Shown: in pieces, positions 1-64,000 of the stretch
Numbering within the stretch: the first letter of the stretch is position 1
Layout of the letters: each line of letters starts with the position of its first letter
Origin: Euryodendron excelsum
Lineage: Eukaryota; Streptophyta; Magnoliopsida; Ericales; Pentaphylacaceae
Assembly (NCBI GenBank): GCA_033060915.1
Contig: CM065378.1
Coordinates: 36,227,001-36,291,000 of the forward strand
DNA: 64,000 nt
Direction: 5' to 3'
Notes under the pieces: generated by a model
What the model was told of the DNA's origin: nothing
Seen by the model: only the letters and a program-made list of their open reading frames with translations
Database searches by the model: none
Program-made: the position numbers and the translations under genes

Positions 1-192
1 CTTCACTCACACCCTCCCTCACGTGAAGCATGGAGATGTGAGGTAAGAGAGTGAGCTTGAGCAGAAAAATTGGTGATTTGTTGTGTACATAAAGTATTTA
101 TTTATAGTACAATAGAGAAGAGGAAGAAGTCTATCATAATTGATATGGGACAACCATATAAAGATACATACATTACATTATATTCTCTAACA
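1..192 (-). mobile_element. 3' LTR (partial) of outer copia element
   Basis: Read on the minus strand, the LTR begins TGTTAGAGAATATAATG at 192 and runs off the window at base 1. The bases just before it on the minus strand (GTGAGGGGA) form a purine-rich tract, as expected for a polypurine tract. The same LTR start recurs at 7858 beside a primer-binding site, which pairs the two as ends of one minus-strand element. The true end lies outside the window, so the target-site duplication cannot be tested. Confidence 0.8.
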
Positions 193-242
193 TCCCCTCA
201 CAAACTCAAGGTGGTAAAGCGGAAACTAATTGAGTTTGGAAA

Positions 243-1688
243 CTAAGTCTTAAAAGCAGCTAGGTGGATGGGCTTTGGTGAAGATGCCGGCTGTCTGATC
301 GGCAGAAGATACATAATGAAGACTGAGAGTACCATGGACCAGATGCTAACGTATAAATGACAGTCAATCTCGATATGTTTGGTGTGATCATGAAAAACAT
401 CATTGTGAGCAATCAAAATAGCACTCCGATTGTCACAACAAAGTGTGGTAGCTGTAGAATGAACAACACCATGATCCTCGAGTAGCCAGCGCAACCAAAG
501 AAGCTTGTGAACAGTATCACTAAGAGCTTAACATTCAACCTTAGTGTTAGAGAGAGCGTCAATAGTTTGTTTCTTGTTATGCCAAGAGATATGTGAGTCA
601 CCTAAGAAGAAGCAGAAACTAGTAATCGACCGATGATCAGTAAGGTCACTACCCTAATTAGCATCGGAGTAGGTGCAGAGCTCAAGGGAAGAATGAGCAA
701 AGTAATGAAGCCCGTAAAACAAAGTACCCTTAATATAGCGAAGGATACGAAACACAGTAGCATAGTGAGCAAATCGAGGAACATATAAGAACTGACTGAC
801 AAGATGAACAACATAAGAAATGTCAGGATGAGTGATAGTGAAATAGACAAGATTGCCAACCAATTATCAATAAAGAGTAACATTAGAGAAAGGCACGCCA
901 TCCAAACGAGTGAGTCGAGCATTGGTTTTTAGAGGAGTATGTACAGTTTTACTATTTGTAAGGTTTGCACGAACTAGAAGATCTGAAGTATACTTAGCCT
1001 AAGAAAGATAGTAGCCATTAGGGTTGAAGGAAATCTCAAGACCCAAAAAGTAGCTGTGAGAGCCTAAATCTTTCATTTCAAAGTGTTTGGTAAGTAATAT
1101 TTTGAGATCAGTAATACCAATAAGATCATCCCCAGTGATAATCATATCATCAGCATAGAGAAGAAGAATAATAGTGCATTCTAAAGTCTTGCAAATGAAG
1201 AGAGCTTAATCATAAGAACTGGACATGAACCTAAAATCTCCAATAATGGCACTGAACTTGGCAAACCATGCCTAAGAGGCCTGTTTGAGTTCGTAAAGAG
1301 CATGATAAAGCTTATAGACTTGGTGACCAGAATGAGGATAGCCTACAAGAGGCTGTATGTAGACTTCTTCAATAAGATCACCATTAAGGAAGGCATTCTT
1401 GACATCCAATTGATAAAGACCCCACTTGTGAACCGCAACAACCGTAAGTAAACTCCTAACATAAGTGAGACGAGCAACAATAGCAAATGTCTCCTTATAG
1501 TCAATTCCATACTCTTGTGTAAAGCCCTTGGCGATGAGACGAGCTTTATGACATTTAATAGAGCCATCTGATCGGGTCTTGATTTTATAAACCCATTTGC
1601 AACCAACTGGAGTTTTACCCAGAGGAAGGCCTACCATATCCCAAGTGTGGGTATGTGCTTGGGCATGAGCTAGGAATTTCTGATTCAA
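243..1688 (-). pseudogene. Copia pol fragment, RT and RNase H (outer element)
   Basis: The minus strand encodes a decayed Ty1/copia reverse transcriptase followed by RNase H. Visible blocks in order are the RT start (GCKWVYKIKTRSDGSIKCHKAR, shown here only as key residues KWVYKIK and KARL, about 1500-1600), the YQLDVKNAFLNGDL block (about 1390), the catalytic YADD box (about 1150), the IRYIKGT block (about 735), and an RNase H core with the CDN motif (about 435). Internal stops and frame changes break it up. Integrase, which should precede RT, is absent: the coding trace stops at about 1688, where an oppositely oriented element begins. It belongs with the protease fragment at 7040-7741. RT would copy element RNA into cDNA; this copy is inactive. 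Confidence 0.85.
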
Positions 1689-1699
1689 GGGAGCACATC

Positions 1700-3469
1700 A
1701 CAACTACCAAGCCTTTGGATCCATATGATTCACCGCCTTCTCCTAGCCAGGATGCCCCAAGTCTATCAAGTCTTCAACAACAATCTCCGAAATATTCATC
1801 AAAGGTTAAGAAAATTATAGAGACTTTGGAGCCATCGTCTAGAGTCAAACTATATCACCCAGCTTCTCAAGTCATTGGCAATGTAACTGAAGGGCTCAAG
1901 ACAAGGAGACAAACTCAAGAGGTAAACTATTTTTGTTATGCTTCCCTATTTGAGCCTAAGAATGTGAAAGAAGCTTTGACTGATGATTGTTGGGTAAATG
2001 CTATGTATGATGAACTTGGCTATTTTGTGCGTAATGATGTTTGGAAACTTGCACCTAAACCTACAAACATGAATGTTATTAGTACAAAATGAATTTTCAT
2101 AAACAAAACTGATGAGCATGGTACCATAGTTAGAATAGGTTGGTTGCTCAAGGTTATACCTAAGTAGAGGGCGTAGATTTTGATGAGACTTTTGCACCCT
2201 TTACTAGGTTAGAGTCCATTAGAATTTTGTTATCCATTGCATGCTATTTGCACTTCACTCTTTATCAGATGGATGTTAAAAGTGCATTCTTAAATGGATT
2301 CTTGAAAGAAGAAGCCTATATTGAGCAACCTAAGGGGCTTGAGGATCCACATCACCCCACTTATGTATATAAGTTTAAAAAAGCTTTAAATGGATTGAAA
2401 CAAGCTCCTAGAGCATGATATGAAAAACTGATTGCATTCTTGCTTGAGTATGGATTCACTAGAGGAGGAGTTGATAAAAATTTTTGCATTAACACACGAG
2501 ATAATCACATTGTTATTGCACAGATATATGTTGATGATATTGTATTTATGTCTACTTCTAATTCACTTGCACATACCTTTGGTGATTGCATGAGATGTGA
2601 ATTTGAAATGAGCATGATAAGTGAATTAAATTATTTCTTGGGTCTTCAAATCAAACAATTGGAGCATGGGATTTTTATCTCACAATCCTAATATGCTAGA
2701 GACCAAGTGAAAAAATTTGGTATGGGGTCATCCAAGCATGCTAGGACATCCATGAGTATTACAATCAAGCTCAGTAAAGATGAAGATGAAAGATGTTGAT
2801 CAAACCCTCTTTCGCAGCATGATTGGTAGTCTCTTATATCTCACTACTAATAGACCAAATATTGCATTTAGTATGGGTATATGTGCTAGATTTCATTCTT
2901 GTCCTAATAAGTCTCATTTATCTATTGTAAAACAGATCATTAAATATGTAAGTGGGACTATAGGCTATGGGATTTGGTACACCAATGACACTAATGCAAA
3001 TATTGTTGGCTATTCTGATGCAAACTGGGCCAATTGTATTGATGATCGTAAGAGCACCTCTGGTGGATGTTTTTACATAGGTAATAACCTAGTTGCAGGA
3101 CACAACAAGAAACGAAATTCAATTTCCTTGTCTACTATTGAGGCCAAATATATTGTTGCTGGTAGTGGGTATACACAACTTTTGTGAATGAAACAGATGC
3201 TATCCGACTATGGTGTTGAGCAAGGAACTCTAACCTTGTATTGTGATAATACAAGTGTAATAAATATTTCTAAACATCCGATTCAACATTCTAAGACTAA
3301 GCATATTAATATCCAACATCATTTTATTCGAGAACTAGTTGAAGATTTGATTATCACACTCAAGCACATTAACACTAAACTTCTACTAGCAGATCTTTTC
3401 ACTAAAACCCTTGACGTTCTTAGGTTTGAGTACCTTCGGAATTCTTTGGGAATATGTCATCTGGAGTAG
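1700..3469 (+). pseudogene. Copia pol fragment, RT and RNase H (Sirevirus-like)
   Basis: Near-continuous copia pol sequence is broken by a few stops (about 2089, 2166, 2416, 2689, 3187). Order of blocks: a serine/proline-rich linker, KNVKEALTDDCW (about 1960), the LYQMDVKSAFLNGFLKEE block (about 2260), the catalytic YVDD box (about 2530), the FLGLQIKQ block (about 2640), the SGTIGYGIWY block (about 2950), RNase H residues DANWA and KSTSGG (about 3020-3065), and the ADLFTKTL terminus (about 3390). It would have supplied cDNA synthesis for the element. The stops and the missing 5' half make it non-functional, yet it is much less decayed than the copia at 56-62 kb. Confidence 0.88.
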
Positions 3470-4718
3470 AGTTAGTATTTCTTAGGTCTAGAAGTGTTCT
3501 TGATTCTCTTATCTTTCACCATCTATACTTTTGTTTTAATCTTAATTTTTATTTTTTTCAAAATAGTTTTCAAAAATCCCAAAAAGATTTTTGGTTTATA
3601 GATCACTTTGTGAGTATGTCTTGTAGTGAGTTGTGCTTTATGATAAGATACATAAGCTAACATTGAATGCATGATCTTGATTTAGATTTCTTCTTCTTTC
3701 CTTGTATTGAGAGTAGTCTTGGAAAACATAAGTCATGTACACATGATCACACTTGGTGCGCCTGAATTGCATAAGCCATATATGTGATATTTGTTAATTT
3801 GATTTACTCTCATATTCTCAAAGAGAGTTGTACTCTAGAGTAATCAATGTTCATGTATCACACTTCCTTCATTCACTCCCTTGCTTGACATTAGTGAAAG
3901 CCACTATGGATGTATATCAAAATATGCACCATTTGGGTAAAATCGTAGAAAAGGCTACCATGTTTTAAGCATTGAATTTGCTCACAAAAAGAAAAAAAAA
4001 TATGGGCTATTCAAAAGAATAACATTCAACTCTTTAAAAGTTGCAAAATTGAGTTTATTAAGGGGGAGTTTCCATATTGAATCGTGCAAGCATGATTGAC
4101 CATTGTTCTAGGTATGTAGCTATCTTAAGAATTTGAATAAATTTATTGACTTTGATCTCTGCTATGTGTTTGTGTATGTCTATAGTTTTCGAGTTCACCG
4201 AGAACGCCCACTTGGCTTTGTTGACAAATTGCACCTTCATGATTAAAGAAGTTGAAATTTTCAATTCATTGAGTACATTTGGTGTTGGACTATTGATTGC
4301 TTAATGAAAACTCCTTACTACTTGATCTATCTTACTTTGTGCTTTATTTTTCAATTTTTAGGAGTTTGTTCTACTTTGAATTTTTGGTTTAAGCCTTTCT
4401 AGGAGTTTTTTTTAAGTCATCACTCATTGCCTAGCATTCAAACGGCTCCTTTATATGTTCGAACGCATTAGGCGTTTGAACGGTCCCATCAGGCATTCGA
4501 ATAGTCAGTAGTCTAGGGCTTTAAAAACCGCTGCTTCGTGTTCATTTTGACGGAATCCATCATATTTCTTCTCTTAAGGCTTTTAATTTATCTTCTAAAA
4601 GGCTCGTTTCTGTTGTCTTGTGTGTCTAGTTTGGTCAAATCCACTCCGTTAGCAGGGATCATTGTCACCTAAGCTTTATTTTGATAGATAGTTTGGGATT
4701 TTTTGACCTGATTCTCTC

Positions 4719-5786
4719 ATGGCCCGAACCAAAACCCCAACAATTCTTGATGGGGCTTTTTCTTCTCGTCAACAGGTTAATCCTATGCTTCGGTTTCAAG
4801 CACGACCCATTCTTGTAGAGCAATCAACTAACATAGATCTCATCTAACATCCTTCCCTTTATAAGTGGTTTCATGATCAGGGTTGGACACACCTTTTCCA
4901 GGCTAGCAGGACTGTGTCTCCTGGTGTTGTGAGGGAGTTTTATGGTCACATGTGGGGCTCGACACCTTCGAATTCACCCGATCACCATTGTTTGAGATGC
5001 CTTTGACTCTCACTGCTGATTCTTTCACGGAGTACTTTCAACTCCCACGGATAATTGGTGCATTTCCCTACACCTTCGCCAATGTTCCTTTTATGCAGGT
5101 AGTCTCGGATCATCTTCGGGCACCTAGTTAGGAGTGGCCTAGGCACATGATTCCACATAAGACCTTGACCAAAGAGTTTTGGCTGCTGAATTTGTTCATC
5201 TATTGGACAGTTGATCCTCGAGGATGTAAGACTGAGCTTAATAAAGGTAGGGGTTTCTCTATGCCATTAGCACTGCGGTTCCTATTGATCTTCCTTCCAT
5301 CATGTTTCTGTCACTGGTTGATGCATATCGTAATCACTCTTTGACTGCTTCATTGGCTTTTGGGGTTTTCCTTACCGCTTTCATGCGGAAGCACAGTGTC
5401 TCTATCGCTTTTACTGAGCCTTACTTGACTAATTACTAGCTCTAGGAGTCTTGGTCAGGCAACTACTCCTCCATTTCTAGATATAGGCGAAAAGATGGCT
5501 AATTTGGAGGCTGAGGATGAGACATCTTTCAAGGCAACTGAGTTTGGTAAGGTTGAGTCTAAGTCTGAGTTTGATGCTCCCGATGCTTTTACATAAGTTG
5601 ATCATCTTTTAGGAGAAATTTGTGTTGAGCAGTGAGAGATCCAAAGGGATGTCACTCGAGCTTTATCTTATATCTCTCGTCTTTCTACTGAGATGAGCGA
5701 GCTTTGCACTAATTTCACCACCCTAAGTGGTAATGTGGCTGTTATACGTGCTATTTGGGAGCGCTAGTTTCCCCCACCACCACCAT
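4719..5786 (+). pseudogene. Decayed extra ORF downstream of copia pol
   Basis: Coding-like sequence starts at ATG 4719 (MARTKTPTILDG) and continues through stops and frame changes to about 5786. Readable pieces are a YKWFHDQGWTHLF segment, a VVREFYGHMWG segment, and a C-terminal part with ISRLSTEMSELC, ending in a proline run. The REFY-type block resembles the putative plant transposon protein domain found next to plant retroelement pol genes; this is recalled from family patterns and not tested. Sireviruses often carry an extra ORF here, sometimes called env-like. I see no convincing signal peptide, and I make no claim of an entry function. Confidence 0.5.
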
Positions 5787-6265
5787 AGGCCGTTACTGCT
5801 TAAGGCATAAACTGCTTAGGCATATGTCTTACATTCATTCATTCTCAATTTATAGCTTTGGTTTTGTTTACGTATAATGCATTATCCATGTTCTTTGCTT
5901 CATTATGTGTTTTCGGATAAATGCAAGTTTTTGGGATGTTATGATGCTCTCTTTGTTTCGTCTCTTCTATTGTCAATTTGTAACAAAAAGGGGGAGTACC
6001 ATATATAAAAGAAAAGAAGATACCTTTGTGTTCATTGATTGATTGCCTTGTTATTGTTTTGTAGATTGCTCTATTTATTGTTTATTAGACCCACACTTGC
6101 TTTTCATGAGATTTGTTAAGTTTTGAATGTGCAAGCAATAGTTGTTGATCTCTTGAAGACTCTTTGGACATGCTGATACTCTGATTCATTCTTACATTGT
6201 CTTGAGTCTTCATTTGTATATTGCTTTTTATTGTTTTTTGTCACCGAATTTTCAAAGGGAGAGAT

Positions 6266-6970
6266 TGTTAAGTTTTAGATAGGCTAATTCTGAGAAAAAC
6301 ACTTCGTATGTAATTTCAATATTTAGATAGATGTGTCAAAGTGTAGGAATGAATCAAGGTGCTGCAGCAAAAGCAAAACAAGGAGAACAAGCAATCTATC
6401 ATGTGTTTGATTCGCCTGTCCAAGCATTCGACTAGCATAGGCATTCGAACGGCAGGCCAGACCTTGCAAATGCATGCCATAATTGAGGACTTCCAAATTT
6501 AAATCCTAGTCGGATTTGGAAACTTTCTACTTCGACTTACACGACATTCGAGGTTCTAAAAACACTCAAAACTCTATATAAATGCTCTAAACCCTAAAGA
6601 GAAATGTTACTTATTTGAAGAGAGATCATCTAGCTATTTAGAGAGCTTTATCATGCCTCCCGGATATTGATGTGTCCTTTTGGTCAACCAAACTACTTCA
6701 CACAATCGACTTTGGGGGATTTCAAAGGTTGGTGTAGGTAGCACGGGAGAACAGTGCTTCGTGGGTTCTAGCGATCAAGTTCGAAACTTCTACCGGAGTT
6801 GGTATTCAACGGGTTGTGTTGTAAGTTTGCTCTTGTAACTACTCAATATTTATAGTGCTGAGTACTTTATTGACTGTGTGTGGCCCCTTGATTTTTTCCC
6901 TAATTGATAGGGTTTTCACGCTAAAATTCTGTGTACTTTGTCTTATTATTTTACTGCTTATAATTGCACA
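6266..6970 (+). mobile_element. 3' LTR of Sirevirus-like element
   Basis: The LTR begins TGTTAAGTTTTAGATAGG directly after a purine tract (CAAAGGGAGAGAT) and ends TAATTGCACA at 6970, giving TG...CA termini and about 705 bp. Its 3' part has the GGTATTCAACGGGTTGTG and GGTAGCACGGGAGAA style blocks usual in Sirevirus LTRs. It carries short palindrome-bearing repeats (GCATTCGAACGG at about 6442), which also occur at 4432-4502 in the internal region. No partner 5' LTR exists in the window. Confidence 0.75.
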
Positions 6971-7039
6971 TTCACCTCTTGATATAGTTGAATTAATTCA
7001 GTTAATTAACCAATCTAGACAAATTCATGCTCCTAGGCT

Positions 7040-7741
7040 TTTTCATAAGCGACCATCTTTACAACCTTTTCTAAGAGTCTGTCTCGTCTAAGAATCTTGC
7101 ACAATACTATTAGTGGTAGAAAAAATGACAGTAAGTCCAAGATCATACAATTGGACAATAAAAATAAGATTCAAAATGAGATTGGGGACAAGATAAGTGC
7201 CTGGAAATGAGACATTAGATGTGAAAACATGGCCTATGTGACTAACATGCATATGGGATCCATAACTGTATGAATAGATGGTAAATGACAATCAGATATT
7301 TAGAAGAAAATATAGTAAAATTAGATGTCATATGATTATAGCATGCACAATCAAAGTACCAAGAGGAAGTCCCTAAGAAGACAGACATAGCAGTGAAAGA
7401 AAAAAGAGTAGAGATATCAAAAGAAGAAGGAGAAGTACCCATGGAAGTAGAAATACCACAAGTAGGACTAAGAACATGTTTAAGAATGGCCGCAAGATGA
7501 AGAAGAAGAATCCTCAGCAAAGGCAACAGTAGAATAAGACATTGGCGCGTGGAGGAACACTGGAGGATGACCGGAGGGACACCAAAGGGACGCCAAAAGA
7601 TGACTGAATGATGGCTGCAGGGACATCAGAAGACAGACGAAAGGACGTCGAAAAACAACCGAAGGATGCCCGAAGGGACATTGGAGGACGACTGAAAGAG
7701 AACTTTAGGAGTTCTAATGTGGAAGATCCCTCGAAGGGCAA
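7040..7741 (-). pseudogene. Copia gag end and protease fragment (outer element)
   Basis: The minus strand carries the front part of the outer element. The block WYFDCACYNHMTSN (about 7350) is the copia protease active-site region, where D is followed by CA in place of the usual SG. Downstream are SHIGHVFTSN and LVPNLILNLIF, typical of the protease to pre-integrase region, and VQDS at 7088 followed by a GRL-like trace. Upstream is a serine-rich, possibly gag-derived stretch. The coding trace fades near 7040, where the inner element's flank begins. Together with 243-1688 this brackets a missing integrase. Confidence 0.75.
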
Positions 7742-7763
7742 TCACATAACATACTTTTCTTTA

Positions 7764-7775
7764 GCTCTGATACCA
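7764..7775 (-). other. Primer-binding site of outer copia
   Basis: The minus strand reads TGGTATCAGAGC, the classic plant copia primer-binding site complementary to the 3' end of initiator Met-tRNA. It lies immediately inside the short right-hand LTR, which fixes the minus orientation of the outer element. Confidence 0.9.
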
Positions 7776-7858
7776 TATTGAAGAACCCATGGACCTAAAA
7801 TTATGGCGATGTGGGACTACCATATAAACATACATACATTACAATATATTCTCTAACA
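7776..7858 (-). mobile_element. 5' LTR remnant of outer copia
   Basis: Read on the minus strand it starts TGTTAGAGAATATATTG at 7858 and reaches the PBS after only about 83 bp. The partner LTR at 1-192 is longer than 190 bp and shares the first 60 bp or so. The right LTR therefore seems to have an internal deletion, or the two ends come from differently sized LTRs. Confidence 0.7.
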
Positions 7859-8291
7859 AACAAAATTATGACCTTAGCCATTCTTCGACCATAAATTTCA
7901 CATAAAATGTTTATAAAAACTAATCTCATTTTGGATTAAATATTTAGGATAAGTATTCTAAGTTAATTGTAGCATTTTAGTTGGTGAATTACCCTTTTTC
8001 CCTTAAAACAATTGCCACATGTGCATTTTCGTAAGTGTAAATTACACTTTGTATCCATATACTTAAAAGTGTAAGATCTTAATTGTTTCACAAAAAAAAA
8101 AAAAAAAAAAAAGTGAGGGCCGTAAAGTGAAATGGAGTTTCAAGTATAAGGATGCAAAGAGTAAGGTACGACTGGTATGTACTGTTTCAAGACAAAACTG
8201 TTACAACAAATGTCTAGTTCTGTCTCAACAAAAATTCTGCCCTCTACCACCCCTTTTCTGGCATTTTTCGATTGTCTCGACTGTTCTAGTG

Positions 8292-8632
8292 TCCCGCTCT
8301 AGGATTAGGATCCTCTTTATTACACCTATGAAATGGAGATTTTTATTCTATCTAATATTAGATTGACACCTCATTTATATGATAATCAATGAACTAGAAG
8401 AAACCCCTTCACTTTAATTTTAAAACCTTACAATACAACATCGTTTTGTACAAATGAATACAATCATTTAATTTAACCTCATATTAGGGAATCATTTAAA
8501 ATTATTTAATTTTGTAAAAAAGAGTAAAATCATTTAATTTATGATATAAATGAGGTATCAATCTAATATTAGATGGAATGGATATCTCCATTTCATAGAT
8601 GTAATGGAGAGGATCTTGATCCTTTTCAATAT
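8292..8632. mobile_element. MITE with long terminal inverted repeats
   Basis: Two arms of about 90 bp face each other around a spacer of about 150 bp. The left arm contains GGATCCTCTTTATTACACC and CTAATATTAGATTGACACC; the right arm (about 8538-8632) carries their imperfect reverse complements. Length near 340 bp, AT-rich, no coding. I could not fix a target duplication, so the superfamily is open. Confidence 0.75.
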
Positions 8633-10093
8633 ATGGCACACACTCTCTCTCTCTCATAAACTACAAGTACACACTCCCATAACTTACTTTATTCTTAGCT
8701 ATTATGTATATAATCAAAAAATTAAATCTCTCATTAAAATAAATCCTTTAATTTTTGTTTTGCCATAAGGGTATTATGAAAAACGTTACTTTTTTTGCAT
8801 GATACTTCTTGTAAATAATGATATATTATTTTTTTAAATATACTTATGCATAATAACACTTGACATAGGTAATATTATTCATGTACATTAAATTTGATAT
8901 ATAAATATACATATTTCTAGCTATAACTAAATGTTATTTATAACGATAAATTCAAAAGGATACATCAAAACGAATCAGATATGAATAAGTCTTGATTAAA
9001 CAATCAAACTTGTAGTTTCTAGCAGTCTAATCTATTTTGCCAACATTTGCAACTAATGCATATTCCGTGATAATTATGGTGGCCCACTGCAACTTGGGGA
9101 GAGTCAGATTATACAATCTTTTTTGACAATTGATCGTAATTCATTCAGAAACTATTAAAAGGATGCAACATGTTTTACAACAAGAACCATTTAAGAAACT
9201 ATACTGTCCTTACATCTCCACGGTATCAAGTATCAACAAAATTTAAAAGTAGACTTGGGATGGAACTAACCCTTCCTCAGGGTCAACTATACAAAATGAT
9301 AAAAAAAGATTAATTTTAATCTATATAAATAATTTTTTGTCTATGTTCAAAGGCAGTTTCTATATTTCAAATTGGTGACGCCTAGAACACAATAAAACGA
9401 ACTCAAGACAGCGCCGCCTCATTATATATTCAATGTTTAACAACTAATTGATGCAAGGTCTGACCTCAACCCGACATGGGCATCATCTGGATCTATGATC
9501 AGCTGTCCCATATGAATGAAATGCTTATGGATCCAAAGAAGATATAAATATGTATATATCGGTCCATGGTTAATAGAATTTCATATGCAAAACTACAAAA
9601 CTTGAATACATGCATTGCATCTAAGTTTCTTATGTTATGCCACAAGCTGTCTCAAAGTGTGATTCTCCTCATTTGATGCTTACAAAATTTGTCCAGCCAT
9701 TAAAGAGCTTCATTGCTATACTCAACATCGTAATATAATAGAATACCCACCTATCATAGCACATGAAATAAAAGTATGGTTCTTCTAGAATCACAACTTA
9801 AGATAAAATGCAAGACAGACATCCATGTTCTTTTTTATTAGCATGCTATTTTTATATCTTGTAGGTTGCAGTTATCCATAACATTTTTTTATATTTTTTT
9901 TATATATCAATAACATTAAAATTGTGTAAATTTGATATACATTGTTAAGCCCATCTTCTCTTAGCTTGAGTTTTTGGAACTAGTGGTAATTAACATGATA
10001 CTAGAGTTCTGGTATTGAGAGGTCTTAGATTTAAGTCTTCCCACCTGCTCATGTCCAAGTCAAGTAACTTGCAGGTGTTTTACCCTAGCATTG

Positions 10094-10435
10094 GTGTTTC
10101 AAGCACATTCACTAAATACTATTTTTATTAATGTACTCGACATTCGTTGGTTTGTAACATTTTTGTCAATGCAATTACAAATTATATTCCTGGCAAGTTG
10201 AACAGATATGACAAAATTTTGGACAATAAGAATATTGTTGGCTTAACTCCATCAGACACAAACGAGTAATTTGATCATCTCTTAACTTGCTATTTGATTA
10301 TTTACGTTTGTGTGTGGGAGTAGCCAAAAAAAAAAAAGTTCCAAAATATTGCAAGAAAATAATTAAAAATATATAAAAATGAAGTAATTTTGTAATTTTG
10401 TTTATTAAACTATTTAGTGAATGTGCTTGAAACAC
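10094..10435. repeat. Inverted repeat pair, 25 bp arms
   Basis: GTGTTTCAAGCACATTCACT and the next five bases at 10094-10118 are matched by their exact reverse complement at 10411-10435. CACCTG-type words near both arms hint at a degraded MITE or foldback element. Confidence 0.55.
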
Positions 10436-11972
10436 CTGAGCATGCCCAACACACCTGAGTGTCAAGTAATTATGGAGAACAATTTTCAAAAAAGAAAAAT
10501 GATAATAATAAAAAAGGCATGGTTCTTCTAGAAAAAACATATAATAATTAAAAACAGATAATTAATTAGAAGGCAATGCAAAGAAGTTATACCATTGTTA
10601 GGATATGTAATGAAGGATGAACAAACACTGTGTAAGAGGAGGAAGACGAACATGATACAAACAATAGTTGACCACTCTTTATTCTTTCTGATGCATATGC
10701 TAACATTTAGAAACTTGCAGAATATCCATGTATTCTTTATTTTTCATTGTCGATCATCCATTAAGTTGTGTTCATTAATTTCACATTTAAAGTATATACC
10801 TTGGAATCCCCTTCAATCCTAACTTATCCTCATTACATCACCCTTTAATTATCACTTGCACTTCAGCATACTTAAATAGAACCTCCCTAATATATAGTGC
10901 CTTAAAGAAAAGGGCAGCCCATGCTTTCTTAGAAATGATAATGTTATACAATCAAAAAATTTTTATATAATGATTTGGCTGAATGAGTAGTATTTCACTT
11001 TGGAACAAAACACTACTCCTGATCACTCTTAATTAAAAAATTCTATTGTCTTGTCATTCTAGTGAAATTTTCTATACAAATTTTCTATTTTCTAAAAGAG
11101 CAACATTTGCCTTCTACAAAACACTATTGTTCCTCATAAGCATGAGGAGGCTTATTATGTTACTATTTCTCAGAATCTCTTTGTTTTTCTCCTTTTTTTT
11201 TTTTTATGTCACATACCCCACTGTATCAGTTACACAGTTCTCCTACATAAATTGCAAGAGCTTGTTTTGTATTGGTACTCTTGGTCTTGATTGCTTCTGT
11301 CTTGAGTTTGCTTGACTCTCTTGATTTTGGTTGGGCTTCTCCACTGGTATTATTTGTACTCTGGATATTGATTTTGAAAGCTTGTGGTGTTTTGATTCCA
11401 TTGTTTTAAGTCACAAATAGACAAGATAAAAACATGTTAACCCCAAAAGTCAAAGAAACTAAGTTTGGTTTTCTGTTCATGGTCAAATGTCATTAGGCTG
11501 TCCTCATTCTATTTACAGTTCCCTTTTATAGGATTAGGAGTAACTTAGTCTATGAGCAAGTGTAAATCTTTTCTTTAAGAAGGGGATGTTTTTCACCTCC
11601 CTTGTCGTAACAAGTGAGTAAATGGCTTTCTTGTTTGTTCCAACAATTGATGCATTGTTTGCATTGGACCACTTGTTGAAACTCGAAGTCCCTTTCGAGA
11701 GACTTTATTTTGATTGTTGCTAACAATTTTTTGGGTTAGAAAGACCTTTCGACAAGAACACAAAAATTGTTGGAAACAATGTGATATACAGGGAAGGGCT
11801 GTTTTTGCTCCCCACTTTACTTATCCACACATACTATTATAAAACTGCACTTGCTGATTTTTTTTTTTCTCCTTCTTTGCTACCTTCAATCTCAGAACAT
11901 CACCATGTGATTTAATGGCATCTGATTAAGTAACTCGTTTGAAGTCATGCGTGGTTATATATCTCTCCCCCC

Positions 11973-11973
<1 letters not shown>

Positions 11974-12015
<42 letters not shown>
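11974..12015. repeat. Poly-C tract (42 C) with adjacent GT repeat
   Basis: An uninterrupted run of C, preceded by a C/T-rich lead-in and soon followed by a short (GT)n. Such tracts are prone to length error in sequencing and assembly. Confidence 0.95.
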
Positions 12016-12797
12016 ATTGTAGTTGTTTGTGTGTGTGTGTGTTTCTTTTTTTAAAGTTCAAATCCAATACTTATGAACGGTGTAAATAATTTGGGTTTCC
12101 TACGTAAATTGTTCGTACTGGTTCTGGATTTCTGCTCTTGGTGTTTGATTGTTTCTCTCTTAAATTTGCTTGATTGATTTTGAAAGATTGTGGTAGTTTG
12201 ATTCCATTCTTTTAATTCACATTTACACATGGTTTAGCTGTGTTAAACCCAATACTAAAAAAATGAGACTTTCTTCATGTTTAAATTATCACTTTGCTGT
12301 CATTGTTCAATTTATAAGAAGAAACGTTGTAAAACAGAATATTTATAATACTAAAATCTTGCATATCAAAAAAAAAAAAAAACAAAAAAATCTTAGTAAC
12401 AAACTCAATGCATTTCTAGAGTTCTCTTTTGACTCTATGATACCCTTTATTATTAGAGAGTCAATTACCGGTAGCTCAGCCTAAAAGGAAGACACTGCAC
12501 ATAGAATTGCCAAAAGTAAAAAAAAAAAAAAGTATCAAGAAACTCATTGCACACCAACAATTGCAAAAAAAATCCTTTCAAATAACTGCTCAGAATTTCT
12601 CTTTTTATTGCATCTTGTATCGGTTCGTTACATGTGGATGAATTACGATGCATGGACTCAATGCTCTATGGTCTTTTTAAAGGAATTATACTCGTTGCAA
12701 AAAAGATAACACAAAGGCTGATGGAACTAGAAAAAGAAAGAAAAAAAAAAAATTTGGTGATCTTTGATGTGAAGAAAGTACTTTTTGTATGAAATTA

Positions 12798-15700
12798 TTA
12801 TCTTTTCTGGAAGTTAAATACATTGATTGAAAAGGCAAAGATGCATCCAAAGAGGAAGGCTATCCCAGCTATAATGAGTGCAATATATCCAACAAAGTCA
12901 TGTTTGAAATCAAAGTAACGCCTTATGAAATGTTCCACTGTTTCGCCTGTGTCAATCCTGTCCTGAATGTCTCCAAACTGCGAAGCAACTAATCCATACA
13001 AAGTCCAAGAGACGGGCCAAATGTAGTAGTACCAGCTCCACCACACTGGAATCCTCTGCCATGATAGGAAAAAAGAATAAAATGGTTTAGATCCTTCTCA
13101 GTTGTGATCTCATGTTGCGGGAGTTGAATAGAAATCATTAGAACTTACTGTCTTTGGGATGATAAATCCTGAGAAAAGGTTCCATAATCCAAAGAAGGCA
13201 GCTGAGACTATGGAAGCAATGTTGTGGTTGGGAGTTACTGCCACTGTCATCATCCCATAGAATGTGAAGTATAACAAGGAGAAATACATGAAAAACAGAT
13301 ACCAAAAGAACTTGGCAACTGTCCACTCAAATCCAATCATGGCATAAATTATGACTCCGTATATGATAGTCTGAACCAAAATGTAGGGGACCTCAATCAC
13401 AACCTGCATAAACAAAGGATTGGTGAGGAAAAACTAATTAAATAATTGCAAAAAATTAAAAGAAAATTTTCCAATTACACTTGACTCTTTTAGTAAACAG
13501 TTTTACCTTTTGACCAAGCTCTTTTAGGAACCATAAAGTAATCCAAATTCGTTAAAGCATTAATCAATGTTTTCCCAGTCTGTAGCCAGCAGTCCCATTA
13601 ATGGGGTTCTCAACTTCTTTGCTACTATATTTTGATAATTTCGAAGTCTTTGGTAATATCCAAATCCCAAATTTTGTGTCAGAGTTAATGACTAATGAAT
13701 TTCCTATAAAAATACAGATAATTACTTGTCCAAAAGCATATGGCGAAGCTGAATCCATTCCGGCTGCTCTTCCCCTGTAAAAGACTGTTCTCTCGACAGC
13801 AACTACTGGCTGCACTGACCAAGCATTTTGTATACCAAGAAAAATAACTGCAGCATACATGGAACCCATTGCATTAAAGATATCTTGTTGTGTTCCCCTG
13901 CAATTCCAAAACACTTGTATTCAATGTAGGAAGTAAGAAATGGGAAAAATATGCCGAATATTGTATACAATAGCTTTTGGTTTTTCTCTTTGAATGTACC
14001 TTTTGGAGCTGAGATCCCAGAAGATTGTCCCAGACAGCAGAGCAAATAAAGTTGTGAACAAGAATCTGACAGCAGTGTATGGGGGGTTTCTCCAATATGA
14101 CGAGTGCTGTTTCCATAGGCAGGACATACATTGGTTGAAGAAACACTGCGAGTATTGAGTGGGGGAAGTATAGATCTTTTGAGCCTGGAGGAGGTGTACT
14201 GTGTTCCTTGATTAATGCTTTGTTTCTCCTGATTCAGTCACCATTGAGTATTAATATTCACTTTTTTAAAAAAAAAAAAGGGCTCAAAGACACAGAATCA
14301 TTGAAGTTTGTTGCATCAATATTGACTTTTTCTTGAAATAATATTTCGAATAGATTAAACTAGATTTTGAAACCAAAAATTTGTCTTTAGAAAATGAGAT
14401 GTCCATACGTATATAGTTCTGAATTCTTGTACACATCTGCAAAATTAATTCCAAGAGCAACTTCTTGTGCTGGTGAAGTCACTTCTAACATCCAGGTAGC
14501 CGGATTATATCCATCTTTAATTTTGCTAACTCCATTGATTTCCTAAAGGAAATATAAGATGAATAAGTTGATACTTAGGAGAAACAGAAAGTTTAAGTGG
14601 TCTAATGGGCCAACATACAAGGATATATGACCCTTACTTCAAAGTACTTGATCAGATGGGAAGAATGGCAACCTAATGGACCAACATATATTTCTTCGCC
14701 TCCCTGTTTTAGAAGGAATAGCTGCAGTCCAAAAATAATTGTTCTTTAGTTTTCTTATAAATTAAGAAACTTTTTATGGAAACTTATGTAAATTATTGAA
14801 TCCTTGATATTGTAAAAGGTTGCCTACCTCATCAAAGGCATCAAATATGTCAATGCTTGGCTGATGGATGGTGCAAACCACAGTACGTCCTGTGTCCACT
14901 GTGTTTCTCACTGTTCTCATCACTATTGCTGCTGCCCTGGCATCAAGACCTGAGGTTGGTTCATCCATGAATATTATGGATGGATTGGCTACTAGCTCCA
15001 CTGCAATTGTCAGCCTCTTCTGTTGTTCAGTTGAAAGACCATTCACACCAGGCAGCCCAACAAGTGCTTCCCTTAATGGAGTTAGCTCAACAAGCTTAAT
15101 GACCTCATCAACAAACATCTGCAATTCATCATTTAGTTTTGCATTCATTGATTTAGCATGCCTAAACTAAGTGTAAGATCTGCAGATACTGGTGTTCAAT
15201 TTTGATGAGTAGGACTCACCTTTCTGGTTGCAGAGTCAACTTCAGCAGGCAACTGAAGCCATGCAGAATATTGCAAGGACTCATAAACTGTGACATGAGG
15301 AGAATGAATATCAGTTTGCTTGCAATATCCTGCCACACGAGCAAATGTTTCTTGCTTCTTGGGGTACCCAAATATCGTGATCCTTCCCTCAATATATCCA
15401 CCCGTTTTTCTACCAGCCAAGACATCCATCAGTGTGGTCTTACCAGCCCCACTAACACCCATTAGAGGTGTTAGAACTCTGGGCCTGAAAGCACCACTAA
15501 CACCTTTCAGAAGTTCTAGCCGGTCTTCAGGTATGCCTTGAGCTTTCATTTCCTGCAAGCACAGTAACGATTTCTATATGTGAAAGCTACTCAGCACTGA
15601 AAATACTTGGGGTTCACAAATCAATTAATCCACGTTTGTAACTTCTATAAATGAATTTTTCTTTTGAATTGGAGAGTATCTCAAACTTTGAATCAGAAAC

Positions 15701-16542
15701 CTCAAAGTAGGCATCAATACAGATTTTTATTGCATTGAATTCATGATGTCTTAAAAACTTGAAAGAGCACAATCCAGTGTCTTCAAGTTTAGCATATGAG
15801 TTCAGACAAAAATTAACTCCTATCCCATAAAAATCAAAGGTACACCTGGCATATCCACTGCATATTATATATCATCAAATATGATGGAAAGGGGCTGAAA
15901 AGGTAGTACCATTCCCTGCTTCCTGTTCTGGTTTCCTTCACTAGTGCTGTCCACTCTTGAAGGCTTTCATGTGGATGATACACTTCCTTGAACTTCATCT
16001 CCCCTTTCTGCATAATACGGATCATCTATGCTATGGAAGAAACTTGCAATTCCAAAATGAAAGCATAAATCTGAAAGCAGTAACTCACCTGCAGATCTCT
16101 TTCCTCTTGATGATAACTCAATCCCTTTTGTTTTGCAAGCATTTCTCTCAGCCAGGGTTTCTTCAGTTAGAACGGCCTGAGGCTTCCCAAATGCTGCATC
16201 ATTTGGCCCATGCACTACTTACTAGGAAAAATTAAAGATCAAAAGATTAAAGAAACAAATCAATGGAACTTTGATTTCTTACTTCTAAAGCTGAATCGAG
16301 TTTTCCAGCCAAAGCTAGCAGCAATGTGGTCTTTCCGGAGCTTGGTGGGCCTAAAAGCAACGTTATTATGCAAAAACCGGATCAATGAAATGAGAATTAG
16401 GATACTAGGTGAGTCTATAAGGGACAATGCGTCTTTATTTTTCTTCTTACCTGTCAGGCTTGATGATTCCACTAACATCATGAAGGATTGCTAATGGTTT
16501 CTTTCGACTTAGAAGAATGTGGAGATAACTCAAGAAACCCTT

Positions 16543-16596
<54 letters not shown>

Positions 16597-17229
16597 TTAG
16601 TTCCATTTACAAAGATGAGGGCATAGACATACAGGAATATGATTATGTGATTAAATTTATAAAAGTTACCTCTAACATATTAATAGAGAAATTGAGTATT
16701 GTTGGCAGTGCTCTACCACCAACATAAGCTTCTGCATCAACATTTAAATGCTCAAACCGGACTTCAATTGTAGGAAGAGCAAGTCCAACTCTGTATCAAT
16801 TTCAAAAACAGAGAAAAACCCAGATAAATAAGTCACAAAAGAATGCTTCAAGCACAGAAGAAAAGACAAAAACTCAATAACCCAGATCAGTTAACAAGCA
16901 CAAGAACCATGCTCCTGTATATATGCTGAGATTACCTGTCAATGCGTTTCTTGAGCTTCAACAAGAACTTCTCATTGTCTTCCTCAGCAATTTGCACAAG
17001 TCTCTCCAACAGATTCTTTTTCTCTCGGTTGGCGCTCTTCTCCAATCAGTATACCTGTCCTTATTCGCTGATTCGTCGGCAGTTTCTCAAGAATAGCCCA
17101 TTTCAGTGCTTCTTCATCGTCTTCTTCGCGAGAAGACTTCGAGAAAACTTCCCTGCCGCTGTTCCTCCAGATATTAGAACTACTTAAACGAGCACTGCTG
17201 ACTCGAAGTATATTGTCACCACTCTCCAT
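12798..17229 (-). pseudogene. PDR-type ABCG transporter, internally deleted
   Basis: Full-size plant ABCG (PDR) proteins are plasma-membrane exporters with the order NBD1-TMD1-NBD2-TMD2. Exons inferred from GT-AG sites: 16936-17229 (N-terminus, MESGDNILRVSSARL; the ATG at 17229 is preferred over an upstream GTG), 16680-16790, 16451-about 16535, 16283-about 16362 (Walker [10 protein letters not shown]), 16089-about 16215 (linker after TMD1), 15846-about 16012, 15230-15552 (second Walker [10 protein letters not shown]), 14828-15118 (signature LSTEQQKRL, Walker [14 protein letters not shown]-loop TIHQPS), 14638-14721, 14409-14542, 14000-14228, 13736-13897, 13149-13403 and 12798-13055 (TMD2 to C-terminus FNFQKR). 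The rest of NBD1 and all of TMD1 are missing between 16283 and 16215. Exon 1 has a short deletion with frameshift, the exon at 15846 a TAA after FDDI, and the exon at 14228 one extra C. The match to PDR proteins is firm; the product cannot be functional. Confidence 0.92.
16546..16593. repeat. (GA)n microsatellite in ABCG intron
   Basis: About 24 uninterrupted GA units lie just upstream, in gene sense, of the exon at 16451-16535. On the coding strand this is a CT tract, which may have served as the polypyrimidine tract. Confidence 0.95.
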
Positions 17230-19980
17230 TATCACCACGCAAAACTGCAGAAACCCAATTAATCAAAACCAAAGGAGCTTGAATCCATGAATTTCACAGC
17301 TGAAGACAAATGGGCATCTTCTGCCCTCTCTCTCTCCCTCTCTGTTTGTTAATGGACAGAGAGAGATTGAAATATATCTGTATATATACATATGTATGTC
17401 TCTTTGTTTTTCGTCTACATGGTATTTTGGAGGGTTTTTGATCGTTTGATGATTTTGATGTGAGAAAAGGGTATATTAATATATATCATTTGAAATGCGA
17501 AACTGTAGAATTCTATATCATGGTGTGATGCAAGAAGGGTTGTTCAACTTGCAATGGCCGTTCAAACTTCAATTCATAGAGAAAATTGTTCTAAGAGTGC
17601 CCTCTTCTCATGGTTATTGCCCGTCCGAATTAACTCATGGTTATTGCTGCGTCGGAATTAATTTACACGCAATCTTAACTAATTTCATCCATAATTTGAT
17701 GAAAAGGAGACCATTTATACTAGAATTAAAATATAATAAATCGTTTGCAACTTGATTCCAAAAGTTAAACTTGCATCGGCTAAGCACACTCAATCAACTA
17801 AGACACCTCTAAGGTTAATCATTTCAATTTAATCTCTTACTACTTTATATTTCCAAAGCCTTCATTTTTATCTAATCACTAACAAGTACGTACAATTGCA
17901 TATAAAAAGACATGAGCTCCATTGCCTCTGTTGTTTCAAAGCAGAATAAGACAACCACCAACCATGTTTACATTGACAAACACTGGTATGGTTTACTTTT
18001 TTTAAACCTTTATTAATTAAAACTTTCTCATTTTAGCCATATTTTCAAGAATGACAATTTAACCCAAAAAAACCCAAGATCTATTTCACTCAGTCTCTAA
18101 TAATACAAGTTCGAAATATGAATAAACAAGTTAAGAGAGGATTACGTGAGAGAATATAATTCAATGCGGGTTTGGAGAGAGCTAAGATTTAGGTCAACCT
18201 TCCTCGACCGGCTTGACTCTATTATATCGTAAAATATTCTAAATATTATTATCTTTAATAATACAAAATATTCTCAGTATATACAAGTAAAAGTTAGCAT
18301 TTTAATATTCTTTTTTATTTATAAAATTTAGCTTCTTTCTTTATTAATTTGATGTTTTGTTTATGTTAACAAATATACAATCTTTTTCCCTTTTTGGAGA
18401 AATTTTTGGCATTTTATGTGAGTGTTTGGTTAAAGTAGGATGGAGAAGTTCTGATGTAAATAAGATGAGATTTAGGGCATGGTACGAAATTAAAGAATCT
18501 CATTTGAAGTCATCCTCACATCAAATTAGAGAATTCTGCTATCGTCAAGAATCTCAGTTGTCCAGACTCCACGATTGTCCAAAAAAAACTGAGTAGACTG
18601 TGCTTGGTAGTTGATTGACAGCTAAATATCCTAACTAATAGGCAATATAAAATGCAATATTTAACTAAATAAAACAAAAGAATAAACAGCATTGGGAACA
18701 TAACTTATGATTTCTTAATTGTTCCTTGATTCCTCCGATTAAACTAATTCTAGGACAGTATATTATTTTTTGTTTCAGATATGAAGTCTCAAACAAAGGT
18801 GCTATTGAGAAATAGGGCCCTTTCTGCTAATTGCGCGAGCGAATAAGTCAACTTCAAAGTGGATTTGTTGTGCGAAGAGTGTTATGAGTTGTCAGCCTAG
18901 TGGGGGCGGCTCCTTCTTTGTGGGAAAACTCAACTCTTTGAATATGAGGAAAGGCCGTACATATAATGTTAAAATGTACTTCTCTCAAATTACACAGGTC
19001 TAAGGTGTTTACCATTATATATATACCTCGAGCGCCTTCTAATCAATTAGGATTTACTCTATTTAAGGTCATATATTTCATTAAGGCGCGACAGTTAAAC
19101 ATGGATATATATAATAGATAATTAACATTAGACTGGATAAGAGGCATGAGCATTGACATAACGTTTAGTATTAATTTGAAATTTGGCCTTAATAGTCTAA
19201 ATAATCTAGCAATGCTAATCTACATCAACAAGGTTGAAGTATTAGACCACAAAGATGCATTTTTAAAAATAAAATTTATTTTATCATTTCCAAATTCTTA
19301 GTCATGCAAGAGATATAAGATATGGTTAGAAAGCCAAAAAAAGACAACAATGTGTTGCCCTTTCTCGTCATTTGCTTTGAACCTCTGAATCATTGCAAAT
19401 TTACGAAAATTATTAATGGATATATGCTAATATAAATATATTGTTCCAGTGACATGAAATTGTTATTTTGTCTCGTGTGTGGAGAATCCTAGTTGTGGGA
19501 ACTACTTTCTTGCCTGTCAATCAAATCTTAGTGGGTCTTCTTCTACCTAAGTTTGAAAGAAGCTTTACAAAAATCAAGAAGGGTTAAAGCGTTGAAAAAT
19601 AAATTCAATCTTTTATTGTCAAAGGCTTGAAGTCAAACCTTGTTCCCAAACTCCGGTAGATACTCAAATCTCCGCACATGAGATGATCTGTTTGCTCATT
19701 ATTTAAAGGAAAATTCTATTCTTATTCCTTACAGATTTTGTTATATAGAAAACTCTAACATAAGGATGTGGCAATAGTGCTATCAAAATTATGGGTTAAA
19801 GTCATTAGTGTTTTAGTTTAAAATGAAAGAATCACAGATAATCACATTATTTTGTATGAAAATTCTATAGAAAAATTATAACCTATAATGTCTCAAATCT
19901 CCATTATTTACTTTGAGGGAAGGAAAAAGCTATTCTTTCAGAGATTTTATTCAAAAAATTTTACCATTGTGCAATAGTGA

Positions 19981-20605
19981 ATTTTTATAATCAAGAATCA
20001 TCATCATGAATGTTTTATTTTAAAGTGAATGATCTCATTTAACCACATCATTCTAATAATTAATTCTAGATGAATCCCAAACTCGGTTGCTCCTGTTTGT
20101 TGAGCAACTAAATACTTGGACTTCTAGATAGGAAGATGGAAAGTCTCTTTTGGAATTCTAAATCCTCCAAATTCAATAAACAAATGTTGGGATTTTTTTA
20201 ATTAAGAGTTATCACCATGAATGTTTTGCTTTAAAGTGAATGATTCTCATTAAACCGCATCATTCTGATGATTAATTCTACATAAATATCAAACTCAGTG
20301 ACTCCTATTTGTCAAGCAAATAAATGGTTGGGCTTTTAGATGGGAGATTGAAGTCCCTTTCAGAATTTTGAATCCTCTAAATTCAATAAATAAATGCATA
20401 GATTTTTATAATTAGGAGCTATGATGTTTTGTTGTAAAGTGAATGTTTCTTATTTAATCATATTATTATGATGATTAATTCTGCATAAATATCAACCTAT
20501 GTTGCTCCTGTTTGTCAAGCAAGTAAATGGTTGGGCTTCCAAACGAGAAGATGGAAAGTCCCTTTTAGAATTATGAATCCTACAAATTCAATAAACAAAT
20601 GCTAG
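19981..20605. repeat. Tandem repeat, three units of about 210 bp
   Basis: Units start near 19981, 20192 and 20401, each with an ATAATCAAGAATCATCATC-like start and later a TCCTGTTTGTCAAGCAA-like block and an AATTCAATAAACAAATGC end. Copy B has only part of one such unit near 52815-53110, interrupted by a MITE. The expansion is therefore specific to copy A, or contracted in copy B. Confidence 0.8.
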
Positions 20606-20895
20606 TTTTTAATGCATTAGTAGTTGGATAAACAATGATGCGTTGGACTAGCTGGGAATTCTAAGCACATAACGCGAATGACGTCTGGTCTGGGCCGGGT
20701 TTAGCTCTAGCTCATTAATGTTTCACTTTCCCTGCATTTTCTTACACTTTCTCGGAAAGAAATCACGAATGAAAAATGTCACACTTGTGTCTCTTTCTCT
20801 TGTGCATACAATGACAGTACTCCACATTTGAAGTTCCACTGCCTGGTAAATTGTCACCTGTGCATTATATTGGTCCGGCAGTCTACAATAATGAA

Positions 20896-21355
20896 TAGGC
20901 TAATTACACTTTATCTCTGCGGTTTGAGTCAAAATCATATGATCACCATGTGGTTTAAAAGTGAACACATAACCCCCTGTGATTTAAATTTATCTACAAA
21001 ATAGATAGAAACTATTAAATTTAATGAAAATTTTGTTATAGGGATATTTTTGTTATTTTATCTCTCCAAATTAAAATATTAAAAATACGATTTGGCCATT
21101 TTATGCTAAAATAAAGGGTCGTCTTTCGAGGGATTCTTTTTTGTTATTTCACCAAATCATTTTTTTGATGTTCTACTTTAAAGATATAAAATGATGAAAA
21201 TACTTCTATGACAAAATTTCTGTTAAATCTAACGGTTTCTATGTATTTTGTAAATAAGTCCAAATCACAGAAAGATCATGTGTTCACTCTTAAACAACAG
21301 GGGAGTCATTTGATTTTGGTTCAAAATACAAGGAGGTAAAATGTAATTTCTCCTA
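20896..21355. mobile_element. MITE family M1, complete copy (460 bp)
   Basis: Termini are TAGGCTAATTACACTTTATC and, inverted, TAGGAGAAATTACATTTTAC; complementarity continues deep into the element. Flanks ATAATGAA and ATAAAAAT may be a decayed 8-bp duplication, which would suit a hAT-type MITE. Copy B has no element at the matching place (about 53535-53545), so the empty site supports insertion after the duplication. Related copies are at 28479, 47611, 49641 and 51000. Confidence 0.8.
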
Positions 21356-21426
21356 ATAAAAATGCAATTGAATGATCAAAGGCAGTTTGCCATTCCTAAA
21401 TGTATTTTCTATGTCATATACATATA

Positions 21427-21450
21427 CTAGTGGTTCGGCACGTGCCAACC
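21427..21450 (-). other. Possible Helitron-like 3' terminus
   Basis: On the minus strand a palindrome GGTTGGCACGTGCCGAACC is followed by A and CTAG then T. Helitrons end in CTRR after a hairpin, but the usual gap is several bases longer than the single base here. The site also marks the approximate end of copy A homology. Weak call. Confidence 0.3.
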
Positions 21451-22105
21451 ACTTTATTACGATAAATGCAAAGAAAAAAATATATAATAAGAATCAACAC
21501 ATGAACTGTCATGGAACTAACTAACCTATATAGATATGGTAAAAAATTAAAATTAAGAAAATACTAAGATTGCCATAACAGCCATGTATAATGTAATAGA
21601 AGTCATGACAACATTTACGCAGAGTTCAATGTATACCTATGGCATTGCAGACATCGTAGTGCACTAAAAAAATACATCATGCCTTGGTATTTTTGAAACA
21701 TTTTCGTCTGTAAAAATTAACAAAACATAAATAGGAATCTCACATATCATTGTCAATGGTGAACATCTACATAGTTGCCATTACTGTTCAATAATCAGAT
21801 AACTTATCAAATCTGAATAGCAATAATAAAGTAGAAGGTGTTTTCCCTTTTAGTGTAACCAACTGAACAGATGTATACCTTACGGCCATATTTGTTGCTT
21901 AGTTGTGAGCAATAAGTCCGCATGTCTAGTGCTCTTGTGAAGAGATTGTCCATTTCATCTGTTGCATGCACAGCAACACAATTAAATTTTCAGTTTTGTA
22001 CCAGCACAAGTTGCAAAGGCACCTAACATAGCATGTCGCATGACAAGTTGGTTCAAGGTGAAATGGAAAGAGAAGAGAAATAGAGCAATCTAAATCAACA
22101 TGGTA

Positions 22106-22345
22106 TCAACTTGTGGACAAAATGGAATAACTTACCCCAGCCATGTTCCGCATATATATAACATGATTCCTGGAACAAGGGAGAAGATTTACAATGTACA
22201 TGAAATTGTTTGGTAGCATGGGATTCTCAAAAAAGTGCAGGCTATCAAAGGCATCTGTATACGCTGCAACTGGCTTTGTAAGGATATACTGACGTAGAAA
22301 ATATAAGTGCTTTTGAAAGCAACTATCCATTGATTCCACCATCAT
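22106..22345 (-). CDS. Unidentified exon-like ORF
   Basis: An open minus-strand stretch of about 79 codons contains ESMDSCFQKHLYFLRQYILT and FDSLHFFENPMLPNNFMYIV. After NMAG the sequence reads GGGGTAAG, a good splice donor, so this may be an internal exon with its true end near 22136. The composition (aromatic, leucine, few repeats) is protein-like. I do not recognise the family. It may be a captured gene fragment, or chance. Confidence 0.3.
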   Translation of the reverse strand: MMVESMDSCFQKHLYFLRQYILTKPVAAYTDAFDSLHFFENPMLPNNFMYIVNLLPCSRNHVIYMRNMAGVSYSILSTS

Positions 22346-24330
22346 GTCAATAAAGCAACAATGAATTAAATATTAATTACACAGATGGAAAACCTTTTCA
22401 CAGAATCTCATCAGTTTCAAGATCGACAAAATTAAACACATCCATGCAAAGGTGAATGCCACATATTAAAAAAAGCAGCAAACAAAAATGAAAAACTTAC
22501 CAAAGGTGGTTGAATCATCTTGTCCATTTCTTAAAATCCAACATTAAAACCCACCTCAAAAAATCAAATACCCATATATCTGTCAACATCTTATGAAGAA
22601 ACCATATGCATTAGAAATGTATAACTTATTATGAACTATCACAATTAACCTGCATCCAAAATTCACCTTCAAAGTTAAAATCCAAGCTGAAATGTTCAAA
22701 TGAACCGTGCATTGAGTTTCTTGAGGAGTGGACCCTAACTCTCAGCTTGAAAAAGTGAAAATCTGATCAACCGTCCAATTACCACAAACTCTCACCTTAG
22801 AAAACCCGGCTTAAAAATCCATTTCAAAATAACTGCACATAATCAACCAACAATCAACCAAGAAAATGAGAAACCCTGCTTCAAGAACTACAAGCTATGC
22901 CAACTTAAGGGAATCATCAAAGTACATACCCACTACTGCCAAGTCCTCCATCTTCGTAGCACATGACCAAAATCAAAACCCATAAAGCAAATAACCGTCC
23001 AATCAACACTCCTAAATTTATAAGTAGACAACCTTTGAACCAGATTCCTATTTCCTGTCGCACTTTAGTTTGGTGATTATCAAAATACAAACCTGTAAAA
23101 TTGCTATATCCAGAGTGTTAGACAATGGTCATGTGGGTCTGTAAATGATTTTCTTATTTCTATTAAATCATATGATTAGCTCAATCATTCAACTACGTAA
23201 CTCGAAAGAAATTTCTCACACCCAATTTTCAAAACTCAAATGCATAACCGATCTTAAGTTCCCAAAAGGAAAGCTTGTAAAAGATTGAAAAAAAAAAAAA
23301 GCAAACAACATGCAGATCAATTTCGCACTTCACAAACAAGTCTGTCAAACACCGTTGTTTCGAATTGTAAAAAATCTGATAGGACCAAAAAATAAAATAA
23401 CATAACACAATAACAATCGATGAATTGAAACAGAACAATGAATTGAGTGTCTTTTCGGATTTTCGCAACTAACCTGCTCGCGCTGCTATAGTCCACACAA
23501 TGCATCTTGCTCGCTGTGGCCGGCACAACATGAAATGCATAAGACAGATATATATATAGAGGAAAGGGAATGAGGCGGTCTAGGTAGCGAGGCAGCGGCG
23601 AAAACCAGTAGGTGTGGTAGCCGCACGGTTGTGGACCGGAAACGGCGGCCAAAGGGGTTTGGTTTGGGTTACGAAGCAATCTTATTGGCTACATATGCGG
23701 TGGTCACAATCTGTCGGTGTACATGGTAGAAGCTAGCACATCGCTGCTGCTGGTAAGGCGGTGACTGAAATTTTGCTCGCTTCGTTGTGAAGCTTCGTTG
23801 TTTCCGCCCGCTTGTAGACCACAATAGCCGCGTAATTTCATGGCAGTCTGTATAGTAAGGCAGAAGCTTTCGATGCATATGGACAACAGGACAAGGCTTG
23901 CCTTTTTTCCCGAATTTGTTATGAGAAAGAAAAACTAAAGTTGAAGACTTCAGGAATGAGAAAAGGCAAGAGAGAGAGGACGCATGGGGGAAGAGAGTGA
24001 GAACGCAAACCATTGGTGAGTCGAACCGTTAATCGGCTGGAATAGCGGCTGCCGGAATATGTTAATTACCGAGGAGTCTTCTGAGATCAATGTCGTACTC
24101 GCTGCCGTGGAAGGCGGTGTCCGAGATAATGCCAGAATTGTTGATGTGCGACGATTGTGCGAGCCGGTGGGTGGTTCAGAAATTAGTTTGGGCCTTTGTC
24201 GTGGAAGATTTTTATTGGGTCATCCAGCGGCTGGGACATGAATGGAATAAGGAAAGCGGAAGAAGGATAGTTTGGGAAGTGAAATGTGCGCAGGTGACTC
24301 CCGCTTTTATTATCGGTGATAGATATACAC

Positions 24331-26090
24331 TTTTTTTTTTTTTTTTTGGATACAACGGAAAATAAAAGCAAATGCAGACAAATAACAACAACAGCTAAAC
24401 TGTGAGAAGACCCACCATATCAGCCACAAGAGTGCTGTTAACCTGACTTGGAGATTTTTCCATCACCATAAGGGGTTCATCTTGATCATTTCTCATGTGT
24501 GTAAGAATGTCTACACACTTGTTCCCCTCTCTATGAATTTGTTTGATGGAGCAACGCGTTCTTTGGAGGAGGAACTTAGCATCTTCATCCAAAGATCTGC
24601 AAGGAAGGCCTTGACTTTTTCCACTCTGGATATCCATGACAGCTTCTTGCGAATTAGATTCGATCTCCACCTCTTGAATTTTTTTCTGGAAGATGATGGT
24701 GAGTCCCCTATAGATCACCCACAGTTCAGCCTCCTTGCTGGTTGAGTTTGGCAGCTTTTCAATGTATCTCTAAATCCAAATGCCTCTCTTATACCTAAGC
24801 AGTCCTCCAAAACTAATGGGTCCTAGATCTCCTCTAGAGCTTCTATCAACATTGAGTTTTAGTTTCCCTGTTGGAGGCAAACACTTTAGAGTTAGTATAG
24901 GTTTCTTGTATCCAGTGGTGTCTAGGAGGAGGAAGGCTTGAGTAATTTCTTTCGAATAGTGATAGATTTTTTTCAAGGAAATCCATAGGTTGAAATTTTC
25001 ACTTTCAAAAACTTTCAAATTTCTATCTTTCCATATGTTCCAAAGGACAGTAGCAAAAGTAATATACCATTTCATATCTTGAAAAGTAGTTACAGAATTT
25101 TTCAAATTTCCTTGCAACCACTCAATAAGAGGTCTTCCTTCCTCCATGGACCACTACTGTCTACCTCTTAATTTTATCCAAACCTGTTTAGCTTCACTAC
25201 AGGTTTTGAATATATGGTTTGCATCTTCGGAATTGCTCCCACATCTGGGATAAAGCTCACTAGTTGCAAGCCCTCTTTTTACTCTTATTTGATTTGAGAG
25301 GATTTTGCCATGCATAATAATCCAAATGAAGAATTTTAATTTGTGAGGAAGTTTAAGTTTCCAAATCCATTTCCAAGTAGGAGAATCATTAGCAGTACCT
25401 TTTAGAAAACTCATCACAGAGTTACAAGAAAAGTTACTTTTGGGTCTACATTCCCATTGAGGTTTATCAGGGAACTTAGAAAAGGATGGAAACTTAGTTT
25501 TCAGGACATCTTCTTTCTCCTTTTGGAAAAGACAATGCTGAATAGTGGATAGGTCCCAATTATCATCTTCCTTAATGAGTTGACTGACTTTAGCAAAATT
25601 TCTAGTGGATTGGTGAGGGTGATTGGCAACTGAAGGCTTTTCACCACACCACCAATCATGCCATAAAGAGATAGATTCCCCATTGCCAACCGCCCATTTA
25701 GTACATTTAGAGAGGGTTTCCCTAGTGGACAGAATACTTTTCCAGATATGGGAAGCATTGTGCTTGGCAACTTTGTTAGAGAAATTCCTATGATGGAGAT
25801 ATTTGGTCTTGATAATGGTAGACCAAAGGGATTTTTTACCAGATATGATATCCCATCCAAGTTTGGACAGCAAGGCAAGGTTATGGTCTCTAGCTTTCCT
25901 TAAGCCTAGACCCCCATCCTCTTTACTTCTACAAACCTGATCCCAGTTGATCAGCTGCACTTTCTTTTGGTTGTCAGTGTTTCCTCATGAGAAATTTCTA
26001 TTGATTTTATCAATTTTATCACACACATTTCTAGGTAAGGCAGAGGTTTGCATAGTATAGGAAGGCAAGGAACCAGTCACAGATTCAAGA
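24331..26090 (-). pseudogene. 5'-truncated LINE, ORF2 C-terminal part
   Basis: Minus-strand L1-type plant LINE remnant. From 5' to 3' it shows the end of RT (SVTGSLPSYTMQT, about 26080), a conserved RSKEDGGLGLRKA block (about 25915), a zinc-finger-like zf-RVT domain (WKWIWKLKLPHKLKFFIWI, about 25365, with CGSNSEDANHIFKTC, about 25220), and a C-terminal RNase H-like domain (LKLNVDRSSRG, about 24850; IKQIHREGNKCVD, about 24520). A poly-T run at 24331-24347 is the poly-A tail on the minus strand. Several stops (for example after KRGIWI) disable it. The 5' truncation point falls in duplicated ABCG exon 1. I could not find matching target duplications at the two ends. Confidence 0.88.
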
Positions 26091-26770
26091 AAACTTCCTT
26101 GCCACTGTTCCTCCAAATATTAGTGTTGGGATATTTTTTAGCATAGCTCTACAACCTTGTTGTTAGGATCGACCAATCCACCGACTCGCAGAAGCTTGAA
26201 GCACTCACACAAAAATACACACACCAAAGAGACACAAGATTTAACATGGTTCACCCAACTAATTTAGGGCTACATCCACACAGTCTAGAAAGAGATTTTA
26301 TTATGAACACATAGGACAGAGGAATACAAGAGGAGTTACATGACACAAACTCTCTCCCACAAACTCTCACTATTCTCTTTCTCTCATCCTCACAGTCTCT
26401 TTAACAGAGAATCTCAATATCTGTAACAGAAGACTCACAGAGAAACAACTCTCTTTTTGCTACCCCAGCTCGTCCCCTGACTCGCACCCCTACACCGGGG
26501 GCAGCGCTCTCCGAACTTGCTCTTTTGGAGCTCCCCTTGAAGCTTCCCTTTTGCTCTCCATCAATGGTGTTGGAGAGAACTCTATTTATAGAAAGCCATG
26601 GCTACCAACTCCTTGTGTGAATATGCCATGGTCAAGGTAGGTTGGCAACTTCGGCCACCTATCAAAGCTACCAACCTCATTTCCCACATAGGGTGGCTAA
26701 CCCAACAATTAGAACAACTTAAACGAGCACTATTGACTCGAAGTATATTATCACCACACTAAACTGCAGA
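26088..26770 (-). pseudogene. ABCG exon 1 fragment in copy B
   Basis: A second copy of the ABCG N-terminus reads GDNILRVNSARLSCSNIW, then, across a solo LTR, GGAACAGTGGCAAGGAAG, matching exon 1 of the pseudogene at 12798-17229. The start ATG is lost and the coding trace ends where the LINE begins, so only about 28 codons remain. It anchors the duplication and shows that both copies face the same way. Confidence 0.85.
26124..26707 (-). mobile_element. Solo LTR, 584 bp, TSD ATTAG
   Basis: The sequence TGTTGGGATATT...GGCTAACCCAACA has TG...CA ends and is flanked on both sides by ATTAG (26119-26123 and 26708-26712). Removing it and one ATTAG restores the ABCG exon 1 match seen in copy A. On the minus strand a TATA-like CTATAAATAGAG lies near 26585, so that orientation is likely. 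No internal domain remains, as after LTR-LTR recombination. A copia-type element is likely from the 5-bp duplication and small size. Confidence 0.92.
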
Positions 26771-28478
26771 ACCTAATTGATTAAAAACCAAAGGAGCTTG
26801 AATCCTCGAATTTCAGAGCTGAAGAACAAATGGGCATCTTCTGCCCTCTCTCTCTCTCTCTCTAGGTGTTCCTTAATGGATTGACAGAGTGATTCAAATA
26901 TATCTAGATATACAGATATATATATATATATATATACATATGTATATCTCTTTTTTGTTTCTTTTGGAGTTGTATTTTGGAGGGTCTTTGATTGCTTGAT
27001 GATTTTGTCAGGAGAGGAGGGTATATATATAGCATTTGAAATGTGAAACTTTAGAATTCCATATCATGGCGTGATGTAAGGTTTGTTGCAACTTGCAATG
27101 GTCGTTCATACTTCAATTCATAGAGAAAAATGTGCTAAGAATGCCCAGTTCTCTTGGTTTACACATAATCAATTTTGTTTTTTCTTTTGGTATTGCATTG
27201 TCCGGGCTAACATACGTGAACTTATAGACTAATCTCATTTTTAATCTGGTGAAAGACAGACCATCCATACCAGAATTAGAATACGATAAATTTCTCGCAA
27301 CCTGATCTCAAAAGTTAAATCTAAGTTAACCTATATGGAAAGCACGCTTACTTGATCAACTAGGACAATCCTCGGGTTAATCATTTCAATTTAATCTCAT
27401 CCTACTTTCTATTTCGATAGCCTTCGTTTATTTGGCTCAATGTCCATAGTATTCTTCCTTTTCCTTATTTTTTGCTCTTTTTTTTTTAAATTTTCTTTCC
27501 CAATTTTATTGGATGAATGGTTAGAGTAAAATTCCTAACATTTCAGTTTTATATAATCACTAACAAATATGTGCAATTGCATATAAAGACATAATCTCCA
27601 TTGCCTCTGGTTATTTCAAAGCATAATACGACCACCACCAACCATATTTACATTGGACAAACATTGGTATGGTTCACTTTTTTCAAACCTTTATTAATTA
27701 AAATTTTCTACTTTTAGCCAAATTCTTAGGATAACAATTTGACTTAAAAATCCTAAAATCTGTCTCACTTGATCCCTAATAATACAAGTTCGAAATCTGA
27801 ATAACCGAGTTAAAAGAGAATTATGTGAGAAAACAATATAATTCAATGTGAGTTTAGAGAGAACTAGGGTTCAGGTCATCCCTCCTCGACCTAGCCTGAC
27901 TCGATTATATCGTGTAATACCCTAAATACCATTATTATGTTATCATAATACATATATCATATGTCTATACAATTAAATGTTAGGATTTTAATACTTTTTT
28001 AATTTTAAATTTTAGCTTCTTTCTTTCTTTCTTAATTTTATATTTTATTTGTTGTTTACAAATTTACAATCTTTTTATTTTTTGGAGCGTTTTATGTGAG
28101 GGTTATCCCTCCTCAACTCACTCAACTCAAACATATTTGGTTGTAGTAGGGTGGAGAAGTTTTTTTTTTTTTTTAATATAGAGGGGGGAGAAGTTTGATA
28201 TAGTATAGATGGGGTTTGGAACAGCGTACGAGATTGAGTTTTCCTACAAGGCAGAATTCAATCTGGCTTCTCCAGAAAACGCACCATTGCCGTCTCTATC
28301 GAAAGTACTTGTGCAGCTTAATGATTCTCCTTTTTTTTTTTTGTAATTGATGTCATCCTACATCAAATTTGAGGATTCTGCTATCATCAAGAATCTTAGT
28401 TGTCCGAAAATCTACAATTGTCCAAAAAACCTATGATTAGACTGTCCTTGGTAGTTGATTGACAGCTTAATATAATAA

Positions 28479-28680
28479 AGAGTAATTAAATTTTATTCTA
28501 TTGTGATTTAAATTAAAATTAAATAATTTTTTATAAATTAAAAATAAATATATGTTCTTTTTATAATTTGAATTTATCTATAAAATATATAAAAAAATTA
28601 TTAAATTTTATAAAAATTTTGTCATAAAAGTATTTTTGTCATTTTATATCTCCAAATTAAAACATCAAAAAGACGAGTAT
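28479..28680. mobile_element. MITE M1 left-half fragment (junction 1)
   Basis: Starts with AGTAATTAAATTTTATTC and ends in the shared word AAATTAAAACATCAAAAAGA; only the left half of the family is present. Similar truncated copies sit at every junction of the tandem array. Confidence 0.7.
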
Positions 28681-29489
28681 GACGATATTGGTATGATCCC
28701 CATTGCCTCCAGTTACTTTAAAGCAGAATATGACCACCACCAACCATATTTACATTGTATTAACATTGATATGGTTAACTATTTTCGAACCTTTATTCAT
28801 TAAAATTTTCTCCTTTTAGCCAAATTCTTAGTATGGCAATTTGACCCAAAAAACCTAAGATCTATCTCACTCGATCCCTAATAATACAAGTTTCGAAAAT
28901 CAATAACTGAGTTAAGGGGGGATTACGGGAGAGGAAATATAATTCAATGCGAGTTTGGAGAGAGCTAGGGTTTAGGTCATCCGTCCTCGACCCTGCCCGA
29001 CTTTATTATATCATGTAATACCGTAAATACCATTATAATGTTTTAATAACACAGATATCATACGTATATACAATTAAGTATTAGAATTTTAATACTTTTT
29101 TAGTTTTAAACTTTAGCTTCTTTCTTTCTTTCTTAATTTTATATTTTATTTGTTGTTTACAAATTTACAATCTTTTTATTTTTTGGAGCGTTTTATGTGA
29201 GTTTATCCCTTCTCAACTCACTCATCTCGAACATGTTTGCTTGTAGTAGGGTGGAGAAGTTTTTTTATTTTTATGTGGAGGGTGGCTAAGTTTTGATATA
29301 GTATAGGTGGAGTTTCGAACACCGTACGAGATTGAGTTTTCCGATAAAGTAGAATTCAATCTAACTTACTCCGGAAATGCACCATTGTCGTCCCTATCAA
29401 AAGTACTTGTGCACCTTAATGATTCCCATTTTTTTTTAAGTTGATGTCATCATACATCAAATTGGAGGATTCTACTATCGTCAAGAATC

Positions 29490-29632
29490 GGGTTTTCTTT
29501 TAAAATAATTAAATTTAAAAAGATATTTTTTAAAATAATAAAAATTAAAATTTTATTTCTAATTTAAGATAAAATGTACATTATAAATGCATTTTTTGAT
29601 AAAACACAATCCAAAATTATATTTTTTAACGA
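29490..29632. repeat. Left TIR of MULE
   Basis: Aligns imperfectly with the reverse complement of 47381-47523, sharing AATTTAAG(A/G)TAAAATG, GAT/GAGAAAACACAA and similar blocks. The left TIR is more AT-rich than the right, consistent with decay of methylated C. Confidence 0.85.
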
Positions 29633-29748
29633 GTAAAAAAAAAACAAAAAAATTTTAAAAAAACTCTCGTAGCTGCGTTTTTTATACCCTTCTAGTCGAC
29701 CCCTCCCAAACCCTCTTTTTTCCCTTGTCCGCCACACACCCCGCGCCG

Positions 29749-29796
<48 letters not shown>
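29749..29796. repeat. Poly-C tract (48 C)
   Basis: An uninterrupted C run just inside the left TIR, followed by a long CT microsatellite (about 29811-29885). On the minus strand it yields a poly-glycine frame that is not a gene. Confidence 0.95.
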
Positions 29797-29799
29797 TTC

Positions 29800-30510
29800 T
29801 TCTCACTTCTCTCTCTCTCTCTCTCTCTTACTTTTTTATTTCTTTCTCTCTCTCTCTACTCCCCTCTCTCTCTTTACTTTCCTCTCTTTCACACTCTCTA
29901 ATTTATCATTCTCACTTTATAAAAATTATACATAATAAATATAATATTTTTAAAATTTATATTTTAAAATTAAAAAATAAAATAAAAAATATGAATAGAA
30001 TTAAGTAATAATTAAAATATTTTAATTGTAAAAATTTTGAACAAAGTTAAGTAATAATTAAAAAATATTAATAGCAAAAAATATGAACATAATCAAGTAA
30101 TAATAAAAATATAGACAAAATGTCATGAAATAACAAAAATTATAATACTATAATACTTTATTTACTACAAATTACTTTATAAAATAACTATATATTTAAC
30201 AATACTTATTTTACTAATAAATAATTTACTTATTTTATTTTTGAAATTATTTTTTTTGCAAAATTGTTGCTATTTTATAACACTTTTTAAAACATTTTAT
30301 CACTGATTAGTAAAATATTTTAATTATTACTTAACTCTGTCTATATTTTTATTTTATTTTATTTAAATAAAAATAATAATAATAAAAATTTTATAAATAT
30401 TATAATTTTATGTATAATTTTTATTATAAAATGAGAATGAGAGAATAGAAAGAGAGTGAAAAAGAGAAAAGGAGAAAGAGAGGGAGTATAGAGAGAGAGA
30501 CAAATTTAGA
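29800..30510. repeat. Foldback-like inverted repeat in MULE subterminal region
   Basis: A CT-rich then AT-rich arm (about 29800-30020, with TCATTCTCACTTTATAAAAA) is mirrored by an AT-rich then GA-rich arm (about 30330-30510, with AAAATGAGAATGAGAGAA). The AT-rich centre adds TTAAGTAATAATTAAAATA words in both orientations. The arms are imperfect, about 180-210 bp. It may be a nested MITE or part of the MULE's own terminus. Confidence 0.65.
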
Positions 30511-30852
30511 CAAAACTCAGGTGCGTTTTATGCTTAGAAAATTAAAATTGAACAATATTTTATGCGACTCGATTTTGCTCGTTTAAAGCATTAACTAAAA
30601 TGATGTGACAGTGACATTCTCAAACCAAAAAGTCATATATAGGATAAAATATAAGTTTATATAAGTTATTATTTTGCTGGACTATGAACTTAGTTTACGA
30701 TTAAAAAGTTATGAATAAAAGAAAATTAGCTTGACTAGACTCAATTTATGAGTAAAAGATAAATGAACAATGCGAGTAACCTTATTGCTTTCGTAGATTC
30801 ATGGCCAAACATAGGATAAGACTAAAAAAAGTTACTACTAACATCTGATACT

Positions 30853-31143
30853 TTATGGACCATGTTCATAACAATATAGTGGTTTGCCGCGAACAAAAAT
30901 GCTACTAGGTAGATAATTGACAAAGTCATCGTCGGCTTCTGCTTCTGAAAAGTCTAAAAATTTTAGGTCAAAAACCAACAAGGGATCTTCATTAATTTCT
31001 ACCAGTTGTTGTGTTAGATCACCACAGTCTGTTTTTGCTTGCTCTGTGAAATGATACCTGTCCAATCTTCGTTACATTTGATCAATCTCGCATTCTAGTG
31101 CTTTCATGACCTTATTCATAGGTGATCTCCTATTCCATAGGTT
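30853..31143 (-). CDS. Unidentified ORF in MULE (acidic C-terminus)
   Basis: The minus strand is open for 70 codons from 31065 (MDRYHFTEQAKTDCGDLTQQ), and with one stop removed the trace extends upstream to about 31190 (SLRVPKVRSVNLWNRR, MKALECEIDQM). The end reads FSEAEADDDFVNYLPSSIFV and stops at 30853. Lysine/glutamate-rich heptad-like text suggests a short coiled coil, then an acidic patch. It lies just beyond the PMD gene in the same orientation. I recognise no family; it could be a third MULE gene, a captured exon, or chance. Confidence 0.35.
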
Positions 31144-31157
31144 AACTGAACGAACCT

Positions 31158-31526
31158 TTGGGACACGGAGGCTATGCCATCGGCAATACATCTCTTGTTC
31201 ACGTCTTTTATCAAGTAAGTCTTCCCACAGTAACCTTATTGATCATTCGTCACACCGGGAAGTGGTCGTACAGATGCATTGCTAATGAAGATATGGCTGA
31301 CTGGACCCGTCGTATTGTGCATAAGGATAGATTTGTTAAGAAAGTTACGTTTTCGGCCGTACCATTTGTTTCCGATTGGGTCTATATATGTACCCATATA
31401 TGTGAGAGTCTTAACGGTTGGCTTTCATCCATGTCAACGGTAGGACTCACACGACTGGACGATGCCCAAAATAAGCATTTTCGTTTTGACATGTATACAT
31501 GTATGGTTGAGCATTCCTACATGTAA
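31158..31526 (+). CDS. Unidentified 122-codon ORF in MULE
   Basis: Plus-strand ORF with MADWTRRIVHKDRFVKKVTF, SDWVYICTHICESLNGW and a tryptophan- and cysteine-bearing composition. GC content is higher than in surrounding DNA. It abuts, in the opposite sense, the ORF at 30853-31143. No known domain is evident, and there is no clear splice context except TATCAAGTAAGTC at about 31209, which could be a donor for an upstream exon. It may be a captured host fragment. Confidence 0.3.
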   Translation: MGHGGYAIGNTSLVHVFYQVSLPTVTLLIIRHTGKWSYRCIANEDMADWTRRIVHKDRFVKKVTFSAVPFVSDWVYICTHICESLNGWLSSMSTVGLTRLDDAQNKHFRFDMYTCMVEHSYM

Positions 31527-31564
31527 TTAGAGGAGGCATCAATTAATGTTTCTTAATACATGAG

Positions 31565-31890
31565 TCTTTAATTGACATGACAACTCTTTGGTGATGACTT
31601 TTCCATTCATTTTCTTGTCACGAGCATGGGGGATGCAACTTTCAAACTGACACAAAGGATCTTTATGGCTTTAATCGACATGACAACTTAGTCTTGCCTT
31701 CTCGTGTTATTGGTGTAGCCTTTAATTGATATGACAAACCTATGGTGTACACTTATCTAGTCATGTTCTGGTCACGAGCATGGGGGATGCTGTATTCATG
31801 TGATGAGGGGTTAATAATTGTTATTGACGTGACTAATCTCTGGTACAGCTTTGTCACCGGCATATGTTGCAGATGCAACATTCATGTAAA
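31565..31890. repeat. Imperfect tandem repeats with CACGAGCATGGGGGATGC
   Basis: Two clear copies of GTCACGAGCATGGGGGATGC (about 31617 and 31771) and a weaker third (about 31854, TCACCGGCATATGTTGCAGA) follow TGACATGACAACTC-like blocks. The period is about 100-155 bp. A TATA-like TTTATAAATACC lies just downstream at about 31912. Possible control region; function unknown. Confidence 0.5.
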
Positions 31891-32400
31891 TAGGGTATAA
31901 GGGATTGCTCTTTATAAATACCTCATATATGGGGGAGGATATGACACTGTAAAATTAAACATTAATCTTGTTATATGATTTTTTGCTATGGTACTTGTCT
32001 TAAAATTAAATGTATACATATGTTTGGTGAGTTGCCCACAAAATGATTAGGAAAATTTAAAAGCGATTTCATACCACGTATAATATAAAATACATGCAAA
32101 TAAATGCGATGCTATGTCTCCGGGGATAAAACCCCTATAATAAACAATAAGAATAGATAATTCCACCTACAATAGATAATACTAATGAAATGTCCTGAAA
32201 ATTGATCGCCCAAACCCCCCCCCTGTTAGACATGTTCGAGTTCGTCAGGTTCTCTTTCCTCTACGAACCGCCACATCCTGTTGCTTGTTATGACCACTCG
32301 GCCCTCTGTCAACACCCACATCTGCCTGCTCATCCTCTACTTGCTCGTCCTCATCACTTACTGGTACCAACTCTTCATCATCGTGCTAAACATGTGACAG

Positions 32401-32640
32401 CCCTAGCGCATAAGTCGATGTTGGGTAGGCATTATGAAAATTATGACTCATCTGTGATGGCCCTGGCGCATATGTCAATGAAGGGTAGCCACTGTGAAAA
32501 TCATGAGTCATCTGTGACGGCCATGGAGCATAACTAGATAAAGGGTAGCCACTGTGAAAATGATGAGTCACCTATGACGGCCCAGCCCCATAAGTCGATG
32601 CAGGATAGTAATTAAGAAAATCATGACAGTGCTGTCCAGA
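32401..32640. repeat. 60-bp tandem repeat in PMD tail exon
   Basis: Four units in exact 60-base register (32401, 32461, 32521, 32581). On the minus strand each encodes about SQMTHDFHSGYPSLTYAPGP, a 20-residue histidine/tyrosine/proline repeat. The in-frame period suggests expansion while the tail was still translated. Confidence 0.9.
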
Positions 32641-35600
32641 ACTGCCCCCTACGAACAGATCATGACTATACCCGAGGTCTGTCTGAAACATAATTAGAGA
32701 TACCTATCGGGTCGGTCGTCGATGTGATGTCCTGGGAGGATCATGTGTGCTAAAGTATACCTCAGTAGGAAAGGATGGCCTATATGATGATGTCCCGAAA
32801 CTCTGATTGGCATAACTGTATGGGGTAGGCATCACGTACCCAGCACTATATCCACCATGAACGAAAGAAAGTATCGAAGAGGTGGATCGGCGTGCGGGGT
32901 GGGATGAGGTCGGATGCCACTTGGAACACTGGCTCCCGAGGAACCAGAAGGCGGGGCATCGTGGGTACGTCGTCTGTGCTGTGGGACACAGTCTGTCTCC
33001 TGTAAGAGGGATAAAGAAGCCATGGCATGAAACTATATCTCATAGATCTCCTTCATTGACTCCGTTTTAGGGAAGTCATGTAGAGCGCGTGTTCTCCTAT
33101 CATATACATCCATCCATTCATGCTTTTGCTTAAAAAACAATTTAATAAACTTTTATTACGATATCTAAATATAATTTTGGTATTTTAATATTTAACTGCA
33201 CATACCAATGCATCTATGGTGTCCCCGACACCTGAATATCCTTTATCTGTGCGTTTTAGTGGATTTCTAATATGGAGACGAGTGATGCTCCTATACCAAG
33301 TCATATAAGGATCAGTGGAGGACATAGGTATATCTTGAATCTCGTCATCAACTATACGGTCCATCCTATGTGACCAGAGTGCTATATACACTGCATGAAA
33401 ATCACTCCAATCAACTCCGAGTTTCCCCCGTCGATCCACTGAATGCAGATCCCTCCTAGTGTTTGGATGGTCCGGTATGTCCTGTCTCATCCCGAACTGG
33501 CGCATCACTCAATTTGGTAAATATAACTCCACAACTTCAAAACACACGAGAGGAACCAATACCCTCCAAACCTCTATCCCAGCAAAGCAGTAGTAGGGCA
33601 ACGTGTCCATAATGGGCTCATATAGGGTCTAATGAAACTGAAAAATACAAAACATATAATCAATTGTCATGTAACGAAATCCAACTACAATCAAAACACA
33701 CGACATGAGTAACATAACGACAATCAATTGTACAAATTAAAGGTAACGAATGTAAAACGTACAACAGATATAACTCACATTTTCGGGGCGAAGTCGGTCC
33801 AACTGATCCCTATACACAATGAGGACATGGGTAGAGACGTTTGTCAAGAGGAAATCATCATACCACCTGCCCCCTAGCGGTCCACCTGGAAACTCATGTT
33901 CCTCAATAATAACCGAATGCTGCGCAAGTGTAATTGAAATCGACTTTCGTATAGGCCCCATAATTGGGAATCTCTCCCATACCCAAATCTAAATAATTCT
34001 CAATCTCAATATGGAAGGATATGATTGTCTAGACTAAATCACAACATGAGTAACATAATGTTTTGCATACCTGTAGTAATGTAAGCGGGCCACTGATCTC
34101 AAAAGAGGTGGGACATGCGGCGTGACATAACTCCATGTACAATGATACTAAGACTGCACTCCCCAAGCTGAAATGTCCATAAGCATCAAGGTCTACTATC
34201 AAGGGTAAGTACATGGGTCGAAACAGCGTACCGGAGTGATCTGGCATCATGATGCCGCTAAGGAGTTTCAATATAAATCCCCGAGCATGGGGCTACACTG
34301 TGATCTCATCAGCATTATCTGCAAGTGCCCAAATGTCTCACTTAACCACCTAAGTCTCACAAAATTTTTCTTAAAATTTTTAGGCCCGGGTGCAACTCCT
34401 AAATGGTGTATAAAAATAGGGGCCCATCCCTGTGGTGTCGACGAGCCAGAAGGACCTGCAAAATGTTAGTAAATTGGAGTTCAATTGTTCGATACGACAT
34501 AATAACGTGTATAAGATCATGAAGTAACGCATATAATTAAATAATGTCATGAACTATAATTGTGAATTATAGTTACTGTTGACTCAAGGTTGATCCCCAT
34601 GTTGATTTTGATGATAACAAAACCATGTGGTTGTTATCTAATAATTTCACTTGAGTGTGCAGATTAGATTATAATCATTTGATAACAAGAAAATAATTGA
34701 GTTGATCGGTTGAGTATCAAACAAGAAGATTACTTAGGTAATCTCATTCTTGAAGAGATTGAAGATGCTCAAAGAGTTCAACAAGTATTCAAAAGAAGGA
34801 TGCAAGTGACTGAAGATCTTATGATGATTCAAGAAGTTATTCAAAGAAGCAAAGCACTCAAGCAAGATTATTTGAAGAGTATTCAAGTTGACATGGAATC
34901 AATTCTTGAAGACTAAAGTACAAATTGAAGTGTAAATACAACAAAGGATTTCAAGTAGAATTGAAGACCGAAGAGCTGGCACCGTACAAATATGGTTTAC
35001 ACTTCACTATGAAGACCCTCGATCCTCATGGCCATATCAAGTCCACTATATCATCATGCATGCTATGAACTTCTAAATTGGTTGATTTTTCTACTCTAAA
35101 TCTAGAAAATGCATTGAGGCATAAAGCATAAAAGAAAAGGGGAGCAACAAGTTAAAGCTTGTCAAGTAACAGTGGAGAACTTGTCACATTGAAGATATTG
35201 AAGAACTTGTGGTGAGAAGCTTGTCATGAAACAATGAAGACAAGAAGTATGATGAGTTGATACATTCAGCAATCTCATAGTTGCAACCTCATTTAGATGA
35301 CTCTTACAAGACATGGAAGCTCACCTTGAAGATTTGAAGATGTCTTGAAAGTATTGATAAGAAATCACAAGAGTTGGAAGCTTCATTGAAGATTATGTTG
35401 AAGTCTTGAATTGATGGAAGAAGTTATATTGATTAAAGAATCCTAGAAGAAATCAATTTGATGAAGATCAAGTAAAGAGATTGAAGATGTTCAATAAGCA
35501 TGAAAGATCAATTGAAGAAAAGAGATCTCAAGTCTTGGAAGCTCTCTTGAAGATTTTGAAGAAGACTTAGATCAATGGAAGAAGTGATGTTGATTGAAGA

Positions 35601-35784
35601 ACTCTAAATATAATCAAAAGTGTATTGATTTTATCTTGAAGAGTTGAAGATGTTCTTGAAGTCAACATGCCTTGAAGAAGTCTTTTCAAGCCTTAAAAAC
35701 CTTATTTGGATGACCTTAAAGAGCTTGAAGATATTGAAGAATATTGAAGAAGTATTGCAAAAGTTAATGATTTTCCTAAAAAGA

Positions 35785-36022
35785 GTCGACCCCTCAAGAA
35801 AAAGAGTCGACTCATTCGAACAGAGGCTGAAAATTCTGGTGGAACATCAAAAGAGTCGACCCCTAGCATAAAAGAGTCGACTCATTCCAACAAAGAGTTG
35901 ATTGTGCAGTTTTAGACCAAAAGAGTCGACCCCTGGATCAAAAGAGTCGACTCATTTGGGCAGAACCTTCAAAAATCTGCAAAAACACAAAAAGAGTCGA
36001 CCCCTACTTAAAAAGAGTCGAC
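35785..36022. repeat. Four doublets of a GTCGAC palindrome repeat in the LTR
   Basis: Eight GTCGAC sites in about 240 bp, arranged as AAAGAGTCGACCCCT followed about 15 bp later by AAAGAGTCGACTCATT, four times over. GAGTCGACTC is a perfect 10-bp palindrome. The layout resembles the palindrome clusters described in Sirevirus LTRs and may bind transcription factors. Confidence 0.9.
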
Positions 36023-36349
36023 TCATTTAAGGTAACGGCTAGTTTTTTGAACGTTATACTCCGCCGTTTTCTTATCAAATGGTCTCCCATCCATCTCTAA
36101 CGGCTATAATCAACTCAAGGCTATATATACAAGATCCCCAACACATATATGATGATGAAGAACAAGAAGAACATGAGAAGAACTCAAGATTAAGTGCTAC
36201 AAAGTGATATTTCATCTTCCACATCTTATACTCTGTTTTTATTCATTTGGGGGGTTCTTGAATGAGCTGAAAATTTGTTTATCTACTCTTTGAGAGAGAG
36301 TTATTCATTGTACAACCTTCATCTATTATTGGGTGGGTTTGTAAACTTG

Positions 36350-36545
36350 TAAGTTTGAGTGTTCTTGAGAAAAACACTTGTGAGTTTGAGTGTAGCTTGG
36401 GAAAAACACTTGTAAGTTTGAGAGAAGCTTGGACAAAATCTCTTGTAAGTTTGAGTGAAGCTTGGATAAAATCACTAGTAAGTTTGAGAGAAACTTAGAC
36501 AAAATCTCTTAGGTTTTGAGAGCTTGGGGAAGAGCTCTTGTAAGA
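36350..36545. repeat. Short tandem repeats near LTR 3' part
   Basis: Five to six units of about 38-40 bp built on CTTGTAAGTTTGAGTGAAGC and ACAAAATC/AAAAACAC blocks, downstream of the predicted TATA element of the solo LTR. Confidence 0.8.
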
Positions 36546-37904
36546 GTGAGCTAGGCATTTGGAGAAAAACTAGCAGCTGTGTAAGGAAAGTTTACATAGT
36601 GGAATACCTTCGAGAGGATTGAGGAAGAAAGGACGTAGGCAAGGTTTGGCCGAACCTCTATAAATCTGGTGTTCTTCATCTCTTTGCTCATATTATTTCC
36701 TTGCATTACATTATATTGTTTGCTTGCTTGGTTATTAGTTTGATTGCTCACTGCCACATTACTTAAATTGTTTTTAATTGCATTGTTTGATATAAATTTT
36801 ATAAAACCCAATTCACCCCCCTCTTGGGTTGCCTACTTGGGCCAACAGTTACGAATCTGTAACAGCCCTGCCAATAACCGGAAGACCGTATAGTATGGAA
36901 ACATCCTGTAATATGACTGTCGCCTCCCCGATAGGCAAGTGAAAGGTGAGTGTCTCCTGTCGCCATTTCTCAACCATGGTTGTGAGCAAAGCATGATCGT
37001 GCTGAATCTTACCGACGTGGTATACAATGTAAAAACTGCCATGAATCAAATAAGAAATAATGCGGGGGTCTACAACATCGTCGAATATACCTGAGTCTCC
37101 CCGACGACAATGCATAGGCTCTTCACACTAGCGATCAAATAAAATAAATGCATAATAAAATTGTAGTAGTTAGTAACAAAACTAAATGTTAACTATTATG
37201 TATATTATGTACAAATTCTACAAAACTTACCCCGTGGTCCCACACAACCTGTGACCGATAAATATCCTGTAACGTAAGTACACTACCATCGATGGGCTCA
37301 TCAACTCGTCGTTGTGATGCCATACCGTACGATATTTCTGGAACGTTAGTCAAATGCAATACACAAAATCGATGAGCATTTAATAATAGGTTAACATAGA
37401 TGAAACAAGTTTAATATACTCACAATCATATATATAATGTTTTATCAAAAGTATAAGAATGTAACATGCACGAAATATTTTTATTTATTATTTATGAAAT
37501 AATTATTTGTATTTGTTATTCACATAGATGGAACATTAGTAAATTTGTATTTATTAACATAGATGGAACGTTTGTAAATTTGTATTTGTTATTCACGAAA
37601 TAATTTTTTGTATTTATTATTCACATAGATGGAATGTTAGTAAATTTGTATTTGTTAACACAGATAGAACGTTTCTAAATTTGTATTTCTTATTCACGAA
37701 AGAATTATTTGTATTTGTTATTTACATAGATGGAACATTAGTAAATTTGTATTTGTTAACATACATGGAACGCTAGTAAATTTTTATTTGTTATTCACGA
37801 AATAAGTATAAGAATGTAACATGCATGAAATAATTAGAATTGTAAATTTGTACATTTTGAAGATGTGTATCAAATACAAATGGATTACGTACATGTACTA
37901 TTCC

Positions 37905-40900
37905 TTAGTGTTCCCCTCCCCTTCTCCTGTTTGAACAACGACGTCTATTATGACTAGACTCCTTGCATAAACTACACTTGAAAGTTTGTATTTGCATTGA
38001 TTCGTCCATTTCGTTAGAAATTTTACTGTGTTCAGGACGGCCTTTACGAGCTACACGTTTGCGATAGGGGTTTGGGAGGATAGTAGGCTCTTTATAAGGA
38101 GGCTAGTAATCCTCCATTAACAGTGGCGCAAATGGAGGCCCATGCACACGAGCATACGCTTCTATAGTGTAGTGGTCGTCAAATAAAAATCATGGTTGTT
38201 TTCTAACAGTTGCAGTAGCAGCAAGCATGTGGGAGCAAGGGAGGTGAAATATAACCCATTTTTTACATATAGAGCTAGGCGAAAAAAGCTGCACGACATG
38301 TAAATGACCACCTTTAGTCCTCTTCCTGCCGGGTAGCACATTGACAGACATTGTGTCCATATACAACAAGGAACAAAATTTTATACATATTTGCTGATAG
38401 ATCTTGAACAATAGCCATTTAATGATGGAGGTATTAACATATATTACCAATTACAAATTGTGACAGTATGACTAGCTGCTTTTTTGCTCCACTTCTAAAA
38501 TCTTTCATGCACTTCTAACGGGTATGCATGGCCACTCTGCATGTCAGCTTATATCTCACTACGTCGTATAACAAAACTCTCAACAAGATGGTAATAAGTG
38601 ACTTGCACAGCTGGAGTGATGGGTAAGTTACGTGCGCCTACTATCGCACTATTGTAGCTCTCAACATTGTTAGTTGAATTGATCCCCCAACTATTCCCGC
38701 CATCGCGAACAAATGTCCACTTAGTAATATCTTCCCCCACTAGTTCATTATAACAATGTTCACTTATCTTCTTAATTCTTTCCATTATAGTGTTGAACTT
38801 TTGCAGTTGATGAGCTGTGCTAGCAGCCCATACCAAGTCCTTGATCCTTATCATATTATACTTCTTGTGGTAGTTACTACGAAAGTGCCGAAGGTAATAC
38901 CTGTGAAAACCAAGTGGTTGGTCATTACTTAGATGTTCCCATATTCGATCAATGGCATTTAATAGGCCCCGGTGGCAATCCGATAGTATGGTGATACGTT
39001 CCCTACTAGGGACAACGACATGTCTCAATAAGTTGATAAACCACGACCAGTTACGTGTGTCCTCACCCTCGACAACAGAAAAGGCTAGGAAAAAATTTCT
39101 ACCCCTGGCAGTGACCCCTACAACAATAATTATGACACCCTTATATTTTTCATAAAGGTGGGTGCCATCAACTGAAATAACCAGCAAACAGTGTTTGAAA
39201 CAATTAATACATGGTCCGAATGCCCAAAATACTCGATCAAACACGACCATGTCACGGACATCCTGATTAAAGGTCTCTAACACTTGGATTGTTTCAAGGT
39301 TTCTTGACTGTATTGCCATCAAATATCTTGGAAGTTTTGCGAACAACTGTTTCCAATTGCCGAATAACATCTGTATTGCCTTCCATGCTTTCTTATATGA
39401 GATAGAATTGTGGTATTGTTGTTTGACATCTTCCATTATGAACGCAATCTTCCAATCAGGGTCTTTCTGTACAAATAAAACACATTTTAAGTACTTTAGA
39501 GGAACTTCTTTTATGTTAAACTAATCAGTTATTGTGATAAAGTCTGAATCAAAGTTAAACTCACCGCTACTTGCGCCATGATAATATCTGTAATGAAGTT
39601 TGCGTCTAGGTTACGATGACCCATGTTTGACATTCCGTACAAACAATAATGAGGCTCATTATATTGCGTAACCTCCCACATCCCATGTCTTTTGGTGGAC
39701 GCACGAATCATCCAAAGGCAATTGTGTGCACACTTCGCTTTAAACAATTTCGTAGTTAATTCAACAACCGAATACTCCTTGTTGTTGTGCAAGTGATACG
39801 TTGTGCATGCATTTTTTACACTTGCCTTGTCATCGAATAGCATTCCCGTTTCAAAATTGAGATTCTGCATGTCCCATACAGCCCTATGGTGAAAATGACC
39901 CCTGCCAATTACAGGTGCATCATATGTCTCTGGCAATGTGGTAAAGTAAGGAATCGGGATCTCTCATTGTTGTTGAACATCGTCGTCGGAATCGTTCAAC
40001 AGAGTAATATCTATATGTTCATCAGATTTTTTTGACTATGTATCTAGAGACCATACATTCAAATCAATTTGTATGGGAATGGATTGGTGGCCTGATTCAA
40101 CCATATGTTGCACTGGATCTCTCCCTTGGTTATGTCTCATCGAAGGCTCTTGTGAAGGACCAACGGTGTCTCTGGTAGGCCGATGTTATGACATATTACT
40201 CGACCCAATGCCATAATCAACAAACGAATCTTGGTAAGCACTTTGTTGCGTGTTTTACAAATGAAACGGGTTACCATATTGGTTAAATTGTTGTGAATAT
40301 GGCACACTATGGCCAATAGAGTCCTGTCCCAACGTCAACATCATCATCATCGAGAAGTTCCACGTTGTTGATGCATCTCCTTTAGTGTCACATCCCCATC
40401 CTAATTAGACATTAATTATGTCGTATTAGGTAGGGCGTGATCGCACAGATCACTGTACCTGCGAACGACACCTTAATCCACACCCCACAAATATAATACA
40501 ACGGAAGAAACACCATTGCCTTAAGAAACTATAAACCAACTATGCATAAATATAACGTACATCAGAATAATTGATCCCATAACTTTACAAGCATCATATC
40601 CAATATAGGTATATGAAAAATCCCAAACTCAAGCTAACGTAAAGTAAAATACAAATAGAAAAGACTACTCAAGCCCTGAGACATAACATCCGGACACCAA
40701 TATAAATGCCACCACGGCAGGGACCAACACTGTAGTGAACCAAACCGTCATCACCAAGTTACATGTCAAAACAGTCTGTGTGGGTGTGAGCTAATTGTCA
40801 ACGTGCTCACGATAGATAATCAGACTCATAAAGAATGATAATAAGCACCCAAATGCACACAGGTAGAAATGATGAATATATCTATATCATGGATGTCTCA

Positions 40901-43134
40901 TTGCAATGCATGTATCACCCACATGTGCGCGCAATTTTAGATAACGTTGACCCAATATATCAATGGCACGTTATTAAGGAATGCCCACCGTGGCACCCCT
41001 AGGCTAGTCCACCGTGACTAAGCCTTGGTTAACCCACCGTGGTTAACTCTTTCCAGTGCAATGCAAGGCATACAATATGAATGGTATGCAATGCCACCAT
41101 ATATATAAAATCATCAATGTTTCCACAGAACTTCTCATATAATACCAATTTCACCTCATATATAAACACCTTCAACACCTCATATGCACTCACCACCATT
41201 ATACATATAGAAAATACACAATGCATTTAACATGAATAAGATTATCTCAAAATCCCACAATCCCATAATTAACACCAATATAGATAATAACACAAGCAAT
41301 ATATATTCACTTCTATATGAATAAGACTATCCTATGATCCCACCTATCACCGCACACACACTAGGTCAAAGATCACTTTTGGGTTGACGTTGAAGGATCT
41401 TGCTCTCCGTTAGCTCCTAACACCACAACCGTATTAGGTTAGGTAACTCAATGTATACTCCAATAATCATAAATATAATGGATATACTCCAAACAAGTTA
41501 TAACACTGAAATTATGCATTAAAACTACCATATGCTAATCTCAATCACACTCCCAATGTTAAGCTAGAGCTAAAAATACCAAAATACAATAAGTCTTCTA
41601 ATCTGTCAAAACTGACACAGGTATCCTAATTTGGACATAATTTCGTGAGCTTATACCCAAAAATTATAAAAATTTAGAAATATAAAATAGGCATATCAAA
41701 GAGCATCCAGACCAAATTTTACATTTTTTGAACATGCCTAAGTATTTATTTGGTATTTTCTAAAACAGGGCAGTGCTGTAGAAACTTAAATTCAGCAGCA
41801 AATGCTCTACCTTTGATAAATTCGTAGCATAGGTAAAAGACATCGAAATAACCTGAAATTTGGTACAGATTATCATCAATTGTTCTACAAGATACAGTCA
41901 AAATTTCATAATTTTTGGGCTACTCTAACTTGGTCGAATGCTCTGTCAAACCAGAGGTTACAGATCTGGGCAGATCTGAGCATTAGACTTCTACAGTGGC
42001 AGCTTAACTTTGAAAAATCACCATAATTCGAATATACAACATTTTTTACTGAAACTAAAGCCCAAATTTTCCTAAGATCTCAAATTTGAAGTGTGCAAAA
42101 CTTCAGCTACAAATCAGAGTTTTAAAGAGGTCAAACAACCTCCGAAAGTGGTTGTTTCTGTAAATTTTGGCAGCAAAAATCTTCCAACTTTGGACAGAAG
42201 TTTCTCTCTCAATTCTTAACCAAATCAGATGAATTTTGTATCTAAATCAAGTAATTTTTCAAGATCTATCTACCTATAGCCTGATCTACAGCAAGGTATG
42301 AATTTTTATACTTGAAATTAGCCTCTTCTTGCACTGCAGCACCTCGTGCTACTCCTCTATTTCTCTGCAACTTCTCTCTCTCTCTATATCTCTCTCCTTC
42401 TCTCTCTATCTTTCTCTTTTTCTTTCTATCACTCTCACATTTGTTTTCTTTTTCTTTTTCTTTTTTTTAACTATCTCTTTCAACTAGTTAGGTAAACTAG
42501 TTAGGTAAAAGCCTTAGATGTCACTCATTTCTTTCCCCCATCATTTCTCATTCACTAAGTGACTTACACCTAGGTGCCAACTCCTATTGGTAGGGTAATT
42601 TAAGTCAACTAATTACTTAAGGTCATTAATGTTTTTACATAAATGCTATTTTACATACCTCTTAACCATGCAATGCTATCATCATTAATTACTGATAAAA
42701 TTAAAAGTTGGGGTCTCACATTTAGCTGATAGAATCCTGCCATACCCCTGAATGTCACCCCACATTCGATCTGCTGCAATGTCTACATCTACAACTGCAT
42801 CCTCTACTTCGATGTACAACTCGATGCATTCCATCCATGGCTTTTTCTGTGATAGTCGTAAAGCAATTTGTAATGTCCGATCATCTCTGATCACAATTTT
42901 CTTATATTTGGTCGAGCCCCCTTCATTACAAACTGAAAATCTGCATATAATTTTCAGCCTCACATTTTGTCCATCTTTGCTAATCATAGGCATTATCATA
43001 TTTTCTAGTTCAGACATTTTTAATTGCAATGGTAAACTGTAAAATGTCTGGTATTCCATACTGTACACAATCCCTTCATCACGATCTTTAATTATTTCAC
43101 CACCCCAATACAACATAACCGTTGTTTCATCCAT
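37905..43134 (-). pseudogene. mudrA: mudrA-type MULE transposase
   Basis: Mutator transposases bind the TIRs and cut DNA with a DDE nuclease fold. Order on the minus strand: a PB1-like N-terminal domain (43134-42726, MLYWGGEIIKDRDEGIVYS, IELYIEVED); a solo LTR; a linker with several stops; the MuDR zinc-finger domain (39565-about 39940, GMLFDDKASVKNACTTYHL, CLWMIRA); an intron 39467-39564; the catalytic exon (from 39466, SVDGTHLYEKYKG, ILSDCHRGLLNAI, TNNVESYN), so D, D and E are present; a SWIM finger (about 38230, CKKWVIFHLPCSHMLAA); and a CCHC knuckle (about 37950, CSLCKESSHNRRRC), stop at 37905. Oddities: SDRH is SDCH, and the usual Cys in the RYCLRH block is Tyr. Stops after RRSEI and in the linker disable the gene. 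Confidence 0.92.
40386..42720 (-). mobile_element. Solo LTR, 2,335 bp, TSD TTTAG, in mudrA
   Basis: Ends are TGTCACATCCCCATCC and GGTCTCACA on the plus strand, flanked by TTTAG at 40381-40385 and 42721-42725. Read on the minus strand it begins TGTGAGACCCCAAC and ends GGGGATGTGACA, a form common in Ty3/gypsy LTRs, so minus orientation is preferred. It separates the PB1-like part of mudrA from the rest; the frame continues across once the LTR and one TTTAG are ignored. A CT-rich microsatellite lies at about 42375-42440. Confidence 0.88.
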
Positions 43135-43199
43135 TCTTGCACCTATTAAACAATAATTAAACAGATTCCAATTTATTTAAGCCATTTCATTGGTAATTA

Positions 43200-46100
43200 T
43201 CATGGCATTTGTAGCATATCACAATATTTTATTACTAATTAATAACATATTTTTTAATTTAATTATTTTACTCATACATATTGAACTAAAAAAATCTATT
43301 AGTTTAGTTTATTTTTGTTGGATCCTATAACCTTTTGTATTAATTTATTAGTTTAGTTTTTTTTTTTTTTGGATCCTATAACCTTTTTTCTTAATTTATT
43401 AGTTTAGTTTCCTTTTTTGGATCCTACAATTTTTTAGTTCACTGAATATTATTTAGTACAAATAATTTTCCTAATAAATATTTATACATATTTCTTAATT
43501 TCATGGCATCCTACTTACTAACCAATCTATTTTTTTAGTTAATTAGTTAGCTTCTTTTTTTTTTTGGATCTTATAACCTTTTTTCTTCTTTGGGTTGGAA
43601 CTTTTTTGTAGTAACAAAATAATTAAATTAAGGCCATAATTATTATTGTTTTATATTTCTTTTTTATGAACAGAATCTTATCTAAAAAACAAATGGATAA
43701 TGAATAGTAAAAGAACAATTATTTTGAACAATAGATATCTTTCACATCCAACTAAAGTAATTAGTAACCACTTCATTTCAAAATGGTAGTTCCAAAAAAA
43801 CATACTTCTAATTATTTTCATAATAAATTTTTTTTAGCATATCATAATATTTTATTACTAATTCATAACATATTTTTAATTTAATTATTTTTCTCATACA
43901 TATTGAACTAAAAAAATCTATTAGTTCAGTTTATTTTGTTGGATCCTATAACCTTTGTTCTTAATTTATTATTTTAGTTTTTTTTTTTGGATCCTATAAT
44001 TTTTTAGTTCACTGAATATTATTTAGTACAAATAATTTTCCTAATAAATATTTATACACATTTCTTAAATTAAGGCCACATACTAATTTCGTAAAAAAAC
44101 CGTATTTTCCTTAAATTTATAGTGAAAAAATTATATTTTATGGTAATTTCGTAATTATTTTCTTAATAAATTATTTTTAGCATATCATAATATTTTATTA
44201 CTAATTAATAACATATTTTTTAATTTAATTATTTTTCTCATACATATTGAACTAAAAAAATCTATTAGTTTTGTTTTTTTTTTTTTGGATCCTATAACCT
44301 TTTTTCTTAATTTATTAGTTTAGTTTTTTTTTTTTTGGATCCTACAATTTTTTAGTTCACTGAATATTATTTAGTACAAATAATTTTCCTAATAAATATT
44401 TATACACATTTCTTAAATTAAGGCCACATACTAATTTCGTAAAAAATGTATTTTCCTTAAATTTATAGTGAAAAATTTATATTTCATGGTAATTTCGTAA
44501 TTATTCTCATAATAAAATTTTTTTAGCATATCATAATATTTTATTACTAATTCATAACATATTTTTTAATTTAATTATTTTACTCATACATATTGAACTA
44601 AAAAAATCTATTAGTTTAGTTTATTTTTGTTGGATCCTATAACCTTTTGTATTAATTTATTAGTTTAGTTTTTTTTTTTTGGATCTTATAACCTTTTTTT
44701 CTTAATTTATTAGTTTAGTTTTTTTTTTTTTTTGGATCCTACAATTTTTTAGTTCACTGAATATTATTTAGTACAAATAATTTTCCTAATAAATATTTAT
44801 ACACATTTCTTAAATTAAGGCCACATACTAATTTTTCGTAAAAAATGTATTTTTTTTCATTAAATTTATAGTGAAAAATTTATATTTTATGGTAATTTCG
44901 TAATTATTTTCATAATAAATTTTTTTTAGCATATCATAATATTTTATTACTAATTCATAACATATTTTTTAATTTAATTATTTTACTCATACATATTGAA
45001 CTAAAAAAATCTATTAGTTTAGTTTATTTTGTTGGATCCTATAACCTTTGTTCTTAATTTATTAGTTTAGTTTTTTTTTTTTTGGATCCTACAATTTTTA
45101 GTTCACTGAATATTATTTAGTACAAATAATTTTCCTAATAAATATTTATACATATTTCTTAAATTAAGGCCACATACTAATTTCGTAAAAAAAAAAAAAA
45201 AAAACCGTATTTTCCTTAAATTTAGAGTGAAAAAAATTATATTTTATGTTAATTTCGTAATTATTTTCTTAATAAATTATTTTTAGCATATCATAATATT
45301 TTATTGCTAATTAATAACATATTTTTTTTAATTCAATTATTTTTCTCATACATATTGAAATAAAAAAATCTATTAGTTTTGTTTTTTTTTTTGTTTTTGG
45401 ATCCTATAACCTTTTTCTTAATTTATTAGTTTAGTTTTTTTTTTTTTTTTGATCCTACAATTTCTTAGTTCACTGAATATTATTTAGTACAAATAATTTT
45501 CCTAATAAATATTTATACACATTTCTTAAATTAAGGCCACATACTAATTTCGTAAAAAATGTATTTTCCTTAAATTTATAGTGAAAAAATTATATTTTAT
45601 GGTAATTTCGTAATTATTTTCTTAATAAATTATTTTTTTGCATATCATAATATTTTTTATTACTAATTAATGACATAGTTTTTAATTTAATTATTTTTCT
45701 TATACATATTGAACTAAAAAAATCTATTAGTTTAGTTTTTTTTTTTTTTTGGATCCTATAACCTTTTTTCTTAATTTATTAGTTTAGTTTAGTTTTTTTG
45801 GATCCTACAATTTTTTAGTTCACTGAATATTATTTAGTACAAATAATTTTCCTAATAAATATTTATACACATTTCTTAAATTAAGGCCACATACTAATTT
45901 CGTAAAAACATATTTTCCTTAAAATTATACTAAAAAATTATATTTTATGGTAATTTTAGTAATTATTTTTGTAAAATGTTTTTTAGCATATCCTAATATT
46001 TTATTACTAATTAATAACATATTTTAATTTAATTATTTTACTCATACATATTGAACTAAAAAAATCAATTAGTTTAGTTTTTTTTTTTTTTTTTGGATCC

Positions 46101-46640
46101 TATAACCTTTTTTTCTCAATTTATTAGTTTATTTTTTTTTTTTTTGGATCCCACAATTTTTTATTTCACTGAATATTATTTAGTACAAATAATTTTTCTA
46201 ATAAATATTTATACACATTTCTTAATTTCATGGCATCCTACTTACTAACCAATCTATTTTTTTAGTTAATTAGTTTAGGTTCTTTTTCTTTTTTTTGTGG
46301 ATCCTATAACCTTTTTTCTTCTTTAGATTGGAACTTTTTTACAGTAACAAAATAATTAAATTAAGGCCACACACTAATTTCGTAAAAAACGTATTTTCCT
46401 TAAATTTGTAGTTAAAAAATTATATTTTATGGTAATTTCGTAATTATTTTTGTAATAAATATTTTTTTAGAATATCATAATATTTTATTACTAATTAATA
46501 TCATATTTTTTAATTTAATTATTTTACTCATGCATATTGAACTAAAAAAATCTATTAGTTTAGGTTTTTTATTTTGGAATCCTATAACCATTTTTAACAT
46601 ATCATAATATTTTCTTACTAACTGATAACATATTTTTTAC
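43200..46640. repeat. AT-rich tandem array of about 350-bp units upstream of mudrA
   Basis: Units begin with AGCATATCATAATATTTTATT near 43215, 43838, 44175, 44525, 44930, 45286, 45638, 45987, 46470 and 46597. Spacing is mostly 338-405 bp, with wider gaps after the first (about 620) and eighth (about 480) and a short last step. Each full unit contains poly-T runs leading into TTGGATCCTATAACC and TTGGATCCTACAATTT, then TTCACTGAATATTATTTAG and TAAATATTTATACACATTTC. The array lies between the right TIR and the mudrA start codon. No coding. Confidence 0.92.
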
Positions 46641-47380
46641 TAACCAACTAACATAAATAAATCACATATTTTTCCCGAAGGCCTTTTCCTAAATAACATA
46701 AATAAATAAATAACATATTTTTCCTAACCAATGTAGTGCGACACAAGTAATATCTAGCTTACCAACATAAATAAATAAATTATTTTATCAATGAAAATAA
46801 TCTACTAACCTGTTTTTTGCATAATAATGGAGGCCTTTTTCGAAGTAACACGAGCAACAAATATGGCTATAAATAAAATAATAAAAAGTTAGTAATCTAT
46901 GAATTATATAATAAAATAATTATATTTTTACCATTATTATTTTACTACTACATCATATCATATACTAATATATATATCACATACGAGAGAGAATGAGGGA
47001 AAAAAAATTAGAGTTAGAAATTACCTGGTAGAGTTTACAAGAGAGAATGAGAGAGAGATAGATGATCCTTGTTGATTAATCAGTTGAGAGAAGCAAAATA
47101 GAGAGAATGCGGGGTGAGAAACAGAGAGGTGAAGGAGAAAGAGAACTAGAGTGAAGGAGGAAAGGAGAAGTTGGGTGAAAAGAAAGAAAGAATTTGGACG
47201 GTCCGTCAAATAGCTATAAAGTGAAAATGCAAATGAAAAGTGAAAATGTAAATGAAGAACGAAGGAATTTGTAGCCAAAGTGAAAACGCAACTTATGATT
47301 GCATTTTCTCTGTATATTTGCAGAAAGATTTTGTAGACTACGTGAAGCTCGCAGGCTTTGTCGGTCACAGGCGGTAAAAA

Positions 47381-47523
47381 AGAAAAAACGCAACTCAGAG
47401 TTGTGTTTTCTCAAAAAAACGCACTCTCGATACGCATTTTACCTTAAATTGGGAATAAAGTTTTGATTTTTGTTATTTCGGGAAACACCTTTTCAAATTC
47501 AATTATTTTGATAAAAAAAACCC
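47381..47523. repeat. Right TIR of MULE
   Basis: Partner of 29490-29632; the outermost bases on the minus strand are GGGTTTTTTTTTATC. mudrA is read inward from this end, so the TIR and the next few kb would hold its promoter and leader. Confidence 0.85.
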
Positions 47524-47610
47524 TCAAGAATCTTAGTTGTCTGAAATCTACAATTGTCCAAAAAACAACGATTAGATTGTGCTTGTAGTTGATTAACAAT
47601 TTAATATAAT

Positions 47611-47815
47611 AAGGCGTAATTATACTTTACCTCATTGTGATTTGAGCTAAAATTAGATGATTAATTTTAGTTTAAAAGTAAATACATGACCCCCTTATTA
47701 TTTGGACTTATCTACAAAATGTATAGACACTGTTAGATTTTACAAAAAAAATTTATCATAAAAGTATTTTTGTCATTTTATATCTACAAATTAGAATATA
47801 AAAAACAACAAATAT
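47611..47815. mobile_element. MITE M1 left-half fragment (junction 2)
   Basis: Starts AAGGCGTAATTATACTTTAC and ends near AAATATGACGATATTGG, truncated at the same internal region as the fragment at 28479. It joins U3 to U4. Confidence 0.75.
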
Positions 47816-48341
47816 GACGATATTGGTATGATCTCCATTGCCTCCAGTTATTTTGAAACAGAATATGGCCACCACCAACCATATTTACATTGGACAAACA
47901 TTGGTATGGTTAACGTTTTCAAAACCTTTATTAATTAAAATTTTCTCCTTTTAGCCAAATTCTCATAATGACAATTTGACCCAAAAAATTCAAGATTTGT
48001 CTCACTCGGTTCCTAATAATACAGGTGTGTAATATAAATAACCAAGTTAAGAGAAGATTACATGAGAGGAAATATAATTCAATCTAAGTTGGAGAGAGCT
48101 AGGGTTTAGATCATCCCTCCTCGACCTAGCCCAAGTCTGTTATATTGTGTAATACCATAAATACCATTATCATGTTTTAATAATAAAAATATCATATATA
48201 TTTACAATTAAATGTTAGGATTTTAAAACTTTTTTAATTTTAAATTTTAGCTTCTTTCTTTCTTTCTCAATTTTATATTTTGTTTGTTGTTTACAAATTT
48301 GTATGCTTTTTATTTTTTGGAGCATTTTATGTGAGTTTATC

Positions 48342-49261
48342 CAGGAGCGGACCGACCTTGGGCCGAGGGTAGGCGGCCGCCCCCCTGAAATATGGAGGAA
48401 AAAAAAAATTTTTTTTAGTCCAATTCATTTTATATTTTGCACTGACCCATTTTAATGAGGTGAATACAGAGCTATTTTGTATATAGAATCTCTTGATCTA
48501 AGCAATTCATTATTTGATTTTGATAAAAGTAAGTTGCTTTGGTTTGCTGTGTTTTATCCTAATAATTTTTTTCCTTGAGCTTATGGTGCTTTAATCAACT
48601 TGAGACCTACATTCTAGATGTTTACTCTAATGATCAATTTTCAGAAGTGATAGAAATTGGTGAGCTTGATCAAAAATTGATTTAAACAAAAATGACAGTG
48701 TCTACAAATTCATGGGCAGGCAGAGGGGCCTATCAAAATTTTGAAAATCTATATAATAAAACACAACATTTTTTGAAAATGTTTCCTTTACATTTGTATT
48801 TTATAGCTCAAATTTAATTTTAAATTACATTCAATGATTGAGATCAATTGCACATTTTGTACCAAACTCAATTCTTGCCCAAACCCACGCCACCCCCACA
48901 AACTCGGTATGCACACCACCATCACTCCTTCACTCTAAAACCCAAGAAATCTACTTGCATAAAAAATAAAAATAAAAATAAAAAATCCAATAAACTTACT
49001 TGTTAAGACAACTCTTGATCTTTCTTTGCTTAAACTCACACCACACCCACAAATGCACACCATCACCAACCCCAAAACCCTATAAACTTACTTGCATTAA
49101 AAAAAACTTATAAAACTCATTTGCTAGCAACCCTTCATCTATTTTTCTTTCTGCCTAAAATCACACCCCCCCCCCCCCCCCCCCCCAAACTAAAGTCATA
49201 GCTCCGCCACGGAGTGTATCCCCCCCCCCCCCCCCAAACTACAGTCATAGCTCCGCCACTG
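48342..49261. mobile_element. Non-autonomous hAT-like element, 920 bp
   Basis: Begins CAGGAGCGGACC and ends GCTCCGCCACTG, short inverted termini of the CAG(T/G)GGCGGA type. Flanks AGTTTATC and AGTGTATC give an 8-bp duplication with one mismatch, and the other tandem units show the empty site (GTGAGTTTATCCC). No transposase is seen. The right end is duplicated: the C-run, AAACTAAAGTCATAGCTCCG and AGTGTATC occur twice (about 49166-49219 and 49220-49269). Confidence 0.82.
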
Positions 49262-49640
49262 AGTGTATCCCGCCTCAACTCAATCAACTCGAACATGTTA
49301 CGCTGTAGTAGGGTGGAGAAGTTTTTCTGTTTTATTTTTATTTTTATATGGAGGGTGGATAAGTTTTGATGTACTATAGATAGGGTTTCGAACACCGTAC
49401 AAGATTGAGTTTTCCTATAAGGTAGAATTCAGTCTAACTTACTCTGAAACTGCACAGTCGCTGTCCCCATCAAAAGTACTTGTGCAGCTTAATGATTCCC
49501 ATTTTTTTTTAAATTGATGTCATCCTACATCAAATTGGAGGATTCTATTATCGTCGAGAATCTTACTTGTCCGAAATCTATAATTGTCCAAAAAACCAAT
49601 GATGGGACTGTGCTTGGTAGTTTTTGGACTGCTTAATATA

Positions 49641-49826
49641 ATAAGGGGTAATTACATTTATTTTTTTGTAATTTGAATCAAAATTAAATAATTTTTTTTT
49701 ATTTAAAAATAAATACATAATTTTTTTATTATTTGAACTTATCTGTAAAATGTATAGACACCATTAAATTTTATTAAAATTCTATCATAAAAGTATTTTC
49801 GTTATTTTATATCTTCAAATACAATG
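49641..49826. mobile_element. MITE M1 left-half fragment (junction 3)
   Basis: Starts near TAAGGGGTAATTACATTTA and stops in the same mid-element region as the other junction fragments. It joins U4 to U5. Confidence 0.75.
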
Positions 49827-49924
49827 ATATTAGTATGATCTCCATTGCCTCCGGTTATTTTAAAGCAAAATATGACCACCACCACCACCAACCATATTTA
49901 AATTGGACAACATTGGTATGGTTA

Positions 49925-50171
49925 GGGTCTGTTTGAAAGTGCTGTTAGTTTTTGTTTTTTGTTGTATGTTTTTGTTTTTTATTTTTGTTTTTTGTTTTTT
50001 ATGGTCTAATGATAGAATTTATAGGTTACCGTTCTACTAAAAATACTATATCAATGTTATAGAATCAGAAAATACATTTATTTTAGTATTTTTTTGTTAT
50101 GTTTTAATTTTTGAAAAATAAAAAAACAAAAAACAAAAAACAAAAACAAAAAACAGTTTCCAAACAAACCC
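49925..50171. mobile_element. Tourist-like MITE, 247 bp, TSD TTA
   Basis: Termini GGGTCTGTTTGAAAG and, inverted, GGGTTTGTTTGGAAAC, with flanking TTA on each side. Removing the element restores GGTATGGTTAACTTTTTTC as in other units. The 3-bp TTA duplication and this terminus fit PIF/Harbinger-derived MITEs. The inside is a long GTTTTTTG/CAAAAAAC hairpin. Confidence 0.88.
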
Positions 50172-50999
50172 TTAACTTTTTTCAAACCTTTATCAATTAA
50201 AATTTTCTACTTTTAGCCAAATTCTCATAATGACAATTTGACCCAAAAAAAAAAACTCAAGATCTGTCTCACTCGATTCCTAATAATACAAGTTTGGAAT
50301 ATGAATAACTAAGTTAAGGGAGGATTACGTGAGAGAAAATATAATTCGATGCGGGTTTGGAGAGAGCTAGGGTTTAGATCATCCCTCTTTGACCTTGCCC
50401 GTCTCTATTATATCATGTAATACTCTAAATACTATTATTATATTTTAATAATATAGATATCATATGTATATACAATTAAATGTTAGGATTTTAATAATTT
50501 TTTAATTTTAAATTTTAGCTTCTTGCTTTCTTTCTTAATTTTATATATTTTTTTTGTTGTTTACAAATTTACAATCTTTTTATTTTTTGGAGCATTTTAT
50601 TTGAGTTTATTCTTCCTCAACTCACTCAACTCGAACATGTTTGGTTGTAGTAGGGTGTAGAAGTTTTGTTTATTTTTATATAGAGGGTGGGGAAGTTTTG
50701 ATATAGTGTAGATGGGGTTTGGAACAGCGTACGAGATTGAATTTTCCTATATGGTAGAATTCAGTCTAACTTCTCCCGAAAATGCATCGTTGCCATTCCT
50801 ATCAAAAGTACTTGTGCAGCTTAATGATTTCTATTTTTTTAAATTGATATCATCCTACATCAAATTGGAGGATTCTGTTGTCGTTTGATATAGGATTCTG
50901 CTATCGTCAAGAATCTTAGTTGTCCGAAATAAACAATTGCCCCAAAAAACCTATGATTAGATTGTGATTGGTAAGTGATTGACAGTTTAATATAATATA

Positions 51000-51450
51000 A
51001 TAAAATATAAAACAGTAACACTATGAATCAAAATTAGATAACTCTTTTAATTTAAAAGTGATTACATAATCTCTTTATGATTTGAATTTATCTACAAAAT
51101 ACATAAAAATTATTAGATTTAATAAAAATTCTGTTATTGAAGTATTTTTGTCATTTTATATCTTCAAATTAAAATATCAAAAAGATAATTTGGTAAAATA
51201 ATAAAAAAAAACCTTGAAGACAACCCTTTATTTTGGTATAAAAAGTCAAATTGTCTTTTTGATATTCTAATTTAGAGAGATACAAAATGACAAAAATACT
51301 CCTATAACAATTTTTATTAAATTTAATAATTTTTATCTATTTTGCAGATAAGTCCAAACTATAGAGATTCATGTGTCTATTTTTAAACCACAGAGAAGTT
51401 ATCTGATTTTAGTTCAAATAATGAGAGAATAAAGTATAATTACTCCATAT
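51000..51450. mobile_element. MITE M1, near-complete copy in copy B
   Basis: Both arms are present: the left arm has GAATCAAAATTAGATAAC and the right arm its partner TTATCTGATTTTAGTTC. The ends are degraded. Copy A lacks the element at the matching place (about 18640-18650), which gives an empty site. Its left half is what appears at each tandem junction. Confidence 0.75.
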
Positions 51451-52862
51451 AATAATAGACAAATATAAAATGCAATATTTCACAAAAAATAATAAAAGAA
51501 ATAAACATCACTGGGAACATAAATTATGATTTCTTAATTGTTCCTTGATTCCTCCCATTAAACTAATTATACATGCATATATTATTTGTCGTTTCAGATA
51601 TGAAGTCTCATTCATAACTTTAAACATAAGTGCTATTAAGATGCCCTATTGGTATGTCGTAGACATTCGGTGATTGGTCGAGCTAGTAAGTCAACTTCAA
51701 AGCAGATTTGTTGTGTGATGAGTGGCGGCTCCTCCATCGCGGGAAATAGGAAACCCAAGTCGATGAATACGAGGAAAGGAGGCACAACAGTAATAGGGAA
51801 GTTAAAATGTGCGTTTACCATTTTATATCTCGAGCAACTTCCAACCAATTGGGATTTACTATATTCAGTATCATATATTCCATTGAGGCACGAGAGTTAA
51901 ATGTGTATATATATGGATTAGATAATTAACACGAGGCTCGATAGGAGGCGTACGCGACGTCATAACGTTTAGTTTTAATTGGAAATTTGGCCTTAATAGT
52001 CTAAATATTCTAGTTCACCAATGTTGGAATATTAGACAATAAAGATGACCTTTTTTTTTTAAATTTAATTTCTCCATCATTTCCGAATTCTTGGTAGTGC
52101 AAGAGATATAAGACAATGTGTTTTCTAAATTGCAAGTTGCAATGTGTTGCTCTTTCTCTTCATCCCATTCTTGCAATTGCTTCGAACCTCTGAATCATTG
52201 TAAATTTATGAAAATTATTAATGGATATATGCAAATATAAAAATATAGTTCCAGTGACGTGAAAATAATATTTTGTCTTTTAGTATGGGGAGAATCCTAG
52301 TTCTCAAGAAGGGAATTAGTTTCTTGTCTGCCAATCAGAACTTAGGTGGTTCTTCTTCTACCCAAGCTTGAAAGAAGCTTCACAAAAATTGAGAAGCGTT
52401 AAGGTGTATTTTCAACATTTCATTGTCAAAGGCTTGAAGTCAAAACTTAGTTCCAAACTCTGGTAGATACTCAAATCTCCACACATGTGATATCTGTTTG
52501 CTCATTATTTTAAGGAAAATTCTAAATTCTATTCTTATTCCGAACAGATTTTTTTTGTATAGAAAACTGCCATATCATTATGTTAGAGTGGTACTTTCAA
52601 AATTATGAGTTAAAATCACTGGTGTTTAGGTTTAAAATGAATCAATCACAATTAACCACATTACTTTGTATGAAAATTCTATACAAAAATTACGGTTGTA
52701 TGGCATGACTCTTATAATGGCTCACATCTCCATTAATCAATTTGAGGCAAGCAAAATGCTATTCTTTCAGAAACTTTGTTCAGAAAATTTCACCAGAATA
52801 ATATGGTAGTTTATTTTATATAATTAAGAATCATCATAATGAATGTTTTATTTTAAAATAAA

Positions 52863-53036
52863 GGCAAATATTAACATGTGTCCTAAGGACACATTTTAAG
52901 TATGTTTAGTTTGGTTGCACATAGTATTATTAATTATGTTTTCAGTATCGAAAATTATTAAAACATAAGTTTCAATACTTTATACAACCAGACAAAACAT
53001 GCTTAAAATACATCGTTAAGACACATGCAGCAAGAC
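52863..53036. mobile_element. MITE, 174 bp, 9-bp TSD TAAAATAAA
   Basis: Flanked by perfect TAAAATAAA at 52854-52862 and 53037-53045. Inverted blocks GTGTCCTAAGGACACATTTT and, reversed, GTGTCTTAACGATGTATTTT mark the arms. Copy A lacks it. The 9-bp duplication suggests Mutator-type mobilisation. Confidence 0.8.
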
Positions 53037-53315
53037 TCTAAAATAAATTATTTCAATTCAATCATATCATTCTAATGATTAATTCTGTATAAAAATCAAA
53101 CTAATGCTAGTTTTTAATGCATTTGTAGTTGGGTAGAAAATGATGTGTTGGACTAGCTAGGAATGTGAAGCACATAATGCGAATGAAGTCTGGTCTGGGG
53201 TTTGGCTCCAGTCTCCAGGCTCCAGGCTCCGGCTCATTAAATGTTTCACTTTCCCAGCATTTTCGTACACTTTCTTGAAAAGAAATTAAGAATGAAAAAT
53301 CTCACTCTTGTGTTT

Positions 53316-53503
53316 CTTTTCTGTTCTGCATACAATGACAGTATTCCACATTTGAAGTTCCCACAGCCTGGTGACAATCTCTTTTCTGTTCTGCATACAA
53401 TGACAGTACTCCACATTTGAAGTTCCCACAGCCTGGTGACAATCTCTTTTCTGTTCTGCATACAATGACAGTACTCCACATTTGAAGTTCCCACAGCCTG
53501 GTA
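53316..53503. repeat. 65-bp tandem repeat, three copies
   Basis: Units start at about 53316, 53381 and 53446, each with CTTTTCTGTTCTGCATACAA and CCACATTTGAAGTTCCCACA. The copies are almost identical; copy A has one version (about 20800-20860). A very recent expansion. Confidence 0.95.
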
Positions 53504-54239
53504 AATTGTCACCGGTGCATTATATTCGTCCGGCAGTCTATAATAAAAAAAAATGCAATTGGATGAAAAGGCAGTTTGGCATTAAATTTTGTGAATAATT
53601 CTATACATGCATAATTTTTATATATTTCATATATGATGATATGGCTGTTTATGAACAATAATTACAACCTAAAACACACATTATTTTTGCTCATATTTCA
53701 AAAATATTAATGCCATATAATTTTGGTAGAATTTTTTTTCGTATAAAAATTCCCTAAAATAGAATTTTTCTTTATTTAGATCATTATTTTTTTGAGTGAA
53801 AATTGTATTTTTTTAAAAAATTTGTACACAAAATCCCACAAGAATAATGTGATAATTTTATTTTTTAAATAAAAACCATCATAATGGGTGTTATGTTTTA
53901 AATTAAAAGTTTATTTAATCACATCAGTACATACATAAATTTTGTATAAAGTTTCTAGTTATGTAGCAATCATTTTATATATGTAAATATATATGTAAGG
54001 AACAATCAGAGGAGCTAACCTCTTGCAAGCTGATCAGTAACTGCATTAGTCTCCTCAAAAAATAAGTATGGTTGTGTCCTAATTTTCATTATAGGTTTAG
54101 TCTTTGTGTCATTTGGATAAGCTCCTCCAAAGCTAATGATGGCCACTAACTTTTAAAAAGAAAACAAAAATCCCATAGGAGATCATGAGGATGTCAAAGA
54201 TGTTAAAATAACTCTGTCACCACGTTGAAAACTTGAAAT

Positions 54240-54595
54240 AAACGACTTCGGGCTCCTTGGCGAAGGCTCTTATTGTTAAGGTATTGGTTCGATCGATAGG
54301 ATTTCGAGTGTTAATTCAAATAATGCAACAGTTCTGGAAGCTGCAAGAGACCTTTGAGGCGGTGGGGTTAGGAGAGGGCTACTATCTCATGCAGATAAGA
54401 CCTCAGCTAGCAAAGCTCAGGGAGAGTTTGCTAGGGTCTGCATTGAGATAGACTTGAAGCAGAGCTTAATGCCACAAGTCTGGGTTAACTCGAGGTTGTA
54501 TACGGTGGAATATGAAGGCTTTCATTCTATATGTTTTAAGTGTGGAAGATATAATCACTAGAGGGAAGATTGTTCTCGAGTGTATCAAGAAAAAT
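54240..54595 (+). pseudogene. LINE ORF1 fragment (DUF4283 and zinc knuckle)
   Basis: Plus-strand remnant of the nucleic-acid-binding ORF1 of a plant LINE. AKALIVKVLVRSIGFRVL (from 54258) matches the DUF4283-type start. After a deletion and a frame change comes FARVCIEIDLKQSLMPQVW and a CCHC knuckle, CFKCGRYNH and REDC, with one stop between them (about 54558). It is unconnected to the minus-strand LINE at 24-26 kb. Confidence 0.75.
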
Positions 54596-54835
54596 GAACT
54601 AACGTAGTGTTAAAGCAAAAGTATTAACAAGTAATATTTTATTGACAAACACTTTAACATAATCTTACTCATATAATAAAATATCATATGAGTTCTTATT
54701 GTGCAAGTCGGACCCATTCAAGATATAATGTATCTCTTAATTACAATATCTTGTTTCAAGATAATACCTTTTAATTTCAACTTAATAGGATTAAATTGGA
54801 TTTTGTTACAAATTTAATCTAAGTGAATATCTGGG

Positions 54836-55075
54836 TTCACAAAGGTTGCTACTGTATTTATTTGAGTGAGTTGTCTACGTATCCTAGTCGGGACAAGTTC
54901 AGACTGGAATCAACTTTGTCGTAGTTTTTAAAAAAAAATAATATTTAATTTTGTTTGGTTGAATTTAATTTGGGAACATTTGGGTCCACAAGGTTGTGAC
55001 TGTACCCATTTGAGTGGATTGCCTACGTATCCAAGTCGAGATAAAATTCAGACTAGAATCAACTCAACATAGTTT
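54836..55075. repeat. Direct repeat, two units of about 130 bp
   Basis: GGGTTCACAAAGGTTGCTAC with CTACGTATCCTAGTCGGGAC and CAGACTGGAATCAACT at about 54832-54927 recurs, diverged, at about 54980-55070. Confidence 0.8.
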
Positions 55076-56033
55076 TAAAAATAATTTATTTTTATTTATT
55101 CCTATTTTAATTTGGATGACAGTGAAACGTACATCAAACAAAGTCTTCCTTTTATTGGGTTCATTTTTTATTTACTTTCCTCAGTGGTGCATTTTCCGTT
55201 ATTACAACACATGAGTCTTTTAAAATGCAAGGTCATGGACTTGCTATGTAAACCATAGTCGTACCAAAGGCTCAAACAAACAAGTAACTTTGGGCCACAT
55301 GACTTGCTGTTTTAATAATAGAGCCTGCAACCAACTGGACTAGCCCAGTTAGTTAGAACTCATGTCCTCGTAAAGAAAAGTTAAGGGTTTGACTCTTGCC
55401 AAGTATAAAAGTTTTCTCCAAGACCTTTAGCATGGTAATTACCTAATTTGTGGTACCTAATTTGTGTGGGATGAAGGGACTACACAAACTTCAGAATTAG
55501 TTGAGGTGCACACAAGTTGGTTCGGATACCCGATTAGTAAAAATAAATAAATAAAAAATAATAATAATAGAGCCTGCCAACCTTTTTAAACAACAGTACA
55601 GTTTTTAGGCTTTTACAACATGCCCAGAATGCCTCTTCGATTTTAAAATTTTAGAAATTGAATTGAGCTTCTCTAAAATACAAAGAGATTGACATGGGTT
55701 TTGAATTGTATTTGTTTAAAGTCCAAGTACCAGTTCTTTTTCGATGTGCTGGACAATTACTCAGTCTTAAAAAGACTTATCAAGTGGGCGGAAGGAATTT
55801 GGACCAGCAATTGGGTCTTCAAAGACCAAAGACTTGTTAAGTGAGTCAACGGAATTTGGGCCAGAAATTGGGTTTGTAAATTTGGTAAATAATTTAAAGG
55901 CTTGGGTCTTAACAAGACCAAAGATCTGGGCCAACAATTGAGTCTTCAAAACAATACTTGTTGAGTGGACCATTTAATGACAAAGGGATCTGACCATTTT
56001 AAGGGCCTTTGAATTTAAAATGAGAGCTCAGGG

Positions 56034-56065
<32 letters not shown>

Positions 56066-56418
56066 TTTGGAATCCAAAAATTAACAGAATCCCATTGAAA
56101 GCATAAATTGCAATCTCCTTGTTTTAACAAGCTTTGACCATACGGCTTATACAGTGACTAAATCTCCCACAGGACAAGGACATAGCTTGCTATTTAAATG
56201 AGAGGGCCCCGCCTATGAAAGACTACTCATTGAGAACACACAGGGCGTGGTGGGATTGCCACAACATATACGTAACCGTGTATATGTATAAGCATATATA
56301 TTCTTTTATTTAGCAAAAGATTAAAGAGCATTTCTTTATTCCTGTTAAGTCAAAAGTCCCCTTCTCTTTAAATTTTAACAGTGTACTGCATATATATATA
56401 TATATATAATTAACTTTA

Positions 56419-56836
56419 TGTTGTGAATAATTGTGAATGGCTCTCAAGAACATGAGTCAGCAGCAATTAATAACCTTTTTTTTTTTTACAAACTTTACTG
56501 TGATAAGTATGAAGAAAGATTGCGTGTGAAATCTTTGCATTGGACTTTAGCTCTATAAATAGAAGAAGAGAAAAAAAAAACAAAAAAGAAAAGAAAGAAG
56601 AGGAGAGAAGAAAATAAAAGAGAAACAGAGTAGAGGTTCTAGACAAATATTAAAAAATACAGTTGTATTTATATTTTTTTTAATATAATAAAGTTTTAAG
56701 TGATTAAGAAGATCAACCTCTAATAATTTCAGAAGAACTAATCTGAGAATATTTAACAGTTCTTGAAGAACTAATTTGATTATATCTTGTGTTGAGTTAA
56801 ATTTATCTATTTTATATTTTTTTTAGTTTTATAACA
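56419..56836 (+). repeat. 5' LTR of copia element
   Basis: 418 bp; contains a TATA-like CTATAAATAGAAG at about 56552 and a long A/G-rich tract after it, both shared with the 3' LTR. Confidence 0.9.
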
Positions 56837-58509
56837 CGTTATTACCATGAGATTCTAACCAACGGATATAAATACTATATCTATGTTCTTCAAGAAGGTA
56901 CTTCATTTTACATTTTTTTTAATATTCTGATGTCTTATTCCAACACATAAGGGTTTTTTTTTCCTGAAAAATTTATACCAACCTGAAGTTTTGATACACA
57001 TTTTGAGAGAAAGATGCATAATATATTATGACAAGCAGGCAAATATTTAGTGAATAGTATATATTAATTGTATGAATAGAAATATAATATTGATAGATAG
57101 TAAGTATAATAGATAATACTATTTATGAATAGTAAAATACTATTGATGAATTGTGATTGCATAGTAATTATATAATAAACAATATTAAATAAATTTGTGC
57201 AATACTTTTCAATTTTTGTAGGTTCTTTTTTCATGGATTTGTTATATTTTATTATAATACCCACCTAACATTAATATATTCGGTAGAGATTTTACATGAT
57301 TATTAACTTATGGTTGTCATATCATATTATTGTAATTACATTTTATTATATGTATTACTTTAAATATTTTATATTCAGATTTAGAAGTAATGAACTTTAG
57401 AAATACAATTAAATAAAAGAAATACACATCGTTTATTTAATTATTATTGCTTTATAAAGTCATCTTGTAGCCTGCCACTGCTTTAATTTTTGTTATTTTG
57501 ATTTATGTTATTGTTATTATTTAACTGTGCTTATTATGGCCGCTACCTATTTTTTAGCATACTATTGTCATTAAATTTTTTTTATAAAGAAAAATACAAG
57601 TGCCAGAAGACCATAATCTTTCTAAAAATTTACTATGATTAATTGCACCTGAAGTTGCAAAATTATCGATAAATATAGTTGGAGTTGTAATATTCTATTT
57701 GAATGTGCCTGAAGTTGCACGACTATATTTACAAATGGTGCGGATATATTCAAATCAGTCCATAATGAAAATAATGTGAAGAAAATCTTTGTGTTGCTAT
57801 AATATTGCAGTAGCAATATTGTGAGCATTAATTTAGAAAAATGTTCTGAAATAATATATTCTTATGTCTGAATAAATTAATAATTTTTGATGAAAATTAT
57901 TATTTAACATGATGTGCACACTAAAAGCACGTTTTCGGAAAGCATGTTGTTACAACTTGCTTGGATTTGTTTTTCTCTTAGAATGAATTTGCAAAACAAA
58001 ATTGGGATGAATGGATGGTATTGATTTAGTGTGGTGCAGCGCATAAAATTGAGAGCTATGATTAACTAGTACGTTCGAATAATTTTATATCATTCTTTGA
58101 AATGAATGCAATTTTATTTTATGGTCGTGGATATTGTCGCAGATGTGATCGCTACATAATATCTTTGAAATTATGGAGTTACCCTGAAGATGTAATTTTC
58201 AATTGATAATACTATCAAAAGTGGAATAATGTAAGAACAAAATAAAATAAAAAACTGTTTGTTGAATAAACCTCTCAAGAATTATGAAGATATTTCATTA
58301 GTCACGTATCTGTAATACGATAAATATTAAATAGATTTTTATTGTAAAAATAATTTTTACAAATTTGATTATTAAATTGATGATGCATAGCTCCATATGT
58401 TATGTTTACAATTTCTAACACTATTTATTTACTAAGATTGAAACTTCATATGTATATATATATTGTATATGAAGGCATGGATCGTATTCATACTTTAATT
58501 ATTTCAAAG

Positions 58510-61500
58510 ATGAATGGAGAATATACATGTCTAGTAGATAGTGCCAGAACGCACACAATTTTTTGAAAAAAAAAAAATTTCGATAACTTAACATTAGCTA
58601 AAATTAATGTTAAGACAATATCAGACATTACAAAATTAATTAAAAGCTCCAAAAGAGCTAAGCTCTAGGAGAGTTAGGTTTTAGAAAAGCTAATATAATG
58701 TTGGCAAGAGAAATAAAATTTTATATTGATAATGCCTTCTATTTTATTGGAGTTACAACAAGTTTGCTCAAGTTTTACAGATATTTTTACATTATTTCTA
58801 TTATTTACATGCCAGAAACATATAATGAAAAATAATATAGAAATAAAGGTAGTGAAAAATATCTTTATGTTATTTTTATTTTTTATGCTAAAAGCATATA
58901 ATTGATAAATTTATTACTTTTCTTCTGGGTTATATATTATACGACTATATAAATTATGGGATCATCTGAAATGATACACCAGAAGTGCTTTTTGATTCAA
59001 ACGATTTTTATATTGTTGGATCACCTGCAGTAAAGCACCTGAAGTGTTTTGACCCAAAAAAGATTGTTTTTTACTTTAGCATAATCGTCTTAGTTATCTG
59101 AATCAACAATGATACGTTGAATAATTAAAAACTCACATGAACAATTCGCTAAAGAATCCGAAGATTCTTTATGCTAATAATTATTTATATGCTGCTTGTT
59201 CATAAGGAAAGTAATTGTGAAATTAATATATCTACCATATGGATCATTTTTATTTTATACATATGTACAATAGTCTTATATTTGTTTACTATTAAACTCA
59301 CAATGTTGCATTTATTCTACTATTTGTCCAAATCTTTTAATTACTGACATAATATCCAGGTTACCCTCGTTTATTTAATACAATTGGATGATACTAGTGA
59401 TATATTTATAGTACATTTTGTGGATTATCATGTTAATGAGTCAGTTTTTTCACCAGTAAGGGGAGATAAGACATAACGTGAGATCAATTAGAATACTGTA
59501 AAACTATCTCATCTTAATCATCGGATAAGTCAAATGTGAATCAAAAGTTCACAAAATTATTTTCTTACAAATAATTGCAGATCAATTGCTTGAAGCATTT
59601 ATCGACACAAAGAAGGCAATAACATTATATATATTAGTTGCTAATGCTACATCACATATTGATAACCCTATAGAATAATATGTCAATATAACAGCACATG
59701 ATTTCAAATCACGCATGAAGCATGGAACGCTTGTCGGTGCAAAAGCCAAAAGTCTTAGCAAGAAAAAAAAACACAATAAAATGAGCAAGTTGGTATTCCT
59801 GAAAAAATCATAATTTATAAACTTTCTGAAGAAGAAAATGAACCTCTAAAAGAGGAATATCGATTATATAAATTTCCTGAAGATAATATGATTTACTAGA
59901 GATTCTTCTTCTAAACCATAATTCCATAATTTCTTGAAGAGATTCCTATATTCCATAATTCCTGTAAACCATAATTTCTTCTAGACCATAATTATGTAAT
60001 TGTTTGTAAGAAAATAATGAGATCTTAATGATTTGCAATAATTTTCAGCAGCTTGATCATCGTTTGCAAACCATAATTTTCTTACAGACCATAATTTCAT
60101 TCTAAACTTCTTCTAAATCATAATTTCTTCTAGAGATTCTTTTATAGGAGCTTTTTTTTTTTTTTAAGAAGACAATATGATTTACTAGCTCTTCTAGAGA
60201 AAATGGTACCTGAAAATAATGAGATCTTAATGAATAATAATATGAATACAGGAGCACGATAGAATAGAAATGATATTATTGTCGACAACATATTTTTATT
60301 TAAAGTGGCTCTTGCAATTAACAAAAGTAATGAAGAGGCTGAACCACAAACAGTCGACAAATGTCGATATTGATATGATTGATCAAAATGAATTGAAACT
60401 ACTGAGTTAGAATTAAACTCATTAGCATAATGTAAAGTATTAGAAATTGTAATTCAAACACCAAAAGAAGTCGGACTTGTAATCCAAACACCAAAAGATG
60501 AAAATATCGAACCTGTAGTCAAATACCAGCAGATGTTGGACCTGTCGTCTAAACACTAGAAGATGTAAAGAATTCGGACTAGTAGTCCACCCATCTGAAG
60601 ATATAAAACCGGTTTGATACAAATGAGTATTTGCGCAATGAGAAAATGAAATAATGCGATATAAAGCATGACTTATACCAGAAGGTTTTTCGCAGAGACT
60701 TGATATTGACTATAATGAGAAATTCTTTCATATAAGGATGCAATTATATTCATATTATTGATTAGTATGTCAGTTTCAAAATGACTGGATATGCCCCTAA
60801 TGAATGTATAACAGTCTATTCATATGGTGGATTAGGTGATGATATATATATGAAAATTTTTGAAGAATTTAAAAATGCTTGAAGTAGATATTTTAAAACT
60901 TCGAAGGTTATATTCTATCAACCTTCAAAGATATTTGTACGAGTTATATCAATTTAGACGCAAATGGTATAATTATCCTAATAAATATCTATTGAAAGAA
61001 GGACATGTGAATAATACAATTTGTCCATGCATCTTTTAGAATTTGAATTTATTATTTTTGCAATATATGTTGATGTTTTTAAATATTATTGGTACTCTTG
61101 AAGATATTACAAAAGTTGCTAGTCATTTAAAGAATAATTTTGAAATTAAATACCTTGGGAGAATAAATTATTATTTTGTCTTGCAGATTGAACATTTATC
61201 AGGAAGAATTTTTATTCACAGTTGACATATACAGAAAAGATTTTATATTGATAAAACTCATCCATGAAATTCTCTAATGCTTGTCTAATCACTTGATATA
61301 CAAAAATATCATTTTCATCCTCAAGAAGATGGTAACGAAATTTTTGGTCTTGAAGTACCAAATTAGAGTGCTATTGTGGTTTTTTTTTTTATGTGTTTTA
61401 CAAAATGCACAAGACTTGATATTATATTATTCTGTCAACCTACTGACAAAATATAGTTCTGCACCAACTCCAAGACAATGGAATGAAGTAAAGCACATAT

Positions 61501-62010
61501 AGTGTTATCTTCGAAGAACAAAAAACATAGGCTTATTTTATGCAAAGGAGTTACTACTGGAGTTAGTTGGCTATATAGATGCTGGCTATCATTCTTATCC
61601 ACATAAAACTCTGTCACACACGATGTATTTGTTTGCTGATGACAAGATTGCTATATCGTGGAGCAAATATTAACAGCAACTTATTCAAATCATTTCTTCA
61701 AAATACTTATGAAGCAAGTTGAGAATGCATTTGGCAGGATTCTATGATCCAAGATATTCAAGAAAGTTGTTGATTATCTTTGATCAAAGATACTTCGACG
61801 ATATTATATGAAGATAATGATTGTACAGATTAAGGGAAGCTACATCAAATGTGACGGAGCTAAGCATATTTTGTCAAAATTCTTTTATGTACATGAGTTC
61901 CAAAAGAACAATAATATAATGTCCAGGAAATACGTTCAAGTGACAATTTAGAGAACTTATCTACTAAAGCAAGTGTGACGTTCAAGAAACCAGTGCACAA
62001 GATTTGCATG
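58510..62010 (+). pseudogene. Decayed copia polyprotein
   Basis: Short matches survive in the expected order: protease (MNGEYTCLVDSARTHTIF, about 58512), a pre-integrase trace (MIR, IIKNSHEQF, about 59110), a linker trace (about 59560-59770), the integrase-RT boundary (about 60290-60360), RT (IGTLEDITKVASHLKNNFEI, then KYLGRINYY, about 61090-61180), the RT-RNase H link (KRFYIDKTHP, about 61235; YSSAPTPRQWNEVKHI, about 61455) and RNase H pieces (about 61560-62000). Stops are frequent in every frame. RT and integrase would have made and inserted cDNA; this copy is dead. Confidence 0.75.
60450..60610. repeat. Tandem repeats in copia linker
   Basis: Four to five units of about 35-42 bp with GTAATCCAAACACCAAAAGA-like text. 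In the plus frame they encode VIQTPKD-type peptides before RT, a linker that often carries such repeats. Confidence 0.7.
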
Positions 62011-62275
62011 CGTTGCCTTATGGATATTTCATGTTAAGCAATCCAAACCATCAAATTTATACCAGAAGTATGAATAAGAGGGAGTCGCGTACTGTACTCT
62101 TTTTCTTTTGCCAATGATTTTTTCCCGCAGAGTTTTTCATTGGCAAGATTTTACAAGACAGTTATAATGCACAAAGTATTATACTATTTTTTCTTCGCTA
62201 AGGTCTTTTTCAATTGGGTTTTTTCTAACAAGGTTTTAAGGAGGCATATTTTTGTGACAGTCATCTAAGGAAGAG

Positions 62276-62706
62276 TGCTGTGAATAATTGTGGATGACCC
62301 ACAAGAACACGAGTTAGCCACAATGAATGACTTTTTCCCACCAACCTCACCATGGTAAGTATGGCAGAAGATTGCGTGTGAAATCTTCACACTGGACTTT
62401 AGCTTTGTAAATAGGCATAGTTTTAGCAAAATAAGGGGCGCAAGAAGAGGAAAAGAGAAAAGAAAAAAGAGGAGAGAAAAAAGAAAAGAGAGAGAGTAGA
62501 GGCTCTGGACAAATATTGAGAGATACAGTTGTATTTATATTTTCTCTTTTAATATAATGAAGTCTTGGGTGATTAAGAAGATCAACCTCCAATAGTTCCA
62601 GAAGAACTAGTTTAAGAAATATTTGACAATTCTCAAATAACTAATTTTATTATATCTTGTGTTAAGTTATATTTATCTACTTTATATTTTCTTTAGTTTT
62701 ATAACA
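62276..62706 (+). repeat. 3' LTR of copia element
   Basis: 431 bp, partner of 56419-56836; it starts after the purine tract and ends ATAACA at 62706. Confidence 0.9.
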
Positions 62707-64000
62707 CTTTCTTGGGTTTGCAAATGAGATCGAACTTGACGCATTTTAGTGTGCTATGAATTTTGGCCTTAAAAGGCATATTGTTGTAGGACACATGGGA
62801 GAGTTTTAAAACCTTAAATGTTTGAAATTAAGGGCATGCAGACCATTATAAAACATTTAGGGACTTGAAATTAAAAGCACATGAGCTGTCATGGAGTCTT
62901 TAGAGACTTGAAATTGAGGGTACATGGGCCGCCATGGAGCCTCTAGGGACTTGAAATTGTGAAGGCACGTAGGCCGTCATGAAGCCTTTAAGGGTTTCAA
63001 ATTACAAGGGCACGTGGGCTGTCATGGAGCTTTAGGCTCAAAATTGTGAGGGCATGTGGGTCGTCAATGGAGTTTTAAACTTAAAATTGCGAGAGCACGT
63101 GGACCATCATAGGACAAATTAGGAATTATAAAAGGTTTACAGAGATATACAAATATATATATATATATATTACTGTATCTATTCAGACCTTTGTGATGAA
63201 ATAGATAATCTTAATTTATGATCAGATCATTCACTTGAATTTCAAAAGGTCTTGTATTTCCTTTCCTTTGTAGATAAGACTTTGAGTATTTGTAGAGTTA
63301 CAAAACGCATACAAACAACTTTTTTCTTTTTTTGTTTAAAACTTAAACCACCGTAGGTTTTTAAGAAACAGAACAAAAATATTTGAACAGAAGACGTAGA
63401 CTTTGAGAGAAGAAGAAGAAGAAAATATATATATATATATATACATATATATTTAACAAGAAGTTCAGAAGAAAGAAAAAGGAGAAAAACATTATACATT
63501 AACAAGTAAGATTTTCTCTTTCTTACTTTTTTCTGATCACGTAATATCTCTTATGTTTTCTTTGTTGCTATTCCTTTCCCAATTTCTATATTTTCTTTTT
63601 TCTGTAACTTATTTCTTTTGATTATTCTCCAAATCTGTACTCTTTGTTTTCTTTTTTCTTCTCTGTCTTTTGTATCTTTTTCTCACCAATTCCCCCTTTT
63701 CGTTTGTGAGATTGTGATTGTACTGTAATAGTATAATCAACGGCCTTTGACCGATCCTTTGTTAGCTTTAGAATAGGCTTATTTGCTTTCTTTTAGTTAG
63801 GTATTGAAAATAATTGCGAGTTGGTTGATTTCTCAGGTTTTGGAAGCTAAAGAGGCTGAATTAGAGCAAGAATGATCAAAGCGAGTTCAAAGCGATCAAA
63901 CCGGAGAATGGAAGTTGATGCTGTCTCAGTATTTTGGCCATAACTTTTCACTTTGACATCCGATTGAGCTGATTGTTATGGTATTGGAAAGAAGACTTCA
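62707..64000. other. Right-edge DNA, no gene recognised
   Basis: Continues the sequence broken by the copia insertion at 56419-62706. It holds a 43-bp tandem array (62820-63115), TA microsatellites (63151-63170, 63424-63446) and, toward the end, text such as CATAACTTTTCACTTTGACATCCGATTGA that resembles plant Ty3/gypsy LTR sequence. No protein domain is visible. Confidence 0.5.
62820..63115. repeat. Tandem repeat of about 43 bp, seven copies
   Basis: Units start at about 62822, 62863, 62906, 62949, 62995, 63037 and 63080, with the pattern ACTTGAAATTGNGAGGGCAC then GTGGGCCGTCATGGAGCC. Several units hold CACGTG or CACGTA, a G-box-like core. Confidence 0.9.

Follow-up and report, generated by a model that had tools for sequence, protein, structure and literature searches.

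A MULE in the genome of Euryodendron excelsum holds between its ends both a transposase gene of the mudrA type and a gene for a plant mobile domain (PMD) protein, and the question raised by this locus is whether the second gene is a standing part of the element and, if so, what it would do there. To answer it, we analysed a window of 64,000 nt (GCA_033060915.1, contig CM065378.1, positions 36,227,001-36,291,000 of the forward strand), the features of which are listed in the table below. The reading that we favour, with a probability of about 0.52 for the explanation as a whole, is that the MULE is an old and now broken copy of a once autonomous two-gene element, in which mudrA was accompanied by a standing accessory PMD gene, most likely VANC-like, that would lift silencing so that mudrA is expressed.

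The element is real, well bounded and degenerate. It displays a target-site duplication (TSD) of 9 bp, where MULEs have 8-11 bp, as well as terminal inverted repeats (TIRs) and a MULE-type transposase domain. A perfect 9-bp TSD and four paralogous empty sites had been reported in a preliminary description of this DNA, and both are confirmed. When the flanks are joined without the MULE, the junction is spanned by matches to four other sites of the window, all of which have a single target copy; three of these matches extend over the greater part of the 600-bp query, the fourth covers 124 bp, and a comparison of the window with itself gives identical breakpoints. The host DNA around the MULE is a family of repeated units, and the insertion point is fixed to the base because the joined flanks match four other units uninterrupted. 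The TIRs are likewise present, although their first estimate of about 140 bp was slightly generous, as about 120 bp can be aligned. Among the 25 mismatches between them, 20 are transitions in which the left TIR has A/T and the right TIR G/C, two go in the opposite direction and three are transversions. With looser scoring, the alignment of the two terminal 250-bp stretches scored 71.5, against a best value of 43.5 in 200 shuffles. Decay through methylation was considered for the TIR mismatches, which lean one way, but CpG is not low and we do not claim it. The sequence TGCGTTTT was also seen close to the MULE ends; it was chosen post hoc and is therefore given no weight.

Table. Features of the MULE and of its surroundings (positions are those of the window).
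Feature	Position	Strand	Remarks
MULE	29490-47523		18,034 bp
Left TSD, TCAAGAATC	29481-29489		9/9 identical to right copy
Right TSD, TCAAGAATC	47524-47532		9/9 identical to left copy
Left TIR	29490-29609	+	95/120 paired letters identical to right TIR
Right TIR	47401-47523	-	reverse complement aligns with 29490-29609
Paralogous empty site	18545-18553		exact target
Paralogous empty site	28387-28395		exact target
Paralogous empty site	49554-49562		target with one mismatch
Paralogous empty site	50907-50915		exact target
mudrA amino-terminal exon	42688-43176	-	open frame; precise exon ends unset
mudrA DNA-binding exon (DBD_Tnp_Mut, PF03108)	39532-39963	-	open frame; 23.8 bits, cut-off 25
mudrA catalytic region (MULE domain, PF10551)	38447-39466	-	E 1.3e-12; two in-frame stops
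mudrA carboxy-terminal region, SWIM-like and zinc-knuckle-like	37905-38348	-	ends at own stop codon; two premature in-frame stops
PMD exon 1 with ATG	37231-37323	-	GT directly after
PMD exon 2	36853-37127	-	PF10536, E 1.2e-19, above cut-off; donor site guessed
PMD exon 3	34071-34455	-	PF10536, E 3.8e-15, above cut-off; one frameshift and one in-frame stop
PMD exon 4	33779-33988	-	PF10536, E 0.0011, below cut-off
PMD exon 5	33206-33628	-	PF10536, E 4e-9, above cut-off; one in-frame stop
PMD carboxy-terminal region	32246-32670	-	tandem peptide repeat of about 20 residues; two in-frame stops
DNA repeat under the PMD peptide repeat	32393-32627		60-bp unit, 3.9 copies
Nested insertion, probable solo LTR	34577-36847		2,271 bp; TG..CA ends; at start of PMD intron 2
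TSD of nested insertion, GTTAC	34572-34576 and 36848-36852		
Tandem DNA repeats, 101-bp unit	37477-37852		between mudrA and PMD
AT-rich tandem array, units of about 350 bp	43208-46595		between mudrA and right TIR

Both are minus-strand genes, oriented from the right end of the MULE towards the left, and Pfam domains are found in each, so that the earlier account of one mudrA and one multi-exon PMD gene read from the same end is borne out. The amino-terminal exon of mudrA gave no match in the Pfam scan of window pieces; within it, 42721-43125 can be aligned, free of stops, to residues 3-139 of P0035, a protein of Actinidia rufa (E 2.5e-23). In tblastn, pieces of this protein spanning residues 3 to 1113 hit the window collinearly. 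The SWIM zinc finger is a weak match (17.2 bits in Pfam, cut-off 19.6) and the zinc knuckle was judged by eye. An intact transposase frame, as in a working autonomous MULE, is absent here, as the conserved core of mudrA holds four premature in-frame stops, two in 38447-39466 and two in 37950-38348. The PMD gene starts at 37323, passes through five conserved exons down to 33206 and continues in a repeat-bearing region to about 32246. Four of its exon pieces cover positions 3-62, 108-181, 181-241 and 282-347 of the PF10536 profile, which constitutes a match to this family in Pfam, and the exon edges at introns are GT or AG in each case. The insertion in its second intron is probably a solo LTR, since its ends and TSD are seen, with no second LTR copy for comparison.

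Because of the stops in mudrA, the frameshift and stops in PMD and the inserted 2,271 bp, neither full protein can come from the present copy. The MULE is thus a good reference element, as had been proposed, for its structure, and not for a working element, neither gene being intact. The in-frame stops in both genes, the PMD frameshift and the probable nested solo LTR had been missed previously.

The two genes recur together in other plants, as was expected of a standing pair. Three protein searches, one of which scored only the 7,998 candidates that had the most words in common with the query and the third of which had a query containing three mudrA-PMD fusions (a bias), retrieved 77 distinct proteins. 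By phmmer (E up to 1e-3), 70 of them match the window mudrA, 16 match the window PMD and nine match both. This last count gives no frequency and sets no upper limit, since gene models may fuse neighbours or miss a separate PMD. The double carriers come from Actinidia, the kiwifruit genus (A. eriantha P0014; A. rufa P0023 and P0035), Heliosperma (P0031, P0036 and P0037), Aristolochia (P0047 and P0058) and Cuscuta (P0062). The domain order is mudrA followed by PMD in 8/9, and in Cuscuta PMD comes ahead of mudrA, which may reflect a gene-model join. Pfam concurs on these proteins except for P0023, where SWIM and PMD were found without a MULE domain, and the only match in an NCBIfam scan was a sub-threshold IS256 for P0036.

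Phylogenetic analysis placed the window sequence with the three Actinidia proteins for both genes. A quick mudrA tree of 69 rows (P0031 and P0077, both short, were dropped) joined the window with the three Actinidia rows and P0009 at an SH-aLRT of 99. The grouping with Actinidia received a support of 100/99 with 35 chosen rows and of 100/100 with 27 rows chosen from the 69; the latter set differs from the former by the omission of the same-genus rows P0009, P0030, P0038 and P0067, of both Cuscuta rows and, among the long rows, of P0013 and P0046. The programs marked the branch of the window mudrA as long in these trees, and the grouping of Carex and Aristolochia as questionable. The PMD tree of 15 rows, without P0058 (short) and Cuscuta (long), grouped the window with the three Actinidia rows at 87/87 (not starred), Oldenlandia P0001 being next, and a tree of 16 rows including Cuscuta gave 83/88. 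Since the window and Actinidia pairs are sisters in both gene trees, mudrA and PMD of the window have the same nearest relatives, those of Actinidia.

The pairs of Heliosperma and Aristolochia are separate from the window and Actinidia in both trees. A single origin of all mudrA-PMD pairs, that is one carrier clade, was rejected for both genes in tests done after the first trees had been inspected: p-AU was 3.8e-5 for mudrA with eight carriers in the 27-row tree, 5.8e-8 in the 35-row tree with Cuscuta outside the tested set, and 8.3e-6 for PMD with eight carriers in 15 rows, Cuscuta being dropped. This pattern may reflect repeated gains or, alternatively, losses from an ancestral pair. The expectation that the two trees agree is therefore met for the window and Actinidia and not for the carriers as a whole. 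The recurrence of the pair and the sister position in both trees support the proposal that a MULE lineage keeps PMD as one of its standing genes.

The association of PMD with MULEs, and the guess of an anti-silencing role, are already published (PMC5418596, PMC6446971). Ikeda et al. 2017 describe PMDs fused to MULE transposases in grasses and Amborella, suggest anti-silencing and cite the original description of a PMD, which was linked to a rice MULE (PMC5418596). The present element likewise combines a MULE transposase with a PMD; in contrast to those fusion proteins, its two genes occupy two frames, with about 580 bp and a stop codon in between, and the nearest relatives found for it are in Actinidia. 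Dupeyron et al. 2019 (PMC6446971) record PMD, often in antisense, in half or most of the members of several groups of plant MULEs, whereas the window PMD is on the same strand as mudrA. Groups 42 and 45-50 of that study resemble the element in their 9-bp TSD and in their range of TIR lengths, and they have SWIM or CCHC fingers, for which mudrA of the window has candidate matches (PMC6446971). The words 'plant mobile' are absent from its main text, and the expansion of PMD is our own reading. Eudicot PMDs are mainly of the genic PMD-C type according to Nicolau 2020.

A known parallel to the element is VANDAL21 of Arabidopsis with its protein VANC21, as described in PMC5735166 and PMC10398659. 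The target of VANC21 is a 9-bp motif within the non-coding tandem repeats of VANDAL21, where its binding causes methylation to be lost. Proteins of the VANC type consist of conserved domains and of variable regions, the latter often with tandem peptide motifs. The element of the window is similar in that it is a MULE that carries an accessory gene and that shows tandem repeats both as DNA arrays and at the peptide level, and it differs in its TIRs of about 120 bp, in having no DUF1985 sequence match and in having no YAGTATTAY array. Counts that are blind to motifs of another kind revealed no 9- or 10-mer common to the two DNA arrays (threshold of three copies in one and two in the other), and two copies of the VANC21 motif YAGTATTAY in the whole MULE with zero in the arrays, that is, no dense motif array. 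The absence of common 9- and 10-mers and of the VANC21 motif from the arrays speaks against a simple copy of the VANDAL21 system. The DOWN motif was also negative.

At the sequence level, no link between PMD and VANC was found: DUF1985, the VANC-type domain, is absent from Pfam scans of the window pieces (E up to 0.1) and of eight related PMD proteins (E up to 10, weak matches being mostly filtered out). The predicted models of two related PMDs match the VANC21 DNA complex with low TM-scores, which may point to a VANC21-like fold as far as the models of relatives can represent the window protein. A search of a viral fold library gave no convincing match (best E 0.016). The predicted fold of these relatives lends indirect support to a counter-silencing role. 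Under the favoured reading, mudrA would be the transposase acting on the TIRs, and the PMD protein, kept by the lineage as its accessory gene, would bind short motifs in non-coding sequence belonging to its own family, as VANC does in VANDAL elements; once bound, it would lift host silencing at that DNA and allow mudrA to be expressed.

An alternative is that PMD assists transposition or integration, the part proposed for mudrB of maize, and is not involved in silencing. The gene would then also share its nearest relatives with mudrA, a DNA-binding fold would fit, and mudrB is apparently needed for integration according to PMC6446971; nevertheless, the sole significant fold match of the related PMDs is VANC21, an anti-silencing protein, and we regard the helper role as unlikely.

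Pack-MULEs are MULEs with captured host genes and without a transposase gene. Capture of a host gene by chance, as in these elements, would agree with the frequent capture of host genes by MULEs, with the broken state of the window PMD and with the double carriers being a minority (9/77) of the retrieved proteins. Against it, mudrA is present in the window, most of the PMD domain is retained, and Actinidia has the same pair with matching trees and similar divergence, which makes a mere passenger quite improbable. Least probable of all is a decoy function, in which PMD would mimic the PMD subunits of the host MAIN/MAIL1/PP7L complex and in this way disturb it. Host PMD proteins are silencing factors according to PMC7156037 and PMC5418596, and a MULE copy could compete for their partners, but the effect would be genome-wide, and the resemblance to a sequence-specific DNA binder points to local action.

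With respect to the accessory anti-silencing reading, the host genes MAIN and MAIL1 belong to the same PMD domain family and promote silencing, while the window PMD sits inside a transposon. As a tentative extension, somewhat short of an even chance, PMD and VANC may form one ancient DNA-binding family, whose domain plant MULEs repeatedly used as their own anti-silencing factor and whose fold MAIN and MAIL1 use in the opposite sense. In the literature surveyed, partly as incomplete texts, no such fold link was found, and the paper behind 9lnj may state it.

The MULE of the window provides a boundary-defined reference for a PMD-MULE lineage, with its nearest relatives found in kiwifruit, and the structural lead makes PMD function testable. 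If the fold of VANC21, which has been solved with its DNA, is shared, it would join two literatures, on VANC anti-silencing and on PMD silencing, and would offer a testable hypothesis on which DNA is bound by PMDs, both in transposons and in host silencing.

The host DNA surrounding the degenerate MULE belongs to a family of repeated units, occupying 17861-18417, 27591-29489 and 47524-51185, and the self-comparison of the window indicated that pairs of pieces from these flanking units are about 76-87% alike. Elsewhere in the window, open frames that by eye resemble known coding sequences are listed in the table.

Open frames outside the element, assigned by visual resemblance
Feature	Position	Strand
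ABCG-type transporter-like open frames, in pieces	13567-15573	-
Copia polyprotein-like open frames	1275-3184	
LINE or RNase H region-like open frames	24398-25984	

In the same self-comparison, a segment of about 650 bp near the left end of the element (29845-30500) aligned to its reverse complement with a 69% match. A run of 48 C residues also lies near this end, at 29749-29796, and may represent a weak spot of the assembly. Short open frames are present on both strands of this left end, at 30856-31526, and a Pfam scan of four of them returned no match.

The second intron of the PMD gene, one of the two genes carried by the element, contains a nested insert at 34577-36847 that is probably a solo LTR. 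Short repeats, including AAAAGAGTCGACTCATT units, are found inside this insert.
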